A stretch of 64,000 nucleotides of DNA from Candidatus Aenigmatarchaeota archaeon (GTDB lineage Archaea; Aenigmatarchaeota; Aenigmatarchaeia; GW2011-AR5): assembly GCA_016184005.1 (NCBI GenBank), contig JACPDL010000002.1:1-64000 (forward strand), in the 5' to 3' direction. The position numbers and the translations under genes were made by a program. The notes under the pieces were generated by a model that was not told the origin of the DNA, ran no database searches, and saw only the letters and a program-made list of their open reading frames with translations. Shown here in pieces: positions 1 to 64,000 of the stretch. How positions within the stretch are numbered: the first letter of the stretch is position 1; each line of letters opens with the position of its first letter.

Positions 1-29
1 AGCTAAATCGATTCATACGGATTCGTTCC

Positions 30-76
30 TGCAGGATGCACTAAACGTTCTAGCTTTGCTGGAACAGCATCCTGCA
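30..76. repeat. Nested palindrome
   Basis: An outer 10-bp palindrome (TGCAGGATGC at 30-39, GCATCCTGCA at 67-76) encloses an inner hairpin, GTTCTAGC-TTT-GCTGGAAC (47-65), with one wobble pair. This hairpin-within-hairpin form recurs in many non-coding stretches of the window. It lies upstream of the first gene and could be the end of a transcript entering from the left. Confidence 0.8.
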
Positions 77-105
77 TTTTATTATTGTCTGTTAAGAATT
101 AGCAT

Positions 106-126
106 CCACCGTCTGAAGACAGGTGG
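106..126. repeat. Short hairpin with two-part stem
   Basis: CCACC and GGTGG pair around an inner GTCT-GA-AGAC stem. The architecture matches the simple hairpins of the 55.25-kb element. It sits just before the promoter of the next gene; no function can be read from it. Confidence 0.6.
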
Positions 127-131
127 AATTC

Positions 132-158
132 GTTTTTAAATACTACTTGAGAGTAGTA
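132..158 (+). promoter_or_regulatory. TATA box with adjacent palindromic operator candidate
   Basis: A TATA-like TTTTTAAAT (about 132-140) lies about 26 nt before the ATG at 164, so the mRNA is probably leaderless. Immediately after it is an 18-bp palindrome, TACTACT-TGAG-AGTAGTA (141-158), where a repressor would block initiation. Similar dyads lie upstream of other genes in the window. Confidence 0.5.
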
Positions 159-163
159 AATAT

Positions 164-589
164 ATGGTATTAATTATGAAGAACTTGTTAAAGAAATACG
201 GCGACATGCTCTATCTGGGTGGTGCTGGGGCTTCTCTTTTAGCTGCTGCACCTTTTGCAGCAAAATACGCAGACGTTTTCAAATCACTGCCTTGGCAGGA
301 ACTGACTTTGCCTGTGGCTGCCCCATGGACAATTATAGGAGCGGGCGAACTTGGACAGGTTATGAGGGATTGTGAAAACGATGCAACGCGAGGCGTAAAG
401 CCAAATGCAGCTGAAAACATAGGACGTGTTCTCAGAACATCAAATATTTTGGCCTATCCAATTGCTTTAGGCACAGGCGAAAACGCCCTTTATAGTCTGG
501 GTTTGACTGGCGCCCTGACAGTTGCAGGTCACTGTATTGAAGCAGGCGGCAAGTACTTCAGGAAAAGAAAAGCTACAAAAATTGCATAA
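164..589 (+). CDS. Hypothetical small membrane-associated protein
   Basis: The 141-residue product is not recognised. It has a basic N-terminus, an Ala/Gly-rich hydrophobic stretch near residues 17-35 and a second hydrophobic segment near 105-125, followed by a basic tail, so it is probably a small membrane protein. The ATG at 164 fits the TATA spacing; the ATG at 176 is an alternative. It converges on the DedA-like gene with a 10-bp gap. The palindrome over its start region suggests regulated expression. Confidence 0.55.
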   Translation: MVLIMKNLLKKYGDMLYLGGAGASLLAAAPFAAKYADVFKSLPWQELTLPVAAPWTIIGAGELGQVMRDCENDATRGVKPNAAENIGRVLRTSNILAYPIALGTGENALYSLGLTGALTVAGHCIEAGGKYFRKRKATKIA

Positions 590-599
590 AACATTTCTT

Positions 600-1100
600 C
601 TAGAACAGTCGTTCGAACAATTCAAAACCAAGCAAGCCGCCATAAGCAAGTACTAAGCCTAACATTATTTTACCTATAAGGACGGCAATGAAGAATTTCT
701 TAATATCGTATTTTACAGCTCCGCAGAAAATTCCTATTACATCATCAGGTAATGGCGTGAAAGCAAATATCATTATGAGGGCAAATCCCATATGATTATC
801 AAACCAATTCTTGAAAGTTTTTTTCCAGCCTTTCAATTCCTCTTTTTGTTTCTTTGTGCTTTTCTTGAATTTATTTCTCAAATGATAAATACCGTAGCCC
901 AGTCCATAACCTGTGAGCTCGCCTATGGCTGCCCCGGCGCCAGAGATGATGCCTACCCAGAACGGGTCAAATTGGGAACCAGCCGCTATAACAAGAGCAA
1001 AAGATGGAACGGGAAATATGATAGAAGCCGAACCTATCAGTGACGCCAGAAAAACTCCCAAGTAACCGAACGCATGAACGAGGCCTGCGATATCTATCAT
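600..1100 (-). CDS. DedA/VTT-family membrane protein
   Basis: The 166-residue protein has about four hydrophobic segments and the layout of the SNARE-associated/DedA (VTT) family: a GAGAAIGELTGYGLGY-type re-entrant region near residues 55-70, a basic linker, then FTPLPDDVIGIFCGA near residues 115-130. That FTPxPDD motif is characteristic of the small archaeal members. The family is linked to lipid scrambling or membrane homeostasis; the substrate here cannot be read. It lies 9 bp downstream of the PadR gene on the same strand, so the two are probably co-transcribed. Confidence 0.8.
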   Translation of the reverse strand: MIDIAGLVHAFGYLGVFLASLIGSASIIFPVPSFALVIAAGSQFDPFWVGIISGAGAAIGELTGYGLGYGIYHLRNKFKKSTKKQKEELKGWKKTFKNWFDNHMGFALIMIFAFTPLPDDVIGIFCGAVKYDIKKFFIAVLIGKIMLGLVLAYGGLLGFELFERLF

Positions 1101-1109
1101 TGCATCACG

Positions 1110-1451
1110 TTATCCGTGTAGTTCTCTTGATAATTGGTTTAGAAGCGTCTTTGCCTTCAGCAGTTCTTGTTTGCCTTTTTCCGTGGGATAATATACTTTC
1201 TTTCTGCCATCCCTTTTAACAGCAACATACTTGCGGCTTTTGAGGATGTAAAGAACCTTGTAGCAAGTAACAGTCCCCGGCAGGAAGCCGAATTCTTTCT
1301 TGATTTCATTTCTCAAGACATAAGCGTGGCGCGGCTTTCTTGACAATAAGGCAAGTATCCATGGCCACAAAGTTTCGGTCGTAAGTGACTTCTTGATTCT
1401 CTCCATTTCAGGCGTTTCTGTTTCCGCCTGCTTTTCAATAGGCATTGCCAT
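1110..1451 (-). CDS. PadR-like winged-helix transcriptional regulator
   Basis: A small DNA-binding protein of about 113 residues with the PadR arrangement: LLSRKPRHAYVLRNEIKKEF, a winged-helix core, and the wing KYVAVKRDGRKKVYYPTEKG. The C-terminal helix is short, as in minimal PadR proteins. The track's start at 1457 is GTG; ATGs at 1451 and 1445 fit better with a TATA-like element near 1474 on the minus strand. It is the first gene of a two-gene unit with the DedA-like protein and may regulate it. It is divergent from the inositol-phosphate synthase gene. Confidence 0.8.
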   Translation of the reverse strand: MAMPIEKQAETETPEMERIKKSLTTETLWPWILALLSRKPRHAYVLRNEIKKEFGFLPGTVTCYKVLYILKSRKYVAVKRDGRKKVYYPTEKGKQELLKAKTLLNQLSRELHG

Positions 1452-1529
1452 TACCACACATTGACGTTAGGTTTTTAATGTTTTACGAACATAAAATAGA
1501 CTACTTTACAGCCATAAAATAGTGGTATC

Positions 1530-2609
1530 ATGGCACAAATAAAGATCGCGATAGCGGGTACGGGCAACTGCGCTTCATTTCTTTTGCAGGCGGCAGAATT
1601 TTACAGAAATAACATGAATCACTCAATTCCGGGAGTCCTGTGGCCTACAATCGCTGGTTATCACGTTTCCGACATCGTGCCCGTAGCTGCTTTTGACGTG
1701 GATTCGCAAAAAGTAGGCAAAGACCTTAGCGAAGCTGTTTCTCATGCCGACACTATAAATACCGAGAGGATTGCAGAACTCCCGCATTACGGCGTTGAGG
1801 TCATGAAGGCGCCGGTTCTTGACGGCATAGGGTCCGTGCTTGGCAACTTTGTTGAAGTGGACAAGAAATCGCCTGTCGATGTAGCGAAAGAACTGGAACA
1901 AAGCGGCGCGGATATGCTCATAAGCTACCTGCCCGTGGGCAGCTATGAAGCCACAAGATATTTCGCTGACTGCGCTTTGAAAGCAGGATGCGGATTCATA
2001 AATTGCATTCCGGAATTCATTTCTTCAGACCCCGTATGGGCCCAGAAATTCAAGGATGCGGGGCTGCCAATAATAGGTGACGACATCAAAGGCCAGCTGG
2101 GCGCTTCGGTACTCAGCAGGACACTGGTGAAGCTGTTTGCCGACAGGGGCGGCAAGGTCGAAAGGATGTACCAGCTGAATTTCGGGGGGAACACAGATTT
2201 TATTAATCTTCTTGAGCGCTCGCGATTAAAGTACAAGAAGATAAGCAAGACAGAGACTGTTCAGAGCCAGCTGTTGTCGCGCCTGGAGGATGAAAACATC
2301 CATATAGGCCCAAGCGATTACGTGCCCTGGCTTAGAAGCAGGAAAATCGCGCATATCCGGATAGAAGGCAGGACATTCGGCAATGTTCCGATATATATCG
2401 ACGCGAAGCTTGACGTCGAGGATAAGTCTGTCTCAGCGGGCGTGGTCATCGATGCCATCCGCTGCTGCAAGCTTGCGCTTGACCGCGAAATTGGCGGGCC
2501 CTTGCTTTCGATATCTGCTTACACCATGAAAAGCCCTCCGCAGCAGTTTCCGGATGTCCTCGCAAAGCAGATGACCGAAGAATTCATCAGAGGCGAAAGA
2601 GAGCGATAG
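1530..2609 (+). CDS. ino1: myo-inositol-1-phosphate synthase
   Basis: This 359-residue enzyme converts glucose 6-phosphate to 1L-myo-inositol 1-phosphate with NAD. Visible landmarks are the Rossmann start IKIAIAGTGNCASFLLQ, the internal SYLPVGSYEATRYFADCAL, the GDDIKGQLGASVLSRTL segment around the catalytic lysine, and NFGGNTDFINLL. The length matches the short archaeal/actinobacterial type. It is followed after 2 bp by a CDP-alcohol transferase, so the pair supplies and uses inositol phosphate for archaetidylinositol lipids. The ATG is preceded by two ATAAAATA-type stretches that could serve as promoter. Confidence 0.93.
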   Translation: MAQIKIAIAGTGNCASFLLQAAEFYRNNMNHSIPGVLWPTIAGYHVSDIVPVAAFDVDSQKVGKDLSEAVSHADTINTERIAELPHYGVEVMKAPVLDGIGSVLGNFVEVDKKSPVDVAKELEQSGADMLISYLPVGSYEATRYFADCALKAGCGFINCIPEFISSDPVWAQKFKDAGLPIIGDDIKGQLGASVLSRTLVKLFADRGGKVERMYQLNFGGNTDFINLLERSRLKYKKISKTETVQSQLLSRLEDENIHIGPSDYVPWLRSRKIAHIRIEGRTFGNVPIYIDAKLDVEDKSVSAGVVIDAIRCCKLALDREIGGPLLSISAYTMKSPPQQFPDVLAKQMTEEFIRGERER

Positions 2610-2611
2610 AG

Positions 2612-3214
2612 ATGCTCTTCAAAAGGCGGGAGAAATTCAATTCATTGAGCGTGAGAATAGGCATTATTTTCAGCAAACTGCCTCTTAGCCCCAACCAGTG
2701 GACTGTGCTGGCTTTCGTGCCTGCATTAATATCAGCTTATTTCTTGGTTAAGGAAGATTTCCTTCTTTCGGCCCTGCTCTTTTTAATTTCTGGTTTTGTT
2801 GATCTTATTGACGGCTCTGTTGCCCGCGTCACGGGAAGAGTGACAAAGCTTGGGGCATATCTTGACACCATTGCAGACCGCTACGTTGAAGCCATAATAA
2901 TCTTTGCATTGCTTTTTGTTGCATTGCCGCAGGTATATTTCCAGATTTACGTATGGTTATACGTTTACTTGTTCGGCAGCATGCTGACAACTTATGCAAA
3001 GGCTGCAGCAAAAGAGAAAGATCTGGTCGATGAAGAGATAAAAGGCGGCATCATGGAGCGTGCGGAACGATTGCTGATACTTGTTCTTGGCATAATCCTT
3101 GCAGCATACGGCAAGAGCTTCCTGTCTTACACCATAGTCCTGCTTGCCGTGCTCGCAAACATAAGCGCCCTGCAGAGGATTTATTACTCTGTTAAAACAG
3201 TAAAAGCAAAATAG
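2612..3214 (+). CDS. CDP-alcohol phosphatidyltransferase (likely archaetidylinositol-phosphate synthase)
   Basis: The 200-residue integral membrane enzyme carries the CDP-alcohol transferase signature, from DGSVAR through the following Gly (KLGAY) to LDTIADR (residues about 66-90), which coordinates the metal and both substrates. About five hydrophobic helices follow. Directly behind ino1, its most likely acceptor is inositol 1-phosphate, giving archaetidylinositol phosphate; this is inferred from the neighbour. The ATG follows the ino1 stop by 2 nt. Confidence 0.88.
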   Translation: MLFKRREKFNSLSVRIGIIFSKLPLSPNQWTVLAFVPALISAYFLVKEDFLLSALLFLISGFVDLIDGSVARVTGRVTKLGAYLDTIADRYVEAIIIFALLFVALPQVYFQIYVWLYVYLFGSMLTTYAKAAAKEKDLVDEEIKGGIMERAERLLILVLGIILAAYGKSFLSYTIVLLAVLANISALQRIYYSVKTVKAK

Positions 3215-3248
3215 CTACTTTTAAACAGCCTCACTATAAGTGTATCTC

Positions 3249-3590
3249 ATGTACAAGCAAGTTATTGTTGTAAGAACTGATATAGAAATGAGTCGAGGTA
3301 AGCTTGCTTCTCAGGCTAGTCACGCTTCTGTTTCAGCATTGGAAAAGGCTGCGAAAACTATTGCTGCGGAGTGGAAAAAGGAAGGGCAAAAGAAAGTTGT
3401 GCTGAAAGTTGCAGATTTGCAGGAACTCGTGGAAATAAAGAGCAAATGCGATAAAGCAAAGATACCTAATGCCCTTATCAGCGATGCAGGCCACACGGAA
3501 ATTGAAGCCGGCACTATAACGGCGCTGGGCATAGGGCCCGATAAGGAAAGCAAGATAGACAAGGTCACGGGCCACCTGCGAATTCTTTGA
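3249..3590 (+). CDS. pth2: Peptidyl-tRNA hydrolase, Pth2 type
   Basis: A 113-residue Pth2 enzyme that recycles peptidyl-tRNA. Conserved features are KQVIVVRTDIEMSRGKLASQ, SHASVSALEKA and the end motif GHTEIEAGTITALGIGP. The track starts at a GTG (3240), but the ATG at 3249 gives the usual family length and lies about 26 nt after a TTTTTAAA box, so a leaderless start is preferred. It is followed after 18 nt by truD, giving a two-gene tRNA-related unit. Confidence 0.93.
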   Translation: MYKQVIVVRTDIEMSRGKLASQASHASVSALEKAAKTIAAEWKKEGQKKVVLKVADLQELVEIKSKCDKAKIPNALISDAGHTEIEAGTITALGIGPDKESKIDKVTGHLRIL

Positions 3591-3608
3591 GGCGCGGACT
3601 TGTTTTCT

Positions 3609-4559
3609 ATGCGCACCAAAAGCCTGATAGAAAAGCCTGAACACTTTGTAGTTCATGAGATCATAGATGACAAATTCACGAGACTATTTTCCAGAACATC
3701 AAAGGGCGTGCAAAAGATAGAAAAGAAATACACGCTGTATATCATGAAAAAGACCAGCACAACGACCCAAGCTGCGCTTGCAACGGTCGCAAAATATCTT
3801 GATACCAGCAGGGATTCCATTGGCTATGCCGGCCTTAAAGACAAGTTTGCTGTAACAACACAGCACATTACGCTCAAAGACGCAGATTTCGAGGAACTTG
3901 ATCTGGGAAACGTCCAGCTTTTCAAACTTGGGTATACAGACAAGCAGATATCGGTGGGCAGCCTCAAAGGAAATCATTTTGTCATAACGCTTAGGAGAAC
4001 CCGCGTCAAGGATCCCGGCAGTGCTGTAAGAAAGATAAGCCAGAAAGGCTTCCCGAATTTCTTTGGGGAACAGAGATTTGGCAACAGGTGCAACAACCAT
4101 ATAATCGGCGGGCTTCTGGTGAAAAGAAGCTTCACGGAAGCGCTAAAGCTGATAAATGAGAATGAGAAGAGCAAATTCAAGAAAATTGATGAAGTGGAAA
4201 AGAGAAGATTGAAATTCTTCATCCACGCTTACCAGTCATGGATTTTCAATACCGCGCTGGACGAATGCATCAAGAAAAAGCTTGCAGTGAAAAACCTCCG
4301 GATTGTTGGATGCAATACTGTATTGCACAACAGTGCAGCCGACAAACTCTTGTCTGAAATACTGGCCAAGCAGGGCGTGAAACCGCCTGATTTCATGATA
4401 CGCGAGCTAAAACTGTCCTGCAGCGGAACGCAAAGGGCCGCTTTTGTGAAAACGGAAATAACATTCAATATAATTGATGACTATATACAGCTCTACTTTA
4501 CACTTCCGAAAGGAAGCTATGCAACTGTTGTTCTGGCACAGCTGATTAAATCACCTTAG
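3609..4559 (+). CDS. truD: tRNA pseudouridine synthase TruD, compact form
   Basis: The product makes pseudouridine in tRNA (position 13 in characterised members). The catalytic aspartate lies in GYAGLKDKFAVTTQ and the second family motif is NFFGEQRFG. At 316 residues it is shorter than many archaeal TruD proteins, and the insertion domain after FGEQRFG looks reduced. The track's first codon is TTG; the ATG at 3609 is the more likely start. Its 3' end overlaps a convergent membrane-protein ORF by 9 bp. Confidence 0.9.
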   Translation: MRTKSLIEKPEHFVVHEIIDDKFTRLFSRTSKGVQKIEKKYTLYIMKKTSTTTQAALATVAKYLDTSRDSIGYAGLKDKFAVTTQHITLKDADFEELDLGNVQLFKLGYTDKQISVGSLKGNHFVITLRRTRVKDPGSAVRKISQKGFPNFFGEQRFGNRCNNHIIGGLLVKRSFTEALKLINENEKSKFKKIDEVEKRRLKFFIHAYQSWIFNTALDECIKKKLAVKNLRIVGCNTVLHNSAADKLLSEILAKQGVKPPDFMIRELKLSCSGTQRAAFVKTEITFNIIDDYIQLYFTLPKGSYATVVLAQLIKSP

Positions 4560-4817
4560 TACCCTAACTATCAGGCATGAAAGAAGATACAAATAAGCCA
4601 GATGCACGATGAACGCAATCATGCCTTCTAATGGCTGCAAAGGCTCACCCCAGTAAAAGAGATAGTATATGGGAAAATTGAACAATAGTCCCAGGAAAGA
4701 GATATAATTGCTGAAGTAAAAAATAACTAATGCAACCATCTTCCATTTTGTCGGCCTGATGAAGTCTACAAAGGCTTGCTTTCTGCTAAACACCTTGTTG
4801 CGTTTGTTTCCTGGCAT
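4551..4817 (-). CDS. Small membrane protein
   Basis: The 88-residue protein is not recognised. A basic N-terminus with FRKQAFVDFIRPTKWK-like character precedes two or three hydrophobic helices (about 27-50 and 65-85). The 5' end overlaps the 3' end of the upstream thioredoxin-fold gene by 52 bp in another frame, which suggests translational coupling. The 3' end overlaps truD by 9 bp. Confidence 0.6.
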   Translation of the reverse strand: MPGNKRNKVFSRKQAFVDFIRPTKWKMVALVIFYFSNYISFLGLLFNFPIYYLFYWGEPLQPLEGMIAFIVHLAYLYLLSCLIVRVLR

Positions 4818-5458
4818 ATGATATCTATAAGATTGTCTTTATTTATGAATCCTTGATAAACCTTGTCCCCCACTACAATTGAGGGCACTATAGTGACGTT
4901 GTGGCTTTTAACCAGCGTTTTGACTAATGGGTGGTCTATATCCTTGTCAAGAACGTATACGCTTGCTTTCTCCAGATAGTTTTCTTCCCTGAGTTCATCC
5001 AGAATTCTTCCTTGCTGCAGGCAGTCAGGGCATGGCACAGAATAGTAGAAAAGCACGGGCAAAATGCCTTCATCACAGTTTTCGTTTATCGAGGACCTGA
5101 GCACCCATGAACGTATTGACAGCGCGCCGTATTCTTTTTTTAGTTCAGTGAATTTCGAACCGCTTTCGCCTTTGCTTTCCAGGTCTATAAGTTCATTTGC
5201 AAGGCTGTGGAGCTTATTGCTTATTTCAATCGACAAAGAAGAGAGTATCGGGCAGCTTTCCTTGCCGCTCAAACTAAAGAGTATATATTCCTGCTGCGCA
5301 TTCTCTACGTCGTTTTTAAGGGAATTAATATTGGTCTCGACTGACGAAAGGAGGGATTTTTGCACATAGATCCCGGTAACTATTCCCAAGACGTATAAAA
5401 CGACAGATATAATGCCAACCACTATGTACAGGTTGCGCAGGTTTCTTTTCACGATCAA
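4766..5458 (-). CDS. Membrane-anchored thioredoxin-fold protein
   Basis: The 230-residue protein has one N-terminal membrane segment (about residues 10-32), a coiled-coil-like linker, and a C-terminal thioredoxin/glutaredoxin-like domain with the redox motif CPDC (in YYSVPCPDCLQQG) and the cis-proline TIVPSIVV. It should face the outside and act in disulfide exchange or electron transfer. Start codons are weak (TTG at 5458, GTG at 5452), so the first residues are uncertain. It is probably co-transcribed with the small membrane protein downstream. Confidence 0.75.
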   Translation of the reverse strand: MIVKRNLRNLYIVVGIISVVLYVLGIVTGIYVQKSLLSSVETNINSLKNDVENAQQEYILFSLSGKESCPILSSLSIEISNKLHSLANELIDLESKGESGSKFTELKKEYGALSIRSWVLRSSINENCDEGILPVLFYYSVPCPDCLQQGRILDELREENYLEKASVYVLDKDIDHPLVKTLVKSHNVTIVPSIVVGDKVYQGFINKDNLIDIICQETNATRCLAESKPL

Positions 5459-5497
5459 TTATTAAGCGTTAAAGGATTAAACTGCATAGGGAATTTG

Positions 5498-6772
5498 ATG
5501 CTTTTAGAAATTTTCATTGCATTTACAACAGTAATACTTATTTTCCTTTACTCTTCATGGCTTATCATAGCTGCTTTGCCCGAGAAAAAGAACGTGTTAA
5601 AGAAGTATCCAAAGCTTTCGGTGATAATACCCGCTTACAATGAAGAAAAGAACATAAGAGAAACACTGCAAAGCGTTCTGTCGGCAGATTATCCTGATAG
5701 ATTTGAGATACTTGTGGTTGATGACGGCTCAAAAGACAGGACTGCAGAAATAGTGAGGGGTTTTGCAAAATCAACAAAATATTCATATGCAGCCGTTAAA
5801 CTCGTGAAAGGCATGCATCAGGGCAAGGCAAAGGCAGTAAACCTTGCCATGCGCCATGCCAAAGGCGATATACTTGCGATTTTAGATGCCGATACACTGA
5901 TAGAAAAAGACTCTTTGAAGAAACTTGTCGCGCCTTTCGGTGAAAGGAATGTTGGCGCAGTTGCAACAACCCTGCGCGTGAAGAAATCGCCCAATCCTTT
6001 AACGTGGTTCCAGCATTTTGAGTATGCAGTCTCTTCAAGCTGGCGCTATATAGTTGATAAAGTAAACGGCCTTTGCATAGTTCCGGGCTTCTGTGCTTTC
6101 AGGAAATCTGCCCTGGTAAAAGTGGGCGGCTTCAAAGGCGATACTGCAGTAGAAGACTATGACATATGCCTCCACCTTATGAAGGCCGGATATAGGATCA
6201 AGATGGCGCCTAAGGCAGTAGCAGTAACAAAGGTGCCGGAAACGTTTTCCGGGCTTGTTAAGCAGCGGATAAGATGGAACAGGGGAACAATACAAACACT
6301 CCGCATACATTCTGACCTGCTTCTGAAAAGGCATACAATCGGCCTTTACACCATGCCGACACAGATCTATTGGTTCCTGAATGCGATAATATATTTGCCC
6401 GTTGTGCTCTACCAGATAATCTCAGGCTACCTGCAGTATTTTGTATCTTATGGCAACACGATTTCTTTTGCGGCATTGGCGTATTTTTTGAAATGGTTCA
6501 CTGTTTTTGGCATGGTAGAATTCATATTCAATGTAAGCAATGGAATCTATGCAGCCAGCATGATAAACATACTGACAATAATAGTTTTTTCACTGAGCTT
6601 CATATTCGCATTATTCTCCATCATAAAATTCTCAGGATTCAATGTCTACAGCATCGCTTCGCTTCTCTTCTTCTTTCCTTACTATCTTGTCACGCTTGTT
6701 ATCTACCTTTTTTCAATGGCCTATGAGCTGGTGACTGGAGATCGCGGAGAGAAATGGGAAAAAAGCTTGTAA
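5498..6772 (+). CDS. Processive family-2 glycosyltransferase, membrane-bound
   Basis: The 424-residue enzyme has an N-terminal membrane helix, a GT-A domain with VIIPAYNEEKNI, VVDDGSKDRT, DADT and EDYDICLHL, the QRIRW motif of processive GT2 enzymes, and about four C-terminal helices. This is the layout of poly-N-acetylglucosamine, hyaluronan or cellulose synthases, so it probably extends or exports a beta-linked surface polysaccharide; the sugar cannot be read. The ATG at 5498 directly follows the TTG used in the track. It converges on a second GT2 gene. Confidence 0.85.
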   Translation: MLLEIFIAFTTVILIFLYSSWLIIAALPEKKNVLKKYPKLSVIIPAYNEEKNIRETLQSVLSADYPDRFEILVVDDGSKDRTAEIVRGFAKSTKYSYAAVKLVKGMHQGKAKAVNLAMRHAKGDILAILDADTLIEKDSLKKLVAPFGERNVGAVATTLRVKKSPNPLTWFQHFEYAVSSSWRYIVDKVNGLCIVPGFCAFRKSALVKVGGFKGDTAVEDYDICLHLMKAGYRIKMAPKAVAVTKVPETFSGLVKQRIRWNRGTIQTLRIHSDLLLKRHTIGLYTMPTQIYWFLNAIIYLPVVLYQIISGYLQYFVSYGNTISFAALAYFLKWFTVFGMVEFIFNVSNGIYAASMINILTIIVFSLSFIFALFSIIKFSGFNVYSIASLLFFFPYYLVTLVIYLFSMAYELVTGDRGEKWEKSL

Positions 6773-6792
6773 TGTGAAATTTATTTATCATT

Positions 6793-8079
6793 TTATTTAT
6801 TATTTTTCCTTCTGAAGGCGTTCTTGAAGAATTCTATTATGAAACTGCTGCCCATCTTGGGTGTTCTTATCCAGCCTGCCCGCATGTTGAGTACAGAACG
6901 GGCAAAAGCAACGAAATTTGCGGCTGAGAGGACAATGCCGACCGTAAAAGCAGCTATGTAGAGCTTGAGAATATCCCTTGATTTTCCTGCACGACGAAGG
7001 CCTATTACACCCAGCGCCACGAATCCTGAAGATAACAACAGCATTTTCAGGAAATTTATTAAATCTGAAAGCAGGAACGGCTTTGGCGGGGTTATGATCC
7101 AGCCCAACTGGCCTGTGATAGCTGCTCCCAAGACAAACGGAGTGATTACGTAACCCGTTGTCATGAATATCATCATTGCCCTCTGCGAAGCTGTGAAACT
7201 TGGGCTAAACAGGATCTTTTTCCAGTGGTCCATAAACACGCGTGTCAGGCCGTAAGCCCAGCGCATCTGCTGCCTCAGGAAACTTCTGAGAGTAAAAGGC
7301 ACTTCGCCTGCAACTTCCAGATTTGATATGTACAGGTTTTTGTAGCCTTTTTCCATTATAAGCAGCGAGAGATCTGCGTCTTCTGTAACGCTTTTTTCAT
7401 TCCATCCGCCTACTGACAGCAAGACATCTTTTTTGATGGCTCCGCCAGTTCCGCAGAAAAAGACTGTCCTTGTTTTGTTCTGCAGTGGCATAATGCACTG
7501 ATGGTAGACTATCAGCAGTGCTGCAGCAAACTTTGATATAATATTCTGGTCATAGTTGACAAAACTCATGCGTGACTGAACAATGGCCAGTTCCCTGTCA
7601 AAAGTAAACGGCGTTACCAGCTTCCTCAGGAAATCTTTCTTTGGCACGAAATCAGAATCAAAAATGACTATAATGTCGCCCCTGCAGTGCTTAAGCGTAT
7701 TGTTCAATGCACCGGACTTGAAGCCCTTTCTGGTGGCTCGCCTTACGATACTCACATTTCTTTTTGCTTTAATAAAATCGTCCAAGATTGTGGGTGTAAT
7801 GCCGTCATTACTGTCGTCAGCAACGATTATATGATACTTGTTCTTTGGATAATTAAAATTCAGGCATTTTTTTATGCATCTAACAGCTACAGGGTCGTTA
7901 TACACCGGTATTTGTATGGTGACATTCGGCAATTGCCCGTCTTTGACATCCGGAAAGCTGTATCTTGGTGCTTTGACAAAAAAGGATGTAAATGCAAGCA
8001 TGTAGTAAAGCACAGAGAAGAAAATGACAGGCACAAGAAACGCATTGTACAATAACAGGTTGATAATGTATGCTTCCAT
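6793..8079 (-). CDS. Family-2 glycosyltransferase (cellulose-synthase-like)
   Basis: A 428-residue membrane glycosyltransferase. Visible motifs are VTIQIPVYNDP, ADDSNDG, FDSDFVPKKD, TEDADLSL and QQMRWAYG, matching the D, DxD, ED and QxxRW positions of processive GT2 enzymes. There is one N-terminal helix and about four at the C-terminus. With the convergent GT2 and the downstream GT-C-like protein it forms an envelope-glycan group. The ATG start is clear. Confidence 0.85.
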   Translation of the reverse strand: MEAYIINLLLYNAFLVPVIFFSVLYYMLAFTSFFVKAPRYSFPDVKDGQLPNVTIQIPVYNDPVAVRCIKKCLNFNYPKNKYHIIVADDSNDGITPTILDDFIKAKRNVSIVRRATRKGFKSGALNNTLKHCRGDIIVIFDSDFVPKKDFLRKLVTPFTFDRELAIVQSRMSFVNYDQNIISKFAAALLIVYHQCIMPLQNKTRTVFFCGTGGAIKKDVLLSVGGWNEKSVTEDADLSLLIMEKGYKNLYISNLEVAGEVPFTLRSFLRQQMRWAYGLTRVFMDHWKKILFSPSFTASQRAMMIFMTTGYVITPFVLGAAITGQLGWIITPPKPFLLSDLINFLKMLLLSSGFVALGVIGLRRAGKSRDILKLYIAAFTVGIVLSAANFVAFARSVLNMRAGWIRTPKMGSSFIIEFFKNAFRRKNNK

Positions 8080-8139
8080 GCTATAATAATAAATCCAACT
8101 TATAAAAAGAATCTATAAGCGGTTTTGCTGCATATGTTT

Positions 8140-9555
8140 CTACCGGGCGTGGAAATATCTGCAGATATTGCCGAAGGCAATCTCGCACTTCGTGACATTC
8201 CTGCCCAGCGTTTCGTAATAGTCGGCAACCCTGTCCAGGAAAATAAGCCCGGATTTCTGCCGCGGCCTGCAGCCTTCGCCCTGAAGGATTATGTAGCCTT
8301 CGGTTTCTTCCATTATAGGATGCTGCCTGAGAAACGATCCATTGTGCAGATAATCCGGGGAGCTGATTCCCTTGGCCAGTATAACTGCATAGCCGCTATT
8401 CAGGGAGGCTTCAAGCTGCTCCTTTTCAGGATAAGGTTCGCTCGGCAGCCCGTAATAATTGAGCGGCACCCACACGTTTGACTTGGCCATGCATGTCATG
8501 TTTTTGCCGGCTAATTCCGTGTACAGCTGCGGGTTTTCCTGCTCGCGGATTGCAGATGGCATCAAGAGAAGGGACATGGCCGTGAGAAGGACGAATGAAT
8601 AAAGCAGGATCTTTTTGTATTCGTGGCCTTTCACTGAAATAGCCGAGAAATAAGCGGCGCCGATAGTTATCGGAAAGAGATATCTTGCCTCTTTCAGCGG
8701 TATGTTTGCATAAGAAACCACAGAAAGCGCGGCAACAAAAAGAATAAGATAATAGTTCTTATTCCTCCGCGAAGACAGGCCAATCAAAAATAACGGGAGG
8801 GTGAAATTAAACGCAAACAGCAGGTCCGTAACCAGAAATGGCGACGCAACGCCGTCTCTATTGCGCATGTTGACATTCAGCGCGTAAGAATCGATGAAGC
8901 CGATAAATGGGTTGCCTGTATTTGCATAACTGAAAATGAGCCACGGCATAGCCGCCAGCAGTGCCAGTAGCAGCGAAAAAACTATTTTCCTGGCTTTTTT
9001 CTGAAGAAGGAAGAGGATTATGAAATTGATATTGGTGTATCTTGCGAGGACGGACAGACCGTAGTAAATGCCCGAGCGCCTTTCATAGATATGTGCAAGA
9101 AAGAGCTGGAGCAGGGCCAGAGAGAGCAGTTCGCTCCCCATTTTCAGGGCAAATACGAGGACAAACATATTCATGGAAAAGACGTAGAATGCCGTTCTGT
9201 CTGCGTCAAACTTCCCAGAAAACTTCAGTGAAGAGTAGAGGTGAAGCAAGGATACAAAAATAATATAGACATATTCAGAAGCAAGGCCGAGAAAACTGAA
9301 CGCCAGAATTATCAGGGAAGGCAGCGGCTGCCTTATCCACTCGAAGTTAAAGCCATCGCCAAGAAGGTATCTTGCATTCAGCACGTAGCTGGAGAAGTCC
9401 CACGAGAAGCCAGTGGAGTGCTGGTAGATGAAAAAGGAAAGCGAGAACAGGAAGACTGCGCAGATTAGTTTGTTCTGGCGGATAAATCCGGTAAACCTGC
9501 TGATCTCCTTCAAGATACCACCAAATTTGTCCTTCAGAAGACTAACCAAGCACAA
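8140..9555 (-). CDS. Polytopic GT-C-like glycosyltransferase
   Basis: The 471-residue protein has about ten hydrophobic helices. An early extracellular loop carries GFSWDFSSYVLNARYLLGDG and EWIRQPLP, resembling the first loop of dolichol-phosphate-sugar-dependent (PMT/GT39-like) enzymes. A soluble C-terminal domain follows. It probably transfers a lipid-linked sugar to a surface acceptor. The only available start near the 5' end is TTG, about 10 nt after the TSS predicted from a TATA-like ATTTAAG. The start region matches a sequence behind the VapBC module (see the 19-bp repeats). Confidence 0.65.
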   Translation of the reverse strand: MCLVSLLKDKFGGILKEISRFTGFIRQNKLICAVFLFSLSFFIYQHSTGFSWDFSSYVLNARYLLGDGFNFEWIRQPLPSLIILAFSFLGLASEYVYIIFVSLLHLYSSLKFSGKFDADRTAFYVFSMNMFVLVFALKMGSELLSLALLQLFLAHIYERRSGIYYGLSVLARYTNINFIILFLLQKKARKIVFSLLLALLAAMPWLIFSYANTGNPFIGFIDSYALNVNMRNRDGVASPFLVTDLLFAFNFTLPLFLIGLSSRRNKNYYLILFVAALSVVSYANIPLKEARYLFPITIGAAYFSAISVKGHEYKKILLYSFVLLTAMSLLLMPSAIREQENPQLYTELAGKNMTCMAKSNVWVPLNYYGLPSEPYPEKEQLEASLNSGYAVILAKGISSPDYLHNGSFLRQHPIMEETEGYIILQGEGCRPRQKSGLIFLDRVADYYETLGRNVTKCEIAFGNICRYFHAR

Positions 9556-9563
9556 CTGCGAGC
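9545..9563. repeat. Imperfect 19-bp direct repeat flanking VapBC (left copy)
   Basis: CCAAGCACAACTGCGAGCC here matches CCAAGCACAGCTACGAGCC at about 10313-10331 at 17 of 19 positions. The copies flank the vapBC module. The left one covers the start of the GT-C-like gene and the right one the stop of the lipoprotein gene, so the module may have separated genes that were once adjacent. Confidence 0.55.
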
Positions 9564-9587
9564 CCTTAGATTATTGCTGTATAGAAA

Positions 9588-9618
9588 CGCTTAAATAGAT
9601 AAGTATACTAAGTATACT
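9588..9618 (+). promoter_or_regulatory. vapBC promoter with tandem palindromic operator
   Basis: A TATA-like CTTAAATA (about 9589-9596) is followed by two copies of the 8-bp palindrome AGTATACT separated by one A (about 9602-9618), ending just before the GTG start of the antitoxin. Its position over the expected TSS fits autoregulation by the VapB dimer. The same AT-rich stretch, read on the other strand, could drive the divergent GT-C-like gene. Confidence 0.6.
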
Positions 9619-9620
9619 AG

Positions 9621-9875
9621 GTGTTAAAAGTGGACAAAACTATTAAAGTTGATGAGAACACGTACAGGATGCTGAACGAGTTGGTTGGAGAAATTCGTTC
9701 TGAGGAAAAAAGGCCTGTTTCTATAAACGAAGCACTTTCAAAGATCCTAAAAGAGAAAAAGAAAAAAAGAAATATCATGGATTTCGCTGGTTCTTGGAAT
9801 ATGAGCGACAAGGAAGCAGAAGAAATAAAACGCGACATCAAGAGGCACAGGAGATCATGGACGATAAGATATTGA
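9621..9875 (+). CDS. vapB: VapB-type antitoxin
   Basis: An 84-residue antitoxin. The N-terminal VDKTIKVDENTYRMLNELVGE looks like a ribbon-helix-helix DNA-binding domain. The charged C-terminal half should wrap the toxin. The start is GTG (9621 or 9630). Its 3' end overlaps the toxin ORF by 19 bp, the usual arrangement for coupled expression. Confidence 0.78.
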   Translation: MLKVDKTIKVDENTYRMLNELVGEIRSEEKRPVSINEALSKILKEKKKKRNIMDFAGSWNMSDKEAEEIKRDIKRHRRSWTIRY

Positions 9876-10249
9876 TTGATACGGACATCCTGATAGATTT
9901 TCTTAGGGGAGACAAAAACACCATAGAGCTAATAAGGGGGATAAATACACAGAGACTTATTACAACTGATATAAACGCATTTGAGCTGTATCATGGCGCT
10001 TACAAGAGCAAAAATGAACGGACAAATCTTGCCGAGGTTGAAAATCTGCTAGATTCTCTGGAGTTGGTAAGTACAGACAGGGAATCTATGAAGAAAGCTG
10101 CGGAACTTATATCGGACCTTGATAGGAAAGGCAAAACAATAGATATGGCAGATCTTTTCATAGCTTCTTTGTGCATCGTTAATTCTGCGATGCTGTTAAC
10201 TCACAATAAAAAACATTTTGAGAGAATGGGCGTAAAATTGATTGAATAG
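9857..10249 (+). CDS. vapC: VapC-type PIN-domain ribonuclease toxin
   Basis: The 130-residue toxin has the PIN acidic residues in ILIDTDILIDFLRGD, TTDINAFELYHGA and IDMADLFIASL, with a final LLTHNKKHFERM. It should cleave RNA, commonly tRNA or rRNA in this family. The track's longer ORF (from 9794) reads through the antitoxin in another frame; the ATG at 9857 directly precedes the PIN core. No gene follows on this strand; the lipoprotein gene converges. Confidence 0.9.
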   Translation: MDDKILIDTDILIDFLRGDKNTIELIRGINTQRLITTDINAFELYHGAYKSKNERTNLAEVENLLDSLELVSTDRESMKKAAELISDLDRKGKTIDMADLFIASLCIVNSAMLLTHNKKHFERMGVKLIE

Positions 10250-10321
10250 ATTAGACTACCAATCAACCACAATTCTCTTACGTTTGTCCTTGCATCAAGC
10301 CAAACCATCAGCCAAGCACAG

Positions 10322-10867
10322 CTACGAGCCTGGCTTATAGTCGAAAACAACCAGCACCAGCTTGTCGGCAGCAAGCGTCAGGTTCTTGTAATCAGTGCCC
10401 TGCAGGTAGATTGTATTGCCTTCTACTGTCACGGATGTCCCGTTGGCTCCGGTTGAGGGACCCTTAAGCCATAAAGAATTATTCAGTCCAGGTTTCAGTA
10501 TTTCTGTGCCTGTCCTGTCGTACCATTTGTCGCCTGTGAAATATAGCGGCTCGAAGGAGAATATCCTGCCCTCGTAAGCAAGATATGTCTGTATCTTTCC
10601 CAGGTTTGTGACTACAACAGTGAAGTAAGCATTATCCTGCTGGCTCGAGCCGTCAAAAACCAGCATGACTCTTTCGTTTTGCAGGAATATGTTCCTTATT
10701 GACTGCTCATCGTTGGCAAATACATTTGAAGCAGCCTTTATGTCATTGGCAAACGTATAGACCTGGCTGCCGTGGCCCGGAATAGTTATCTCTTTGATCT
10801 CTCTTGGCTGCTCAATGCACGCGGATACAAAGATTATTGAAAATAATAAGATAGCCAGAATTTTCAT
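10322..10867 (-). CDS. Predicted lipoprotein
   Basis: A 181-residue secreted protein with signal peptide MKILAILLFSIIFVSAC, whose lipobox (VSAC) places the lipidated Cys at residue 17. The remainder is beta-rich and not recognised. The family of the signal resembles the lipoproteins at 36-40 kb, but the body lacks their KNE-type module. The 3' end lies at one of the 19-bp repeats flanking VapBC. Confidence 0.65.
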   Translation of the reverse strand: MKILAILLFSIIFVSACIEQPREIKEITIPGHGSQVYTFANDIKAASNVFANDEQSIRNIFLQNERVMLVFDGSSQQDNAYFTVVVTNLGKIQTYLAYEGRIFSFEPLYFTGDKWYDRTGTEILKPGLNNSLWLKGPSTGANGTSVTVEGNTIYLQGTDYKNLTLAADKLVLVVFDYKPGS

Positions 10868-10905
10868 GTGATAATCTTCACAGGAGTTTTTTAATAGCTT
10901 GGCAA

Positions 10906-10960
10906 AATTCTCAAAAAGCGCAGCTTTTTGGAATCTCGGAGAAGCTTCGCTTCTCCCAAG
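10906..10960. repeat. Paired palindrome cassette, copy 1
   Basis: Two adjacent hairpins, CAAAAAGC-GCA-GCTTTTTG and GGAGAAGC-TTC-GCTTCTCC, stand in fixed flanks (ATTCT... ...CAAGA). A near-identical cassette lies at 57536-57590 and a diverged one at 31833-31895. It sits downstream of the HEPN gene and upstream of the lipoprotein gene (both minus strand), so it could act as a terminator. Confidence 0.85.
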
Positions 10961-10967
10961 ATCTAAT

Positions 10968-10994
10968 AGTGATATATAAATCTTTCGCCGGCTA
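10968..10994. repeat. 27-bp direct repeat flanking HEPN/MNT (left copy)
   Basis: This sequence, beginning TAGTGATATATAAA and ending CTTTCGCCGGCT, matches 12433-12459 at 26 of 27 positions. The two copies enclose the HEPN/MNT module in direct orientation. Both contain a TATA-like ATATATAA. Confidence 0.85.
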
Positions 10995-11005
10995 TCCCCA
11001 ACTCT

Positions 11006-11575
11006 TCATTGCAATATCTGTAACTCTTTTGCCTTTTTGCCAATAATCTCAACCAGTTTTTCATCCAATTCGTTCAAGACAAGCTTCATCTTGCTTACAA
11101 ACTCTCTCGCATTCCTCATGACAACATCGGTTTCTTTGTAGTTTATAGAGATGCCGTACTGAACTGTCTCTCTTGCCCGCTTGATTTTCCACAGATAATC
11201 GATGTATTTTTCGCTTATTGTTATGGCTTCGATCTTGTCTTTTCTTTCCTTTAACTCATTGAATTTGCCTATCAAATCTTTGCTTATCTGTTCGCCAAAG
11301 AAATATTCCAGAACCGCTGCAGTCGTGGCGTGGTCTTTGCTTTCCAGCCCTATTTTTGTGAGCAATGACATGGCTGACTGGTACATGGCATAATATGCAG
11401 AAATGACTACCCAATCCTCATGCCCGAGTCTGCTCAAATCAGTCATAACTATCAGATTATGGTCTGCTTTTCTGATATGCCCTTCGCTTAACTGATTGTT
11501 TGGCTTTGATACTCTGAGACCTCTTTCTTCTTTGACCCTCTTCATCGACTTTACAATCATGTCTTTCGCTTTCAT
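11006..11575 (-). CDS. HEPN-domain protein (toxin of HEPN/MNT pair)
   Basis: The 189-residue all-helical protein resembles HEPN toxins. The core runs through HEDWVVISAYYAMYQSAMSL, with the YYAMYQ helix typical of the family, followed by a variable helical region. It starts at an ATG overlapping the stop of the nucleotidyltransferase gene (ATGA), so the two are translationally coupled. HEPN proteins act as RNases or as partners that are nucleotidylated by MNT proteins. The RxxxxH catalytic motif is not clearly visible, which leaves activity open. Confidence 0.72.
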   Translation of the reverse strand: MKAKDMIVKSMKRVKEERGLRVSKPNNQLSEGHIRKADHNLIVMTDLSRLGHEDWVVISAYYAMYQSAMSLLTKIGLESKDHATTAAVLEYFFGEQISKDLIGKFNELKERKDKIEAITISEKYIDYLWKIKRARETVQYGISINYKETDVVMRNAREFVSKMKLVLNELDEKLVEIIGKKAKELQILQ

Positions 11576-12159
11576 TTGAACACCAGATTCACAAATTTTT
11601 CTACGCCGTACAAAACATAATGGTCTTTTATAACTTCTTTGATCAGGGTCTTATCTTTCTGCCTTTTGAAATCCTCTAAAGTCATCACCACGGCATTAAG
11701 CTCTTTGCCATATTTTGCATATATTTCTTTTGTTATTTTATCTGTTCCGGCTTTTGTTCTGCTTATCAGCAGAATATCAATGTCGCTTTCTTTTGTCGCC
11801 GTGCCTTTGGTATATGAACCAAACAGAACAATCGAAATCGGAGTAATGGTTGATTCGGCAGATTTAACAAAATCCTCTAGTATTATTTTTAGCTCTTTGT
11901 TTGAATTGTAAAAATCATTTTTCTTTTCAATCTCACTTAGATTTACCAATGCGATTGTTTTTTCGGCGCCTAAATTTATAGAACAAAGATAAGATTTGCC
12001 TGCTTTTTCCTTGGTGATGACATCATCTTTGACTAATTTATTGACAGTTCTGTGGACGAACGAATAATACTCTTTTAGAGACTTGGCTATCTCATTTATA
12101 GTAAACTTTCGTTCCGTATTTCTTGCCAATAAATCAACAATTTTTAGTTCAAGCTTCAT
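11572..12159 (-). CDS. MNT-type nucleotidyltransferase with N-terminal winged helix (antitoxin)
   Basis: About 195 residues. An N-terminal winged helix-turn-helix (MKLELKIVDLLARN through VNKLVKDDVITKE) is followed by a minimal nucleotidyltransferase domain with FGSYTKGTATKESDIDIL, the GS...DxD catalytic motif. It probably modifies and silences the HEPN partner and may also autoregulate. The track ORF begins 39 nt earlier inside a palindrome; the ATG at 12159 directly precedes the conserved domain and is preferred. Confidence 0.82.
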   Translation of the reverse strand: MKLELKIVDLLARNTERKFTINEIAKSLKEYYSFVHRTVNKLVKDDVITKEKAGKSYLCSINLGAEKTIALVNLSEIEKKNDFYNSNKELKIILEDFVKSAESTITPISIVLFGSYTKGTATKESDIDILLISRTKAGTDKITKEIYAKYGKELNAVVMTLEDFKRQKDKTLIKEVIKDHYVLYGVEKFVNLVFK

Positions 12160-12179
12160 ACTCAGGATACCACCTATCT

Positions 12180-12661
12180 TCAGATTCATGGTTAGCAAAG
12201 CTAACCTGAATCTCTAAGATAACTTATGTTATCTTAAGAGATGGTGGAGAAAACCAGTAAATCCACAAATATAAATGTGGTTTCCTGGTATCACAACCAT
12301 CGTTTAGTAATACCACATACCACCGTTTTCGTTCAAAAGACAAGTCTTTTGGCGACTTAGGAAAGCTTTGCTTTCCTCAAGTCAAACGATGGTTGTTGAT
12401 ATTATCACTATTTATGATAATATTATCACTATTAGTGATATATAAGTCTTTCGCCGGCTCGCCGCCGAAACCTCTTCGTCCGTCAGCCTTCGGCTGAACG
12501 TTGCATTCGGGATCGTTCCTAACGGAAGCGCATAACAGCTATTAAGCGGTTACTTTTCCTTGCAGGAAACTCCACCCATATTTTGCTGATGCAAAACATC
12601 GCTTAATCGCATACGTTATAGGTGACGTTTACTTTACAGCTCAGCAAAATCAGGCTTTGCT
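12180..12661. repeat. Gene-free region filled with nested palindromes
   Basis: No gene is seen. From left: GATTCA...TGAATC enclosing GGTTAGC-AAA-GCTAACC; AAGATAAC-TTAT-GTTATCTT; CCAG...CTGG enclosing CCACA...TGTGG; a 12-bp outer palindrome (CAACCATCGTTT, about 12296-12307, with its complement near 12384-12395) enclosing CAAAAGAC-AA-GTCTTTTG and GGAAAGC-TTT-GCTTTCC; the dyad TATCACT-ATT-AGTGATA (12424-12440); GTCAGCC-TTC-GGCTGAAC; and two large inverted pairs, ATTAAGCG/CGCTTAAT and ATCGCATACG/CGTATGCGAT, the latter overlapping the end of the surface-protein gene at 12662. The region may terminate or process transcripts. Confidence 0.8.
12433..12459. repeat. 27-bp direct repeat flanking HEPN/MNT (right copy)
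   Basis: Second copy of the repeat at 10968-10994 (26/27 identical, same orientation). It lies about 270 bp upstream of the MNT start. Together the copies bound a 1.4-kb unit holding only the toxin-antitoxin module and palindromes. Confidence 0.85.
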
Positions 12662-14083
12662 TCAGTTCGTATGCGATGCGTGATCGGTTTTTTTAGCGTG
12701 TTTTTTCATGAAGAATTTGTAGCCGAGCAAGATCACCGCAAGTATGACGACAATTAATATAACGCCGCCAACATCGGTTACCGGAGGCAGAACAAGAGGC
12801 GGCCGTTCTCCAGCTGGCGTTTCAGCAGGTTTTTCAGAAGGGGGCGCAGGACCTGCTCGAGTACACCCGCTTGTATCGAACCTGCACGCGGTGCATTTCA
12901 GTGTACCGCTTTCAAATCCTTTGCTGGCGCATGTCTGGCCTGCCAGCTGGAATTCGTCGCATTCCTCGCCTGTTTCAAGAACATTGTTGCCGCACACGGC
13001 AAAAACCGGCGGGGTTGCCGTTTTTGCGCCCGTGATTACAAATGTCGAGAATCCTGCAGTCTCCGCTTCGTAAAGCACGTCCGTGTCTGTTTCCGATACC
13101 TTCGTCGTGGGCAATTTAGTCCACGCAGTCCCGACAAGCCTGCTCAGTGCAACTGTATTCGGATCGATGCTGTTTGAAGTGAACCATGTCTTCGGCACCT
13201 TGAATTTTATCTTCGCCTTGCTGAGGGTTACGGTGCTCACCGTTATTTCCAGGTATTTGTAAACCTTGCCGGCATCCGACGAGATGGCAAGGCCCGTACC
13301 TGAAGGCTGCGAGACCTCTTTGACCTTGACTTCAATATTCGTGGCGTCTGTTTTCGACGTCAGCTCCACGAATGTCACGGGAAGCTTCGTTTCCGTAATC
13401 TTGACATCCAGCGGCGTATCGGCAGTTATCTTGTTCACCGTTTCGGTTGTTGAAGGCAGTGAAGGTCCTCCTCCGCCACCTCCGCCTCCCCCTCCGCCGC
13501 TGCTTGTGCTTGCGGCTGCTGTTGCAACGCAGCCGCTCGTGCAGGCGAAGCCTGAGCCGCATGCAGAGTCATCCGTTGAGCATGATTCTCCTGAATCGCA
13601 GAATGCATCGCCGCAGAACGTCGAAGCGCTTCTGCAAATAGAGTGCACGCAGAAGCCGCCAGTGCAGCCCACAGCGAACGTGCATGCTAAGGTGTTAGCA
13701 GATTTGTTGATGGAAAGGTTGAAATTAGTGGTAACAGTATCGCCAAGTGTTTGGTTTGTCGTATTTGTCCCGTTAGCTGCGATCAGGGCAATTCTGTTTA
13801 CCTTGAAAGAAACCACATCTCCAGAAGTTGCCTCGAATGAGATGACGTATTTGCCCGGGTCCAAGCCCGCAAGCTGGCCCTCACCTATCGTCACGGAGCT
13901 TATCGGATTTGTTGCATTGAAAGGTATAAAGGCTTCTATGATAGTGCCGTTAGGCGCCAGTGAGCCGTTGACATGGGCAATGCCCTTGAAGAAATATGGC
14001 GATGCCGCAAATGCAAGGTATGCGGAAAGAACTAAGGCAAATGTAAATGCCAGAAAAAATTTGCTTTTCACATTCGACCACAC
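12662..14083 (-). CDS. PGF-pre-PGF-like surface protein with C-terminal membrane anchor
   Basis: The 473-residue protein has a signal/anchor helix at residues about 8-28, an N-terminal beta domain, a Cys-rich segment (CGDAFCDSGESC), a glycine run of about 11 residues, then a domain resembling PGF-pre-PGF (KVYKYLEITVSTVTLSKAKI, FKVPKTWF, TAGFSTFVITG). A second Cys cluster precedes a Pro-rich linker and a final helix with a KKHAKK-type tail. It is probably anchored in the membrane and exposed at the S-layer. The start is GTG. It lies 40 bp downstream of the giant repeat protein on the same strand. Confidence 0.75.
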   Translation of the reverse strand: MWSNVKSKFFLAFTFALVLSAYLAFAASPYFFKGIAHVNGSLAPNGTIIEAFIPFNATNPISSVTIGEGQLAGLDPGKYVISFEATSGDVVSFKVNRIALIAANGTNTTNQTLGDTVTTNFNLSINKSANTLACTFAVGCTGGFCVHSICRSASTFCGDAFCDSGESCSTDDSACGSGFACTSGCVATAAASTSSGGGGGGGGGGGPSLPSTTETVNKITADTPLDVKITETKLPVTFVELTSKTDATNIEVKVKEVSQPSGTGLAISSDAGKVYKYLEITVSTVTLSKAKIKFKVPKTWFTSNSIDPNTVALSRLVGTAWTKLPTTKVSETDTDVLYEAETAGFSTFVITGAKTATPPVFAVCGNNVLETGEECDEFQLAGQTCASKGFESGTLKCTACRFDTSGCTRAGPAPPSEKPAETPAGERPPLVLPPVTDVGGVILIVVILAVILLGYKFFMKKHAKKTDHASHTN

Positions 14084-14123
14084 CGTTTAATTTAATTATA
14101 ATTAGATAAAAATAAAAAAAGCA

Positions 14124-15758
14124 TCAAAGCTCAAACCTGTCGGTTGCTGTCATGTTTATCCAGTAAGGATTTACATTTGTGTTGTTGACGAATTGCAATG
14201 TTGAGCCACCAGGATCTGTCCTGTCAGCCAGCACCCAGCCTGTACTTGAACCATTTATATTGTATCTCATATATCTCCAGTTTGAACCCAAGCTTGATAG
14301 TATTGAAGATACATTGAAATTACCTGTAGCGGATGCGTTTCTTCCTGTACCTATTATGTCCGACTCTATTGGCATATCGAATGAATTCCATCCCGGCGTT
14401 AAAGGCGCGGTTTCATGTTTGGTTATGTTGTACCATCCTTTGTAAGTTATCTTGGTTGTATTCGAGTGCGTTTGTGTTATTGTTTCTGTGATATTTTCGT
14501 TTGATGTAGCACTTATTGAATTTATATCTGCTGTTGCATTGAGTGTGAGATTGAAATATACCGGTGGATCCCATCCTAATCTGGCTGTAGTATTAACGAC
14601 AACGAATAATGTATTAACGCCGCTTGTTGAAACATTGTACTGGAATCCTGCAAATGAATAAACGTTCGATACTGTCGAATCTAAAGCAGATCCCATTTGT
14701 GTATCGGTTCCTGAGTCGAATGCGCCGTTGCCGTTTGTGTCGTTCATCAATCTAACATTTACAATATGGTCATCTGTCAACCCGCTTGCAGCTGCTCGTA
14801 TAATCTTAATAACAGAGATGTTTACACCCTCGCCTGTTGCAGTGAAGTTCAACCTCACAAGGGCAACATTTGCTTCATTTGAAGGCAAACATCTTTTCGT
14901 ATTCACCGCACATTCAGGCGCATCGGATCCTTGGCCTCCTACGAGACTTACACCTGTAACACTAAGTCTTCCGAATATCAAAACCTGGCTGCCTTCTGCT
15001 GTTGTCAGTGTCTCTGTTATGTTGAATGCAGAACCAGAGCCAATAGTATTAACGTCACCGGTGCCGTTAATATTAAAGCGGAATGTCTTCCCTACAGCAT
15101 TGCCTGATGTATTGACAACAACAAACAGTGAATGCGCTGATGTTGTAATATTGAAGTTTATCCCTGCAAATACATATTGCCCGGCAGTTGTTGAATTCTG
15201 GGCTGTGGCTATTTGTGAATCACTTGTCAGATCGAATACACCATTCAGATTCGTGTCATTGTACAATCTGATATTAATTATATCTGTGTCATTTGAACTG
15301 CCGCTTCGTGTAATTTTTATAATGCTAATGTTCATTCCTTCGCCTGCTGCAGATAAGTTGTACCTCATTATCGACATATTTGAGGATCCGAATGCTATTG
15401 TTGTGTTTGCAACATGTGTGCCTGTCATTGCCAATGTTCCAAATATCTTTGTTGTGTTTGACTGTGTTGTTGTAAGTGTGATGTTCGTTGAGCCTGTTAA
15501 ATTCTCTCCAGATGCGCTGCCAATCAAACTGACGTCACCTCTTGCTACTAAGCTTAAATTGAATGTAAAACCTCCAATAGTTGTAGAACTGTTAGTCGAC
15601 ACGACAAATAAGAGTGTTTTGTCACTGCCTGCTGGAATGTTGAGCTGGAAGCCTGTGAAGACATACTGGCCTGAAGGCGATGTTGTGTTAACCCCGACTG
15701 TTCCTAGTGATGTGTCGCCTGAATTGAATGTGCCGCTTAGATCAGTGTCGTTGAATAA
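14124..15758 (-). CDS. Giant repeat surface protein, C-terminal fragment
   Basis: The open frame enters at about 15758, inside the second 141-bp perfect repeat, and ends at 14124. It carries the remainder of one repeat, two further repeats, and a C-terminal domain (GWNSFDMPIESDIIGTG, RYMRYNINGSSTGWV). Repeat landmarks are TGEGMNIS, VRLMNDTNGNGAFDSGTD (a Ca-loop-like DxNxNG pattern) and NTLFVVVNT. N-glycosylation sequons (NxS/T) are very frequent. It has no start of its own, so it belongs with the upstream fragments. Confidence 0.75.
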   Translation of the reverse strand, partial: LFNDTDLSGTFNSGDTSLGTVGVNTTSPSGQYVFTGFQLNIPAGSDKTLLFVVSTNSSTTIGGFTFNLSLVARGDVSLIGSASGENLTGSTNITLTTTQSNTTKIFGTLAMTGTHVANTTIAFGSSNMSIMRYNLSAAGEGMNISIIKITRSGSSNDTDIINIRLYNDTNLNGVFDLTSDSQIATAQNSTTAGQYVFAGINFNITTSAHSLFVVVNTSGNAVGKTFRFNINGTGDVNTIGSGSAFNITETLTTAEGSQVLIFGRLSVTGVSLVGGQGSDAPECAVNTKRCLPSNEANVALVRLNFTATGEGVNISVIKIIRAAASGLTDDHIVNVRLMNDTNGNGAFDSGTDTQMGSALDSTVSNVYSFAGFQYNVSTSGVNTLFVVVNTTARLGWDPPVYFNLTLNATADINSISATSNENITETITQTHSNTTKITYKGWYNITKHETAPLTPGWNSFDMPIESDIIGTGRNASATGNFNVSSILSSLGSNWRYMRYNINGSSTGWVLADRTDPGGSTLQFVNNTNVNPYWINMTATDRFEL

Positions 15759-15759
15759 T
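15619..15759. repeat. Perfect 141-bp repeat within giant gene (copy A)
   Basis: Identical over 141 bp to 17514-17654 by direct comparison. Reading in the gene direction, the reading frame is lost at the 5' edge of each copy. The codons inside encode the Ca-loop-like LFNDTDLSGTFNSGDTSLG part of a repeat. Confidence 0.9.
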
Positions 15760-17653
15760 CTGTTCCTGTTCTGGTAATATTGAGTACAGTAACATTGGCA
15801 CCTTCGCTGGTTGCTGTAATATTCAACTGCAATACGCTAAATCCGCCTGTGTTTATCTCAACGAAATCTGCATTCAATACCTTGCCTGTTAAGGTTACTG
15901 TGCCATAGATTAAGATTCTGTTTGATACAGGTGTTGTCAACGTTTCAGTTACATTATTTGCTGTTGTCTCGGTTATGGTATTTACATCGCTTGTTGTGTT
16001 GACATTAAACCTGAATGTCTTTCCGCCTGTTGCTGCTGCGCTTGAAGTATTAGTAACAACTATCAATGATTTTCTGCTACCCTGTGGGATGTTATACGTC
16101 AGTCCTGCAAATTCATACTGTCCAGCAGATGTTGTGTTAACAGCTGGCCCTATTTGAGTGTCGCCTGCGTTGAATGTACCTGAAAGGTCCGTGTCGTTGA
16201 ATAAGCGGACATTAGAAATATCGTTGTCTGTCGCTGACTCGTTGCGTGTAATTTTTATCACGCTTACGTTCATTCCTTCTCCGCCTGCTGTCAAGTTAAG
16301 CAGCATCACAGAAACGTTTGCAGTATTTATTACCCTTGTTGCAGGAGCAAGGCTGCTGCCTGTAATGCTAAGTGAGACTGTTTCTGCAGTATTCGATCCG
16401 GTACTTGTGAGTGTTATATTAGAAGAACCTGTGAGGTTTTCACCTGTAGTAGTACCAATCAAATTGGCAGCACCTGTGCCATTTAACGCAAGATTGAATG
16501 TGACATCATTTGTATTGTTTGTTGTTACCACTAAGAATAATGATTTACCAGCTACTGGAACATTGAAGCTAAGGCCGCTAAATACATACTGACTTGATGT
16601 TGTTGTGTTCAAGCCTACCGTTCCTAGTGCTCCGTCGCCTGCGTTGAATGTTCCGCTTAGGTCAGTGTCATTGTATAATGAAACATTGAATATATGGCCA
16701 TCTGATGCGTTGCCACCTCTTGTTACGTTGAGGACAGTTATGTTTACACCTTCACCCAAAGGTGTTATGTTGAATCGGATTACAGAAATGCCATCTGCGC
16801 TTATTGAAACAGCTGAATTGATAACATTTGAGCCTGTAAAGGTAACCTTGCCATGAATTGTTGTTGTTACTGATTCTGGTGTTGTAAGCGTAACATTTGC
16901 ATCTGCTGTCAGGTTTCTGCTTGATTCTGCACCTACCAGCTGGATATCTCCTGTTTTATTCAAACTAAGGCTGAATCGGGTGCCACCTGTTCCTGACGCA
17001 CCTGATGTATTCACTACCACAAACAGTGTGTTGATGCCTGATGTTGAAATATTATATTGGAAGTTTGTTATTACAAACTTTGCAGCTGCTGTTGTGGTAT
17101 TGAGAGCAGGACCTATCTGTGTATCGGCCGCCGCATCGAATGCACCATTGCCGTTTGTATCATTGAACAATCTTACATTTGTCAGGTTTGCTTCTGTTGC
17201 TGTTCCGTTTATTGTAACATTAATTAGTGATATATTGAAACCTTCGCCAGTTGCGCTGAAGTTCAGCTGCAGTATTGCTAGGTTAGCAGTATCAACAACA
17301 ATTGTTGCAGGTGAACGCGATGTTCCAGTTACTGTTAGTGTTCCATGTGATGTTGCATTGCCGGACATTGTTGTTGTTAACGTAATATTTGTGCTTGCAG
17401 TCAGATTTAGGCCGGATGCACCAGTTATGGCATTCATATCGCCTATTGCAAGTATGCCTGCGCCAAATGTGCGGCCACCTGTATTATTAACAGTGAGAAC
17501 AACAAACAGGCTCTTGTCACTGCCTGCTGGAATGTTGAGCTGGAAGCCTGTGAAGACATACTGGCCTGAAGGCGATGTTGTGTTAACCCCGACTGTTCCT
17601 AGTGATGTGTCGCCTGAATTGAATGTGCCGCTTAGATCAGTGTCGTTGAATAA
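15737..17653 (-). CDS. Giant repeat surface protein, middle fragment
   Basis: The frame is open from about 17653, although the track begins at the first internal Met (17437), down to a stop at 15737. It contains about four repeats of roughly 135-140 residues, each with a hydrophobic strand region, TGEGxNxS, NDTDxSGTFNAGDT and a NISTxxxxLFVVVNTS segment. The stop lies just inside copy A of the 141-bp repeat: the frame ends in NITRTGTDYSTTLI where the repeats would predict NITRTGT...VRLFNDTD. About 7-8 residues of the expected unit are missing. Confidence 0.75.
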   Translation of the reverse strand, partial: LFNDTDLSGTFNSGDTSLGTVGVNTTSPSGQYVFTGFQLNIPAGSDKSLFVVLTVNNTGGRTFGAGILAIGDMNAITGASGLNLTASTNITLTTTMSGNATSHGTLTVTGTSRSPATIVVDTANLAILQLNFSATGEGFNISLINVTINGTATEANLTNVRLFNDTNGNGAFDAAADTQIGPALNTTTAAAKFVITNFQYNISTSGINTLFVVVNTSGASGTGGTRFSLSLNKTGDIQLVGAESSRNLTADANVTLTTPESVTTTIHGKVTFTGSNVINSAVSISADGISVIRFNITPLGEGVNITVLNVTRGGNASDGHIFNVSLYNDTDLSGTFNAGDGALGTVGLNTTTSSQYVFSGLSFNVPVAGKSLFLVVTTNNTNDVTFNLALNGTGAANLIGTTTGENLTGSSNITLTSTGSNTAETVSLSITGSSLAPATRVINTANVSVMLLNLTAGGEGMNVSVIKITRNESATDNDISNVRLFNDTDLSGTFNAGDTQIGPAVNTTSAGQYEFAGLTYNIPQGSRKSLIVVTNTSSAAATGGKTFRFNVNTTSDVNTITETTANNVTETLTTPVSNRILIYGTVTLTGKVLNADFVEINTGGFSVLQLNITATSEGANVTVLNITRTGTDYSTTLI

Positions 17654-17654
17654 T
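17514..17654. repeat. Perfect 141-bp repeat within giant gene (copy B)
   Basis: Identical to 15619-15759. The N-terminal fragment of the giant gene reads into this copy in the wrong frame and stops at 17637. Neighbouring repeats of the same protein are far more diverged at DNA level, which makes a perfect 141-bp match conspicuous. Confidence 0.9.
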
Positions 17655-20600
17655 AACTGCTTCGCCTGTTGCTGAAATATTGAGCCTGATTACACTTAAT
17701 CCGGCCTGATTAATTGCGACAGTTGATGGATTGAGAGACGTGCCTCTTACTATCATGCTGCCATGTATTTTTGTTTCGACAGACGAGGTTGTAGTTGTAA
17801 GGGTGATATTCGTTGAGCTTGTGAGGTTTTCTCCTGTTGTTGCACCTATAACGCTATAATCGCCTCTGTTGGCAAGACTGAAATTGAAGGTCTTATTACC
17901 TGCTGTTGATGAGTCATTTATTGTAATGACAACAAAGAGTGTTTTTCCTCCTGCTGTGAAATCGAAGCCCAGTCCTGCAAATACATACTTTCCTGATGCT
18001 GATGTATTTAACGGGTTTCCAATTCTTGTGTCGCCTGAGTTGAATGTGCCGCTTAGATCAGTGTCATTGAACAATGATACATTGTACACTTCTCCGTCAG
18101 CAACTGATCCAGTTCTTGTGAGATTCAACACACTAAGGTTCATGCCTTCTCCTGTTGATGTAAAGTTAAGCTGCAACACAGTCAATCCAGATGTATTGAC
18201 AACCTTGTTTGCAGGTGCTGTTGTCCTTCCTGTAACAGTTGTTACCCCATGTATTGTTGCCGTGTTTGATGTAGCAGTTGTCAGTGTTTCTGTAATATTT
18301 GCACCGGATGTTGTTCCTACTGCATTTATGTCAGAAGCAGACGCTAAGCTCAGGTTGAATGTGTTGCCTGCGGTTGAGTTTGTCGATACCACAACAAGCA
18401 AGGTGTAGTTTGCAACTGATGTGGTTGATATGTTGTAATTTATTCCAAGAAATTCATACTTGCTGCTTGCTGTAGTGTTCTGCGTTGTTCCTATTCTAAG
18501 ATCGCCTGCGTTGAACGTGCCTGAGAGGTCTGTATCGTTGAACAAGGTAACGTTGAATATATTTCCTTCAGCGGCTGTTCCGCCGCGTGTCAGCTTTATC
18601 ACAGAGATATTCATTCCTTCATTTGTTGATGTGAAATTTAATTGCAGAACAGAAATACCTGCCACATTAACCGCTCTTGTTGTCTGCAACAGGTTTGTGC
18701 CTGTTACTGACAGTGTTCCGCCTATTGTTGCTTGGCTTGAAGTGGTTGTTGTAAGAACTTCTGTCACGTTTGTTGCTGTAACAGCGCCAACAGCTTCTAT
18801 GTCGCCTGTGCCATTGATGCTCAGGTTGAATGTCTTTCCAGCAGCTCCTGCCGCTGTTGATGTATTAACAACTATAAAGACGCTGTTAACGCCGCTTGTT
18901 GTAATATTAAACTGGAAAGTTGTCGTAAATTTGAATGTACTCGCTGTTGTTGTATTAAGTTGTGGGCCTATTGTTGTATCGCTTGCTGAATCAAAAACGC
19001 CATTTCCGTTTGTGTCGTTGACAAGCCTTACATTCGTCAGGTTCGCCTCTGTGGCGCTTCCTATCACCGATATGTTGAATGTCGCTATGTTAAATCCTTC
19101 GCCAACTGAAGTAAAGTTCAACAGCATAACAGATGTCTCTGTTCCTATAGGCACTGTAGAGTTGACAAGGTTCGTGCCTGTTACAGTCAAGTTGCCGAAT
19201 ACTGTTGATGACGTTGAAGTAGTGCTTGTCAGATTTTCTGTAATATTTACTGCTGTTGTTGCACCGATTGCGTCAACATCTGTTGTTGTATTTATAGAGA
19301 AGTTAATTTGCCTGAGCACAGACGTTGCTGTAGTGCCAACTTGAATAACAGCAAACAAGCTTTGGTTTGCGCTTGTTGTTACATTGAACTGGAAACCTGT
19401 AAAAGTATATTGGCCACCTGTATTGTTTGCTGTTTGTGTTGAACCTATTTGTGTCGTGTCTGTTGTAGCTGAATATGTTCCACTAAGATCGGTATCGCTG
19501 AATAATTTAATATTTACTATTTCTGCTTCTCGTGCATTTACTCCTGCGCGTGTTAATTTTATAACTGATATGTTCATCTGCTCGCCGGATGCGGTGAAGT
19601 TATAACGGATTACAGAGACATTAACAGAATTGACAACAACTGTTGTTGCTATCTGGTTTGCTCCGCTTATGTTCAATAGTCCTGAAACTGTGACATTAGT
19701 GGTTGATGCGTTGAAGAATCCGTTTGAAGTTCCACGCACCTGCACAACGAATGTCTTGCTGCCGGTTGTTGTTGGCGCCTGGAAGTTTTTTACTGTTATA
19801 TTAAACTTTCCACCGACACCAAGATTACCTCCTGATCCAGGACCTGTACAGTTTATTGCATTTAACGCTGCTGTTACAGTCTTTGTCCAGCCACGATCAC
19901 ACGTCACATCACCGGCAGCAGGATCCGTATATGCGGAAGCCGTGTAATCTATCATGATGCTGTTTATAGTCTCGCCGCCTGTGTTCTCAACAGTGAAATT
20001 GTAATTATCAGAAGCTGTTATTTTCGTTGATGTGAAATCGAGTACAGCTGTGGCAGTTAAATCTGTGATCTGCGTTTCACCAACTGGATTAAGAGGCAAT
20101 CCGGTTGCTGTTACAGATATAGCTGATGAGCTTCCTGTAACAGGCACGTTTGCTGCTATGCTAATGTTTGCATCCAATAGATTGCCACCAGTTGCTGTTG
20201 AATTTATATCGTAAGCAAGTATCAATCTTGTGTCTGCAGTTGCAGTCACATTAAGCAATTGTGAAGTCCCACTACCAAAAATCAGAAGGCTGCTTGTCTT
20301 GGTTGCTGTGGCGATAAGGAAGTCGCCGGCGTTAATGCCTCCGCTCCTGTCTGTGTCATTGTACAATTTAGCAGCCGAAACATCGTCGTTATTGGTGTTG
20401 TTCATTGATACATTAATCTGTGTAATATTCATCTGCTCGCCAGCTGCCGTTAATGTGATGTTCAATATTGGGACATCAAGCTGGCCGTCGTTTGCTGTTG
20501 CAGGTGTGAGATCAGAGCCTGCAATGGTCAAAGTACCAAATATCATTGTCACGTTGCCGTTTGTAGTAGTCAGTGTGATGTTCGACGAGCCTGTTATGTT

Positions 20601-22997
20601 CACATTAGATGTAGCGCTGAACGCATTCAAGCTGCCTGTAGAATTCAAGCTCAGGTTGAAAGTAGCGCCGCCGGTGCTTGCTGAACCGTTTGTTGTAACA
20701 ACTACAAGCAATGACGAGCCTGCTGTTGTTACACTGTAGTTTATTCTCCTGAACAGATACGCACTTGCAGTTGTAGTATTAACTCCTACAGTCGCGCTTG
20801 TTTCTGTTCCGTTCAATATTGCTAAGTCGCCTGCGTTGAATGTTCCGCTTCTGTCTGTGTCGTTGTACAACGTTACATTAAATATGCCATCGTTATCCGT
20901 AGCTGTTCCTGTTCTTGTAATGTTAATCTGTGTGATGTTCATCTGCTCGCCTGTTGCTGTGAAGTTCAGCAGCAGCACTGCTACTCCAGCCGTGTTTATT
21001 GCTGTGGTATTGGAATTCAGGGCTTTGCCTACAATTGAAAGCGCACCGTGTATTGTTGTTGTTCCTGATTGTGCACTAGCGAACGACATATTTGCAGTAC
21101 CAGTGCTTGTAAGATTTTGTGCTGTTGTAGCACCGATAACATTTATGTCTCCTGAGTTATTCAAACCAAAGGAGACTGTTCTGCCTCCTATTGCTGCTGA
21201 TATGTTTGTTACAAGTATAAGCCTGTGTGGTATCGATCCGGTAGAAATATTGAACTGGAATCCTGTGAACGTGTATTGACCAGAAGATGAAGTGTTTAAT
21301 GCCGCACCAAGCTGTGTATCTGTGCCTGAATCAAAGGCAGCGTTGTTATTCGTGTCGTTGAACAACCGCACCAAAAGAACATCGGTGTCTGCGGCACTTC
21401 CTGATCTTGTAACATTGAAAACAGTTATGTTCATGCCTTCTCCTGTTGCGTTCAGTTCAAAGTAAGCCATGACAAGATTAGCTGTATTCACTGCTTTTGA
21501 TGTAGGAGCAAGATTATAGCCAGTTACTTGGAGGCTGCCGTGAATTGTCGCCTGTGCAGACTGAAGGGTTGAGACATTCACTTCAGTCACATTTGCGCCA
21601 GAAGATGTACCGATTGAATTGACATCAGAAGTTGCATTTATGTTGAAATTGAATGTTCTGCCTGCTGTTGCAGATGTATTTAAGTCAACAACAAGGAACA
21701 GCGTGTCATTATTCGTCACGCGATAATCAATACCCGCAAAGAGATATTGTCCGTTTGTAGTTGTTGTAGAGGCATTGAAAACAGGTGTATCCGTAGAATC
21801 CAGCACATTATTCTTGTCCGTGTCATTTACAAGCCTTACTGTCTTGAAATCAACATCAGTTGCGGTCCCTGCACGTGTGACTTTTATTACGCTTACATTG
21901 AATGCCTCCCCAACCGTAGTGAAAGCGTATCTGATCACTGTTATGTTCGTGCGGTTAACCACCACGTTTACAGGCGTCATTGAGGTTGCTGTTATATTTA
22001 TCGTTCCACTTACAACAACATTGGGGCTGCTTTCATTTGCAATCGTGTACGTGCCGTTTGCGAGAGAACCATTTACAATTATAGTGAACCTTCTTGTTTG
22101 AGCTATCGCCGATGCGCCCCAGTTATTTATGACTATGTTTGTAGACTGACCCTTTTCAAGCTCGCTTCCAGTCCCAGCAGGCTTTAAACATCTAATAATA
22201 TTATTTGCCGAGTCATTTGCCAAATTCCAAGCAACTCCTGTTGTTGCCGGAATTTTCGGACATGTGACATTTGCTTCGCCTGTATCTGTGAATCCTGAAC
22301 CCGTATAACCTATCCTAATTTCATCTATGCTATCGAAATTGACTCCATCGGTTGCGTTGTTTGTTATAGTGAAGTTGTAGCTTCTCTGCTCATCTATACG
22401 CGATGTCGTGTCGTTCACGCTTGCTGATGCCTGAAGCTCGAGAAGTGTAATTTGCAAAAGGGAGCTGTTTGAAATGAAACTTGTAGTGGCTGTAGTATTG
22501 TATTGAATTGATACATTGAATGTTGGCGTTCCAGGGCTGTTTCTTGCAGTCAGGCCGAGGACGCGCAGTTGAACAACACCTGTCAGTGTTGCGTTCGCTT
22601 GCGTGGTGTTGCCCGTGGCGTTACAGGCAAGAAGCCCGCTCAGAGGCGAGATATTAATCCATGTATCAGTGCCGCTGTTAGGACACCTCAGGTTTTGTGC
22701 TGTTATGTTCACAAAACCGGCTTCAGAGATGTTGACGTATATTGTCCTAATATCCGTGTTCTGCCCACCGCCGACGCTCGTCAGGTTTATCGTCAGGTTC
22801 AGGTCAATGCCTGTCTGGTTTGTATCAAAGGTGGCGTTGCCAAATACTACGTTGTTCGAGCTTAAGGAAACGGTGGCGAAGCCTAGAACATAGTAAGCCG
22901 TGAATACGAGCGCAAAGACTGCTGCGAATATCAAGCCTGCCTGTATGAGACCTTTCAGTCCTTTCATTCCTTTGAGACCTTTCTGGCTTTTGTCCAT
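17637..22997 (-). CDS. Giant repeat surface protein, N-terminal fragment (1786 aa)
   Basis: The N-terminus has a basic region and one membrane helix (about residues 17-40). Two related Ig-like regions (SYNFTITNNATDGVNFDSI and NYNFTVENTGGETINSIMI types) with unpaired-looking Cys residues precede or interrupt about nine repeats of 135-140 residues. Each repeat has TGxxL, TGEGMNISVIKITR, NDTDxSGTFNAGDT and LFVVVNTS-like segments and many Asn-glycosylation sequons. The protein is probably a glycosylated cell-surface or adhesion protein. The frame ends abruptly in TGEAVIIQRH inside the 141-bp repeat. Joined with the two downstream fragments it would be about 2950 residues. A small HTH gene lies 18 bp upstream. 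Confidence 0.8.
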   Translation of the reverse strand: MDKSQKGLKGMKGLKGLIQAGLIFAAVFALVFTAYYVLGFATVSLSSNNVVFGNATFDTNQTGIDLNLTINLTSVGGGQNTDIRTIYVNISEAGFVNITAQNLRCPNSGTDTWINISPLSGLLACNATGNTTQANATLTGVVQLRVLGLTARNSPGTPTFNVSIQYNTTATTSFISNSSLLQITLLELQASASVNDTTSRIDEQRSYNFTITNNATDGVNFDSIDEIRIGYTGSGFTDTGEANVTCPKIPATTGVAWNLANDSANNIIRCLKPAGTGSELEKGQSTNIVINNWGASAIAQTRRFTIIVNGSLANGTYTIANESSPNVVVSGTINITATSMTPVNVVVNRTNITVIRYAFTTVGEAFNVSVIKVTRAGTATDVDFKTVRLVNDTDKNNVLDSTDTPVFNASTTTTNGQYLFAGIDYRVTNNDTLFLVVDLNTSATAGRTFNFNINATSDVNSIGTSSGANVTEVNVSTLQSAQATIHGSLQVTGYNLAPTSKAVNTANLVMAYFELNATGEGMNITVFNVTRSGSAADTDVLLVRLFNDTNNNAAFDSGTDTQLGAALNTSSSGQYTFTGFQFNISTGSIPHRLILVTNISAAIGGRTVSFGLNNSGDINVIGATTAQNLTSTGTANMSFASAQSGTTTIHGALSIVGKALNSNTTAINTAGVAVLLLNFTATGEQMNITQINITRTGTATDNDGIFNVTLYNDTDRSGTFNAGDLAILNGTETSATVGVNTTTASAYLFRRINYSVTTAGSSLLVVVTTNGSASTGGATFNLSLNSTGSLNAFSATSNVNITGSSNITLTTTNGNVTMIFGTLTIAGSDLTPATANDGQLDVPILNITLTAAGEQMNITQINVSMNNTNNDDVSAAKLYNDTDRSGGINAGDFLIATATKTSSLLIFGSGTSQLLNVTATADTRLILAYDINSTATGGNLLDANISIAANVPVTGSSSAISVTATGLPLNPVGETQITDLTATAVLDFTSTKITASDNYNFTVENTGGETINSIMIDYTASAYTDPAAGDVTCDRGWTKTVTAALNAINCTGPGSGGNLGVGGKFNITVKNFQAPTTTGSKTFVVQVRGTSNGFFNASTTNVTVSGLLNISGANQIATTVVVNSVNVSVIRYNFTASGEQMNISVIKLTRAGVNAREAEIVNIKLFSDTDLSGTYSATTDTTQIGSTQTANNTGGQYTFTGFQFNVTTSANQSLFAVIQVGTTATSVLRQINFSINTTTDVDAIGATTAVNITENLTSTTSTSSTVFGNLTVTGTNLVNSTVPIGTETSVMLLNFTSVGEGFNIATFNISVIGSATEANLTNVRLVNDTNGNGVFDSASDTTIGPQLNTTTASTFKFTTTFQFNITTSGVNSVFIVVNTSTAAGAAGKTFNLSINGTGDIEAVGAVTATNVTEVLTTTTSSQATIGGTLSVTGTNLLQTTRAVNVAGISVLQLNFTSTNEGMNISVIKLTRGGTAAEGNIFNVTLFNDTDLSGTFNAGDLRIGTTQNTTASSKYEFLGINYNISTTSVANYTLLVVVSTNSTAGNTFNLSLASASDINAVGTTSGANITETLTTATSNTATIHGVTTVTGRTTAPANKVVNTSGLTVLQLNFTSTGEGMNLSVLNLTRTGSVADGEVYNVSLFNDTDLSGTFNSGDTRIGNPLNTSASGKYVFAGLGFDFTAGGKTLFVVITINDSSTAGNKTFNFSLANRGDYSVIGATTGENLTSSTNITLTTTTSSVETKIHGSMIVRGTSLNPSTVAINQAGLSVIRLNISATGEAVIIQRH

Positions 22998-23015
22998 TCT
23001 TTATCCTTCCGGATT

Positions 23016-23225
23016 CTAGTCGTTTGTCTGCTTGATTGTTCTGTAGATGATGGAGCGCCCCACGCGGGTTTTCTCGAGCTTTCCCTGGTTCATGAGCGCT
23101 TCCAGATAGCCGATAGCTACCTCCCTGCGCATGTTGAGCTTTTTTGCAACCTGAGAAGTAGACATCAGATCCTTGCTGAGAATGTCAATGATCTTTTCCT
23201 CAACCACATTCTTTCCCCTTATCAT
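23016..23225 (-). CDS. Small winged-helix DNA-binding protein
   Basis: A 69-residue protein with MSTSQVAKKLNMRREVAIGY followed by LEALMNQGKLEKTRVGRSIIYRT, the helix-turn-helix and wing of an ArsR/MarR-like winged helix. It lies 18 bp upstream of the giant surface-protein gene on the same strand, so it is probably its regulator or a general factor in the same transcript. Confidence 0.75.
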   Translation of the reverse strand: MIRGKNVVEEKIIDILSKDLMSTSQVAKKLNMRREVAIGYLEALMNQGKLEKTRVGRSIIYRTIKQTND

Positions 23226-23413
23226 TGCAAATACTTTTGTTCTGCGTGATATTTAAGCGTAATGTGCATGTAATTTTGCAACCTTATGGTGAAGAAAGTG
23301 ACCGCACCATGACCGCATAATGGCGGCAATTTCATAAAAGTTCATATATTTCGCTGGATGCGCTCCCAACAACCAACAAAATGTTCAAACGGCAGCGAAG
23401 ATTGGGTGTTGCG

Positions 23414-23896
23414 CTACTTTATAGGCTCGAGCTCTGCTTCTATAAAATCAGGACTAAACAGCCAGAAAAGCCTCTCAATCTTGAGCGGGAACCTGTCAGC
23501 AAGCGGCTGGAAAAGTTTGTTTGCTAAAATAAGCCTCCGCTTGGTACAGTTGAATTTTGGATAGCCTATGTGCTGCGGCTGCCAGAACTGGTTAAAGGTG
23601 GTGTAAGTGAAGCCCTTCATGTGGTCGGGGGTGGAATAAAGGTTTGGATTCAAAGCGTGGGGGACAACTATCTTTAGTCTTCCTTTCTTTCTCAGAACGC
23701 TGTGGAATTCCTTCATGGCCTGCAGTGTATCTGCTATATGCTCCAAAACATTTTCTGTCAATATCTCGTCAAATGAATTTTCTTTAAAGGGTAGCGCCTT
23801 TGCATCTCCGACTACATCAGGCTTGGCGTCTTTTTCTATGTCCAAGTGGATGTAGCCCTCTCTTCTGCTGTCAAAGCAACCGATTTTCAGCTTCAT
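23414..23896 (-). CDS. SAM-dependent methyltransferase (class I)
   Basis: The 160-residue protein begins KLKIGCFDSRREGYIHLDIE, has DVVGDAKALPFKENSFDEI and ENVLEHIADTLQAMKEFHSVLRKKGRLKIVVPH, and is therefore a short type-11 class I methyltransferase. Motif I is shortened (KIGCF in place of the usual GCG). A paralogue-like protein is encoded at 30309-30857. The substrate is unknown. Confidence 0.75.
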   Translation of the reverse strand: MKLKIGCFDSRREGYIHLDIEKDAKPDVVGDAKALPFKENSFDEILTENVLEHIADTLQAMKEFHSVLRKKGRLKIVVPHALNPNLYSTPDHMKGFTYTTFNQFWQPQHIGYPKFNCTKRRLILANKLFQPLADRFPLKIERLFWLFSPDFIEAELEPIK

Positions 23897-24088
23897 ACAA
23901 CCATCTCAACGCCTATTGATCCGCCGTATATTTTGTTATTGCCGCAGCCTATTTCGAGAATCATAAACACGCCTCATTTGCAGCACAAGGGCTTATCAGA
24001 ATTTATGCAGAATCCTTTAATACCCTAATTGCGCGAAAAATTTGATTTAGAAAGTGGTTCACTTGATGGTTTCACGCAGATTGTGAAA

Positions 24089-24135
24089 GGGAAAAAAATA
24101 AGAGAAAAAGAAAAAAAAGAAAAAATTGTTTTCTT
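24089..24135 (-). terminator. T-rich terminator after the S-layer gene
   Basis: On the minus strand, directly after the S-layer stop codon, the sequence is almost pure T with C (plus strand AAAAAAGAAAAAATTG and AAAAAAATAAGAGAAAAAG). Archaeal RNA polymerase terminates on such T tracts. No hairpin is needed or seen. Confidence 0.6.
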
Positions 24136-26865
24136 TTAGACTGCGGCTGTTGTCTTTACTCCGTTCTTCAGAACAACACGAGCTCCCATGAGGTCGCTTG
24201 AGTGTGCACCGAAGTCCTGCAGCCAGCCTGTGGCTACTCTTGTGTCGCCAGCAGAGTGTCCTGCTACAACAAGGGCTGCTTTTCCAGTTGTGAAGGCGCT
24301 TGCTACATAATCGAGCAATGCTGTTCCTACACCCTGTGCCCTGTACCAGTCTGTGTTCCTTGTCTTGCCGGCTGTCGCCAGTTCGGCTACAAGGGTGTTG
24401 ACTGCCGGGCCGCCGACTAGCACGAGGTTCTTTGTGCTCTTGTCAGCCGAAGTAACTTCGCTGTCGAGCTTGCCCAGTGCTGTCTTTATCGGAGTTGCTG
24501 ACTTTATCGTACCGCCTGCTGCGCCTGTGCTTGTGGAGACAGTTGCGTCCTTTTCTAGTACAAACACATTGGCGTACACCTGATCATCTGGATACCATGC
24601 CCAAGCCCTGTTCTGGTCTTTTGTGTTGACTTCGACATACGTGCCCCAGAAGTCAGCGAATTGCACCAGGTCGCTGTTTGCATCGGATGTGGCACCTGTG
24701 TAACCCGTATCACCTTTCTGTTCCCTGTACGAGAACATAGGCGGGTTGACTACTGATGTTTCCTCGTTGCCGCTTCTTGTCTCTGTAACGCCCGTAAACA
24801 GCACAGTGTTGATGTCACTGTTGTCATCCTGCTCTTCTACAAGCAAGACCGTTGCGTTGCCGTCAACAACAGAAGCGCTTCTCGCCATGGATATCGTTAT
24901 CGTGTCCACGTCTGTGTTGAGGATGCGGTATTGTCCCCACCCGTTTGCTGTCTTGCCCAGCCGGAAGAATCTTGTTGTGTCTTCACCGATTATTCCGATT
25001 GTGCCGTTCAGCGCGGATGCGTCGCCCCTCTCGGTTGTCGCTGCTGTTATTGTCAGGCCGTTGCCTGTGCTGCCTGTTGTTGTGTCGTTCCATGACAGGG
25101 TTACTGCTCCCGTAGGAAGCTGTATCTTTGTGCCGTTCGCGAAGTTTCTCTGGGATATAGATGGTCCCAGGGTTACTGCTTCCCCGAACGAAACAAACCC
25201 GCCACTCTTTGTCTTTAGTCTCGGGAACACTGACAGGAAATTGCCTGTGTTGTTGTAAGCTGCACCGTCTCCCCATGTTACGATCAAATTCGGGTTGTCT
25301 GTGTTGTTGACCAGTAACTGGAAGAAGTACTGCTGGCCGTCTATGACCTTTGTCACTCGCGTGTTGCCGACCTCAATGAACTTCACTTCAATTGCCTTCC
25401 CAGACATGACATCCCTGATCTCTGCCTTTGCATCTGCCGTCCCCAGTGAGGACAGTGACGTTAGCTCGAAGATCCTTGAGAAGTCGCCCGCGTCAACAAC
25501 GAAGTAGTGGTTTCTCTGGACCGGCTGGCCTTCAACAACAACGATTCTGTCTGCATTGTCGTCCTGCAGAAAGACACTTGTTTGCGTAGAGCTGTTTATG
25601 TGCCCCCATTTTACGGTTCCTTGGTCGCCCCTGTCGCTTGTGAACACAAGGTTGAGGTCTTTTGTGCCTGATGGCGTCAGTTCAAGTTTGTCTCTGGCGT
25701 CGCTCTTTGCATCCACTGATAGCGACGAGAATGCAAGATTGAAGGTCTTCCATACGGGGTTGTCAAATGTTCCGCCAACCTTCAGGAAGTCTTTTCTTGA
25801 ATCCTGGCCTACATAGTAGATGTCGATGCCTGTCAGCTTGCCGCCGGATACTGTAATCACTCCGAGTGTTCCATCGATTGTCTTTTCTGATTCGCCGCCT
25901 GTTTTCGTCTTCACTTGCGTTGCGTTTGTTATAATCAGCCTTCTTGCTCCTAGAAGAAGCGATGAAGAGCTGACTGTTCCTTCCTTGCTTGTGAAGAACA
26001 CGTCGTCCACGAAAACCTCAAGCCCGCCGACAGTTGCTGATTTGCCCTTGTCGATGGACTTCGAATCCGTTCCAACCTGTACTCCTACAGTATCAGCGTC
26101 TGATACTACAAGAAGTTTTACGCTGTACGCTATGTTGTCTATTGTTATTTCTACTGTTTCTCCTTCTGCCATTGTTCTCGTATCCGAGCCGCCAAACAGT
26201 TCTACAACAGGTGTTGCTGCTACTGCTGTCGTGCCAGAGGCGAATGTGTACTTGTTTCCGAAGAGGTTTATCTTCTCGCCGACTACTGTTGTTGAATTCA
26301 CTTCGTCGTTGAACACTACCCTGCTTCTCACAAAGTAAGATGTTGTGGTAGCTGATGTGCCCAATTCGCCGAAGAAGTAAGTCGGGTCTGGAAGGTCTCC
26401 AGAAACCTTGTTGTAGGTCATGTTGAAGTCGTCCGAGAAGTCGATGAACTGGTCGAAGTCGTATGTAGTTCCTGCATCGCTGTCGGATACAGTTCCTGAC
26501 TTAAGCAAAGTCGGGAGATCTGTGTCGGACATGGATGTCCTTAGACCAGTCTTCTTCAGGTTGTTGTCCAAGTATACCTTCTCGTTCGCTGTGTGCACTG
26601 ACCTGCCTTCGCCTGATACGGTTGCTATTCCAACTGAACCAGGCACTGGTACATTTGTCGTAACCTCTCCACCGAGACGTGCTGCTACGTCCACTGCACC
26701 AACAACGTCGCTAGGAGCTGCTAGTGCGCCGACAATTACAAGTACGTCTGCGCCGTCGGATGTAACAAATGGCGATGGATAATTCTCGAGCTGCGCTAGT
26801 GCTATCGTAGAGCCTGCCATAAGGAAGCTCAACGAGCCTGCAGCTACTATTTTTTTCCATTGCAT
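24136..26865 (-). CDS. S-layer protein
   Basis: The 909-residue secreted protein has a signal peptide (KIVAAGSLSFLMAGSTIALA, cleavage near residue 25), followed by LENYPSPFVTSDGADVLVIVG and VDVAARLGGEV, which are features of the methanogen/DPANN-type S-layer family. The middle is beta-rich and Thr/Ser/Asp-rich. The C-terminal part has KNLVLVGGPAVNTLVAEL and ALVVAGHSAGDTRVAT, a second copy of the putative cell-wall-binding half. It is probably the main surface lattice protein. A T-rich terminator follows, and a palindrome array lies upstream between the gene and its distal promoter region. Confidence 0.85.
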   Translation of the reverse strand: MQWKKIVAAGSLSFLMAGSTIALAQLENYPSPFVTSDGADVLVIVGALAAPSDVVGAVDVAARLGGEVTTNVPVPGSVGIATVSGEGRSVHTANEKVYLDNNLKKTGLRTSMSDTDLPTLLKSGTVSDSDAGTTYDFDQFIDFSDDFNMTYNKVSGDLPDPTYFFGELGTSATTTSYFVRSRVVFNDEVNSTTVVGEKINLFGNKYTFASGTTAVAATPVVELFGGSDTRTMAEGETVEITIDNIAYSVKLLVVSDADTVGVQVGTDSKSIDKGKSATVGGLEVFVDDVFFTSKEGTVSSSSLLLGARRLIITNATQVKTKTGGESEKTIDGTLGVITVSGGKLTGIDIYYVGQDSRKDFLKVGGTFDNPVWKTFNLAFSSLSVDAKSDARDKLELTPSGTKDLNLVFTSDRGDQGTVKWGHINSSTQTSVFLQDDNADRIVVVEGQPVQRNHYFVVDAGDFSRIFELTSLSSLGTADAKAEIRDVMSGKAIEVKFIEVGNTRVTKVIDGQQYFFQLLVNNTDNPNLIVTWGDGAAYNNTGNFLSVFPRLKTKSGGFVSFGEAVTLGPSISQRNFANGTKIQLPTGAVTLSWNDTTTGSTGNGLTITAATTERGDASALNGTIGIIGEDTTRFFRLGKTANGWGQYRILNTDVDTITISMARSASVVDGNATVLLVEEQDDNSDINTVLFTGVTETRSGNEETSVVNPPMFSYREQKGDTGYTGATSDANSDLVQFADFWGTYVEVNTKDQNRAWAWYPDDQVYANVFVLEKDATVSTSTGAAGGTIKSATPIKTALGKLDSEVTSADKSTKNLVLVGGPAVNTLVAELATAGKTRNTDWYRAQGVGTALLDYVASAFTTGKAALVVAGHSAGDTRVATGWLQDFGAHSSDLMGARVVLKNGVKTTAAV

Positions 26866-26892
26866 TTTCGTTTTCCTCCATGTATAATTTCT

Positions 26893-27015
26893 TCAGAGAA
26901 GTTCTGCAACTTCTCTGAGATCCCAAAGAAGTCTTTGACTTCTTTGAGGATTTACAGCAGCATTCTTTCGAATGCTGCGTTCTGGTTTGTCCGGATCAAA
27001 CCGAGATTCGGTTTG
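26893..27015. repeat. Tandem palindrome array upstream of the S-layer gene
   Basis: Five hairpins in a row: TCAGAGAAGTT-CTGC-AACTTCTCTGA, AAAGAAGTC-TTT-GACTTCTTT, GCAGCATTC-TTTC-GAATGCTGC, GGTTTG-TCCGGAT-CAAACC and AAACCGA-GAT-TCGGTTT. The last two share an arm and are mutually exclusive. The array starts about 28 bp upstream of the S-layer ATG, so it may lie in the 5' leader of that mRNA. Confidence 0.85.
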
Positions 27016-27291
27016 AGCATAAAATAGATAAACTGCGTTTCTCAAGACCCTTCCCAAAAGAAAGGCTTCTAGAGAGGCGCATCTACCACTTTTTATGTTC
27101 TATCTAATTGACCATGCTATATATATAAGACTGACTTGAAACAGTTGCAACCGTTTCACTCGACCGTGTACTTGATATATAGTAACATTTACACAGACTA
27201 TAAATGGAATATAACAGTTTACAAGCTTCTATTTAGCCTTATAAAGTACTAAAACATTCTTTCTAAACTGTACTGTTAACAATGTGTATTT
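27016..27291. other. AT-rich intergenic region upstream of the S-layer gene
   Basis: About 275 bp without a supported gene. It contains several AT-rich stretches that could hold the S-layer promoter on the minus strand (for example around 27115-27130 and 27235-27245). No single TATA box can be singled out with confidence. Confidence 0.4.
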
Positions 27292-28188
27292 CTACTCTTT
27301 AGCCGGCTTTTCGGCTGTTTTTTTGGCCTTTTTCAGCCTTATGATATTTGTCCTGCCTTTGCGCGTCTTTTCGACAAGCCCGCGTTCAGACAGGTCTTTG
27401 ATGATTCTTGATACTTTAGGCTTGCTGAAATCAAGATCTTTTATTAGCTTCCTCTGGTCGACATCCTTGTTTTCCTTGAGCAGAATCTCCATCACCTTCC
27501 TTTCATTTACCGTAAGAATAGGAAGCACGTCTTTCATGCTTGGCTTTCTCAGAAACATGAAGTATGTTACAGCCATGATTGCCAGAAGAATAAGCAAAAC
27601 AGGCACAACAGGCATCTCGCTTATGCTGACCTGCTCGTAAACCAGTGAGATATCATACGTTTCACCAAGCTTTGGCTCGTTTGCTATCCACTCTACAAAT
27701 ATTCGCCTGCCGTCCGTGTTTTCCCTGCCCCACGACGGCTCAAATCTCGGGAGGCCCGTGCCTTCAAGGCGGGTCTTTTCGACGAGTGCCGTGCCTAATG
27801 AAAGGCGCACCGTAACGGAGAACTTGTTTGTAAGCTGCGTAAGGGAGAATTTCTGGCTGAAAATAAGCAGGTCTCTCAGCTGTCTTGAGGCATCAATAGA
27901 CCTGAATTTGTACGTCATCCTGGATGCTTTGACATCATCGCAAAGGATTGATGTTCCTACGTCCTCTACCACAGAACACTGGACAGGCATGTCGTCAGCG
28001 AGCACCTGGACATTCTGGATCCTGGATAGCAGGAAATAATCGCTTTTCGTTATGCTTTCATTATACCGGAGCACCACGGTCCAGTCGGCGCTTCTGTCGT
28101 CGTTCAGCGATATGTCGGTTGTCCACTCCGAGAGATCGGCGAAAGCCAGTGCAGGCAGTAAAAGAAAGGCCAGAAGCCACTTAGTCAT
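27292..28188 (-). CDS. Membrane-bound winged-helix regulator
   Basis: The 298-residue protein has a signal peptide (MTKWLLAFLLLPALAFA), an extracellular beta-rich domain of about 190 residues, one membrane helix (VVPVLLILLAIMAVTYFMF) and a cytoplasmic winged helix-turn-helix (LTVNERKVMEILLKENKDVDQ, then GLVEKTRKGRTNIIRLKK). This is a one-component design that senses outside the cell and binds DNA inside. The ATG at 28188 fits a TATA-like AATTTAAAT about 25 nt upstream better than the track start at 28203. It lies upstream of the S-layer gene on the same strand. Confidence 0.8.
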   Translation of the reverse strand: MTKWLLAFLLLPALAFADLSEWTTDISLNDDRSADWTVVLRYNESITKSDYFLLSRIQNVQVLADDMPVQCSVVEDVGTSILCDDVKASRMTYKFRSIDASRQLRDLLIFSQKFSLTQLTNKFSVTVRLSLGTALVEKTRLEGTGLPRFEPSWGRENTDGRRIFVEWIANEPKLGETYDISLVYEQVSISEMPVVPVLLILLAIMAVTYFMFLRKPSMKDVLPILTVNERKVMEILLKENKDVDQRKLIKDLDFSKPKVSRIIKDLSERGLVEKTRKGRTNIIRLKKAKKTAEKPAKE

Positions 28189-28218
28189 AAGTATAATCTG
28201 CATCTAGAATTTAAATGC

Positions 28219-28653
28219 TCACTTTCTCTCTGGAGATATTATTATGCCGCCTGCGCCGGCTGCTGCAAACTGGTGGACAACGCCTGCGAGAAGATTTGCA
28301 AGGTTTTGAACTTCATCGAGCGCTATCTCTTTCCTGTCAGGCCCCAGGATTTCAACTGCTGAAGGGCCGTATACAAGCACTATGTTTACAAGCGTGAACA
28401 TGTCCTTTGCAAAGAGTTTCACTTCTACTACCTGGGAATAAGCCTCTTTCACGCCTTTCATGGGGTTTTCGACTTTTTCGATGTCCCCGAACTTCTTTTC
28501 ATAGACAAGCACGCTCTTCAGGCTTTCAAGCTTCTGTATATGCGTTTCAAGCGCGTTCTTTACCACATCTTTCTCAATACCAAGGGCTTCTATCATGAAA
28601 ATGACTTCTAGCCACTTCTCTTTCCTCTTGTCTTTTATTTCCTCGGTTGTCAT
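28219..28653 (-). CDS. Conserved hypothetical cytoplasmic protein
   Basis: A 144-residue protein of unknown function. It is helical and charged in the first half (KDKRKEKWLEVIFMIEALG), then has a more hydrophobic segment (FTLVNIVLVYGPSAVEILGP) and a Gly/Ala-rich end (HQFAAAGAGGIIISPERK). The ATG at 28653 gives the compact protein; the track's upstream extension overlaps the divergent promoter. It precedes the membrane-bound regulator on the same strand. Confidence 0.6.
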   Translation of the reverse strand: MTTEEIKDKRKEKWLEVIFMIEALGIEKDVVKNALETHIQKLESLKSVLVYEKKFGDIEKVENPMKGVKEAYSQVVEVKLFAKDMFTLVNIVLVYGPSAVEILGPDRKEIALDEVQNLANLLAGVVHQFAAAGAGGIIISPERK

Positions 28654-28715
28654 AGGAGCGCCTATCTGTATAAGACTTGAAGAAACCTTTATATGCGATG
28701 CGAACAAGTAACTTT

Positions 28716-29282
28716 ATGCTTCTTGAGGTAGTCAAGTCTCCGGCAAAAGCCCTTGCCGGTGCAAAGAAGAAAGGCGAACAGCATACCATCAAGCTGCTTC
28801 TTATAAATTCTCTTCTGATTGCCGCAGCATTCGGGCTTTTCCTTGTGAGATTCTCCAGCCTTTCCACGGCATTTGCAAATATCGCACTCATTGCGGCTTC
28901 AACCGGGTTTCTTCTCTCACTCGTCCTTTCGGTGTTCTTTGCCTACATCCTCCAGATCGTCGTAAACACGCTTGGAGGCAACGGTAAATACATGGACGGC
29001 CTTGCGGCCATGGTTTACAGCCTGACTGCACTTGCCCTTGGCCTGTTTGTATCTTCGCTGTTGTTTTTCATACCTTCTCTTGGTCCAATGATAGCGTTGC
29101 TTATACTGTCTGTTACATCAGCACTCAGCATGGCAACCCTTTACAGGGCCATCAAGGAGCTGTTCAGGACGGATATGATAGTTGCTTTCGTCTCGGTATC
29201 GGTCCTTATACTTTCCGTTGTAATAGCTGTTTACGGCACAGGCGCGCTGGCTGTTGCAAACATGTTCATGATGGGTGTGTAA
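28716..29282 (+). CDS. Yip1-like polytopic membrane protein
   Basis: The 188-residue protein has a short N-terminal amphipathic region (LLEVVKSPAKALAGAKKK) followed by about five hydrophobic helices. The layout resembles Yip1-domain proteins, with LGGNGKYMDGLAAMVYS before the third helix. The ATG at 28716 lies about 26 nt after a TTTATATG box, so a leaderless start is preferred over 28677. It abuts the next membrane-protein gene and is probably co-expressed with it. Confidence 0.65.
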   Translation: MLLEVVKSPAKALAGAKKKGEQHTIKLLLINSLLIAAAFGLFLVRFSSLSTAFANIALIAASTGFLLSLVLSVFFAYILQIVVNTLGGNGKYMDGLAAMVYSLTALALGLFVSSLLFFIPSLGPMIALLILSVTSALSMATLYRAIKELFRTDMIVAFVSVSVLILSVVIAVYGTGALAVANMFMMGV

Positions 29283-29585
29283 ATGAACCGGGCTTTTAAT
29301 GCTGTTTTCGTATTGCTTGGCATCATATCAATTCTCGGTGCCGTTTTCCTTATTTACGGCATGTCTATATTCGAGGGCAACCTTGATGAGGTGCTTGCCC
29401 AGTCGGCTTCAGGAGCAGTGCCTCTGGATCCGCAAAGCGTCCAGCAGATAGCAGCACAGGCCAAAAGCGTGTTGCTCTTGGGAAAGATCTGGGCTGTTGT
29501 TGTGATTATCGCTTCCCTGGGCCTTATCTACTACTTGATTGGCGACATGCGCAGGCAGCGAAGCATCGTCGCCAGGAAGAAATAA
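29283..29585 (+). CDS. Small two-helix membrane protein
   Basis: A 100-residue protein with helices at about residues 5-27 and 65-88, an intervening extracellular acidic/Ala/Ser loop, and a basic C-terminal tail (DMRRQRSIVARKK). It is not recognised. Its ATG directly follows the stop of the Yip1-like gene, so the two are very likely translated from one mRNA and may form a complex. Confidence 0.65.
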   Translation: MNRAFNAVFVLLGIISILGAVFLIYGMSIFEGNLDEVLAQSASGAVPLDPQSVQQIAAQAKSVLLLGKIWAVVVIIASLGLIYYLIGDMRRQRSIVARKK

Positions 29586-29586
29586 G

Positions 29587-29640
29587 CCCCTTTCTTTTCA
29601 AAAAAGAAAGGCCAAGTCAGCAAGCTACCTCCGGTAGCTT
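29587..29640 (+). terminator. Hairpins after the small membrane-protein operon
   Basis: CCTTTCTTTT-CAAA-AAAGAAAGG lies directly after the stop codon, then AAGCTACC-TCC-GGTAGCTT (about 29621-29639). They resemble the nested-palindrome families elsewhere and could end the upstream transcript. Confidence 0.55.
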
Positions 29641-29720
29641 ATTCGTACGGGTTCAAAGAAAATTTATTTATTATTTCTGTCAATATAACCCTCTATTAAC
29701 AACTTTCTTGTAATCTTCAT

Positions 29721-30123
29721 GATATGCTCTTAATACTCCCACGACTAATTCGAGGAAAGCAATAGCTTTCCTGAATTTCTCAAAGGACTTTTCTGAAGTC
29801 CTTTGCAGAAAAGTCGTGGGTTTCTGAGAGCATCTTCGAAGAGCAAAGCTCTTCGAGACCTTGCAGAACTTTGTTCTGCAAGGTGTCATCCCAACATTGT
29901 TTGTGTAATACATGGTGAAACAAGTTTCACCTGTACAGGAAGAACTCCGTTCTTCCTCGTATCTGCTGTCTAATCCTAAATCAAGCAAAGCTTGATTTGG
30001 ATTCATTAGAAAATCTATGAGATTTTCTATGCACCGAAATAGCTTTGCTGTTTCGAGTGTCTCAAAGGATTTTGAAGAAATCCTTTGCAGAAAAGACAGC
30101 AGTTTTAAACAATGTTGCGGATA
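29721..30123. repeat. Expanded compound palindrome element
   Basis: The skeleton is the same as the 118-bp element at 55253-55370 (ATATGCTCTTAATA, CCCACGAC/GTCGTGGG, GAGAGCAT, TCATCCCAACATTG, CTGCTGTC/GACAGCAG, CAATGTTGCGGATA). It is interrupted at four sites by about 285 bp of extra palindromes. Those in loop 1 are GGAAAGC...GCTTTCC and AAAGGACTT...AAGTCCTTT. At the junctions are CGAAGAGC-AAA-GCTCTTCG, TTGCAGAAC-TTT-GTTCTGCAA, GGTGAAAC-AA-GTTTCACC and CAGGAAGAAC...GTTCTTCCT. Loop 2 holds AAATCAAGC-AAA-GCTTGATTT, TAGAAAATC...GATTTTCTA, CGAAATAGC...GCTGTTTCG and AAAGGATTT...AAATCCTTT. Confidence 0.92.
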
Positions 30124-30170
30124 AGAATCAATTCTAATTAATGTATAACTAAACTTTAGGATATTTTCAA

Positions 30171-30308
30171 GCCACCGTAGCTCAGTTGGTAGAGCGGCAG
30201 TTTCGTAAGAGGAGAAAACTACGTTTCTCCTTCTAACCTCTTCCTTTTGCAGAAAGGAAATGGAAAAGAAATAACTGCAGGCCAAGGGTTCGACTCCCTT
30301 CGGTGGCT
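30171..30308 (+). tRNA. tRNA-Thr(CGU) with intron at 37/38
   Basis: The acceptor GCCACCG pairs with CGGTGGC (discriminator T). The D-arm is standard and the anticodon stem GCAGT/ACTGC frames loop TTCGTAA, anticodon CGT. The T-arm is AAGGG-TTCGACT-CCCTT. The intron of about 65 nt (about 30208-30272) sits at the canonical position and contains a palindromic unit (AAGAGGAGAA ... CTCCTTCTAACCTC) that also occurs next to tRNA-Leu at 56602. The 3' end abuts the stop of the convergent methyltransferase gene. Confidence 0.9.
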
Positions 30309-30857
30309 CTATTTCTTCTTCAGCACGAAATCAACTTCTGCAATGCCGCCGAACTTGTATGCCAGAAAGCGCTCGGAGAACCAGTGATTCCTGTTGAGCA
30401 GCCAGTTCCAGAACATGCAGAAAGGCTTGAGAAGAAAGCTCATGCTTTTGAAATTGTCTGGATCGTCCCATACAAGCTTCACAGAAACTGCTTCAAATAA
30501 GCCTCTCGTGTCTTCGAGGACGCTCCATATAGAGAACCCGTGCCAGTGGACATGCACTGCGTAGCCGCGGGTGAAATAAGGCACGTTCAAAACCAGAAGG
30601 CCGTCGGGCTTCAGTATCCGGTGCAGCTCGCGCAGGACTTTGTCGGGCTCTTTCAGGTGTTCCAGCACGTGATTACAGTAGATTTCGTCAACAGAATTTG
30701 CCTTGAAAGGATATGGGATTTTGTCCAGATCAACGTTTTTGTCCACCCTTGCATCAGGGTATTCGGAAAGATTGTCGACGTTGATCCATCTTATTTGCTC
30801 AACGGATTCTCTATAATCTTTCCCTGAACCTAGATTGACTACTGTTCTTTTTTCCAT
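30309..30857 (-). CDS. SAM-dependent methyltransferase (class I)
   Basis: A 182-residue protein with RTVVNLGSGKDYR (motif I region), VDKNVDLDKIPYPFKANSVDEI and CNHVLEHLKEPDKVLRELHRILKPDGLLVLNVPYF. It is a type-11 methyltransferase and has the same gene plan as 23414-23896. The C-terminal segment (WNWLLNRNHWFSERFLAYKFG) suggests a lipid or sugar substrate, but that is only a guess. The start ATG is clear. Confidence 0.8.
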   Translation of the reverse strand: MEKRTVVNLGSGKDYRESVEQIRWINVDNLSEYPDARVDKNVDLDKIPYPFKANSVDEIYCNHVLEHLKEPDKVLRELHRILKPDGLLVLNVPYFTRGYAVHVHWHGFSIWSVLEDTRGLFEAVSVKLVWDDPDNFKSMSFLLKPFCMFWNWLLNRNHWFSERFLAYKFGGIAEVDFVLKKK

Positions 30858-30949
30858 GAAATACTGACACCTGGAACGCTATTTAGAACCAGTCGTTTCC
30901 GAGCATTTAAATCCTTTATCTGGAACAGTATCAGTCAGGTGTTTTTGGA

Positions 30950-31240
30950 ATGAAAGAAGTTTTCCTGGTCTCAAGCGAGAACAAGAACAAGGCAGAGATG
31001 GAATTAAAGAAAGACGACCTTGTAAGCAGGGGCAGCATCACGATAAGGACTGCCGGCTCTCTTGGTATAGAAGAAGACGGCTATTTCATAGTTGTTGACG
31101 TATCAGAAGGAGCATTGGAACGTGCAGAGGAAATAATGAAGGAACTGGGAAAGAAGTACAAAAACGGAAAGAAAGTACTGGAAAAGATAGAAGAGCAGGA
31201 AGACTCTGCAACGGAAGGCTTCGGCAACATATTGGGTTGA
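30950..31240 (+). CDS. Hypothetical small cytoplasmic protein
   Basis: A 96-residue protein, alpha/beta by eye: KEVFLVSSENKNKAEMELKK, a central beta region (GSITIRTAGSLGIEEDGYFIVVD), and a charged helical end. It is not recognised. A TATA-like CATTTAAATC lies about 40 nt before the ATG. The next gene begins 26 nt after its stop, so they probably form an operon. Confidence 0.6.
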   Translation: MKEVFLVSSENKNKAEMELKKDDLVSRGSITIRTAGSLGIEEDGYFIVVDVSEGALERAEEIMKELGKKYKNGKKVLEKIEEQEDSATEGFGNILG

Positions 31241-31266
31241 TTCTATGATTTTTCCGGGTGGTTTTC

Positions 31267-31812
31267 ATGAATGAAGGAATGCGTCTGGACAGGCTACAGC
31301 AAAGCGAGCTTGATGACTTCGAGGAGTTCAGGAAGCAGGCTTTTAATTACACATACTACTGCCCAAGATGCATCAGAAGTTTCGACAACGCCGGGGCTTT
31401 ACAGGGCTGCAAGTTCTGCAACGGGCCAGTAATGGAGATCTGGTCAAAGCCCTCGGAAAAAACTGTAGAGAAAAACTACAGATATTTCTGCACAAAATGT
31501 GAAAAGAACTACGTGGCAAATGCAATGCCCGAAGTCTGCGAAATATGCGGCTCAAAATTCATCCATGCCTACGAATGGAAGCGCATAAAAAGGGATATTC
31601 TCAGAACAAGGTTCAAAAAATTCTCGAGAAGGCTGAAAACCCTGGAGAGAATACAGATTCCAAAACAAAAAGACGCCACTGGCAGTGAAACGGAAAAGGC
31701 CGGTATTGGGAATACAAAAAGGGGGAAATTCTCGCTGAAAGATCTCAAGATTAATTACCCGATTCCAAAAATAAGATTCAGAAGGAACGAGGAAGAGCTT
31801 CCAACCAGATAA
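31267..31812 (+). CDS. Zinc-ribbon protein of unknown function
   Basis: About 181 residues with two zinc-ribbon-like units: CPRC ... CKFC and CTKC ... CEIC. A basic, helical C-terminal half (KRIKRDILRTRFKKF) follows. Such ribbons occur in RNA- or DNA-binding proteins; the partner is unknown. The track's start is GTG, and the ATG at 31267 is preferred. Confidence 0.65.
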   Translation: MNEGMRLDRLQQSELDDFEEFRKQAFNYTYYCPRCIRSFDNAGALQGCKFCNGPVMEIWSKPSEKTVEKNYRYFCTKCEKNYVANAMPEVCEICGSKFIHAYEWKRIKRDILRTRFKKFSRRLKTLERIQIPKQKDATGSETEKAGIGNTKRGKFSLKDLKINYPIPKIRFRRNEEELPTR

Positions 31813-31895
31813 GTCGAGAACCTAGGTTCTCTTCCTTGCTCAGAGAAGCATAGCTTCTCTGGCACCTCGGAGAACTTCGTTCTCCCAAGGTATGA
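31813..31895. repeat. Three palindromes after the zinc-ribbon gene
   Basis: GAGAACC-TA-GGTTCTC, AGAGAAGC-ATA-GCTTCTCT and GGAGAAC-TTC-GTTCTCC follow one another. The last two are enclosed by CCTTG/CAAGG and keep the CTCGG...CCAAG flanks of the 10.9- and 57.5-kb cassettes with changed arms. They lie between convergent genes and may terminate both. Confidence 0.8.
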
Positions 31896-31920
31896 GCCTT
31901 CTCTCCTAAATAATATATTA

Positions 31921-32658
31921 TTATTGAAATAATGATTCTGCATCTCTTAACGACCTGAAAGATGCTATGAGCTGTTCAGTATCGGCGCCGTTTTCTTTCA
32001 GCAGGTCAAAAAACCCTATCTTGCCGCTTTTTTCGAATCTTCTTAATGCAAGCTCTCTCGGAGAGATTACAGGATCTATTATTCTCTTTTCTGCAAGCTC
32101 CTTTATTTTTGTCGCGATGAAATAGTTTATGAAATCATTCTGCACGGCAACATCAAAAGAATTTCCGTAATATGCTTTCATTTTCGCTGCAAATTCCTTT
32201 GCATTTTCTGCATCATAAGCTTTTTCTCCGAAATTTGAGTTGCACAAAGTTTTTACAAATGTTGGTTTCCGATTAAACTTGAATTCAAAAACGCCTGATC
32301 TTATCAATGGAAACATCCTGCAGACATGGGGCCTGTTTTCATAGACAGTGCATTCGCCGGGCCTGTAAAACACGCAAGAGCCGTGATTGAGATGCCATGA
32401 GACAATTACAGCTCTTTGCGATTTTTTGTCAAAGAAGAACTGCAACGGCTCTATAATTGCATTGATGTTCCTTTCATCGGCTATTCTTTGCAGTTGCTCG
32501 GTTTCCCACTGCCACAAAGGAAGGCCTATCTCGCTGTCATCAGGCACGCGGAAAATAACCTTTTGCTCTCTTGATTCGGTGCCCAGCTTCCTTATGTTCG
32601 TGCAGCACGCGCCGCACCGGCAGCATTCAAATCTTTCATCAGCAACAGGCAATTGCAT
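31921..32658 (-). CDS. YkgJ-type cysteine-cluster protein
   Basis: A 245-residue protein with FECCRCGACCTNIRK at the N-terminus and CTVYENRPHVCRMFPLI near residues 105-120, the Cys signature of the YkgJ/UPF0153 Fe-S or zinc-cluster family. Members are often linked to oxidoreductase or modification reactions, but the role is unknown. The ATG lies only 2 nt after the 3' end of tRNA-Gly(CCC) on the same strand, so tRNA processing would leave an almost leaderless mRNA. Confidence 0.8.
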   Translation of the reverse strand: MQLPVADERFECCRCGACCTNIRKLGTESREQKVIFRVPDDSEIGLPLWQWETEQLQRIADERNINAIIEPLQFFFDKKSQRAVIVSWHLNHGSCVFYRPGECTVYENRPHVCRMFPLIRSGVFEFKFNRKPTFVKTLCNSNFGEKAYDAENAKEFAAKMKAYYGNSFDVAVQNDFINYFIATKIKELAEKRIIDPVISPRELALRRFEKSGKIGFFDLLKENGADTEQLIASFRSLRDAESLFQ

Positions 32659-32660
32659 AA

Positions 32661-32776
32661 TGCACCAGCCGGGATTTGAACCCGGGTCATGAGCTTTTTC
32701 TGAAATATGGGATACGACACGTTCGAACGTGGGGTATTTGGGAAGCTCAGGTCCTACCAGGCTAGACTACTAGTGC
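32661..32776 (-). tRNA. tRNA-Gly(CCC) with intron at 37/38
   Basis: GCACTAG pairs with CTGGTGC and the discriminator is A. The D-arm is GTCTAGCCTGGTAGGAC. Anticodon stem TGAGC/GCTCA frames loop TTCCCAA once the intron of about 44 nt is removed, giving anticodon CCC. The intron contains the palindrome CACGTTCGAACGTG. The T-arm is CCGGG-TTCAAAT-CCCGG. It is followed after 2 nt by the YkgJ-type gene. Confidence 0.85.
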
Positions 32777-32817
32777 GCATTTAAAAATTCTGATCAATTC
32801 TTTAAAGAGTTATAGAA

Positions 32818-32966
32818 GGGCTCGTAGTCTAGTGGCTATTTACAACCATAAATGACGTCGCTTTGACGTAGCGAAGATCGGCGGTTCGAAAAGCCCTTTG
32901 CACACGATAAACGTGCAAAGCGCTTGCGGAAAGCAAGCAAAGGCTGCGAAATTCCGCTCGAGCCCA
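32818..32966 (+). tRNA. tRNA-Val(GAC) with D-loop and T-loop insertions
   Basis: GGGCTCG pairs with CGAGCCC, discriminator A. Anticodon stem TCGCT/AGCGA frames TTGACGT, anticodon GAC. The D-loop holds an extra stretch of about 14 nt (TTTACAACCATAAA). The T-loop, TTCGA, is interrupted after position 58 or 59 by about 62 nt (about 32891-32952) before closing with T-CCGCT. The T-loop insert contains TTTGCAC...GTGCAAA and CTTGC-GGAAA-GCAAG and is related to the T-loop insert of tRNA-Gly(GCC) at 57.4 kb. Removing both gives a normal tRNA. Confidence 0.88.
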
Positions 32967-33015
32967 TTTCCCACAATTTTAAATACTTTCCCATTTAATA
33001 ATAAAAAGTGGGAAT
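32967..33015 (+). promoter_or_regulatory. Promoter and inverted repeat of AbrB/PIN module
   Basis: A TATA-like TTTTAAATA (about 32977-32985) lies about 26 nt before the expected TSS. TTCCCAC upstream and GTGGGAA just before the ATG form an inverted repeat spanning the promoter, a plausible binding site for the AbrB-like antitoxin. The ATG at 33016 follows directly. Confidence 0.5.
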
Positions 33016-33303
33016 ATGACGCAAACAATTGCTTGCGATGAAAGAGGACGAATTCTTCTCGCAAAAGACGTAAGAGAAAAATATGGTAATGAATTCGTTA
33101 TAGTGAAAGCTCCAGGCGAACTTGTTTTGCTCCCAATACCTAAAAACCCTCTCAAAGCACTACGTGAAGAAGGGAAAAAAATTCCTCAAGGAGTTTCTGT
33201 TTCTGAAATGAAAAAGAAAGCACGAGATCTGGCATTAAAAGAAATTCTTGAAGAAGCAAAAGAACTGGAAAACCCTGTAAAGAAAAGCCGTAGGAAGAAG
33301 TAA
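33016..33303 (+). CDS. AbrB/SpoVT-type antitoxin
   Basis: A 95-residue protein with the swapped-hairpin AbrB domain (CDERGRILLAKDVREKYG, FVIVKAPGELVLLPI), then a charged helical tail that should bind the toxin. It is 1 nt from the PIN gene and forms a toxin-antitoxin pair with it. Confidence 0.8.
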   Translation: MTQTIACDERGRILLAKDVREKYGNEFVIVKAPGELVLLPIPKNPLKALREEGKKIPQGVSVSEMKKKARDLALKEILEEAKELENPVKKSRRKK

Positions 33304-33304
33304 A

Positions 33305-33670
33305 ATGCCGTATGCTGACAGCGATTTTTTCTTGGCTCTGCTCAAAGAAAGCGACTGGCTTAGTCAGAAAGCTGAAAAGATTCTAAAACAATACAAAGGT
33401 CAGATATGGACCTCTCATTGGTCTCTTGTTGAGATCTTGTTAGTGTCTGATGAATATTTTTTAGATCCTGAAATAATAATTAATTCAATACGGCAGATTG
33501 CTGAAATAAAGGGAGACGCAGATATTATTCTGGCCGCTGCGCATCTGATGAAAAAAAGAGGTATGAGAACATTTGACGCGCTTCATGCAGTTTCATGCAA
33601 CAGCGATAAAATAATAAGTTCTGATTCAATATTTGATACATTTCTCGAAAGAATCAGACTAGAAAAGTAA
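33305..33670 (+). CDS. vapC: PIN-domain toxin (VapC-like)
   Basis: A 121-residue PIN protein with YADSDFFLALLKESDW, TSHWSLVEILLVSDEY and FDALHAVSCNSDKIISSDSIFD carrying the acidic residues. It follows an AbrB-like antitoxin, and probably acts as a ribonuclease. Its 3' end is 3 bp from the convergent dCTP deaminase gene. Confidence 0.82.
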   Translation: MPYADSDFFLALLKESDWLSQKAEKILKQYKGQIWTSHWSLVEILLVSDEYFLDPEIIINSIRQIAEIKGDADIILAAAHLMKKRGMRTFDALHAVSCNSDKIISSDSIFDTFLERIRLEK

Positions 33671-33673
33671 TTT

Positions 33674-34237
33674 TTAATCCTTCTCCGTGTACACCTTTGT
33701 CTCGTCAGCGCCCTGTTGCTTGTTATATTTCACGTCCGCTCTCTCTCCATAGGCCTTTTCGGCTGGCGACGAGAGCATGTGGAAGGCAAGCTTGGCTACG
33801 CGCTGGCCCGGATAGAGCGCCACGGGCATCTTGCCGATGTTTGTTATTTCAAGGACGAATATTCCTTCCCAGCCGGGGTTTATGGAAGCCGACGTCGCAT
33901 GGACGACCACGCCTACGCGGCCCAGGCTGGAGCGGCCGTCTACGACGCCCATCAGGTCGTTCGGCATCTTTATGTATTCCTTTATGGTGCCAAGCACAAA
34001 TTCACCCGGATGTATGATGAAAGGATCCTCGTCTTTGATTGTTATTTTCTCGGTGTAATTGTCTGTCTTCTGTTTTGTATCTATGTAAGGCGTAGAAGCA
34101 ATCTTGAATATCCTGAACTCGTTGCCCAGGCGCAGATCCACCCATGCGGGCTGTATCTGAATGTCTTCGTCAATTGGCTTGACAACGATCTTTCCTTCTT
34201 TTATAAATTTCCTGATTTCATGGTCTGGGAGAATCAT
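33674..34237 (-). CDS. dcd: dCTP deaminase (Dcd/DUT superfamily)
   Basis: A 187-residue trimeric nucleotide enzyme with LPDHEIRKFIKEG, VDLRLGNEFRIF, GRSSLGRVGVVVHATSASINPGWEG, LEITNIGKMPVALYPGQRVAKL. It deaminates dCTP to dUTP; archaeal members may also hydrolyse dUTP to dUMP. It is divergent from endonuclease Q, which acts on deaminated bases in DNA, so the pair may share regulation in uracil control. An inverted repeat lies between the two. Confidence 0.92.
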   Translation of the reverse strand: MILPDHEIRKFIKEGKIVVKPIDEDIQIQPAWVDLRLGNEFRIFKIASTPYIDTKQKTDNYTEKITIKDEDPFIIHPGEFVLGTIKEYIKMPNDLMGVVDGRSSLGRVGVVVHATSASINPGWEGIFVLEITNIGKMPVALYPGQRVAKLAFHMLSSPAEKAYGERADVKYNKQQGADETKVYTEKD

Positions 34238-34300
34238 TGGAACGCACTTTAGGAAAATTCACCGACGAAACTTTATAAGCGTTCCATGAAAGCTGTAATG
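34238..34300. promoter_or_regulatory. Divergent dcd/endoQ promoter with inverted repeat
   Basis: GGAACGC (about 34238-34244) and GCGTTCC (34279-34285) form a 7-bp inverted repeat spanning the promoter region. TTTATAA (34272-34278) is a TATA box for the plus strand. It predicts a TSS at about 34300, matching the ATGs at 34298 and 34301. One regulator could control both genes through this repeat. Confidence 0.55.
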
Positions 34301-35557
34301 ATGTTTTTCGCTGATTTTCACATTCACAGTTCCTATTCCAGAGCAACATCGAAGGACCTGAATCTTGAAACGCTCACACAATACGCGAAAATCAAAGGAC
34401 TGGACATACTTGGCAGCGGAGATTTCCTGCATCCCAAGTGGCAGAAAGAGTTAAAAAATAAATTTTCAGAAGAAAACGGGGTTTACACATACAACGGCAT
34501 TAATTTCATTTTATCCTGCGAGATATCCCTGGTCTACATGCAGGATAAAAAGCAAAGGCGCGTGCACCACATATTGCTTGCGCCGAATTTTGAGGTACTT
34601 CAGCAGATAACAGAATGGTTCCTGAGAAAAGGTCGCGTTGATTATGATGGCCGCCCTATCTTTGGTTTCTCATCGATAGAACTGGCAGAATCTATGATGC
34701 AGATATCAAACGATATTGAAATAATTCCCGCACACGCATGGACGCCCTGGTACGGCATATTTGGCTCTATGTCGGGCTTTGATTCAGTTGAAGAGTGCTT
34801 TGGCGACAAGGCGCGGCATATTCATGCAGTAGAAACAGGATTAAGTTCAACCCCTGAGATGAATTGGAGGATATCAGGCCTTGACAAATACACGCTTGTC
34901 TCGTTCTCTGATTGTCATTCCGCATTTCCTTGGAGATTGGGCAGGGAATGCTGCATGTTTGATTTGAAAGATGCATCGTACAAAGAAATTATGGATGCGA
35001 TAAGAAACAAGGAAAGCGAAAAACTGAAAATGACCATAGAATTCTTTCCGGAAGAAGGCAAATACCATTTTGATGGCCACAGGAACTGCAACTTTTCATG
35101 CGAGCCCAAGGAAACAAACAAGCTTAAGGGCCTCTGCCCTGTATGCAGAAGGAACCTTACTGTGGGCGTGCTTAACAGGGTAGAACAGCTTGCCGACAGG
35201 GAAAAGGGCTTTGTTCCCGAGCACGCGCCGCCTTTCAAGTCATTGATACCGTTAAGCGAGCTGATCGCCCTGGCAAACAAAACGACGCCTTATGCGACGA
35301 AGACATGGGAAGTCTACAACAAGTTAATCGCTGCACATGGCGATGAATTCAAAGTCCTGTTAGAAACGGGGAAGGAAAGATTGGCTGATACTGCAGGTGA
35401 AAATGTGGCAGATATAATAATCAGAAACAGGAGCGGAGAAATAAAGATAATTCCGGGCTATGATGGTGTTTACGGCAGGCCTGTGTTGAACGGCGATGGC
35501 GCAATCAAACAGCCAGTTCCTAGAAAACAAAAGAGCTTGGATCAGTTTTTCCCTTGA
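34298..35557 (+). CDS. Endonuclease Q (PHP-domain DNA repair nuclease)
   Basis: About 420 residues. The PHP metal-binding motifs are FADFHIHSSYSRAT, a central IIPAHAWTPWYGIFGS and SFSDCHSAFPWRLGRE. A C-terminal zinc finger has CNFSCEP and LCPVCRR. This is the layout of EndoQ, which nicks DNA 5' of uracil, hypoxanthine and abasic sites. The track starts at 34286, but the TATA spacing favours the ATG at 34298 (or 34301). Divergent from dcd. A conserved tail QKSLDQFFP ends in a PIP-box-like QxxLxxFF, probably for binding PCNA. Confidence 0.85.
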   Translation: MMFFADFHIHSSYSRATSKDLNLETLTQYAKIKGLDILGSGDFLHPKWQKELKNKFSEENGVYTYNGINFILSCEISLVYMQDKKQRRVHHILLAPNFEVLQQITEWFLRKGRVDYDGRPIFGFSSIELAESMMQISNDIEIIPAHAWTPWYGIFGSMSGFDSVEECFGDKARHIHAVETGLSSTPEMNWRISGLDKYTLVSFSDCHSAFPWRLGRECCMFDLKDASYKEIMDAIRNKESEKLKMTIEFFPEEGKYHFDGHRNCNFSCEPKETNKLKGLCPVCRRNLTVGVLNRVEQLADREKGFVPEHAPPFKSLIPLSELIALANKTTPYATKTWEVYNKLIAAHGDEFKVLLETGKERLADTAGENVADIIIRNRSGEIKIIPGYDGVYGRPVLNGDGAIKQPVPRKQKSLDQFFP

Positions 35558-35563
35558 ATGTTG

Positions 35564-35600
35564 TCACTGATAGATAGTGAAATATAGAAAAGCTTAAATA
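35564..35600 (+). promoter_or_regulatory. Dyad and TATA box before small conserved gene
   Basis: TCACT-GATAGAT-AGTGA (35564-35580) is followed by a TATA-like GCTTAAATA (about 35592-35600). The start codon is 35 nt further on. Similar TCACT/AGTGA dyads lie near other starts in the window. Confidence 0.45.
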
Positions 35601-35634
35601 CGGGCAAACTATAGTATTCTAGAGGTGTGATAAA

Positions 35635-35886
35635 ATGGAACATGTATATACAGTAAGAAGACCTTTACCTACTGAAATGAGAACTCCCGGTAGACAAGAA
35701 GCTGTTGTAGCTGTTTACAAGTTGGGACCTAAAGACTTTCACGTTTTAGGTGATACCAATCCAAGAGGTCTGGGTTTCAATGGAATGCCAGTAAGTTCAC
35801 GTTGGGAAACTTTGCAAGATGCTAAGAAAGCAGCAGCTATTATGGCAAGCGAAGTGTCTCTTTGGCAAACAGAAAAATATAACTAA
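35635..35886 (+). CDS. Hypothetical 83-residue protein
   Basis: It is not recognised. The sequence is alpha/beta by eye (VVAVYKLGPKDFHVLGD, a Gly-rich loop, then RWETLQDAKKAAAIMASE). There is no signal or membrane segment. The codon usage and a clear upstream dyad/TATA support a real gene. It is isolated between endoQ and the convergent lipoprotein cluster. Confidence 0.6.
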   Translation: MEHVYTVRRPLPTEMRTPGRQEAVVAVYKLGPKDFHVLGDTNPRGLGFNGMPVSSRWETLQDAKKAAAIMASEVSLWQTEKYN

Positions 35887-35931
35887 ATTGTTATTCTTTT
35901 TCCTAATTTAAATTTTTCTTTTATCTCATTA

Positions 35932-37215
35932 CTAGAACGTAGGCGTGTTGCCTTCAACGCCCTTCACTGTTATTGTTGTTTCTTTGTCGACGTTGTAAAG
36001 GTAGTAAAGGTCGAATGTCATCAGTATTTCGCCGAAAGGCCTGCTTGTCCAGGCCTGCCTGTCTATGGCAAGGGTGCAGCCGAAAGGCGCTTTCTTGTCA
36101 GATCTCAGGCGCAAAATTTCTGAATTGCCTCCCAGCAATAGCTGCTGGTTGCCTGTCGTAAAGACACTTGGTGTAACAAATACAGGTGATGCTATCTGAC
36201 CTCTGTTCAATGCAGCCGAGACACCGTTTCCTAGACAATCATCAAACTGTACTCCAGATCCGGAAAGTGTTACTGCGCCAAGAACAAATCCGCCCTGCTT
36301 TCCTGTCTGACCAGGTGCTCCTGTAAATTCTGCAGGGGTTGGTATGCCGTTGCCAACATTTTGCAGCTCTATAATATATGTGGCTCTCTCTATCGGATTC
36401 TGGCTTATTGCAACAGGATCTGTATTAACAATAATAGGGCTTGTTGCCCTTGTTACTGCTACTTTGATAGGAGCACCTCCAAGCGGGTGTTCTACTTTAA
36501 AAGTAGCGTCAACAGGTTTGCCCAAGTTTATCCTTGACTCGTATTCGTTCTTAGTCATGACAGGAATCGTTATTGACGCTGTTGTTTTGTAAACATAAGT
36601 TACCCTAACTGCAGGATGAAATTCTGTCCTTAGCCCTTCAGGCAGGACCGGAGGTACAAGCGTCCAGTCTGCCGTGAATGATTGTCCTGGCCTGTTTCTC
36701 TCCTTGTCTGGTGGTGCTAGTTCTTCCTGGAATTTGAAGACTTGTTGCAATTTCGCATCGTTCTTGAAAAGGTTCTTGTTGCATATTGCTTCTTTGCTGA
36801 GATCTGAGAATATGTTACCTATGAATCCTGAAAGTGATAATCCTCCAGCTCCTTTAGCTACGGAAACGCAGAAGTTCTTTCCTATGCACAGGTTGCCGAA
36901 GAACGAGCCCGAAGAAGAGAAGCCGATTGCATTGAAGTCAGATATGCCTTGCAATGAAAGTGTATCGCCCGTTGTGGTCCTCCAACTGTCAACATTTAGC
37001 AACTGTGCACGCACGCACGAAGCGGTTGTGCCTCCTACATTCTGAATATCAGCAAAGAATGAGACGAGGTCTGTTTGTTCTACGATGGCTCTGTCTGCTG
37101 AAAATTCATTGATCTTTAATCCGTTGTTGGGATCTATGGTTGTTGTGCCACCCACGCATGCAGATACAAATACCATGGCGAGCAATGAAAGCAGCAAAGG
37201 GGCAAATTTCTTCAT
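35932..37215 (-). CDS. Envelope lipoprotein 4 of a paralogous cluster
   Basis: A 427-residue protein with signal peptide LLLSLLAMVFVSAC (lipobox VSAC), then NNGLKINEFSADRAIVEQTDLVSFFADIQNVGG, a CARDB-like beta domain. The shared module follows: RPGQSFTADWTLVPPVLPEG ... VRVTYVYKTTASITIPVMTKNEY. The second half has a VNTDPVAISQNP-type beta domain and a C-terminal TVKGVEG. It is closest to the adjacent 344-residue lipoprotein. It is the last gene of a four-gene lipoprotein group on the minus strand. Confidence 0.8.
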   Translation of the reverse strand: MKKFAPLLLSLLAMVFVSACVGGTTTIDPNNGLKINEFSADRAIVEQTDLVSFFADIQNVGGTTASCVRAQLLNVDSWRTTTGDTLSLQGISDFNAIGFSSSGSFFGNLCIGKNFCVSVAKGAGGLSLSGFIGNIFSDLSKEAICNKNLFKNDAKLQQVFKFQEELAPPDKERNRPGQSFTADWTLVPPVLPEGLRTEFHPAVRVTYVYKTTASITIPVMTKNEYESRINLGKPVDATFKVEHPLGGAPIKVAVTRATSPIIVNTDPVAISQNPIERATYIIELQNVGNGIPTPAEFTGAPGQTGKQGGFVLGAVTLSGSGVQFDDCLGNGVSAALNRGQIASPVFVTPSVFTTGNQQLLLGGNSEILRLRSDKKAPFGCTLAIDRQAWTSRPFGEILMTFDLYYLYNVDKETTITVKGVEGNTPTF

Positions 37216-37267
37216 TTTGAATGCACTTGGATAAATTAAGTCTTTGGCGATATAAATAGTTTAACTT

Positions 37268-38302
37268 CTATGCTCGTAACCCTTTAACCGATACTTTAGT
37301 TTCTTTTTCTATGAAATAAAGATAGCTCAAATCAAAAGTTATGGTTACTGTGCCAAAAGGTCTTGAAATCCATTGGTTTCTTGCAAGTCCTAATGTACAG
37401 GAAAAGGTTGCTGATTCACCATTCCTAAGAACTACGCCATTGTCGTTTTCAGGAAGAGTGATCACATAAGAGGACGATTCATAAGTTTGCTGGGAAGGTC
37501 TTTGTAATAACGGTTGTTCTAGTGCAGTTCCTGTATTAATGCAGTCCACGGGTGTTATGCCGCCTGAAAACCTGACAGTGCCTTTCACAAGGCCGTTGAT
37601 ATTGTTGGTAAAGGGGATGCCGTCTCCGGTGTTTCTGAGAGTAATAGTATAGACAGCCGTTTCTTTGTCGTTGAGTCTTGTAATGTCTGGATCCGTGTTA
37701 ACAACAATCTGCGACGGGCCTGAGATCAAGACCTTTATGGGCCCGTTAGTGCTAGTTGCTTCCAAGGATTTCAGGTCCTGCGATTGCCTGAATTCATTTT
37801 TTGTATATATCGGTATATTTAGTGCAGCGGATGTGGAATATTCATAAGTTGCGCGGCCAAGCAAGCGGAAATCCTTTATAATACCTTCAGGAATAAAAGG
37901 CGCCTGCAATGTCCAGCCTACAACCCGAAATTCTCCCGGCCTGTTCAGGCTGGCGTCCGGAGGCGCAAGTGTCGTGTAAAAGTAAGGGGTGTTGCCTGCT
38001 TTATCTACAGGGGTGAACGAAAACTCTGGCAGGGGCTGGCCAATCTTTGCGATTGCCGGCGCATTCTCACGCTGCTGCTGGTCGAAGGCTGTAGAAATAA
38101 GCTCAAGTTTTACCGACTTGGCTGTGCGGCCCCCTACATTTTCCAGTTCCATATATGCGTGAAATATATCGCCGCTGTCAACGCTGCTTGGATCTGCAAA
38201 GAATTTGTTTATCGTTATGCCATTATTTTCATCTGTGCGCAGATCCCGGGTAACGCAGCCTGCAAGAAACACCATTAGCATTACAGTTAATAGAATTCTC
38301 AT
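37268..38302 (-). CDS. Envelope lipoprotein 3 of a paralogous cluster
   Basis: A 344-residue lipoprotein (signal MRILLTVMLMVFLAGC). Landmarks match the next paralogue: NNGITINKFFADPSSVDSGDIF, RPGEFRVVGWTLQAPFIPEG, ATYEYSTSAALNIPIYTKNEF, VVNTDPDITRLNDKE and SVKGLRA at the end. It starts in the stop codon of the preceding gene (ATGA overlap), so translation is coupled. Probably outside-facing and lipid-anchored. Confidence 0.8.
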   Translation of the reverse strand: MRILLTVMLMVFLAGCVTRDLRTDENNGITINKFFADPSSVDSGDIFHAYMELENVGGRTAKSVKLELISTAFDQQQRENAPAIAKIGQPLPEFSFTPVDKAGNTPYFYTTLAPPDASLNRPGEFRVVGWTLQAPFIPEGIIKDFRLLGRATYEYSTSAALNIPIYTKNEFRQSQDLKSLEATSTNGPIKVLISGPSQIVVNTDPDITRLNDKETAVYTITLRNTGDGIPFTNNINGLVKGTVRFSGGITPVDCINTGTALEQPLLQRPSQQTYESSSYVITLPENDNGVVLRNGESATFSCTLGLARNQWISRPFGTVTITFDLSYLYFIEKETKVSVKGLRA

Positions 38303-39267
38303 TTGACCACCTTTAGCTGGGACTGTGCCCGCACTTCGTAATTATATAGAAGCGGCACTAAAACCTGATAGTCAACGAGCTGTTGCGCATTCTCAGGCAA
38401 TTTAAGCTCGCATGCTATGCGGGGAAAAACTTTTCCTGAGGGATATATTGTCTTGAAGTCCCTGCAACAAAGGATGTCGCTGCAGTAAGTCTCTTCAGAA
38501 CCGGTTTTCTGGAATATCTCAGACTGCTTTTGCAATAGAGCCAAGAGCAGGTCTGTTGCCTGAAGCGCATTCTTGAATTCCCCGAAACGGAGATTCTTTT
38601 GTTCGATAGGCATGAAATTTTCGCCGAATGTTATCTTGTCAACAAAGCCGTTGCCGATATTTCTTATGGTGAAGTAAACAAAATACTGCCTGCCTTTTCT
38701 CGCAACTATCGGCATGTCGTCGCTGAATTCTATATCCATCTGCATGTTCCTGTCCCTGTACGTGTACACGCGCGGCCTCGTGTTTATGTTTCCTGCAAGC
38801 TTTTCACGCGTGTATATTTCTTCATTCATTATATCCAGCGTCTGCACTGCTGTAAGCACGCTCTGGAACTTCGCGCGGGCATTAATTGTTTCGCTTTGCG
38901 TTTTCTGGATAATTGGCATAGCCTGGACGGTGCAGCTCAAGGCCGTTATCTGGTCGGGCAGCAATTGCGGTATTGAGAGCTTGCATTCGTTGCTTTTCCG
39001 GAGATTGCCCGTATCGAAAATTTCGAGAATGATATTTCTTATCGGCGCAACATCTTTATTCTGGGCGTCGAGATATAGTGTTGTTTTGCTGCCTGCAAAA
39101 ATTTCAGAAGGCGAAGATGACAAAGAAACTCCAAGGCCTTCCTGCACCCGTATTGGCTGCTGCCCCTGCAATGCGCCAATCGGGTTGAAACCAGGGCTGA
39201 AAGGATTGAGCTGGCTCACGCATGCGGACAAAAAAACAACTGAGAGCAGCAAAAAAATATATTTCAT
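38299..39267 (-). CDS. Envelope lipoprotein 2 of a paralogous cluster
   Basis: A 322-residue lipoprotein (signal KYIFLLLSVVFLSAC). A CARDB-like domain (SPSEIFAGSKTTLYLDAQNKD) precedes a weaker form of the shared module (RAKFQSVLTAVQTLDIMNEE). It ends with a Cys-containing region (YCSDILCCRDFKTIYP) and a beta strand set, YEVRAQSQLKVVK. It overlaps the next gene by 4 bp and follows the first lipoprotein by 13 bp. Confidence 0.75.
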   Translation of the reverse strand: MKYIFLLLSVVFLSACVSQLNPFSPGFNPIGALQGQQPIRVQEGLGVSLSSSPSEIFAGSKTTLYLDAQNKDVAPIRNIILEIFDTGNLRKSNECKLSIPQLLPDQITALSCTVQAMPIIQKTQSETINARAKFQSVLTAVQTLDIMNEEIYTREKLAGNINTRPRVYTYRDRNMQMDIEFSDDMPIVARKGRQYFVYFTIRNIGNGFVDKITFGENFMPIEQKNLRFGEFKNALQATDLLLALLQKQSEIFQKTGSEETYCSDILCCRDFKTIYPSGKVFPRIACELKLPENAQQLVDYQVLVPLLYNYEVRAQSQLKVVK

Positions 39268-39280
39268 TTAAGCACCACGT

Positions 39281-40624
39281 TCATTTCTCGAAAGGCCTGA
39301 TGGTGATCGGGAATGAGCTGCGCAGCTCATAGTCATAATCGACGTACGCATTTATCAAATACGTCTTGAAAGGCTCAGAAATATCAACGATCCTGCTTAT
39401 CTGGAAGCGCAATGTCGTTCTTGTCTCATCGCGGAAAAGCTGTATGGGCTTCACGTTGGTGCATTTCACTTTGTTTGTTTCTACTCTGCATTCAAATCGC
39501 GGCCCTTCTGTAGATGCTGATTGCGACTGTACTGGCAAATCAACTGCGAATGGGTTAATAATTTCTGTCTGTTGAGATCGACTTTGCTCACAAGTGCCTT
39601 GCGAAGGAAAAGAAGATACAATTATATCTGAACCAAGGCATGATTGTACTGGATCTTTTGGTTCATTGCAATAATAGTAAACTCCTGCTTCACCAGTTGA
39701 TTTACACAAAAACCATTCAATAGTTCCTTCTATATTATTTTCTGTTGCCCTGCCTGTTACGAGGTTGCCTCTTACTGCAAAAGCCATGCCGACACCGAAT
39801 ATAGGCACATCGTCATATCTGCCTTGTATCTGGAATTCTTTGCCGTCAACAATTAACTTCGAGTTTCCTGCAAACAACTCAAGCGGGAATTCTATGACAA
39901 GCTTGCGCGTTTCTATCTGTGAACCAACTATGTTGCCTTTGCCTTTGTTTTTCACGTTGAATATGAATGTGCCCGAGAAGCCTGAGAGCAGGTAAGGCGT
40001 TCCGAAGAGCTGCACGTCAATCTGCACGGGCCCTGAGCCATGGGTTACTTGCTCCGTAAGGCCGATAGAGCGCCCCTGCCTCTGGCTAATCTCTATTTCC
40101 TTCTGGTTGACAACAGGAATCGTGTAAAGCAGGTTGCCCTTGAATTTGTAGGTTGCTTTGTAGCTCAATTCCGTATCTGTTTTTATGCGCGCTATCTCGC
40201 TCTCTGTGGGCGCAAGCAGCTGGAAGTTTATGGACCGCTGCTCGCCCGGGAATATTTCACAAGGCCTGCTTTTGCGGCATATGTCAGGCTGGCACTTGCT
40301 GCCCTGATTACACAGCGGCGATTTTGGCCCCAGATCCTGGTCATATGCCTTGAACAATGGCGCATTGAAGAGTTCTACGTACACGCTTCTGGCTGATTCT
40401 GCCTTGTCCACGTTTTCCAGAATAAAAGTGAACAGCACCGGCTGGTCAGGAAGCGCGGGCGATCTGGGTATGCTGGTTGCATCCTTTATCAGAACCACGT
40501 CCTTCAGGCCTTCTTCGCTGATTTTCCTGCTGATGCTCAGCACGTCTCCGCCGAAGATGCCTGACAACTCGACGCATCCAGAAACGAGGAGTATTGCGAT
40601 TATAGACAGCGACACGTACTTCAT
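39281..40624 (-). CDS. Envelope lipoprotein 1 of a paralogous cluster
   Basis: A 447-residue lipoprotein with signal KYVSLSIIAILLVSGC. The track's 21-residue upstream extension is not needed. It has a first domain with SPALPDQPVLFTFILENVD, a Cys-containing loop (CNQGSKCQPDICRKSRPC), the shared module (YKATYKFKGNLLYTIPVVNQKE), a second beta domain and a Cys-bearing region. It is first in the operon. A TCACTGAT half-dyad lies at its start. Confidence 0.78.
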   Translation of the reverse strand: MKYVSLSIIAILLVSGCVELSGIFGGDVLSISRKISEEGLKDVVLIKDATSIPRSPALPDQPVLFTFILENVDKAESARSVYVELFNAPLFKAYDQDLGPKSPLCNQGSKCQPDICRKSRPCEIFPGEQRSINFQLLAPTESEIARIKTDTELSYKATYKFKGNLLYTIPVVNQKEIEISQRQGRSIGLTEQVTHGSGPVQIDVQLFGTPYLLSGFSGTFIFNVKNKGKGNIVGSQIETRKLVIEFPLELFAGNSKLIVDGKEFQIQGRYDDVPIFGVGMAFAVRGNLVTGRATENNIEGTIEWFLCKSTGEAGVYYYCNEPKDPVQSCLGSDIIVSSFPSQGTCEQSRSQQTEIINPFAVDLPVQSQSASTEGPRFECRVETNKVKCTNVKPIQLFRDETRTTLRFQISRIVDISEPFKTYLINAYVDYDYELRSSFPITIRPFEK

Positions 40625-40752
40625 CCGATCACTGATAATAAATTGCCAGCGGCCAGATATAAACGTTAAGAATGTTAAATTCAACACCTGAAAGCAAGTT
40701 AAAAAAATAGAAAGCTTAAATATTATGTTTCGTATCTATAGATAGTGATTGT

Positions 40753-40872
40753 ATGAAAGATATGGCACAATGGAAAAATGTCAGCAAATATATAAAAGAA
40801 GCCAGGAAAGACAGGGAATTCATGAAAGACTTGAAGAAATTTATAGCGATTTCTACTGGAAAATCAAAGTAG
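40753..40872 (+). CDS. Possible small protein (39 aa)
   Basis: The ORF is below the track's cutoff: an ATG at 40753 and a TAG at 40870-40872, encoding a charged, Lys-rich helical peptide beginning MKDMAQWKNVSKYIKEARK. A TATA-like GCTTAAATATT (about 40712-40722) and a palindromic ATCTATAGAT lie upstream. Its 3' end overlaps the convergent PIN gene by 9 bp. It may be an antitoxin-like peptide, but it is not on the PIN strand. Confidence 0.4.
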   Translation: MKDMAQWKNVSKYIKEARKDREFMKDLKKFIAISTGKSK

Positions 40873-41364
40873 TTTTCTTTTGAATTCACTATAGCCTATG
40901 AAGTTAGGCGTGATAAGATTGTGTTCTTTATTTACTGAATAATAAGCTTTCTTTGCTGCATTTGACAGCATTGTTCTGTTGTCATCTGAAACCACAATAT
41001 CAAGCTTGCTGATAGTTGCTTCTGCCACGATTATCATATCGTTCATTATACTTTTCCAAGAAACAGAACCACCATTTTTCCTATAATTTTTATAATAAAG
41101 AACAGCTAATGTTTGCGCAAGCGGTTTTATTTCCAATTCTCTGCCCTTAGTTAAAGCATCGTAGAGCCTAATTAATGCCAATCTTAAATCATACCTGTCT
41201 TTTGAATGTTTTGGCGCGTCTCTTATTTCCTTCCTAATTATTCTGATTCCGTAAATTGTCATATCGTGCTTATGTATATTCGCCTTCTCTACTAGATTAT
41301 CTTCGATACGATCTTCTATTATCTTTCCATATATGCTTGTATCAAGAATAATTCTCAATGTCAT
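40864..41364 (-). CDS. PIN-like domain protein
   Basis: A 166-residue protein beginning LRIILDTSIYGKIIEDR with later acidic positions in MNDMIIVAEATISKLDIVVSDDNRTM, in the PIN-domain pattern. It is longer than the classical VapC toxins and has no obvious same-strand antitoxin. It is likely a ribonuclease, perhaps an orphan toxin or an RNA-processing enzyme. Confidence 0.65.
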   Translation of the reverse strand: MTLRIILDTSIYGKIIEDRIEDNLVEKANIHKHDMTIYGIRIIRKEIRDAPKHSKDRYDLRLALIRLYDALTKGRELEIKPLAQTLAVLYYKNYRKNGGSVSWKSIMNDMIIVAEATISKLDIVVSDDNRTMLSNAAKKAYYSVNKEHNLITPNFIGYSEFKRKLL

Positions 41365-41447
41365 ACATTTAATTACTGATTATTCTAATTTATTCTTTAG
41401 GGTACGGCAACATAGAGAATATAAAGATTCTATAAAGAACTGATAGC

Positions 41448-42311
41448 ATGGTGGAGTTTTTCCAGGCCTACTTTCTGGATCCTATAAGATTCAATACGGG
41501 CTACAACATTGTCAATACGGCTGCTTACGCGATTATTTTCGTCGCCCTTGTTTTCGTTACATACAGGCTGCTGAAGCTGCTCAAGATAAAGGTCGACAAG
41601 AACTTCTTCATTGCAATCGCGCCGTACATAGCGCTGGGAAGCATACTGCGCGCATGGGAGGACCTGATAGAAACCACGCAGGCAATACCGGAGATATTTT
41701 CCCGCTTCGTGCTGATCGATGCCTATGGAACAGCCAGAAACCTGCTTCTGATAACGCCGCTGATATACATATTCATGTTTGTTTTGGCGCTATCGGCGCT
41801 GCTTCTTTCAAAATTGCTGGAGAGGCGTGCAAAAATACCTTACCACAAGACATGGCTTGCGATCGGCGCTGTGATGTGCCTGCTTGGCGCAAGCCAGCTG
41901 CAGCTGAACAATGCGTTTGCACTATTTGCGATGCTGGGCATATTTGGCGTCTGGGCGCTTGTGATCGCAGGCTCGCGAGTTGCCTTCAGTGAATTTGCAG
42001 TGGTCAAGAAAACGCTGACGAAGGAGAATACGCTGCTGATACTTGTTCATATGTTCGACGCAACAACAACGTTTGTCGCGCTGCAGTTCTTCCCTTATTT
42101 CGAGCAGCACGTGCTTGCAGGCTTTTTTATCAGCATACTGGGCCCAATCGGGATATACGCCCTGAAGCTGCCTGTCGTAACGGCTGTCCTGCACTATATT
42201 GACAAAGAGCTTCCCGAAGGGGAGAAAAGAAACTTCATAAAGATAGCGATACTGATCCTGGGCTTGGGCCCCGGACTGAGAAATTTCCTGCGGCTGGTCA
42301 TGGGCGTATAG
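41448..42311 (+). CDS. DUF63-family membrane protein
   Basis: A 287-residue protein with about eight membrane helices. The start YFLDPIRFNTGYNIVNTAAYA and IAPYIALGSILRAWEDL match the archaeal DUF63 family; a further VHMFDATTTFVALQFF is also typical. The function is unknown. The gene is 28 bp upstream of the next plus-strand gene of the envelope island. Confidence 0.85.
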   Translation: MVEFFQAYFLDPIRFNTGYNIVNTAAYAIIFVALVFVTYRLLKLLKIKVDKNFFIAIAPYIALGSILRAWEDLIETTQAIPEIFSRFVLIDAYGTARNLLLITPLIYIFMFVLALSALLLSKLLERRAKIPYHKTWLAIGAVMCLLGASQLQLNNAFALFAMLGIFGVWALVIAGSRVAFSEFAVVKKTLTKENTLLILVHMFDATTTFVALQFFPYFEQHVLAGFFISILGPIGIYALKLPVVTAVLHYIDKELPEGEKRNFIKIAILILGLGPGLRNFLRLVMGV

Positions 42312-42339
42312 CTTATAAGCTTGCCTGCAAACTATTTTT

Positions 42340-43500
42340 ATGCAGCAGAGCCAGAATGAGCATTGGCGCGGGCGCGTTAAGCCCGGACCTTCCTTCTTCA
42401 GCAAGATGCTCCCTTATGCCGCAGGTGCAGCGATTGGCGCAACACTTACAGCTGCTCTCCTGTGGGGTACGTACAACGCAGGCAGGACAAAGGGCTATTC
42501 TTATGCACTGGATAGCCAGCAACAGGCCACGCAACAGGAAAATGTGCAGCAGAAAAAAGAGCAGCAAGGCATTCGGCAACAGACTTATACTCAATCACCA
42601 ACCACGGCAGCAAAGGAAATTTATGCAAAGATGACAATTGATGAGATGAAAAGCTATCCTATAGCTGACGACTGGAAGCCTGTGTCTGGTGTGCACATAA
42701 AAATGCCAACCGGCGAAACAGTTGTTATTAGTACTAGAAGTAAGAGAGAAACTGCTGATAAATCTTATGGAACTGTAATGTATCTTTTTGATAAAAACGG
42801 AAAAATTGATTACGACCAAGCAAGAACAGTAGGCACTGTTTCTGATAATGCAAGGCAATGGGTACATTATCTTTACGAAGGTAGACCGGAAGATTTTCAC
42901 AGGAAAGTGATCGAATTTGCAGGCGATGGAACCATTGCTAACCTTGCTATCTATAAAACGCTTGCAGATCTGGAAAATAGGGCTGTAGCGCAGGCTGTTG
43001 CGTCTGTAGAACTAGCAAAATTTATACAAAATCCTGTACCGTACCTTGGAATCAAATTTGTGCAGGAATTTGCAAGGGAGTGGGAAAAAGAAAAATATAA
43101 TGGAATAACGTCAGATAATAAGGGAAACCACTGGCTGGATATCGGGGGTGGCAACCAGCGCGCTTTTGCAACGCGTGAAGAAGCCTTGGCGTACAAGCAA
43201 GAATTGAAAGCGCGCGAAAACGCGCCTACTCCTATTTACACATTCACAGAGCGCAAGAGTTATCCGGGTGGGGAAAGCGAGAAAAGGACAACCGTAATAG
43301 GTCCTCCGAAGACACCAGCTCAATGGGAAACGGAAAGAAGTGTTCAGCAGGATCCCATAGCAAGAAGAGCCGAAGATGCTTACCACAAGGCAGGAGCCCT
43401 CAAGGGAGATGTGGAAAGGGCAACGGGCGAAGCCGTGAGGGGCCTGCAGGAAAGCTTGGGTAAGATTTTCCGGCCGCCGGAAGGCCAAAGGCGCAGATGA
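42340..43500 (+). CDS. Single-pass envelope protein with shared N-terminal anchor
   Basis: A 386-residue protein. An anchor FFSKMLPYAAGAAIGATLTAA (about residues 20-45) resembles the anchors of the 43.6- and 44.7-kb proteins. A Gln-rich stretch follows, then a domain with MPTGETVVISTRSKRETADK and a helical, charged C-terminal half rich in Ala/Glu/Arg. In the next frame after its stop, an open stretch to about 43606 reads like a protein end (PPDWGKVIGDVFKEKMIL), so a frameshift near the 3' end is possible. It is not recognised. Confidence 0.6.
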   Translation: MQQSQNEHWRGRVKPGPSFFSKMLPYAAGAAIGATLTAALLWGTYNAGRTKGYSYALDSQQQATQQENVQQKKEQQGIRQQTYTQSPTTAAKEIYAKMTIDEMKSYPIADDWKPVSGVHIKMPTGETVVISTRSKRETADKSYGTVMYLFDKNGKIDYDQARTVGTVSDNARQWVHYLYEGRPEDFHRKVIEFAGDGTIANLAIYKTLADLENRAVAQAVASVELAKFIQNPVPYLGIKFVQEFAREWEKEKYNGITSDNKGNHWLDIGGGNQRAFATREEALAYKQELKARENAPTPIYTFTERKSYPGGESEKRTTVIGPPKTPAQWETERSVQQDPIARRAEDAYHKAGALKGDVERATGEAVRGLQESLGKIFRPPEGQRRR

Positions 43501-43630
43501 AATACATGCTGAGGGGCAGAGAAGCACAAGGGAAGAATCAAGGTCTAAGCCACCGGATTGGGGAAAAGTTATCGGCGATGTTTTTAAAGAAAAAATGATT
43601 TTATAGCTTATTCTTTTTATGAATGCTTGG

Positions 43631-44623
43631 TTATTTCGTTTCTTCAAATTTTTTCTTTTCGAGATACTGTATATGTTTTATTGCTTCTCTTCTCGAGTCG
43701 AAACCTCTATAAACCGCATTGTCAAAAGCGACACTATAACCTTTTCCAGCATCGTAGCCGATAAGATGATCATCTTTTAGCCTCATGTGATGTATAAGTC
43801 TTTCTGCAAATTCTGCTCGAAGATATCTATTCAAGGAGGATGGGTTCACTAGCATTTGATCAACAAATGTCCTCTGTTCCATTCCGAACAATTCCCTGTA
43901 AAGAGATTCAGCATTAGGCGATTCTACAAGCAATTCGTTAAGAGCGATGCCAAATGCAAGTAAGTCAGAATTATGCTGTAACTGTCTTATTGTGCGGGAA
44001 TCGCCGTGTGAAATGGCCGGAACCAGTTTGGTCTTTATATCTTCAATAACTTTAAGCGGTGAATCGCGGTAATAATCTTTAGTATCAGTGTCGAAATATG
44101 TTTCTGGGATTTTTTGTAGTCGTAACGATAATACAGCTATTGATCTTGTCGGCCCTGTGGGGTTACCTTCTGGAGTAAGGCCCCTTCCATTTTTTACTAT
44201 TATTTCTTTTACACCATCGCCGTCCACATCATTAAAATAAAAATCGTTACCTTCTACATATCCAATTACAACATTTCCGGGTTCGTTGCCAAAGCTCCTT
44301 TTTAAGATTTGCATCTTTTTCTTGCTGCCATCTGAATAAATTGCAGCTATAACATCTCTATCGAAGGTCGTTTCGTATGCACAAAGATCTTTCGCGTCCA
44401 CGGCTACGTATGTATGTTTTTCTTTTTCCGTTGGCTTTAGATGAGGATAATCGTTTCTGCAAATTGAACTTGAAACATGGCCTGTATCATAACCCTTGTT
44501 GGGTTTATCAACAGAAACAGTCGTGACGGCTTTTTCTTTCTCTGCCTTATTTGAATCGTAGCAGCCCCATGCAAGAGCTGTGCCTATCATCAAACCAACA
44601 ACATATCTGCGGAAAGCGGACAT
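43631..44623 (-). CDS. Single-pass envelope protein with calcium-loop-like repeat
   Basis: A 330-residue protein. Its N-terminal anchor, RRYVVGLMIGTALAWGC, ends in a Cys and could also be a lipobox. The middle has YVEGNDFYFNDVDGDGVKEIIVKNG, a DxDxDG loop typical of FG-GAP/VCBS-like propeller repeats. The second half is helical. It is not recognised as a whole. It follows the WD40 gene by 37 bp on the minus strand. Confidence 0.65.
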   Translation of the reverse strand: MSAFRRYVVGLMIGTALAWGCYDSNKAEKEKAVTTVSVDKPNKGYDTGHVSSSICRNDYPHLKPTEKEKHTYVAVDAKDLCAYETTFDRDVIAAIYSDGSKKKMQILKRSFGNEPGNVVIGYVEGNDFYFNDVDGDGVKEIIVKNGRGLTPEGNPTGPTRSIAVLSLRLQKIPETYFDTDTKDYYRDSPLKVIEDIKTKLVPAISHGDSRTIRQLQHNSDLLAFGIALNELLVESPNAESLYRELFGMEQRTFVDQMLVNPSSLNRYLRAEFAERLIHHMRLKDDHLIGYDAGKGYSVAFDNAVYRGFDSRREAIKHIQYLEKKKFEETK

Positions 44624-44660
44624 AAATACAATTTCAAAGAAAAGGGTTTAAAATACATTC

Positions 44661-45839
44661 TTATGGTGTTTTTATTAGCTTTCTGCAAATTTTGCCGTTT
44701 GACCTAGATTCAGTTTCTTTACTAAAAGGCAACCTCCATAAGCGGATATTGTCACTCCCACCGGAAAGGGCGTATAATCCGTCAGGAGAAAATGCTATAC
44801 TGTAGACATGCGAAGCAAGCGAGTGTGAAAATTGAATTGTTTCCTTGCCGCTTTCAACATCCCAGAGACGGATAGTCATATATCCAGCAGAAATCGCATA
44901 GCAGTCATCAGGTGAAAAAGCAACACTGTAAATATTAGAATTGTGCCTAAGGCGGTGGACTTCTTCTCCGGTCGCCAGATCCCACAGGCGGGCTACTTCA
45001 TCCGAACCTCCTGAAAGGCCGTACTTTTCATCATGGGAGAAAGCAACGCTAAAAACACTATCCCAATGCCTGAATCTGCGCAATGCTTTTCCGGTTTTGA
45101 CATCCCAATGGTAAACAAATCTGTCGCTGCTGCCAGAAAGCGCTGTTTTTCCATCAGGCGCGAATGCTACTGTGTTAACTTCTTCCTCACCATGCCCAAT
45201 AAATGGCTGAATCTCTTTCCCGGTTGCTGCGTCCCACAAGCTAAGTTTTCCACTTGAACCGCCTGTAAGAACGTGCCGGTTGTCATGCGATAGTGCACCT
45301 GTTTCTCCTCTAAAGCGGCGGATTTCTTCCTTGCTCTTGACGTCCCATAAACGGACAGTCCCATCTTGACTACCTGATATAACAAACTTACCGTCTTTTG
45401 AAAACGCCAAGGTTGTAACTGGGGTTCTTTTTGTATAATTGTGACCGACAAAGCGGTCAATTTCTTTCCAAGTTTCTATATCTCGCAAGTAGATGTCACC
45501 CTGGCTTGCAAAAATGGCATAGTTACCGTCTGGTGAAATTGCCACACTTAAACTTCCTAATCCTTCTTCAAAACGGCGCATCTCGCCCACTTTGATCCTG
45601 GGCTGATAAGATGACTCATCTTTGGTTTTCTCTTCTATCTGAGGCTTTTTCTGCAATTGATAAGCGGGCTGTTTAACAGTTTCTTGTTTCTTGAATGGAT
45701 AAATATTTTTTTGTGAAACTAATGATTGCGGCGGCTGCGAGGAAGTGCTTTGTTTTGTTGGTATGCTGTTGTAACCCAACACCACAGCTGCGCCTACAGC
45801 CATACCGGCAAGATAAGGAAGTACCCGCCTGAACTGCAT
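44661..45839 (-). CDS. Membrane-anchored WD40-repeat protein
   Basis: A 392-residue protein with an N-terminal anchor (RRVLPYLAGMAVGAAVVLGYN), a linker rich in Gln, Lys and Pro, then about seven WD repeats (VSGSQDGTVRLWDVKSKEE, ALSGSSDRFVYHWDVKTGK, ALSGGSDNIRLWRL), forming a propeller. It is probably a scaffold for protein partners in the envelope complex. Bacterial-style WD40 repeats are unusual in small archaeal genomes. It is upstream of the 43.6-kb gene on the same strand. Confidence 0.85.
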   Translation of the reverse strand: MQFRRVLPYLAGMAVGAAVVLGYNSIPTKQSTSSQPPQSLVSQKNIYPFKKQETVKQPAYQLQKKPQIEEKTKDESSYQPRIKVGEMRRFEEGLGSLSVAISPDGNYAIFASQGDIYLRDIETWKEIDRFVGHNYTKRTPVTTLAFSKDGKFVISGSQDGTVRLWDVKSKEEIRRFRGETGALSHDNRHVLTGGSSGKLSLWDAATGKEIQPFIGHGEEEVNTVAFAPDGKTALSGSSDRFVYHWDVKTGKALRRFRHWDSVFSVAFSHDEKYGLSGGSDEVARLWDLATGEEVHRLRHNSNIYSVAFSPDDCYAISAGYMTIRLWDVESGKETIQFSHSLASHVYSIAFSPDGLYALSGGSDNIRLWRLPFSKETESRSNGKICRKLIKTP

Positions 45840-45900
45840 ACAATAGCTCTGCAGATAACATTCTTATGCTTACCCGTTTGGCTTTCAAGCACCGTTAAGC

Positions 45901-45936
45901 TTTAAAACCTTTCCATATTATGTCACTTATAAGTGA
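45901..45936 (+). promoter_or_regulatory. TATA box and TCACTTATAAGTGA dyad
   Basis: A TATA-like TTTAAAAC (45901-45908) lies about 26 nt before a perfect 14-bp palindrome TCACTTATAAGTGA (45923-45936). The palindrome covers the expected TSS of the next gene, a position where a repressor would act. It is the cleanest example of the dyad seen near several genes of the window. Confidence 0.55.
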
Positions 45937-45941
45937 TAAAA

Positions 45942-47297
45942 ATGGGAATCAGAGCAAGGCCTGGGAGCCGCGATCCGGAATCGCAGGCGAGAGAAGTTTA
46001 CTTCGGAAAAGGAGAATCCGGACGAGCCGAGCTTATTCTAGAAATGGCAGGCTACGATGGACAAAGAATAACCACATTACTTCAGAAATGGTATAGAGAA
46101 GAGGCTGAAAAATCTTCGGCAGAAAGGCCCATATTAGGCGGCTCCAACGGCGGAAAAAATAATGGACCGGATGAGGGGGATCGGCCTGGAAGCCGGGCAC
46201 TGAAACGTATCCGTGATGCGCTTTTCTTTGGTATAACAGATTCCTTGCCGCCATTGGGAGTAAGCTGGCCACGGAAGCTGTCCCCGCGAATCAATCTGCT
46301 GCCGACAAAAGCCCAACTTAAATCATATCGAAAAGCAAGAAAAGCGCACGCAAAAGGCAACATTCTGGAAGCCGATCAAATACTATCTGAAGGCGGCTAT
46401 TGTATTACAACATCGGATGAATTATTTGAATCATGGAGCAGATGGAATCAGAAAAGGCCTGTAACAGAAAGAACAGGATTGGCAGCATACGAAAAAGAAC
46501 TAACAGATGAAACAGAATCAGGGCCGGAAGTTAGAGCCGATAGGCGTTTCAGGTATGTTACTCGATTAATAGGTTCTGGCTTATTGGTTGCTGGAGCTCT
46601 AATTGCTGCAGGTTCAATAAGTTATCAATATGTTATTGAGCCATACTTCAGCCAGCAAGTTTCAGTGCAAAGGCCAGCACAAACTGCACAGCAAAAACCT
46701 GAAGCAAAACCAGCTGCGCCGAAAAGAGAACCGGGTGCGTCCGCTGCGCCTGCACAGCAAAAACCGGGTTTTCATGGTCCTATTGCCCCGCCAGCAGCAC
46801 AGCCCGGAACAACTGAACCACCTAGAGCAAGGGTGCAAGAACCTGCAGCGCCGGTATCTGCGCCGGAAAGGCCGCCAACACCTGCGCAGGGAGCAACTCA
46901 GCCTGCGCCGTCACAGAAAGTATTTTTTTATAGAGATGAATATGGAGCAAGAAGGGAACTTCCTGTTTACGGTTCAAGATGGACTATTGATAAAGTAAGT
47001 GCAGGCAACGAAGGGGAAAATCGTGCTTGGTTGTTACTGGAAACGTTTTACGATGTGAATCGTGATGGCTATAGTGATAATTTTGAACCACAATTGCCGA
47101 TAGAGTTGGAACGTTATTCACAGCAAGAAGCTGAAGAAATGAGAGATAAGATAGGCCAGTGCAAAGGCCAGAATGAAGCAGTATATGTCATGCTTGGCAG
47201 ATCTGTTTATCCTCAAACAGACAGAAACCACAACGTCTTGGGAATAAAGGTTCCCAGAGAATATGTGAAATTTCTTTCGCGGGGCTGTTTGGATTAA
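45942..47297 (+). CDS. Envelope-island protein with two helical repeats and Pro-rich linker
   Basis: A 451-residue protein. The N-terminal region has two copies of a helical repeat of about 40 residues: QAREVYFGKGESGRAELILE followed by MAGYDGQRITTLLQKWYREE, and ARKAHAKGNILEADQILSEGG. The same repeat occurs at the N-terminus of the 1458-residue protein. One membrane helix (about 208-228) is followed by an Ala/Pro/Gln-rich linker and a C-terminal domain of about 120 residues (YDVNRDGYSDNFEPQLPIEL, an acidic loop of calcium-binding type). The track's first codon is GTG; the ATG at 45942 is preferred. Confidence 0.65.
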   Translation: MGIRARPGSRDPESQAREVYFGKGESGRAELILEMAGYDGQRITTLLQKWYREEAEKSSAERPILGGSNGGKNNGPDEGDRPGSRALKRIRDALFFGITDSLPPLGVSWPRKLSPRINLLPTKAQLKSYRKARKAHAKGNILEADQILSEGGYCITTSDELFESWSRWNQKRPVTERTGLAAYEKELTDETESGPEVRADRRFRYVTRLIGSGLLVAGALIAAGSISYQYVIEPYFSQQVSVQRPAQTAQQKPEAKPAAPKREPGASAAPAQQKPGFHGPIAPPAAQPGTTEPPRARVQEPAAPVSAPERPPTPAQGATQPAPSQKVFFYRDEYGARRELPVYGSRWTIDKVSAGNEGENRAWLLLETFYDVNRDGYSDNFEPQLPIELERYSQQEAEEMRDKIGQCKGQNEAVYVMLGRSVYPQTDRNHNVLGIKVPREYVKFLSRGCLD

Positions 47298-47306
47298 AGG
47301 CAATTC

Positions 47307-48056
47307 TTATGCTTCCGTTCTTTCTGTACCGTAAAGTTCACTTAGCAACCGGGCTACTCTTTCCTGTCTTGCTTGTTTGTCTTTTTCTATCTCATGGCGG
47401 TAAGCTTCGACTGCAAAACCTACATTATCGAAATAAAACGGGGCTGCTCCTTCAGGCAAAACAGCCTCTACGGCTGCATGCATAACTAATTTGGCAGTTC
47501 CAGAAACTGATTCTTTCAAACGGGCGGACAATGGCTTGTCTTCCAGAAAGACATCAAACCAGTAATGCTTCAGGTAGCCGCTTCTGGCGCCTGTATAGAG
47601 CATCAAGCCGAGATCGACAGGATCGAGGTTTTGCTTTGTTACCCATTTAAACGGCCTCATAACCCATGATCCTGCTATCCATCTTACAGTATTCTTGTAA
47701 AAAGGGAAGAATTCCGCCAGATCGGCGGCTAACATAGCATCTGTATAAAGCTCATCGCGCTCGATCAGGCGATTAAGCTCGTTATCAGGAAAATCTGCAC
47801 CGAAAGAGATGTCAGCATAGGCGTGAAAAATGACTTTTTTTGCTGCCCTGTACGCCTTTACAACATCCCCCTTAAGGAGTTCGTCTTTCGCATAGTTCAT
47901 GCCTGCAAGATAGCGAACTTTTTCTTCAGGATTGATGCTTGTGCTCCGAACATAATTGATAAGGCTGTCAGTTATCTGCGCTGCTTTGGATATCATTCCC
48001 TTTCGCGTAGAGGCATAGCTGGCTAGTCTGGTTAGTACGGTTCCAAAGGGGGGCAT
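47307..48056 (-). CDS. Envelope-island hypothetical protein
   Basis: A 249-residue mostly helical protein with a first region resembling a TPR-like hairpin (AGMNYAKDELLKGDVVKAYRA), then a hydrophobic segment near residues 110-130 (FPFYKNTVRWIAGSWVMRPF) and a charged C-terminal helix. It is not recognised. It converges on the 45.9-kb gene with a 9-bp gap. Confidence 0.55.
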   Translation of the reverse strand: MPPFGTVLTRLASYASTRKGMISKAAQITDSLINYVRSTSINPEEKVRYLAGMNYAKDELLKGDVVKAYRAAKKVIFHAYADISFGADFPDNELNRLIERDELYTDAMLAADLAEFFPFYKNTVRWIAGSWVMRPFKWVTKQNLDPVDLGLMLYTGARSGYLKHYWFDVFLEDKPLSARLKESVSGTAKLVMHAAVEAVLPEGAAPFYFDNVGFAVEAYRHEIEKDKQARQERVARLLSELYGTERTEA

Positions 48057-48101
48057 TCTTACACCTGATATTTTTGTTCAAAGTCAATTCGCTTTAATAT
48101 G

Positions 48102-48128
48102 TTACTACTCGATAGTAAGATTTAAAAG
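48102..48128 (+). promoter_or_regulatory. Dyad and TATA box of the 48.1-kb operon
   Basis: TTACTA-CTCGA-TAGTAA (48102-48118) directly precedes a TATA-like ATTTAAAAG (about 48120-48128). The ATG at 48152 is about 26 nt further on, which fits a leaderless mRNA. The dyad resembles TCACT/AGTGA sites near other genes. Confidence 0.5.
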
Positions 48129-48151
48129 CTTTTGCATTGTAATGTCTATGC

Positions 48152-49171
48152 ATGGCAAACGGCGATCAGGCATGGCATGAACAGCCAGAAGAGCCAGAAC
48201 AACATGGACAGCAAGCGGCTCCAGCAGGGCCTGGACAGCAAGCGGCTCCAGCAGGGCCTGAACAAGATAGAGAAGAACCGATAGGCAGACGTCTGGGCAG
48301 ATGGGCCTCTTATGGGCTTTATGGCCTTGGCGGCGCTGTTACAGGACTGTCTGCTTTTGATTATGCAATTACTAACTGGCGAGTAGACTCGCTGCCTCAT
48401 CTTGTCGGCAATGTAGCTTTAGGTACTGGTTTCTATTTGATTGGTCGTGGTGTGTCTAATCTTAGTCAAGAAGAAGAACCTCGAATAAGAGAAGAAGACG
48501 CACTAAGACGATTCGTTGAAGAAATTGAACACGGTCCGGTAGAACTTCCAGATGGCAGGAGAATTGTTATTCAACAGCCAGAAGGGCCTGCAAATCAAGA
48601 ACAGGAAAACAGGGGTGTCATTAGAAGAACATGGGACAGGACTGCCGATGGTTATAGAAGGTTATCTTCAAGAGGGGCAACAGGATATTTTGCACTTGGG
48701 TTTGCTGCATGGCTTGCAGCAGCAGGTGCTTACACTGCTATAAAGCCGTGGAAGTATGTTCGCGATGAGGCTGCTCCTGCTGCAGTTTCGTATACAAAAG
48801 AGGAAGCAATTCCCAGGGCTGCAGATTTCGGAAAGAAGATCTATTATGGTTCAACAGGATTGAAAAGACCTGACATGTGGGGAGAGTCTTGCAAGTACAT
48901 TGGCGAACCTGATGAAAATCACAAAGCTGTCATGGAAGGGCTCTTTCCTGAGACCCCCGACAGGTATGTGCCTGTTGAACTGGACTGCAGGCCGGAAAGG
49001 GTTTTTGCAGGGCTCGAATATCCAGACCCGGCGAAACAAGGTACAGCTTACGCAAACTTCGCGAAAGGAGCAATTTCAGAGGTCAATCTTTCTGATTCCA
49101 GGCCGGGCGTTCATACTCTTGGCGGCAAAAGATACATCTGGTCACCAGTCAACTTTCATAGGGAGAAATAA
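48152..49171 (+). CDS. Envelope-island membrane protein
   Basis: A 339-residue protein. A Gln/Glu/Pro/Ala-rich N-terminus, with a perfect tandem 27-bp duplication giving GQQAAPAGP twice, precedes two hydrophobic hairpins (about residues 52-110) and another membrane segment near 177-195. A soluble C-terminal domain with CKYIGEPDENHKAV and CRPERVFAG follows and probably faces the outside. It is not recognised. The next gene begins 2 nt after its stop. Confidence 0.6.
   Translation: MANGDQAWHEQPEEPEQHGQQAAPAGPGQQAAPAGPEQDREEPIGRRLGRWASYGLYGLGGAVTGLSAFDYAITNWRVDSLPHLVGNVALGTGFYLIGRGVSNLSQEEEPRIREEDALRRFVEEIEHGPVELPDGRRIVIQQPEGPANQEQENRGVIRRTWDRTADGYRRLSSRGATGYFALGFAAWLAAAGAYTAIKPWKYVRDEAAPAAVSYTKEEAIPRAADFGKKIYYGSTGLKRPDMWGESCKYIGEPDENHKAVMEGLFPETPDRYVPVELDCRPERVFAGLEYPDPAKQGTAYANFAKGAISEVNLSDSRPGVHTLGGKRYIWSPVNFHREK
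48206..48259. repeat. Perfect 27-bp tandem duplication in coding sequence
   Basis: Two identical 27-bp units (48206-48232 and 48233-48259) beginning GGACAGCAAGCGGCTCCAGC. They encode the linker of the 48.1-kb protein in frame. Identity at DNA level indicates a recent slippage event. Confidence 0.85.
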
Positions 49172-49173
49172 TC

Positions 49174-49770
49174 ATGGCAGAAACTGATAGAAGAGGGATT
49201 ATAAGGAGAATAGGAAGGGGTATTGTAAAATACGGCATATTGGCCGGAGCACTTGCAGGAGCAGTCTATCTTGCAGGCGGCAAGCAAGGTATGGCACACG
49301 GCTTTTACAGGGCTCGGGATTACGTTGCTGAAAAAACAAGCGAACCCATGACCACGCATGACAGGCAGTTCAGAATAACGAAGTATGCAATAGATAAACA
49401 GGATCCAACTAAACTCGCTTTGTTGACGGATTTCAAAGGTGACCCACTAAAACCTCTTAGCTACGGCAGGCCTGTAAGATTTACAGTTGAAGATGATTCA
49501 GAATCCATAAAGCGCCTCAAAAGAGATATAGAAGATGGTTTGAATCAGGGATATGCAGTTTTCATTAGCAGAGGCTCGCCTACACGACAACAAGGTCTGC
49601 AGGGCAAAGATGTTGCAGTAGATAAATATAATGGCGAAGAGCAATGGTTTGTAAAAGGCGCAGACCTCGTGAAGCTTCACAAATACGACATAACAACAGA
49701 CGTGCCTGAAGAACCAAAAGAAAAGCCGTTCAGACCTGTTAGAGCAAATAATCTGCAAACGCGGCCATGA
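49174..49770 (+). CDS. Envelope-island single-pass protein
   Basis: A 198-residue protein with a basic N-terminus (RRGIIRRIGRGIVKYG), one membrane helix (about residues 18-36) and a soluble C-terminal domain (PVRFTVEDDSESIKRLKRDI). Both this and the 48.1-kb product end in extracellular domains of similar size, but no clear homology is seen. It is co-transcribed with the 48.1-kb gene and converges on the giant SLT-domain gene, 5 bp away. Confidence 0.55.
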   Translation: MAETDRRGIIRRIGRGIVKYGILAGALAGAVYLAGGKQGMAHGFYRARDYVAEKTSEPMTTHDRQFRITKYAIDKQDPTKLALLTDFKGDPLKPLSYGRPVRFTVEDDSESIKRLKRDIEDGLNQGYAVFISRGSPTRQQGLQGKDVAVDKYNGEEQWFVKGADLVKLHKYDITTDVPEEPKEKPFRPVRANNLQTRP

Positions 49771-49775
49771 TAATT

Positions 49776-52700
49776 TTATTTATTCTTTAATTCGTTATAT
49801 TTGTTTCTGCAATGCTCATTTGCATAAGCGGCGCCTAGTTTATCATCATCCAAGCAGCATAAGTTGAATCCGAGTTCTGGATCTCTACATTCAAGAGGTA
49901 TTCTTTCAGTATTTTCTATACTTCCTCCATACGCAGGGTTGCATTCGCTTGTGCTCTTGCAGGCACCTTCTCCTATTGTGCATGTTCCTCGGGCTAAAAG
50001 CTTGTTCGAGCAGTAATCAGGCCCGCCGAAAGAAGTTGTTGCGGCTTGCTGGGCCTGTTGTGCTTGGTTGAAGCACGATACCCACTTAGGATACCATTTG
50101 TCGAGCACTGCAGTAGTGTAACCTGCGTTTTTTTCTTTACAAGAGGTTCCTCCGTTATAGCCGCCGATGCCTTCTGTAATGCCACCGCATCTTTCTATTT
50201 CATTAGTAAGATGTATGGCTCCTGCTTTAATGGCTTTTTCTGGCAGGAATCTTTCATCGCTTGATTTCGAGCATGCAGTAGGCGTGCAGCTGTTGCAGGC
50301 AGAAACTTTGATCTGACACAAATCTATGTTGCACTCCTCGAAATTATAGACAGGCACACTTAAACCAAGGCTTCTTGCTGTTTTTGGAATAAATTGCACA
50401 ATGCCTGCAGAGCCACAAGGACTTACAGCATCCTTGTTCCATTCTGATTCTTGTGAAATAAGCGCAGCGAGCAGGGCTTCAGCATTATAGCCGCGTGAGG
50501 ATGCTGCTGTCTTTAATCCACTACTATCAACAGCACTTGTTATTACATCTTTGTACTGGTTATATTTGTTAATGTAATCGTTTGATAGTCCTGAAACACT
50601 ACAAGTTATAGCTCCAGTTGGTGTCGTGCCAGGTGTTGTTGTCTTTGCTACGCATCTGCCGTCGTATGATCGATCCTTAACTGTAGTTTGCAGATCAGTT
50701 CCTGGAATGCCTACAGGTGTTGTTTTATCAGAAGGTATCCACGTGCAACCAAGGCTGCATCTTTGCGAAGCTTCTGTTTCGCAATCGTATTTTTGCGTGA
50801 ATGTGCTGCAGGACTTTTCGAAGCAGGCGCGGCACAAGCCTGTATCAGCTATAATGCCTGAACCCGGCGGTCTTTGAGATGTGTCAAGCCAGCATTGGCC
50901 AGATTGTGGTTTTGTGCTGTAGCATGTGCTTCTTGTGCACGAACTTAATATTCCTATTTGTGTGCCGCATTGGCTGCATTTTGTATCGCTTGGATTGGCA
51001 GCGATGCCAATGAAACCCGTTATTGGCACGGACTGCTCCTTGATGATCCTGAATTCATATGTTGGCAGCTCGGCTGTTATCAATCCAGTCTGCACGCCTG
51101 TAGCTGCTAAACTGCTGTCAGGAACGGGCTGGAAGCTGCACAATACTGAAAATATGCTGCTGAGCGCATACTGCCTTATCTCCTGGTTGTTCTGCATGAC
51201 GTATACCAATGCCTCTTCGCGCGAGGGGTCGAAATCGACATTAATTTGATTGGGCATAGGTATTTTGCCTGGATTCTGCAGTTTTATGCCGCCAGCACCA
51301 CAATCTAAGCCTCTGCCGATTACTTTCTGCATCCGGATTATGATCACATCCTTTAGCTGGCGAAGGAATATTCTTCCGTCGTCGCGCGCATTTGAAACAG
51401 AGACAAGCAGCAGGGCGCGCTTGCCGGATTCCAGAGGCTGCGGGCCGACATTCAGTGACAGCTGCGCCGGAGATACCTTGCCCACTGCAACAACCTGGCG
51501 AAACACGTCTTCTTTTTCTGCGAAGCGCCTTTGGAATTCATTCTTGCTCATCACTGAAACAAGCAGTGAGGAGTTGGTCGAGTACTCGTAGCTCAGGTTT
51601 ATGTAAACAACGCCAAGCCTTGACTCAGCTTGTCTGTCTTTCTCGTACTTTGCCCTGAGACCGCGAATCTCAATTCTTCCCGCTTCGCCCGGCATGAGGT
51701 AAGCTTCGCCGTTTCTTTTATCTAGTGAAGTTATTTGGGCTTTTTTGCCGTCAGTGAATTCGCAGTATGAATTACATTTTACATTTTCGATGTCATTTTC
51801 GTCTGCAATTTTTATGTTGCGGGCAGGCAAGTCGCCGTCATTCTTGACAACCAAGAACATAGCGAACTCAGCGCCTTGCGGCACGGCCTGCGGCAGCAGG
51901 TTTATGCTTGTTATTTCCAGCGCGCGCGGTATAGCCATCGGCCTTTCGGGCCGCACATTGGTTGTCTGCTGCTTTGCGTACCAGGCAGTAGGATTGGTAA
52001 CCAGCAGCGATATGTCGCTCACCGCATTCGTTCCGGCGCGCCATGCAACAAGCACGGGCGTGCGGACCTGATTAATTGCTCCCTCGTACATGGCCTTGTA
52101 GGGCCCCAGCGCCACCCAGCCGAAGATCAGAACTATTACAGACATTTTCAGAACTATTGGAAAGCCGCCTGTCTGGTAGAACTGGAAGATGCCGAAGAAT
52201 ATGAACAGGAAAGCAAACAGCATGTAGTAATAGAATGTATCAAGATACAGCCCTGGCTGGCCGATCAATGCGAAAAGGAATATCGTGATACCCTGGGCTA
52301 TCAATGCCCCGGAAACCATGCTATCCAGGTGATCCAACGCATACTTGTTCGACTCGAAATTCATGACCCAGTTTATTGCGGCGCCTGCAAGCGGAATTAT
52401 GTAAAGGAACAAACTGGCGTTCAGTGCATATGTTGGTATTATGAAGAATGAAATGAATCCGGCCATCACGACAAATGTCATGATCAATCCGAGAATCATC
52501 GGCCCCCATATGAAATCCCAGATGTTGTAGAGCATCTGATACCAAATATTGCGCAGCGTACTACTTTTCATTGATAATCGTGTCATCGCACCTGCAATGC
52601 CACGCAATCGGGCTCTACCAGTGCGTGCATATTGTTCAGCAAAAGCTGCCGCTTCTCCTTTAAGTTCAGCTTTTATGTATTCTTGTGCTTCTGTGAAGTC

Positions 52701-54152
52701 TCGTCCTATCTTATATCTGTAAATTTGTTTTGCCGCTATCTGTTCTGCCGCTGGCTCAAGTCTTTTTTGTATAGTATCTCTCAAAGATTCCAATTCAGAT
52801 GTCAAAAGCTTGTTCATTTGTGCTTCTGCATTCGAAAATCTCTCAAAAGTTTCGCGCAATTCACTTTTTTCACTATCACGCCTGTATTTCCCTAGCACAT
52901 CCTCTAGAAGTTGGTTTGTGCCACCCATTCCAAGAGGCATTTTAAAGCCCCGGCGTATTGTGTAACGGAAAAATCTTCCATAAGCAGAAATGCTTTTTAA
53001 CGCCTTTTTTTTTGCTGCAAAATAATCTTTCCTTGTGGCTACTAGCCTTTCCTTTGCTGCCTTTATTCTGTCTTGATATTCGTTAAGCAAACCTTCTGCG
53101 TAGAGTCGTCCAATACTATTCAGTTCAGCTTTACCCCTATTCACGGCCATCGTAACCCGAGGTAGATTCTTTTGGCCTAATCTTCCTGCTGCTTTTAGCT
53201 CCATTCTTCCTGCGCCGAAAGTAGAGCTTTTTTTTGGCATCCATCCAGGCGTTAAACTGGAACGTGGTTTTAGAAATTCTGCCTCACTTGTAGTTTCTTC
53301 AAAAACTGCTACTGCTCTCGTACTAACTTCAATATCAAATTCGTAAATTGTGTTAGGAGTATCATCAAATTTTTCATTGCCTGCAAAAAACACCCATGCT
53401 TTGAATTTATAGAATTTGTTTCCGTCGCGATGTTTTTCTGGAGCTTCTAATTTAATTGGAGATCCAAGATCGAATCGCTCTCTATAGGAAGTTTCTTTTT
53501 CTGCATCATTTATTTTAAACTTAATCTTTTGCGGCGGATATGAAACAACTGTCAAAATAGGTCTGCTAGGATCATTCGCACTGCCACCGCCTATTGGTGT
53601 AGCCATTCTATCTGGCGGAGATCTTCTTCTTTCTCTTTCCTGATGCCAATTGTACATTCCACGCTCGATTTGCTGTTCTGAATAACCGGCGTTTCGCAAA
53701 ATTTTCACAGCTTCACCATCATTTCCTTGAGCATATGCTTGTCTTGCTTGTTCTACAGGATTAGTTTCAGGAGTTGGTTCAGGTGAAGCAGCATTAGCAT
53801 CACGAGGTCTTCTTGGCGGTGGCAAGTCGTCTATAGCTAATTGTTGCAGTCCTTCCATTAGTATTTTGGGTCTGGATCTGAGCCAGTCTCTTATTGGCTG
53901 TCGTTGGATTTCTGGTGGCAGTAAATTAACTCTAAAACGCGGATTAGGTTTACGAGATAATTTTGCCTCTTCAATTTCCTTGGCTCTCGCGAATGATATT
54001 GGTTCTCCGGTTTTTTTTCTTGCTTCCGATCTCCAGTCTTTCCAAATACTAGCTATATCTTGGTCTGGATAACCTAATCTTTTCAATATTATTCCGGACT
54101 CTGTTTGATCTCCATTCATGAAAGCATCTTTCGCTTCTAGAAAACTAGTCAC
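49776..54152 (-). CDS. Giant membrane protein with C-terminal lytic-transglycosylase-like domain
   Basis: A 1458-residue protein. Two N-terminal helical repeats (FLEAKDAFMNGDQTESGIIL; ARQAYAQGNDGEAVKILRNA) match the 45.9-kb protein. A helical cytoplasmic region with coiled-coil character (about 330-520) precedes about seven membrane helices (about 545-735). The outer part has the lipoprotein-type module (VVYINLSYEYSTNSSLLVSVMSKNEF), beta domains and a Cys-rich segment, and then an SLT/lysozyme-like domain (about 1250-1390): LLAALISQESEWNKDAVS with the catalytic Glu, GSAGIVQFIPKTARSLGLS and GIGGYNGG. A Cys-rich tail ends it. The GTG start is supported by a strong SD and by repeat homology. Confidence 0.85.
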   Translation of the reverse strand: MTSFLEAKDAFMNGDQTESGIILKRLGYPDQDIASIWKDWRSEARKKTGEPISFARAKEIEEAKLSRKPNPRFRVNLLPPEIQRQPIRDWLRSRPKILMEGLQQLAIDDLPPPRRPRDANAASPEPTPETNPVEQARQAYAQGNDGEAVKILRNAGYSEQQIERGMYNWHQERERRRSPPDRMATPIGGGSANDPSRPILTVVSYPPQKIKFKINDAEKETSYRERFDLGSPIKLEAPEKHRDGNKFYKFKAWVFFAGNEKFDDTPNTIYEFDIEVSTRAVAVFEETTSEAEFLKPRSSLTPGWMPKKSSTFGAGRMELKAAGRLGQKNLPRVTMAVNRGKAELNSIGRLYAEGLLNEYQDRIKAAKERLVATRKDYFAAKKKALKSISAYGRFFRYTIRRGFKMPLGMGGTNQLLEDVLGKYRRDSEKSELRETFERFSNAEAQMNKLLTSELESLRDTIQKRLEPAAEQIAAKQIYRYKIGRDFTEAQEYIKAELKGEAAAFAEQYARTGRARLRGIAGAMTRLSMKSSTLRNIWYQMLYNIWDFIWGPMILGLIMTFVVMAGFISFFIIPTYALNASLFLYIIPLAGAAINWVMNFESNKYALDHLDSMVSGALIAQGITIFLFALIGQPGLYLDTFYYYMLFAFLFIFFGIFQFYQTGGFPIVLKMSVIVLIFGWVALGPYKAMYEGAINQVRTPVLVAWRAGTNAVSDISLLVTNPTAWYAKQQTTNVRPERPMAIPRALEITSINLLPQAVPQGAEFAMFLVVKNDGDLPARNIKIADENDIENVKCNSYCEFTDGKKAQITSLDKRNGEAYLMPGEAGRIEIRGLRAKYEKDRQAESRLGVVYINLSYEYSTNSSLLVSVMSKNEFQRRFAEKEDVFRQVVAVGKVSPAQLSLNVGPQPLESGKRALLLVSVSNARDDGRIFLRQLKDVIIIRMQKVIGRGLDCGAGGIKLQNPGKIPMPNQINVDFDPSREEALVYVMQNNQEIRQYALSSIFSVLCSFQPVPDSSLAATGVQTGLITAELPTYEFRIIKEQSVPITGFIGIAANPSDTKCSQCGTQIGILSSCTRSTCYSTKPQSGQCWLDTSQRPPGSGIIADTGLCRACFEKSCSTFTQKYDCETEASQRCSLGCTWIPSDKTTPVGIPGTDLQTTVKDRSYDGRCVAKTTTPGTTPTGAITCSVSGLSNDYINKYNQYKDVITSAVDSSGLKTAASSRGYNAEALLAALISQESEWNKDAVSPCGSAGIVQFIPKTARSLGLSVPVYNFEECNIDLCQIKVSACNSCTPTACSKSSDERFLPEKAIKAGAIHLTNEIERCGGITEGIGGYNGGTSCKEKNAGYTTAVLDKWYPKWVSCFNQAQQAQQAATTSFGGPDYCSNKLLARGTCTIGEGACKSTSECNPAYGGSIENTERIPLECRDPELGFNLCCLDDDKLGAAYANEHCRNKYNELKNK

Positions 54153-54160
54153 AGAATCTG

Positions 54161-54169
54161 CCTCCTCTT
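54161..54169 (-). promoter_or_regulatory. Strong ribosome binding site that fixes the GTG start
   Basis: On the minus strand AAGAGGAGG lies 8 nt before the GTG at 54152. It is one of the strongest Shine-Dalgarno matches in the window, where many genes look leaderless. A TATA-like AATAATTAAA (about 54205-54214) lies further upstream. Confidence 0.75.
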
Positions 54170-54240
54170 TCTATCATCATTTTGTCACCGAGTCTTTCAG
54201 CTAATAATTAAACTATGGCTCGGAGCGCCATAAAAAGATT

Positions 54241-54504
54241 TTAACGGTTTGCAGATCGATGTACTTTGCCGGCAGGCTTTACTGGATGGCCGTACAGGCG
54301 TTTGTAATAGTAATAATGCCTCTCAGTTGCAGGCAGCTCTTTGATGAGGACATTTAGCTCGCCCTCCAGTGACAGCAGTTCACTTTTTGTTTCCTTTATG
54401 CCCAGTTTGCCTAAAGAATGCAGTGTCTTTACTTTGTGAAGCTTGCTTTCAATCTGCCGGATTTTGTTATAGGTATCCTTGATGTCATTGATGTCCTTCA
54501 GCAT
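54241..54504 (-). CDS. Hypothetical 87-residue coiled-coil protein
   Basis: It is not recognised. It forms an amphipathic helical hairpin by eye (KDINDIKDTYNKIRQIESKL, then LSLEGELNVLIKELPATERH), with a basic C-terminus. No signal or membrane segment. It lies just downstream of the VapBC module on the same strand. Confidence 0.55.
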   Translation of the reverse strand: MLKDINDIKDTYNKIRQIESKLHKVKTLHSLGKLGIKETKSELLSLEGELNVLIKELPATERHYYYYKRLYGHPVKPAGKVHRSANR

Positions 54505-54535
54505 GATAGTAATTAGGAAAAGTGGGATAAATACT

Positions 54536-54970
54536 TTACTTATTGAATGGATTTATTGCCGTTATTGATGTTTCTTTGAAGTCTTTCACATTTTCTGTAT
54601 AGATTTTTGTGATGTCGTGCTCCAATGCTGTTGAAACTATCAATGAATCCCATATAGACATTTTTTTGCTTCTGGATAAAGCAATTGCTTTTTTAACAGT
54701 TTCATGATTATAATTTATTTTAACCCAGTTGACCGAATCTATGATTCCTGAAACAATTGTCTCAGCTTCTTCGACAAGAAAAGGTATTTTCAACTTTTTT
54801 GTCAGTACAAAGAAAAGTTCTGCAAGGACTTGATTTGAAACAGCTAATTTTATTTCTCCTTTGAATGCCTTTTCTACTAGAGATTTACAGATTTCGTGTT
54901 TCCTTTTATCAAATATGTCAAAGCCATAGACAATAATATTTGTATCGGCAAGAATGATGTTATCTTCCAT
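54536..54970 (-). CDS. vapC: VapC-type PIN-domain toxin
   Basis: A 144-residue PIN protein with ILADTNIIVYGFDIFDKRKHE, LAVSNQVLAELFFVLTKKL, MSIWDSLIVSTALEHD and TENVKDF, carrying the conserved acidic residues. The track ORF starts 36 nt earlier; the ATG at 54970 directly precedes the domain and overlaps the antitoxin end by 11 bp. It is a probable RNase. Confidence 0.88.
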   Translation of the reverse strand: MEDNIILADTNIIVYGFDIFDKRKHEICKSLVEKAFKGEIKLAVSNQVLAELFFVLTKKLKIPFLVEEAETIVSGIIDSVNWVKINYNHETVKKAIALSRSKKMSIWDSLIVSTALEHDITKIYTENVKDFKETSITAINPFNK

Positions 54971-55193
54971 GAAGTTCATCTCTGGACTTGTAAAGAAGAC
55001 CACCACTATTGTGGCCCTTTTCCAAGAGATCTATTGTCTTTTTCACATTATTGCTTTCAGTTTTAAGCCATGTTTGCATGGCTTCTGTTAGAGCTTCCCC
55101 AAGATAGCCTTTTCTTTTGCCATATTTTGTACTTGCAGTCGTTCTGAACTTTTTTTCGACATCATCGTCTACATTCACAGTTATAGTTCCCAT
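54960..55193 (-). CDS. vapB: Ribbon-helix-helix antitoxin
   Basis: A 77-residue antitoxin with MGTITVNVDDDVEKKFRTTA, a typical ribbon-helix-helix start, and a helical tail. The track uses a GTG at 55202; the ATG at 55193 is preferred. It overlaps the toxin gene. AT-rich sequence upstream (ATATATTTAAATG) holds a TATA box. Confidence 0.82.
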   Translation of the reverse strand: MGTITVNVDDDVEKKFRTTASTKYGKRKGYLGEALTEAMQTWLKTESNNVKKTIDLLEKGHNSGGLLYKSRDELHGR

Positions 55194-55252
55194 GGAATCC
55201 ACTTAACTATTTAGATAAGTATATATTTAAATGTTGTAGTATATAAATATAT

Positions 55253-55370
55253 GATATGCTCTTAATAATCCCACGACTAAAGTCGTGGGTTTCTGAGAGC
55301 ATGTCATCCCAACATTGTTTATGTAATATCTGCTGTCTAAAGACAGCAGTTTTAAGCAATGTTGCGGATA
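55253..55370. repeat. Simple compound palindrome element (118 bp)
   Basis: Two hairpin units. The first is ATGCTCT...GAGAGCAT around CCCACGAC-TAAA-GTCGTGGG. The second is AACATTG...CAATGTT around CTGCTGTC-TAAA-GACAGCAG. This is the unexpanded form of 29721-30123. It lies between the VapB promoter and the end of the convergent 55.4-kb gene. Confidence 0.92.
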
Positions 55371-55376
55371 ATACTA

Positions 55377-56213
55377 TCAAGGATCCATTGCAAAGACTGA
55401 CAACGGCCTGTAACTTACTGTTCTTTGCTGTTCCTCAGCTTTCTGTGGTTCTCCAGAGAAAACGACTACACGGGCTGTACCCGAGAATCTGGAATTCTTA
55501 TTCGGTATGATTTCCAGCTTATTTTCTCCAAGCCTGATAACAGTCTGATTCAATTTTATGGACTGCAGGTCTTTTGCAAAGCCTGAAAAGACCTCTTTGT
55601 CATTCAGCTCCACTTTCATGCTGCCAATGTTCTTGTCCATTACTAATTCTACACGGGCTTCGTCAAATTCCTGATCTGAACTCAATAGGAAAGCCGATTC
55701 TTTCTTGCCGAAGTAAAGGCTCCTCAATTCCAGCCTGACATTTTTCACATTGTATTCATTTGCTGCCCATATCTTCCACAAAGAAGACCACGGCCTTACC
55801 TGAATATTCATCTTGTCACTAAGCATTTCTCCGGGAACATCAACAGTATAGTCGCCGATAGCATAATTGCCCTGCACCACCCTCTTGCCGTTTACCATTA
55901 TCTCCAGAGGCGCAAGGTTGTTTGAGCTGGCAACAGAGAAGCTTATTGTCATGTTCTGTGCGCCTTGGGTTTCCACATGCCTGGTTATTTCGTTGCTCCC
56001 GAAAAACAGGCCGTTGTAAAGCTTCTTGCTGCCAAGGCTGGCTTCCTGTACTTTGCTAACATAAGCTGCATCAAACTGCGTTTCAAATATAGTCGTATTT
56101 GTCCTTCTTTCCTCTTCCCCTGCGGGACCAATATTGAATACCATAAGCAAGCCGAAAAGCAAGAGGAAAAGTCCGACTAACAGGAACACCAGAAACTCGT
56201 CTACATCGCCCAT
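55377..56213 (-). CDS. Membrane-anchored protein with beta-rich outer domain
   Basis: A 278-residue protein with an N-terminal helix (EFLVFLLVGLFLLLFGLLMVF), then a beta-rich outside domain. PLEIMVNGKRVVQGNYAIGD and KVELNDKEVFSGFAKDL suggest two related jelly-roll or Ig-like units. It is not recognised. A TCACTAACAAGTAA dyad and a TATA-like TTTTTAAGG lie directly upstream, with leaderless spacing. Confidence 0.65.
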   Translation of the reverse strand: MGDVDEFLVFLLVGLFLLLFGLLMVFNIGPAGEEERRTNTTIFETQFDAAYVSKVQEASLGSKKLYNGLFFGSNEITRHVETQGAQNMTISFSVASSNNLAPLEIMVNGKRVVQGNYAIGDYTVDVPGEMLSDKMNIQVRPWSSLWKIWAANEYNVKNVRLELRSLYFGKKESAFLLSSDQEFDEARVELVMDKNIGSMKVELNDKEVFSGFAKDLQSIKLNQTVIRLGENKLEIIPNKNSRFSGTARVVVFSGEPQKAEEQQRTVSYRPLSVFAMDP

Positions 56214-56283
56214 ATATTTGTCACTAACAAGTAATTATAATAGAAAGGTTTTTAAGGGTTGTGATTGGGCTGTTTTTAAGAAG

Positions 56284-56378
56284 TGCGAGAGGGCGGATTG
56301 CTGCAGAGAAGCAAAAGCTTCTCTGAGCTCTCAGCGAGCTCCGCTCAGCTGCAGACGAACCGGGGTTTGAATCTTAAA
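56284..56378 (-). repeat. Relic of the tRNA-Leu 3' end with palindromes in its T-loop
   Basis: GCGAGAGGGCGGATT (56284-56298) repeats the 3' end of the adjacent tRNA-Leu (56380-56394). In the relic, the next 55 bp are three nested or adjacent palindromes: GCTGCAG...CTGCAG enclosing AGAGAAGC-AAAA-GCTTCTCT and TGAGC...GCTCA. The tRNA-like CGAACC then resumes. The insertion site is in the T-loop. Confidence 0.7.
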
Positions 56379-56601
56379 TGCGAGAGGGCGGATTCGAACC
56401 GCCGAACGGACTAACCGACAAGATTACCCCGTTTTATGTGTTTTTTGATTGACCTTTCTTTTGAAAGAAAGGTCACTTGAGTTTCGCAATCATCTTGTTT
56501 TTCATGACTCAAGATAGCACTTGCGCCTTTTTCTGTAATCCTTTCCGTTAACGCTTTTCGCGTGAGTCGAAAAGGGTTAGACCAGGCTTGGCTACTCTCG
56601 C
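56379..56601 (-). tRNA. tRNA-Leu(CAA) with three introns
   Basis: GCGAGAG pairs with CTCTCGC, discriminator A. The gene spans 223 nt. Removing three stretches gives a regular class II tRNA: about 47 nt in the D-loop (between GGTCTAA and GGC), about 38 nt at 30/31 and about 50 nt at 37/38. Then stem CAAGA/TCTTG frames loop CTCAAGA, anticodon CAA. The variable arm is CGG-TTAGT-CCG, and the T-arm is GGCGG-TTCGAAT-CCGCC. The 37/38 intron contains GACCTTTCTTT...AAGAAAGGTC. Exact splice points are inferred from tRNA pairing. Confidence 0.82.
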
Positions 56602-56750
56602 AAGAGGAGAAGAAACCTTAGGTTTCTCTCCTTCTAACCTCATTTCCTAATCAAAAATATTAATAGAATAAGCTTTCTTTGCTAGAAAGCTTTCAGCTTT
56701 CTAGCAACTCAAGAAGCTTGTGCTTCTTCGAGTTTTCCAAGGTTTTTCAT
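56602..56750. repeat. Palindromes 5' of tRNA-Leu
   Basis: AAGAGGAGAA ... CTCCTTCTAACCTC (56602-56640) is the same unit as in the tRNA-Thr intron but with a different inner palindrome (GAAACC-TTA-GGTTTC). Further on are TTGCTAGAAAGC-TTTCA-GCTTTCTAGCAA and ACTC enclosing AAGAAGC-TTGT-GCTTCTT. No gene is seen here. Confidence 0.8.
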
Positions 56751-56792
56751 CATAGTTAGAAGCAAAGTGCTTGTTTAATTCCAGAAAAAGCT

Positions 56793-57233
56793 TTACGACA
56801 ATTCTTGCATCTCTTTCTTGAGCATTGCTATCTGGCGCTGCAGGTCTCCAAGCGAGTCTCCGATGTGGGTCATCTCTGTTTCTGTTTCCTTTGCTTCAAC
56901 CATGAAGCCCCTGGGCCGCAAAAGCTCTGAATCCATTTCGTATATGTTCTTTTCCAGCCTTGCAACGCTGTTGCGGAGAATCTTCAGGGCATCCGAGCGC
57001 ACCGTCTCTGCCTCGTGTATGACGCCGTATAATTGTTTAATTGAGCCAACAAAGCCCTTCATCTCGCTAAGAGTAGTTATGATGTCCCTGTATTTCTCTA
57101 CCTTGACAAAAAGAGGGGCTTCCTTGTGTTCTTCAATAAACGAAGGCAATTCTTCATGATCAGTTTCAGGGGGCTCTATCATTGCCTGCTTTATTTCCCT
57201 GATATCGTCTCTTTCCTTCTTTTTGAAAAACAT
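56793..57233 (-). CDS. Coiled-coil protein of unknown function
   Basis: A 146-residue, highly charged helical protein without membrane segment: KYRDIITTLSEMKGFVGSIK, then ARLEKNIYEMDSELLRPRG and LGDLQRQIAMLKKEMQELS. It is probably a dimeric coiled coil. Not recognised. It is isolated between palindromes and tRNA genes. Confidence 0.6.
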   Translation of the reverse strand: MFFKKKERDDIREIKQAMIEPPETDHEELPSFIEEHKEAPLFVKVEKYRDIITTLSEMKGFVGSIKQLYGVIHEAETVRSDALKILRNSVARLEKNIYEMDSELLRPRGFMVEAKETETEMTHIGDSLGDLQRQIAMLKKEMQELS

Positions 57234-57266
57234 GATATAAACACAATCTGTGGATTTGTTTATACA

Positions 57267-57310
57267 GGCATACCACGACTATGACCGCTGTTTGAAAACA
57301 GTGGTATGCC
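57267..57310. repeat. Nested palindrome GGCATACCAC
   Basis: GGCATACCAC and GTGGTATGCC enclose CTGTTT-GA-AAACAG, whose end overlaps the outer arm. It lies between the coiled-coil gene promoter and tRNA-Gly(GCC). The structure matches the nested palindromes elsewhere. Confidence 0.75.
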
Positions 57311-57356
57311 ATGTATCAGATTAACTTTGGCGCCGCCGGTTTAAATATTAGGTGTA

Positions 57357-57494
57357 TGCGGTAGTCGGGACTTTCGTTGCCTCTACTTGCTTTTTTCCGC
57401 TTTTTCCGCAAGCGCTTTTGTGTTAACAAAAGGGCTTTTCGAACCCGAGTCTCGTCCGTGGCAGGGACGTGTCCTACCGCTAGACTACTACCGC
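57357..57494 (-). tRNA. tRNA-Gly(GCC) with T-loop intron
   Basis: GCGGTAG pairs with CTACCGC, discriminator A. Anticodon stem CGTCC/GGACG frames CTGCCAC, anticodon GCC. The T-loop TTCGA is interrupted by about 67 nt before T-CCCGA. The insert has the plan AAGCCC, palindrome CTTTTGT...ACAAAAG, GCGCTTGCGG, GCAAG, and is homologous to the T-loop insert of tRNA-Val at 32.9 kb. Confidence 0.88.
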
Positions 57495-57535
57495 ATTCTT
57501 AGATATTTTTTTAGATAATGTTATTAAAGCCTATA

Positions 57536-57590
57536 TTCTCAAAAAGCGTAGCTTTTTGGAATTCTCGGAGAAGCTTCGCTTCTCCCAAGA
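57536..57590. repeat. Paired palindrome cassette, copy 2
   Basis: CAAAAAGC-GTA-GCTTTTTG and GGAGAAGC-TTC-GCTTCTCC lie between TTCTC and GAGAA. This is nearly identical to 10906-10960, 47 kb away. Downstream of the MscS-like gene (minus strand), it may end that transcript. Confidence 0.88.
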
Positions 57591-57657
57591 GAACCCGGAA
57601 AGAGAAATCGAACAGTAATCGTTTTAATAAAAATAAACAAGGGAAAATAAAAAACTC

Positions 57658-58293
57658 TTAAACTTTCACTTTCTTTGCCCATCTTTTTGATAGATCTGAG
57701 ACAGTATCTTTCAGACCAAGACCAAGAGCAATTGCCATGCCCAAGCCAACAGAAGCTATGACTACCAGCAAGATGTTGTTTACAAGCGTTGCTGATACGC
57801 CAAGTATAGGCAATGCCAATGCAACTGCCACGTACATTACCAAGAAGAATAATGTCTTGGCAGTAAGCGTAGCCCATACCTTATTAAGCTGCTTCATGTG
57901 GTGCTTTATGTACTCAGCAAGGACGTAACCAGCAATGAGAATTGCTGCTGCTCCTATCACTCGCGGGATGAATGCATTGATCTCTGCAACCCACAGCGAC
58001 ATGGCTGGAATGCCCAATATCTCCATGGAAGTTGCTACCGTTATGAAACCAAGATAAATCCACCATTTAGCAATAACTGAAAAGATATTGCTAAGACTTA
58101 CCGCAGGTTTGTCTGTTTCTGAAACGTAGTAGTCCAGACGTATCTTATCAAGCACATTTTTTACAGCCCTTCCTAATATCTTGCCTACAACCAAGCCTAT
58201 TACAAGCAGGATTATGGCTGCCAACAAGTTAGGCAGAAGTGCTGTAGCGTTTGCTGTCAGCTGGGAAAGTACGTCGACAACTTGAAAAGCCAT
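57658..58293 (-). CDS. MscS-like conserved-TM-helix protein
   Basis: A 211-residue membrane protein with about five helices. LLAAIILLVIGLVVGKILGR and LVVIASVGLGMAIALGLGLKD are the 'conserved TM helix' motifs of the CmpX/MscS-related family. The large cytoplasmic beta domain of MscS is absent. It is probably a small osmotic or mechanosensitive channel-like protein. Confidence 0.82.
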   Translation of the reverse strand: MAFQVVDVLSQLTANATALLPNLLAAIILLVIGLVVGKILGRAVKNVLDKIRLDYYVSETDKPAVSLSNIFSVIAKWWIYLGFITVATSMEILGIPAMSLWVAEINAFIPRVIGAAAILIAGYVLAEYIKHHMKQLNKVWATLTAKTLFFLVMYVAVALALPILGVSATLVNNILLVVIASVGLGMAIALGLGLKDTVSDLSKRWAKKVKV

Positions 58294-58386
58294 TCTTTCA
58301 CCTTTATAGTCTTTGTTGGAACCCGTTAATAAAGGTTTCCATGGCGAATGAATTACGCTTGAAGCACAAAGAAGTAGTTAATTGCA

Positions 58387-58968
58387 TTACTTTTCTTGTT
58401 TTTTATCAGCTTTTCTAAAATAGCTCTTCCAAACTTTTCTTCCAAGATTTCTTTCTGTTCTGTCTAACATTGTTCCCTGCCCGCGAGTGCCCCAGAATCT
58501 TGCGGCACGGCTGGCTGCATAACCTAATCCCAATACCGCTAATGCTGCAGCTGCAGTTTCTACAGGCTGATCAACTGCATTATGAGAAAAGTTCTGGACT
58601 GCACGCCAGACGCCATTATAATCTATACCGGCTGCAACACCGTAGAGTTGCCTTGCACCCGTATCACCCTGAACAAGTGCTTTATAGGTCCTGTCGAAAT
58701 CAAAGCCCGTGACGCCGTCCCAGATTCCTTGTGTGCTCTGTGTTACTTTAGTTACGCCATCTCCAAAATTCGCCAGATTCTTTATATCGCGATATATTCT
58801 AGGAGCATAGGTTACTGCATCCGGAACCGCTGTTATCCCGTCTCCTAGTTTTTCAAAATAACCTTTACCAGAGCCAACAACAACTCCGGCAACGCCTGCT
58901 TTGCCTGCCAGTTTTAACCCTATTTCCAATGGTTTGTAAGCGGCAAAACGCCCTAGCTCTCTGTTCAT
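58387..58968 (-). CDS. Hypothetical protein with hydrophobic C-terminal segment
   Basis: A 193-residue protein, Gly/Ala/Val-rich, with weak hydrophobic segments near residues 22-38 and 140-162, and a basic end (FRKADKKQEK). It is not recognised but resembles island proteins in composition. The ATG at 58968 (track: GTG at 58977) lies about 26 nt after a TATA-like CTTATAAGC, and a TCACTGTCTAATAGTAA dyad overlaps the TSS. Confidence 0.55.
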   Translation of the reverse strand: MNRELGRFAAYKPLEIGLKLAGKAGVAGVVVGSGKGYFEKLGDGITAVPDAVTYAPRIYRDIKNLANFGDGVTKVTQSTQGIWDGVTGFDFDRTYKALVQGDTGARQLYGVAAGIDYNGVWRAVQNFSHNAVDQPVETAAAALAVLGLGYAASRAARFWGTRGQGTMLDRTERNLGRKVWKSYFRKADKKQEK

Positions 58969-59088
58969 AATTGTCACTGTCTAATAGTAACAATAAGTGT
59001 CCTTATAAGCGTTTCTATAGTTTGATGACTATATAGTAATGAATATGTGCAACGCAATGCTTCACTCACTCAATAAGAACTTTCCACA

Positions 59089-59217
59089 TCAATCCAACTC
59101 CGCAAATTTGCCTGATTTGGCTATTTTGTGCTGTGTTTCTACAAAATAGCCATTCTTCAGTGCTCCTTCGCAGAATTTGACGAGTCTTTCGATCAGCGAA
59201 TCGTATATATCTTCCAT
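59089..59217 (-). CDS. Possible small protein (42 aa)
   Basis: An ORF below the track's cutoff encoding MEDIYDSLIERLVKFCEGAL and ending KIAKSGKFAELD. It has protein-like, amphipathic composition and an in-frame upstream stop, with ATG as the only clear start. No RBS is evident; the ORF occupies an otherwise empty 550-bp gap. It may be a real microprotein. Confidence 0.45.
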   Translation of the reverse strand: MEDIYDSLIERLVKFCEGALKNGYFVETQHKIAKSGKFAELD

Positions 59218-59347
59218 TTTTCCCAAACCTTTGAGTTTGCCCCTGTCTTGCTTGCTATCTGAATTGATGTTTTAGTCGTATAATTTTATAGTCAAGCAAT
59301 AATTACATACTAAACGCCGTTTTCGGCGGTTCCCTTGAATAAAAAAG

Positions 59348-59509
59348 CGCCGGCGGCAGGATTTGAACCTGCGCGCGCATCCGCGACAAGAAGTACCAGA
59401 GTACTTCATATCACTCACGGCGCTCTAGCTCTCAAGGATCGTCGTCATCTCAAGCCTTATCGGATCTTGAGCTAACCCTAGCGCATTTGCCAGATTCTGC
59501 CACGCCGGC
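59348..59509 (-). tRNA. tRNA-Ser(UGA) with intron at 30/31
   Basis: GCCGGCG pairs with CGCCGGC; the discriminator is G, as in archaeal tRNA-Ser. The long variable arm is visible. Removing 40 nt (59438-59477) after position 30 joins CTAG to C, forming stem CTAGC/GCTAG around loop CTTGAGA, anticodon TGA. The intron folds on itself (CTCAAGATC / GATCCTTGAG), forming the expected bulge-helix-bulge region. T-arm GCAGG-TTCAAAT-CCTGC. Confidence 0.85.
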
Positions 59510-59563
59510 TTCATTAAAGATTGGCGATTAATGTTTTATAAACATAATTTTTACTTTATTGCT

Positions 59564-60142
59564 ATGATCATCATCAAGCATCGTGTGAATACGGTAAAAG
59601 ACCTGAAGGAAACGCCTGAGGAGTTTGGCGTGGAAGTGGATATCCGTACATGGGGCAAGGACCTCATATTGCATCATGATCCGTTTGTGGAAGGGGAAAA
59701 GCTCGAGGATTTTCTGAGCAATTATAATCATAAGTTTATAATATTGGAGTCAAAAGTCGAAAGGATAGAAAATAGGGTTATCGATTTAGCAAAGCAATAC
59801 GGGATAAAAGATTACTTCCTTCTGAGCGTGAATCCGCCGTTCATGTGGAAGCTGATGAATGAGAATTTCAAGAAAATGAATGTGCGCTTTTCTGAGCTGG
59901 AAAGCGCGGAGACGTGCCTGCTCTGGAAGGACAAAGTAGACTGGGTATGGGTAGACACATGGACCAAGCTTCCGCTGGACAGGAAAAGCTACGATATCTT
60001 GAAGAAGCACTTCAAGATATGTCTGGTTTCTCCAGAGATACTAAACCGTCCACAGGATATTGCAAAATACAGAAAGTTCTTTTCAGACAATAAAATGGAA
60101 ATTGACGCCGCGTGCACCGATGACTGCGAGGCGTGGAAATGA
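59564..60142 (+). CDS. Glycerophosphodiesterase-like protein
   Basis: A 192-residue protein beginning IIIKHRVNTVKDLKETPEEFGVEVDIRTWGKDLILHHDPF: the HR, ExD and HD residues follow the pattern of the GDPD TIM-barrel family. The remainder is shorter than usual (the family is about 230-250 residues). It may act on a phosphodiester lipid or be a related minimal enzyme. The ATG at 59564 is preferred over the track start. It converges with the next gene without a gap. Confidence 0.65.
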   Translation: MIIIKHRVNTVKDLKETPEEFGVEVDIRTWGKDLILHHDPFVEGEKLEDFLSNYNHKFIILESKVERIENRVIDLAKQYGIKDYFLLSVNPPFMWKLMNENFKKMNVRFSELESAETCLLWKDKVDWVWVDTWTKLPLDRKSYDILKKHFKICLVSPEILNRPQDIAKYRKFFSDNKMEIDAACTDDCEAWK

Positions 60143-61051
60143 TTAACCTAAATCAACAACATCTTTCCAGAAATTAACTGATTCTTTCAGGTCGCGAATG
60201 ACATTGCTGTCGTAAGGCAATCTTTCCCTGAAAGAAGGCTCCATGTAAAGGGTCATTTCCCTTGCGCCAGAGCTGTCTATTGCTTCCAATACTTTATCGG
60301 GTGTAATCATACCATCCTTGTTGAACTCGGCTGTGAAAGGCTTTCCTGAGGATACATTTCCTCTTATCCGCTGCTTCAACTGCAAAACAGGCGCTTCCCT
60401 GCCGAAAGCCCTTATCCATCCATAGGGGTCGCCGTCTTTTGGATTTCCTGAATGGGCGTTGCCTTGGTCCGTATCCAGGCAAAGCAGAACAGGAATAGCG
60501 GGATCTTTTCTCTTGAAAACATCTAAAATTCTTCTTGTTTCTGTTATTGTTTCTGCAAGCTCGCGGGGTATGGACATATGCTCGAATGTCAGGCATTGCA
60601 GTCCTGCCTTTTTCGAGTGCTCTGCCCATTTCAGCCAGTTATTAATTATTCTGTTGAAAATTAAATCCTTCCTTTTTTCAAAGTCATTAACACTGTATAT
60701 TCCAAGCCTGCTCCCGGTGCTTACTGCTCCTATGTCTGCGGATATCTCACTGAATCTCTGGAGCCACCACAGCCAGTAATCGCTTATTTCTTTGTCAGGA
60801 TGGCCCGAATACATCCAGCGCTGGCTCGTGAACGTATGAAGAATCTCTATGCCAAATTCACTGCAGCTTGCATTTATCCTTTCCACTTGCTCATCTATGA
60901 CTTCTTCTGGGAAATTCGGTTGTAACAAATCAGAGCAGAATTGGGCGTGCTTCAGGCCTAATTCCTCTGAAAGCAGCCTGGCCCATTCTTCGGGCCGAGG
61001 CCATCTATTTACGGCAAAGCCCAGATGAACGCCGAAATTTATTTTAGCCAT
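60143..61051 (-). CDS. Sugar-phosphate isomerase/epimerase (xylose-isomerase-like TIM barrel)
   Basis: A 302-residue TIM-barrel protein: KINFGVHLGFAVNRWPRPEEW, EVIDEQVERINASCSEFGIE, GLQCLTFEHMSIPREL, LCLDTDQGN, MTLYMEPSF. The Glu and Asp/His positions match the metal-binding AP-endonuclease-2/xylose-isomerase-like superfamily. The substrate cannot be read; the context points to an unusual sugar or inositol metabolism. Confidence 0.75.
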   Translation of the reverse strand: MAKINFGVHLGFAVNRWPRPEEWARLLSEELGLKHAQFCSDLLQPNFPEEVIDEQVERINASCSEFGIEILHTFTSQRWMYSGHPDKEISDYWLWWLQRFSEISADIGAVSTGSRLGIYSVNDFEKRKDLIFNRIINNWLKWAEHSKKAGLQCLTFEHMSIPRELAETITETRRILDVFKRKDPAIPVLLCLDTDQGNAHSGNPKDGDPYGWIRAFGREAPVLQLKQRIRGNVSSGKPFTAEFNKDGMITPDKVLEAIDSSGAREMTLYMEPSFRERLPYDSNVIRDLKESVNFWKDVVDLG

Positions 61052-61120
61052 TTGTCAATCACCATAAACGTCTATATGAAAGCCTTCAGCTTTTTAAGAG
61101 TTGTCTGTTTCTATAAAACA

Positions 61121-62158
61121 ATGAAAGCAGCACTTCTCGAAGCCCCAAAGATAATCAAAGTAAAAGATATTGATACACCTAAAGTCGTGGAAGGCACCGT
61201 TCTTTTGCGCGTCAAGGCATGCGGCATCTGCGGCTCCGACCTGAAGTTTTTCAATTACGGCGACCGCGTGAAAGAGTTTCCTGCAATATTAGGCCACGAG
61301 ATTGCAGGTGAGGTTGCTGAGGTCGGAAAAGGCGTTGACAATTTCAAAGTTGGCGGCCGGCTGGCTTTGGGAAACGAAATCCCGTGCAAAAACTGCTATG
61401 CGTGCAAAAAGGGCCTGGAAAATGTCTGCGAAAATGTGTTGTCTGTTGGTACCACAGTCCCTGGAGGCCTGAGCGAATACATGCTCCTTACAGAAGGAAT
61501 GATACAAAGGGGACCAATAAATGAAATTCCTGATCATCTCTCGTTCGATGAAGCTGCTCTTTCTGAACCACTGGGCTGCGTTGTAAATGGCCTTGAGTTT
61601 GCAAAAATGGAGGAAGGAAAAAATATTCTTATCATAGGAACCGGACCAATTGGCTGCATGGCTATTAATCTTGCACAACTTCTTGGGGCAACAAAGATTG
61701 TTGCAGTTGATAAAAATGAAAAAAGACTGAAAATGGCTCATGTTTTTGATGCTGATGAATATATTTATGCTGAAAAAGATTTTCTTGCAGAGGCATTGAA
61801 ATTAACAAACGGCAAAGGATACGATGTAGTAATTTCAGCTTGCAGCGATACCCGTGCACACGAGCAGGCGATACAGGCAACAGCGAAAGGAGGATTCGTG
61901 AATCTATTTGGCGGGGTGGCGAAAGGTCTTCCTGATGTTGTTTCTTTCCCTAGCAATTTTATGCATTACAGAGAAATTTCTGTTGGAGGCTCATTTTCAA
62001 TGACTAGTAAGCATCACAAAAAGGCACTGGAATACTTGGCAAGCGGAAAGATAAGGACAAAGCAGTTGGTAACGCACAAGTTCAAGCTTGATGAAATAGA
62101 GAAAGCTTTTGGCGCTGTACAGAACCAGGAAGGTTTGAAGGTCATCATAAATCCTTAA
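61121..62158 (+). CDS. Zinc-dependent medium-chain dehydrogenase
   Basis: A 345-residue MDR enzyme: CGICGSDLKFF (catalytic Cys), GHEIAGEV, structural zinc CKNCYACKKGLENVC, SEPLGCVVNGLE and the Rossmann loop GTGPIGC. It oxidises a polyol or sugar alcohol (sorbitol/threonine dehydrogenase group). The ATG at 61121 is the natural start; the track extension is upstream sequence. It lies 25 bp before the SIS-domain gene, divergent from the isomerase, so the three may form a sugar pathway. Confidence 0.85.
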   Translation: MKAALLEAPKIIKVKDIDTPKVVEGTVLLRVKACGICGSDLKFFNYGDRVKEFPAILGHEIAGEVAEVGKGVDNFKVGGRLALGNEIPCKNCYACKKGLENVCENVLSVGTTVPGGLSEYMLLTEGMIQRGPINEIPDHLSFDEAALSEPLGCVVNGLEFAKMEEGKNILIIGTGPIGCMAINLAQLLGATKIVAVDKNEKRLKMAHVFDADEYIYAEKDFLAEALKLTNGKGYDVVISACSDTRAHEQAIQATAKGGFVNLFGGVAKGLPDVVSFPSNFMHYREISVGGSFSMTSKHHKKALEYLASGKIRTKQLVTHKFKLDEIEKAFGAVQNQEGLKVIINP

Positions 62159-62183
62159 ATAAGCTGGATAGAAGCTGGATAAA

Positions 62184-62825
62184 ATGGACGAAAACGAAGA
62201 AATGCCGTCAGTTGCCGGAGAGCAGGGGCAAGACTATAACGAGATAGTGAATGTAGTAATCAGCGAGCCAGATTTTCATTCTTTTAGAAATGCAATAAAC
62301 CAGGAGATAGGAGAAGTCCTTGGGCATGTGGACGGAAAAGAAGTCGAAAGGCTTGTTGACGAGATTCTGGGTGCTGAAAAGGTATTTTTCATCGCCGTCG
62401 GCCGCGTGTTCCTGTCTCTGCAGTGCTTTGCCAAAAGGCTGGCACATTTAGGCATAGAATCTCATGTTGTCGGTTCTGTAAATGAGAAAGCCATAACAGA
62501 CAAGGACTTGCTTGTTGCTGCAAGCGGTTCAGGCGAAAGCATTATGCCGGTCGAAATAGCAAAAAAAGCGAGAAAATTCAATGCGCGCATAGGATTAATC
62601 ACGTCTGCCCGTGAATCTACACTGAAAAATATCGCTGATTTTGCTGTGCATCTGCCAAGCCCCACAAAAAACGACCCTGATTACGGCGTGAAATCTGTCC
62701 AGCCAATGAGCACGCTTTTCGACCAGGCATTGCACATATTCGGCGACGTAGTTGCAATGATAATCCAGAATAAGCAAGGCTTGGCCAAGGAAGAATTATG
62801 GATGTATCACGCGAACCTGGAATGA
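62184..62825 (+). CDS. SIS-domain sugar-phosphate isomerase (6-phospho-3-hexuloisomerase-like)
   Basis: A 213-residue protein with the SIS core: AEKVFFIAVGRVFLSLQCFA, LVAASGSGESIMPVEIAKKA, IGLITSARESTLKNIADFAV, and VQPMSTLFDQALHIFGDVV. This fits HxlB, which interconverts hexulose 6-phosphate and fructose 6-phosphate in archaeal ribulose metabolism. No HxlA is seen in the window, so the exact substrate is open. Confidence 0.8.
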   Translation: MDENEEMPSVAGEQGQDYNEIVNVVISEPDFHSFRNAINQEIGEVLGHVDGKEVERLVDEILGAEKVFFIAVGRVFLSLQCFAKRLAHLGIESHVVGSVNEKAITDKDLLVAASGSGESIMPVEIAKKARKFNARIGLITSARESTLKNIADFAVHLPSPTKNDPDYGVKSVQPMSTLFDQALHIFGDVVAMIIQNKQGLAKEELWMYHANLE

Positions 62826-62857
62826 TTATAAAACCGTTCTGATTCTCAGTGATTCTT

Positions 62858-63550
62858 ATGCAACCAATAGTTTCAATAGTAGTTCCATGTTACAACGAGG
62901 AAAGGAACCTGCCATTGCTCGTTTCCAGGTTCGAGAAAGTACTGCAAGACGTGGATGCAGAGCTGATTCTTGTAAACAACGGCTCAACAGACAACTCGCA
63001 GCAGGTGCTTGAAAAGATAGAAAAAGAGTATAATTTTGTAAGAATTGCGGTTGTTCCGAAGAATATAGGCTACGGCCACGGCATCATGACGGGGCTGAAA
63101 ACAGCAAAAGGCGGTGTGCTGGCATGGACGCATGCCGATATGCAATGCGACCCTGAAGATGTTTCAAGGGCTTATGATATATACAAGCAATCGGGTGAAA
63201 AAACTTTAGTCAAGGGCAACAGACAAGGAAGATTCTCTTTGCTGACAAAAAGTTTTCATGCGATGGCTGCAATACTCTTCTTCAGGCGTTTTGACGACAT
63301 AAATGGCCAGCCGAAGATGTTTCCCAGGGGCCTTATGGATGAAATGAAAAAGGCACCCAGTGGTTTTCAGCTTGATTTCTATGTGCAATACATAGCAAAG
63401 AAAGAAGGCTACAAGGTTGCGAGCATACCCGTTAGATTTGGCGTAAGGAAATTTGGCTATTCCAAGTGGGCAACAGGCATGAAGCCAAGGGTTAAGAACG
63501 TTGCCAGGTTCCTAGGTTACATGCTGAAATTAAGGTTTGTTGGTGAGTGA
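62858..63550 (+). CDS. Dolichol-phosphate-type family-2 glycosyltransferase
   Basis: A 230-residue GT2 enzyme: VSIVVPCYNEERNLPLLVSR, LVNNGSTDNS, GYGHGIMTGLKTAKGGVLAW and THADMQCDPEDV (the DxQ position of dolichol-phosphate mannosyltransferases). Probably makes a lipid-linked sugar for glycosylation. The ATG at 62858 follows a possible GTG at 62849. It is directly followed by the nucleotidyltransferase gene. Confidence 0.85.
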   Translation: MQPIVSIVVPCYNEERNLPLLVSRFEKVLQDVDAELILVNNGSTDNSQQVLEKIEKEYNFVRIAVVPKNIGYGHGIMTGLKTAKGGVLAWTHADMQCDPEDVSRAYDIYKQSGEKTLVKGNRQGRFSLLTKSFHAMAAILFFRRFDDINGQPKMFPRGLMDEMKKAPSGFQLDFYVQYIAKKEGYKVASIPVRFGVRKFGYSKWATGMKPRVKNVARFLGYMLKLRFVGE

Positions 63551-64000
63551 ATGAAAATAATTGTTCCGATGGCAGGGCCTGACGAAAGCTTCCAGCAGGA
63601 ATTCGGAAAGATAAAGCCGCTGGTGGAGATAGATGGCAGAGCGATGATTGGGCATATTGCATCAATGTTTCCTCAGGATAGCAATATGGTTTTCTTGTGC
63701 AGGAAGCAGGATTTGCAGAAAGGCCTGGATAAAGCATTGGAAAAGACCGGCAAGAAATCCATGACGATAGTGCCAATAGAAAGGCCGACAAAAGACATTA
63801 TAGACACGCTCTCTTTTGCCGATGAGTTTGTGCACGATGATGAAGAAATAGTCATAGTGCATGCTGATTCATACCAGAAATTTGATTTCAATGACTTTGT
63901 CGCCAATGCAAGAAATTATGATGGGGCAATGACTGTCTTCAGTGGATTCAGTCCTGCAGACCCAAACACAGCCAACTTTGGCAGGATCAGTGTTACAGGT
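63551..64000 (+). CDS. Sugar-1-phosphate nucleotidyltransferase-like protein (cut by window end)
   Basis: The first 150 residues of a nucleotidyltransferase domain: IIVPMAGPDESFQQEFGKIKPLVEIDGRAMIGHI and VIVHADSYQKFDF. The MAG...KPL pattern replaces the usual GxGTR loop, as in the variant group often found in glycan clusters. The ATG follows the stop of the GT2 gene without a gap. It probably activates a sugar for the neighbouring glycosyltransferase. Confidence 0.75.
   Translation, partial: MKIIVPMAGPDESFQQEFGKIKPLVEIDGRAMIGHIASMFPQDSNMVFLCRKQDLQKGLDKALEKTGKKSMTIVPIERPTKDIIDTLSFADEFVHDDEEIVIVHADSYQKFDFNDFVANARNYDGAMTVFSGFSPADPNTANFGRISVTG

What the first reader, a model, noticed from the sequence alone, without database searches (positions are those of the whole stretch)
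49776..54152. 1458-residue archaeal membrane protein with an SLT/lysozyme-like domain
The C-terminal domain has the catalytic-Glu motif (SQESEWNKDAVS), GxxQFIPKTA and a final GGYNGG, all typical of lytic transglycosylases, which cleave murein. Archaea lack murein, and no peptidoglycan genes are in the window. The domain sits outside the cell behind about seven membrane helices, with cytoplasmic repeats at the other end. It could act on a host or competitor wall or on a novel glycan, or be part of a secretion or attachment machine.
Basis: partly seen in the sequence, partly recalled or inferred. Interest (0 to 1): 0.85.

Follow-up and report, generated by a model that had tools for sequence, protein, structure and literature searches.

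The report
Archaeal surface protein with swappable wall-cutters
A tiny uncultured archaeon that makes no bacterial-type wall carries a large membrane-anchored protein ending in an enzyme that cuts such walls, and its relatives keep the anchor but swap in other wall-cutting enzymes, which suggests that these archaea physically breach the walls of bacteria.

Summary
Window 49776-54152(-) encodes a 1458-aa protein with a genuine lytic-transglycosylase domain: Pfam SLT E=1.6e-16, catalytic Glu1235, GIVQ and GGYN motifs, and an AlphaFold model matching MltF, MltC and Slt at Z 13-14.5. The genome is Ca. Aenigmatarchaeota (DPANN). No penicillin-binding transpeptidase and no Mur ligase were found in it.

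Topology is 5 membrane helices, not 7. There are 0 Cys before them and 34 after, so the enzyme is outside and the N-terminal repeats are inside.

The main discovery came from orthologs. The membrane and Ig-like scaffold is in 26 of 31 genomes of the order, in a conserved gene neighbourhood. The C-terminal enzyme is swapped: SLT, a second lysozyme-like type, M23, GH73, VanY, Amidase_2 and an esterase. Even the sister species, with a 91% identical core, carries a different enzyme. So many unrelated murein-specific activities on one scaffold point to bacterial peptidoglycan. Other families of the phylum instead carry SLT and M23 domains in an operon of pilin-like proteins.

Best reading: a contact-dependent wall-breaching device used on bacterial partners or prey. 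Lytic transglycosylases in DPANN were known; the swappable scaffold and pilin-like operon appear new. Activity and target are not shown experimentally.

The parts
49776..54152 (-). 1458-aa membrane scaffold protein with C-terminal lytic transglycosylase
   Evidence: ORF; Pfam SLT; orthologs
54000..54137 (-). N-terminal ~42-aa helical repeat, copy 1 (aa 6-51), cytoplasmic
   Evidence: repeat alignment z 9-12; 0 Cys in aa 1-550
53613..53750 (-). N-terminal repeat, copy 2 (aa 135-180)
52503..53165 (-). conserved charged region aa 330-550, cytoplasmic
   Evidence: conserved in same-family orthologs; 7 K/R versus 2 D/E just before TM1
52101..52502 (-). five transmembrane helices aa 551-684
   Evidence: hydropathy; helices in AF2 model (low confidence)
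51939..51995 (-). signature NPTAWYAKQQ..NVRPE just outside the membrane (aa 720-738)
   Evidence: near-invariant in order-level orthologs
51009..51932 (-). two Ig-like beta-sandwich domains (aa 741-1048), signature SLNVGPQPL
   Evidence: AF2 pLDDT about 75-89 in much of this part; Ig-like matches up to Z 10
50568..50975 (-). Cys-rich linker aa 1060-1195
   Evidence: sequence; 34 Cys in aa 690-1458
50109..50507 (-). SLT / lysozyme-like catalytic domain (Pfam extent aa 1216-1348)
50448..50450 (-). catalytic Glu1235 codon
   Evidence: aligned to Slt70 E478; invariant in A3
49779..50027 (-). small disulfide-rich C-terminal domain aa 1376-1458, mobile between positions in orthologs
45933..47297 (+). 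454-aa single-TM Pro/Ala-rich protein sharing the N-terminal repeat (two copies): candidate partner
55377..56213 (-). 278-aa N-terminal TM protein, conserved neighbour
   Evidence: orthologs in 10 loci
56793..57233 (-). 146-aa coiled-coil-like protein, conserved neighbour
   Evidence: 8 loci
57658..58293 (-). MS-channel-like TM protein, conserved neighbour
   Evidence: PF05552; 8 loci
41448..42311 (+). DUF63 membrane protein, conserved neighbour
   Evidence: PF01889; 16 loci
35932..40687 (-). four tandem lipobox-bearing secreted proteins, conserved neighbours
   Evidence: lipobox; 12-16 loci

Best explanation
The protein is a membrane-anchored, outward-facing peptidoglycan hydrolase used for contact with bacteria. 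Cytoplasmic N-terminal repeats and a helical region (which may dock partner proteins such as the repeat-bearing neighbour) lead into five membrane helices. An Ig-like and disulfide-rich stalk then holds a GH23-type lytic transglycosylase away from the archaeal surface. On contact with a bacterial cell the tip cleaves MurNAc-GlcNAc bonds locally, opening the wall so that the archaeon can attach, take up nutrients or DNA, or kill the cell. The scaffold is inherited vertically while the tip is swapped among murein-cutting enzymes, probably as bacterial partners or wall chemistries change. Shown by computation: domain identity, catalytic residues, fold, topology, absence of murein synthesis, conserved scaffold and locus, tip swapping. 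Inferred: activity, murein as substrate, contact dependence, benefit to the archaeon.
For: SLT profile, catalytic residues and fold. Topology N-in/C-out from 5 TM helices and 0 versus 34 Cys. No transpeptidase in any of 155 Aenigmatarchaeota genomes, although 10 of 14 control genomes ring; no Mur_ligase_M in this genome. Scaffold in 26 of 31 genomes of the order with conserved neighbours. The same ORF carries a wall-lytic domain in 15 of those 26: SLT; M23+SLT; GH73+M23; GH73+VanY; SLT+Amidase_2; M23; a second LT type, in one case with an esterase, with catalytic motifs of M23, VanY, GH73 and Amidase_2 present where the pattern search found them. The sister species has a 91% identical core but an unrelated LT, and each LT has its best match in a different genus. 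These enzyme classes cut different bonds of murein, and D-Ala-D-Ala is a murein feature (general knowledge). Archaeal murein hydrolases can kill bacteria (PMC12352652).
Against: No experiment. The GH23 fold also includes a chitinase and goose-type lysozymes, which rank among the structural matches, so fold alone does not fix the substrate. No recognised wall-binding domain is in this protein. Cultivated DPANN have archaeal hosts, and one study argued against bacterial hosts for Aenigmarchaeota, with a focus on hot-spring genomes (PMC8407114). About nine orthologs of the scaffold show no recognisable lytic domain, so the scaffold must do something besides carry it. The membrane part of the model is low confidence.
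Confidence: 0.72

Rival explanations
1. Antibacterial weapon only: the tip kills competing bacteria on contact rather than opening a host or prey for feeding or attachment.
For: Tip swapping resembles polymorphic toxins; archaeal murein hydrolases kill bacteria (PMC12352652).
Against: The scaffold is kept in nearly every genome of the order and sits in a conserved locus, more like a core lifestyle trait; a reduced ~0.92-Mb genome suggests dependence rather than competition.
Confidence: 0.15
2. Self-directed enzyme that remodels an unknown murein-like glycan or S-layer glycan of the archaeon itself.
For: GH23 members can cut other GlcNAc polymers (a chitinase is among the top matches); glycosyltransferases and an S-layer protein are in the window.
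Against: Orthologs swap in M23, VanY, GH73 and Amidase_2, which act on murein peptides, D-Ala termini or murein glycan; no transpeptidase in 155 genomes; no lytic domain at all in several orthologs.
Confidence: 0.07
3. Wall-opening accessory of a pilus, DNA-uptake or secretion machine (VirB1-like or T7 ejectosome-like role), cutting the partner's wall to let a channel or filament through.
For: Best viral matches are T7-like internal virion proteins that open the wall for DNA ejection; other families of the phylum carry SLT, M23 and PG-binding domains on pilin-like proteins in one operon.
Against: No T4SS ATPase or pilus ATPase among 31 window proteins scanned; the pilin-like marker is absent from this genome.
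Confidence: 0.2

Closest known systems
GH23 / Pfam SLT lytic transglycosylases (Slt70, MltF, MltC)
   Same: profile, catalytic Glu, GxxQ and YN motifs, lysozyme fold
   Different: archaeal host without murein; fused to a 5-TM Ig-like scaffold; Cys-rich insertion at aa ~1266-1300
Large murein-like lytic transglycosylase proteins of Pacearchaeota and Woesearchaeota (fam00969, PMC8204110)
   Same: large extracellular DPANN proteins with an LT domain, proposed to act on bacterial walls
   Different: different phylum; here a conserved polytopic scaffold with several interchangeable hydrolase classes; sequence relation to fam00969 not tested
Modular archaeal peptidoglycan hydrolases (PMC12352652)
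   Same: archaeal enzymes acting on bacterial murein
   Different: that survey required a wall-binding domain, which this protein lacks; this one is anchored by a polytopic membrane domain
VirB1 / TraG-type T4SS hydrolases and T7 gp16-like ejectosome proteins
   Same: LT (with a second hydrolase in some) opening a wall locally for a machine
   Different: no T4SS or phage context seen; scaffold shows no similarity to solved structures by sequence
Polymorphic toxins
   Same: constant N-terminal delivery part with swapped C-terminal catalytic tip
   Different: no export-and-immunity module identified; tips are wall hydrolases and membrane-anchored

Membership tests
GH23 / SLT lytic transglycosylase | profile match above curated cut-off | tested here: met
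   60.4 bits versus 21.3
GH23 / SLT lytic transglycosylase | catalytic Glu with following Ser (ES), GxxQ and YN motifs | tested here: met
   E1235 S1236, GIVQ 1250-1253, Y1332 N1333
GH23 / SLT lytic transglycosylase | lysozyme/LT fold | tested here: met
   MltF Z 14.5, MltC 14.0, Slt70 13.0
GH23 / SLT lytic transglycosylase | 1,6-anhydro product from murein | not testable with these tools
   needs biochemistry
Pace/Woesearchaeota fam00969 (PMC8204110) | sequence homology outside the LT domain | not tested
   no member sequence at hand; scaffold found only in Aenigmatarchaeota plus one record labelled Nanohalarchaeota and two labelled only archaeon or GW2011_AR5 in the genome scan
Modular archaeal PGH (PMC12352652) | catalytic plus recognised wall-binding domain in one protein | tested here: not met
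   SLT is the only Pfam hit even at E<=1
T4SS VirB1 | association with VirB4 and other T4SS components | tested here: inconclusive
   none among 31 window proteins scanned; rest of the genome not searched
Polymorphic toxin | conserved N-terminal part with exchanged C-terminal domains between close relatives | tested here: met
   core 91% identical, LT unrelated in sister species
Polymorphic toxin | cognate immunity gene | not tested
   a murein-free producer would not need one

The most novel reading that the evidence does not exclude
Aenigmatarchaeota possess a dedicated, vertically inherited apparatus for breaching bacterial walls, built in two ways: a giant membrane scaffold with exchangeable hydrolase tips in one order, and a pilin-like filament operon bearing glycan-cutting, M23 and PG-binding subunits in other families. 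This would make bacteria their hosts or prey, against the published inference for this phylum.
Probability: 0.5. Interest if true: 0.9.

Novelty: new variant of a known kind. Interest (0 to 1): 0.74.

Why it matters
The hosts of most DPANN archaea are unknown, and all cultivated ones live on archaea (PMC11291902, abstract seen). A published analysis argued against bacterial hosts for Aenigmarchaeota (PMC8407114). A conserved surface scaffold that repeatedly acquires different murein-cutting enzymes is genomic evidence of contact with bacteria, makes the host question testable by assay and imaging, and is a source of wall-active enzymes missed by surveys that demand a wall-binding domain.

Tried and rejected
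Contamination: rejected, orthologs lie in many independent Aenigmatarchaeota assemblies with conserved neighbours. Viral or plasmid origin of the scaffold: no relatives in viral contigs or plasmids at the sensitivity used; the SLT alone gives no viral-contig relative and only <40% matches to phage proteins. Own murein: rejected by absence of transpeptidase in 155 genomes and of Mur ligase here; Mur_ligase_M occurs, nearly always once per genome, in 24 of 155 genomes and was not pursued. A known fold for the membrane part: no credible sequence match in solved structures, Foldseek and VIA-align show only Ig-like and other beta domains, model too weak in the membrane, so no claim. First alignment A1 was too diverse to scan with.
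Full report
What is there. The ORF at 49776-54152(-) is real and encodes 1458 residues. Its only Pfam match is SLT, PF01464, at aa 1216-1348, 60.4 bits, E=1.6e-16. It is the only SLT found in the genome. The alignment to E. coli Slt70 puts E1235 on E478. The Glu, the G..Q motif and YN are invariant among orthologous domains. An AlphaFold2 model of aa 1165-1458 has mean pLDDT 73 with the catalytic core near 90, and aligns with MltF, MltC, LtgA and Slt at Z 13-14.5 over about 130 residues. A stretch at aa ~1266-1300 is a low-confidence Cys-rich insertion.

Organism. The genome is 0.92 Mb in 5 contigs, 94% complete. Relatives with names are mostly Candidatus Aenigmatarchaeota, many from groundwater; the same-genus relative is RIFCSPHIGHO2_01_FULL_AR5_44_11.

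Topology. Hydropathy and the model agree on five membrane helices at aa 551-684. There is no cysteine in aa 1-550 and 34 in aa 690-1458, and a positive stretch precedes the first helix. Five helices with these signs mean N-terminus inside and C-terminus outside. Outside follow the signature NPTAWYAKQQ..NVRPE, two Ig-like domains, a Cys-rich linker, the SLT domain and a small disulfide-rich domain. Inside are two ~42-residue repeats, also present twice in the neighbouring gene 45933-47297, and a conserved charged region.

Family. The scaffold without the SLT domain is found in 26 of 31 genomes of the order and, mostly weakly outside it, in 69 of 156 genomes of the phylum. Nearby genes are conserved with it: the MS-channel-like gene, the coiled-coil-like gene, a TM-plus-extracellular-domain gene, DUF63 and four lipobox proteins.

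Tip swapping. The C-terminal part differs between orthologs. Pfam finds SLT (L062, L061, L063, L058), M23 plus SLT (L055, L059), GH73 plus M23 (L060), GH73 plus VanY (L067), SLT plus Amidase_2 (L065), M23 (L076) and an esterase (L056). L053, L057, L054 and L056 share a second lysozyme-like type that is below the Pfam cut-off or unnamed there but mutually similar. In all, 15 of the 26 core-bearing genomes have a lytic domain in the same ORF (11 above Pfam cut-offs, four by similarity to the second type); about nine have none, mostly in other families of the order, and the rest are fragments. Catalytic motifs found by pattern include HxxxD..HxH in M23 (L055, L059, L060), SxHxxGxxxD..WH in VanY, HE in GH73 and HH..GH in Amidase_2. 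The sister species has a core 91% identical to the window's but lacks this SLT and carries the other type after the Cys domain. The window's SLT is closest to L071 (39%) and L059 (37%), although L059's core is only 31% identical; the sister's enzyme is closest to that of L056 (41%). This is exchange of the tip on a constant scaffold. Fusions also occur far off in the phylum: one ORF in G067 carries GH73 with a distant core match, and one in G095 carries SLT with it.

No own murein. Transpeptidase PF00905 is absent from all 155 phylum genomes searched, while 10 of 14 control genomes ring. Mur_ligase_M is absent here and occurs in 24 of 155, nearly always once. In contrast M23 is in 55 of 155, Amidase_2 in 10, GH73 in 11, VanY in 4 and SLT in 36 of 115.

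A second architecture. In families f14 and f19 an operon of about five short proteins with one N-terminal hydrophobic helix, many preceded by K/R-G or K-A as in archaeal class III (pilin-like) signals, includes an SLT protein, an M23 protein and in one case a PG_binding_1 protein. A marker of this operon is in 54 of 155 genomes but in only one genome of the window's order, weakly. In G144 one ORF holds the marker and VanY. The pilin-like assignment rests on these N-termini only.

Mechanism. The most economical reading is an anchored enzyme that opens bacterial walls at contact. The swapped enzymes cut the glycan strand, the peptide cross-link, the amide bond and the terminal D-Ala, a combination of bonds that coexists in bacterial murein (general enzymology). 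Whether the archaeon feeds, attaches, injects, takes up DNA or kills is not decided. The nearest viral SLT matches are T7-like internal virion proteins that open the wall for DNA ejection, a useful analogy, not kinship.

Relation to the literature. Lytic transglycosylases in DPANN are known from Pacearchaeota and Woesearchaeota (PMC8204110, PMC9723730, PMC10936187), and archaeal murein hydrolases that kill bacteria have been shown (PMC12352652); that survey required a wall-binding domain and would pass over this protein. A study of Aenigmarchaeota does not mention peptidoglycan and argued against bacterial hosts (PMC8407114). In the searches made here I found no description of the scaffold, its tip swapping or the pilin-like operon; the library is incomplete, so novelty is provisional.

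Verdict. Real, well supported as to domain, topology and swapping; function inferred. New variant of a known kind.

Noticed in passing
L090:5501-10942, L091:5674-10599, L087:1887-5817, L089:2774-6901: Conserved operon of pilin-like proteins carrying SLT, M23 and (L090) PG_binding_1 domains; possibly a filament bearing murein hydrolases. Marker in 54 of 155 phylum genomes.
   Followed up: partly
window 45933-47297(+): 454-aa single-TM Pro/Ala-rich protein sharing two copies of the ~42-aa N-terminal repeat of the 1458-aa protein.
   Followed up: partly
window 35932-40687(-): Four tandem lipobox-bearing secreted proteins conserved across the order beside the scaffold gene.
   Followed up: partly
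window 17637-22997(-): 1786-aa protein with no Pfam or NCBIfam match.
   Followed up: no
window 44661-45839(-): WD40 beta-propeller protein with an N-terminal hydrophobic segment in an archaeon.
   Followed up: no
L059:8200-14289: Ortholog of 2029 aa whose N-terminus looks like a DnaJ-type domain (by eye), so the cytoplasmic end may be swapped too.
   Followed up: no
L056:3178-5460: Ortholog carrying a PF00756 esterase after the second lysozyme-like domain.
   Followed up: partly
L083:3466-14382: 3638-aa ORF with an SLT domain in an order-level relative, apart from the scaffold gene.
   Followed up: no
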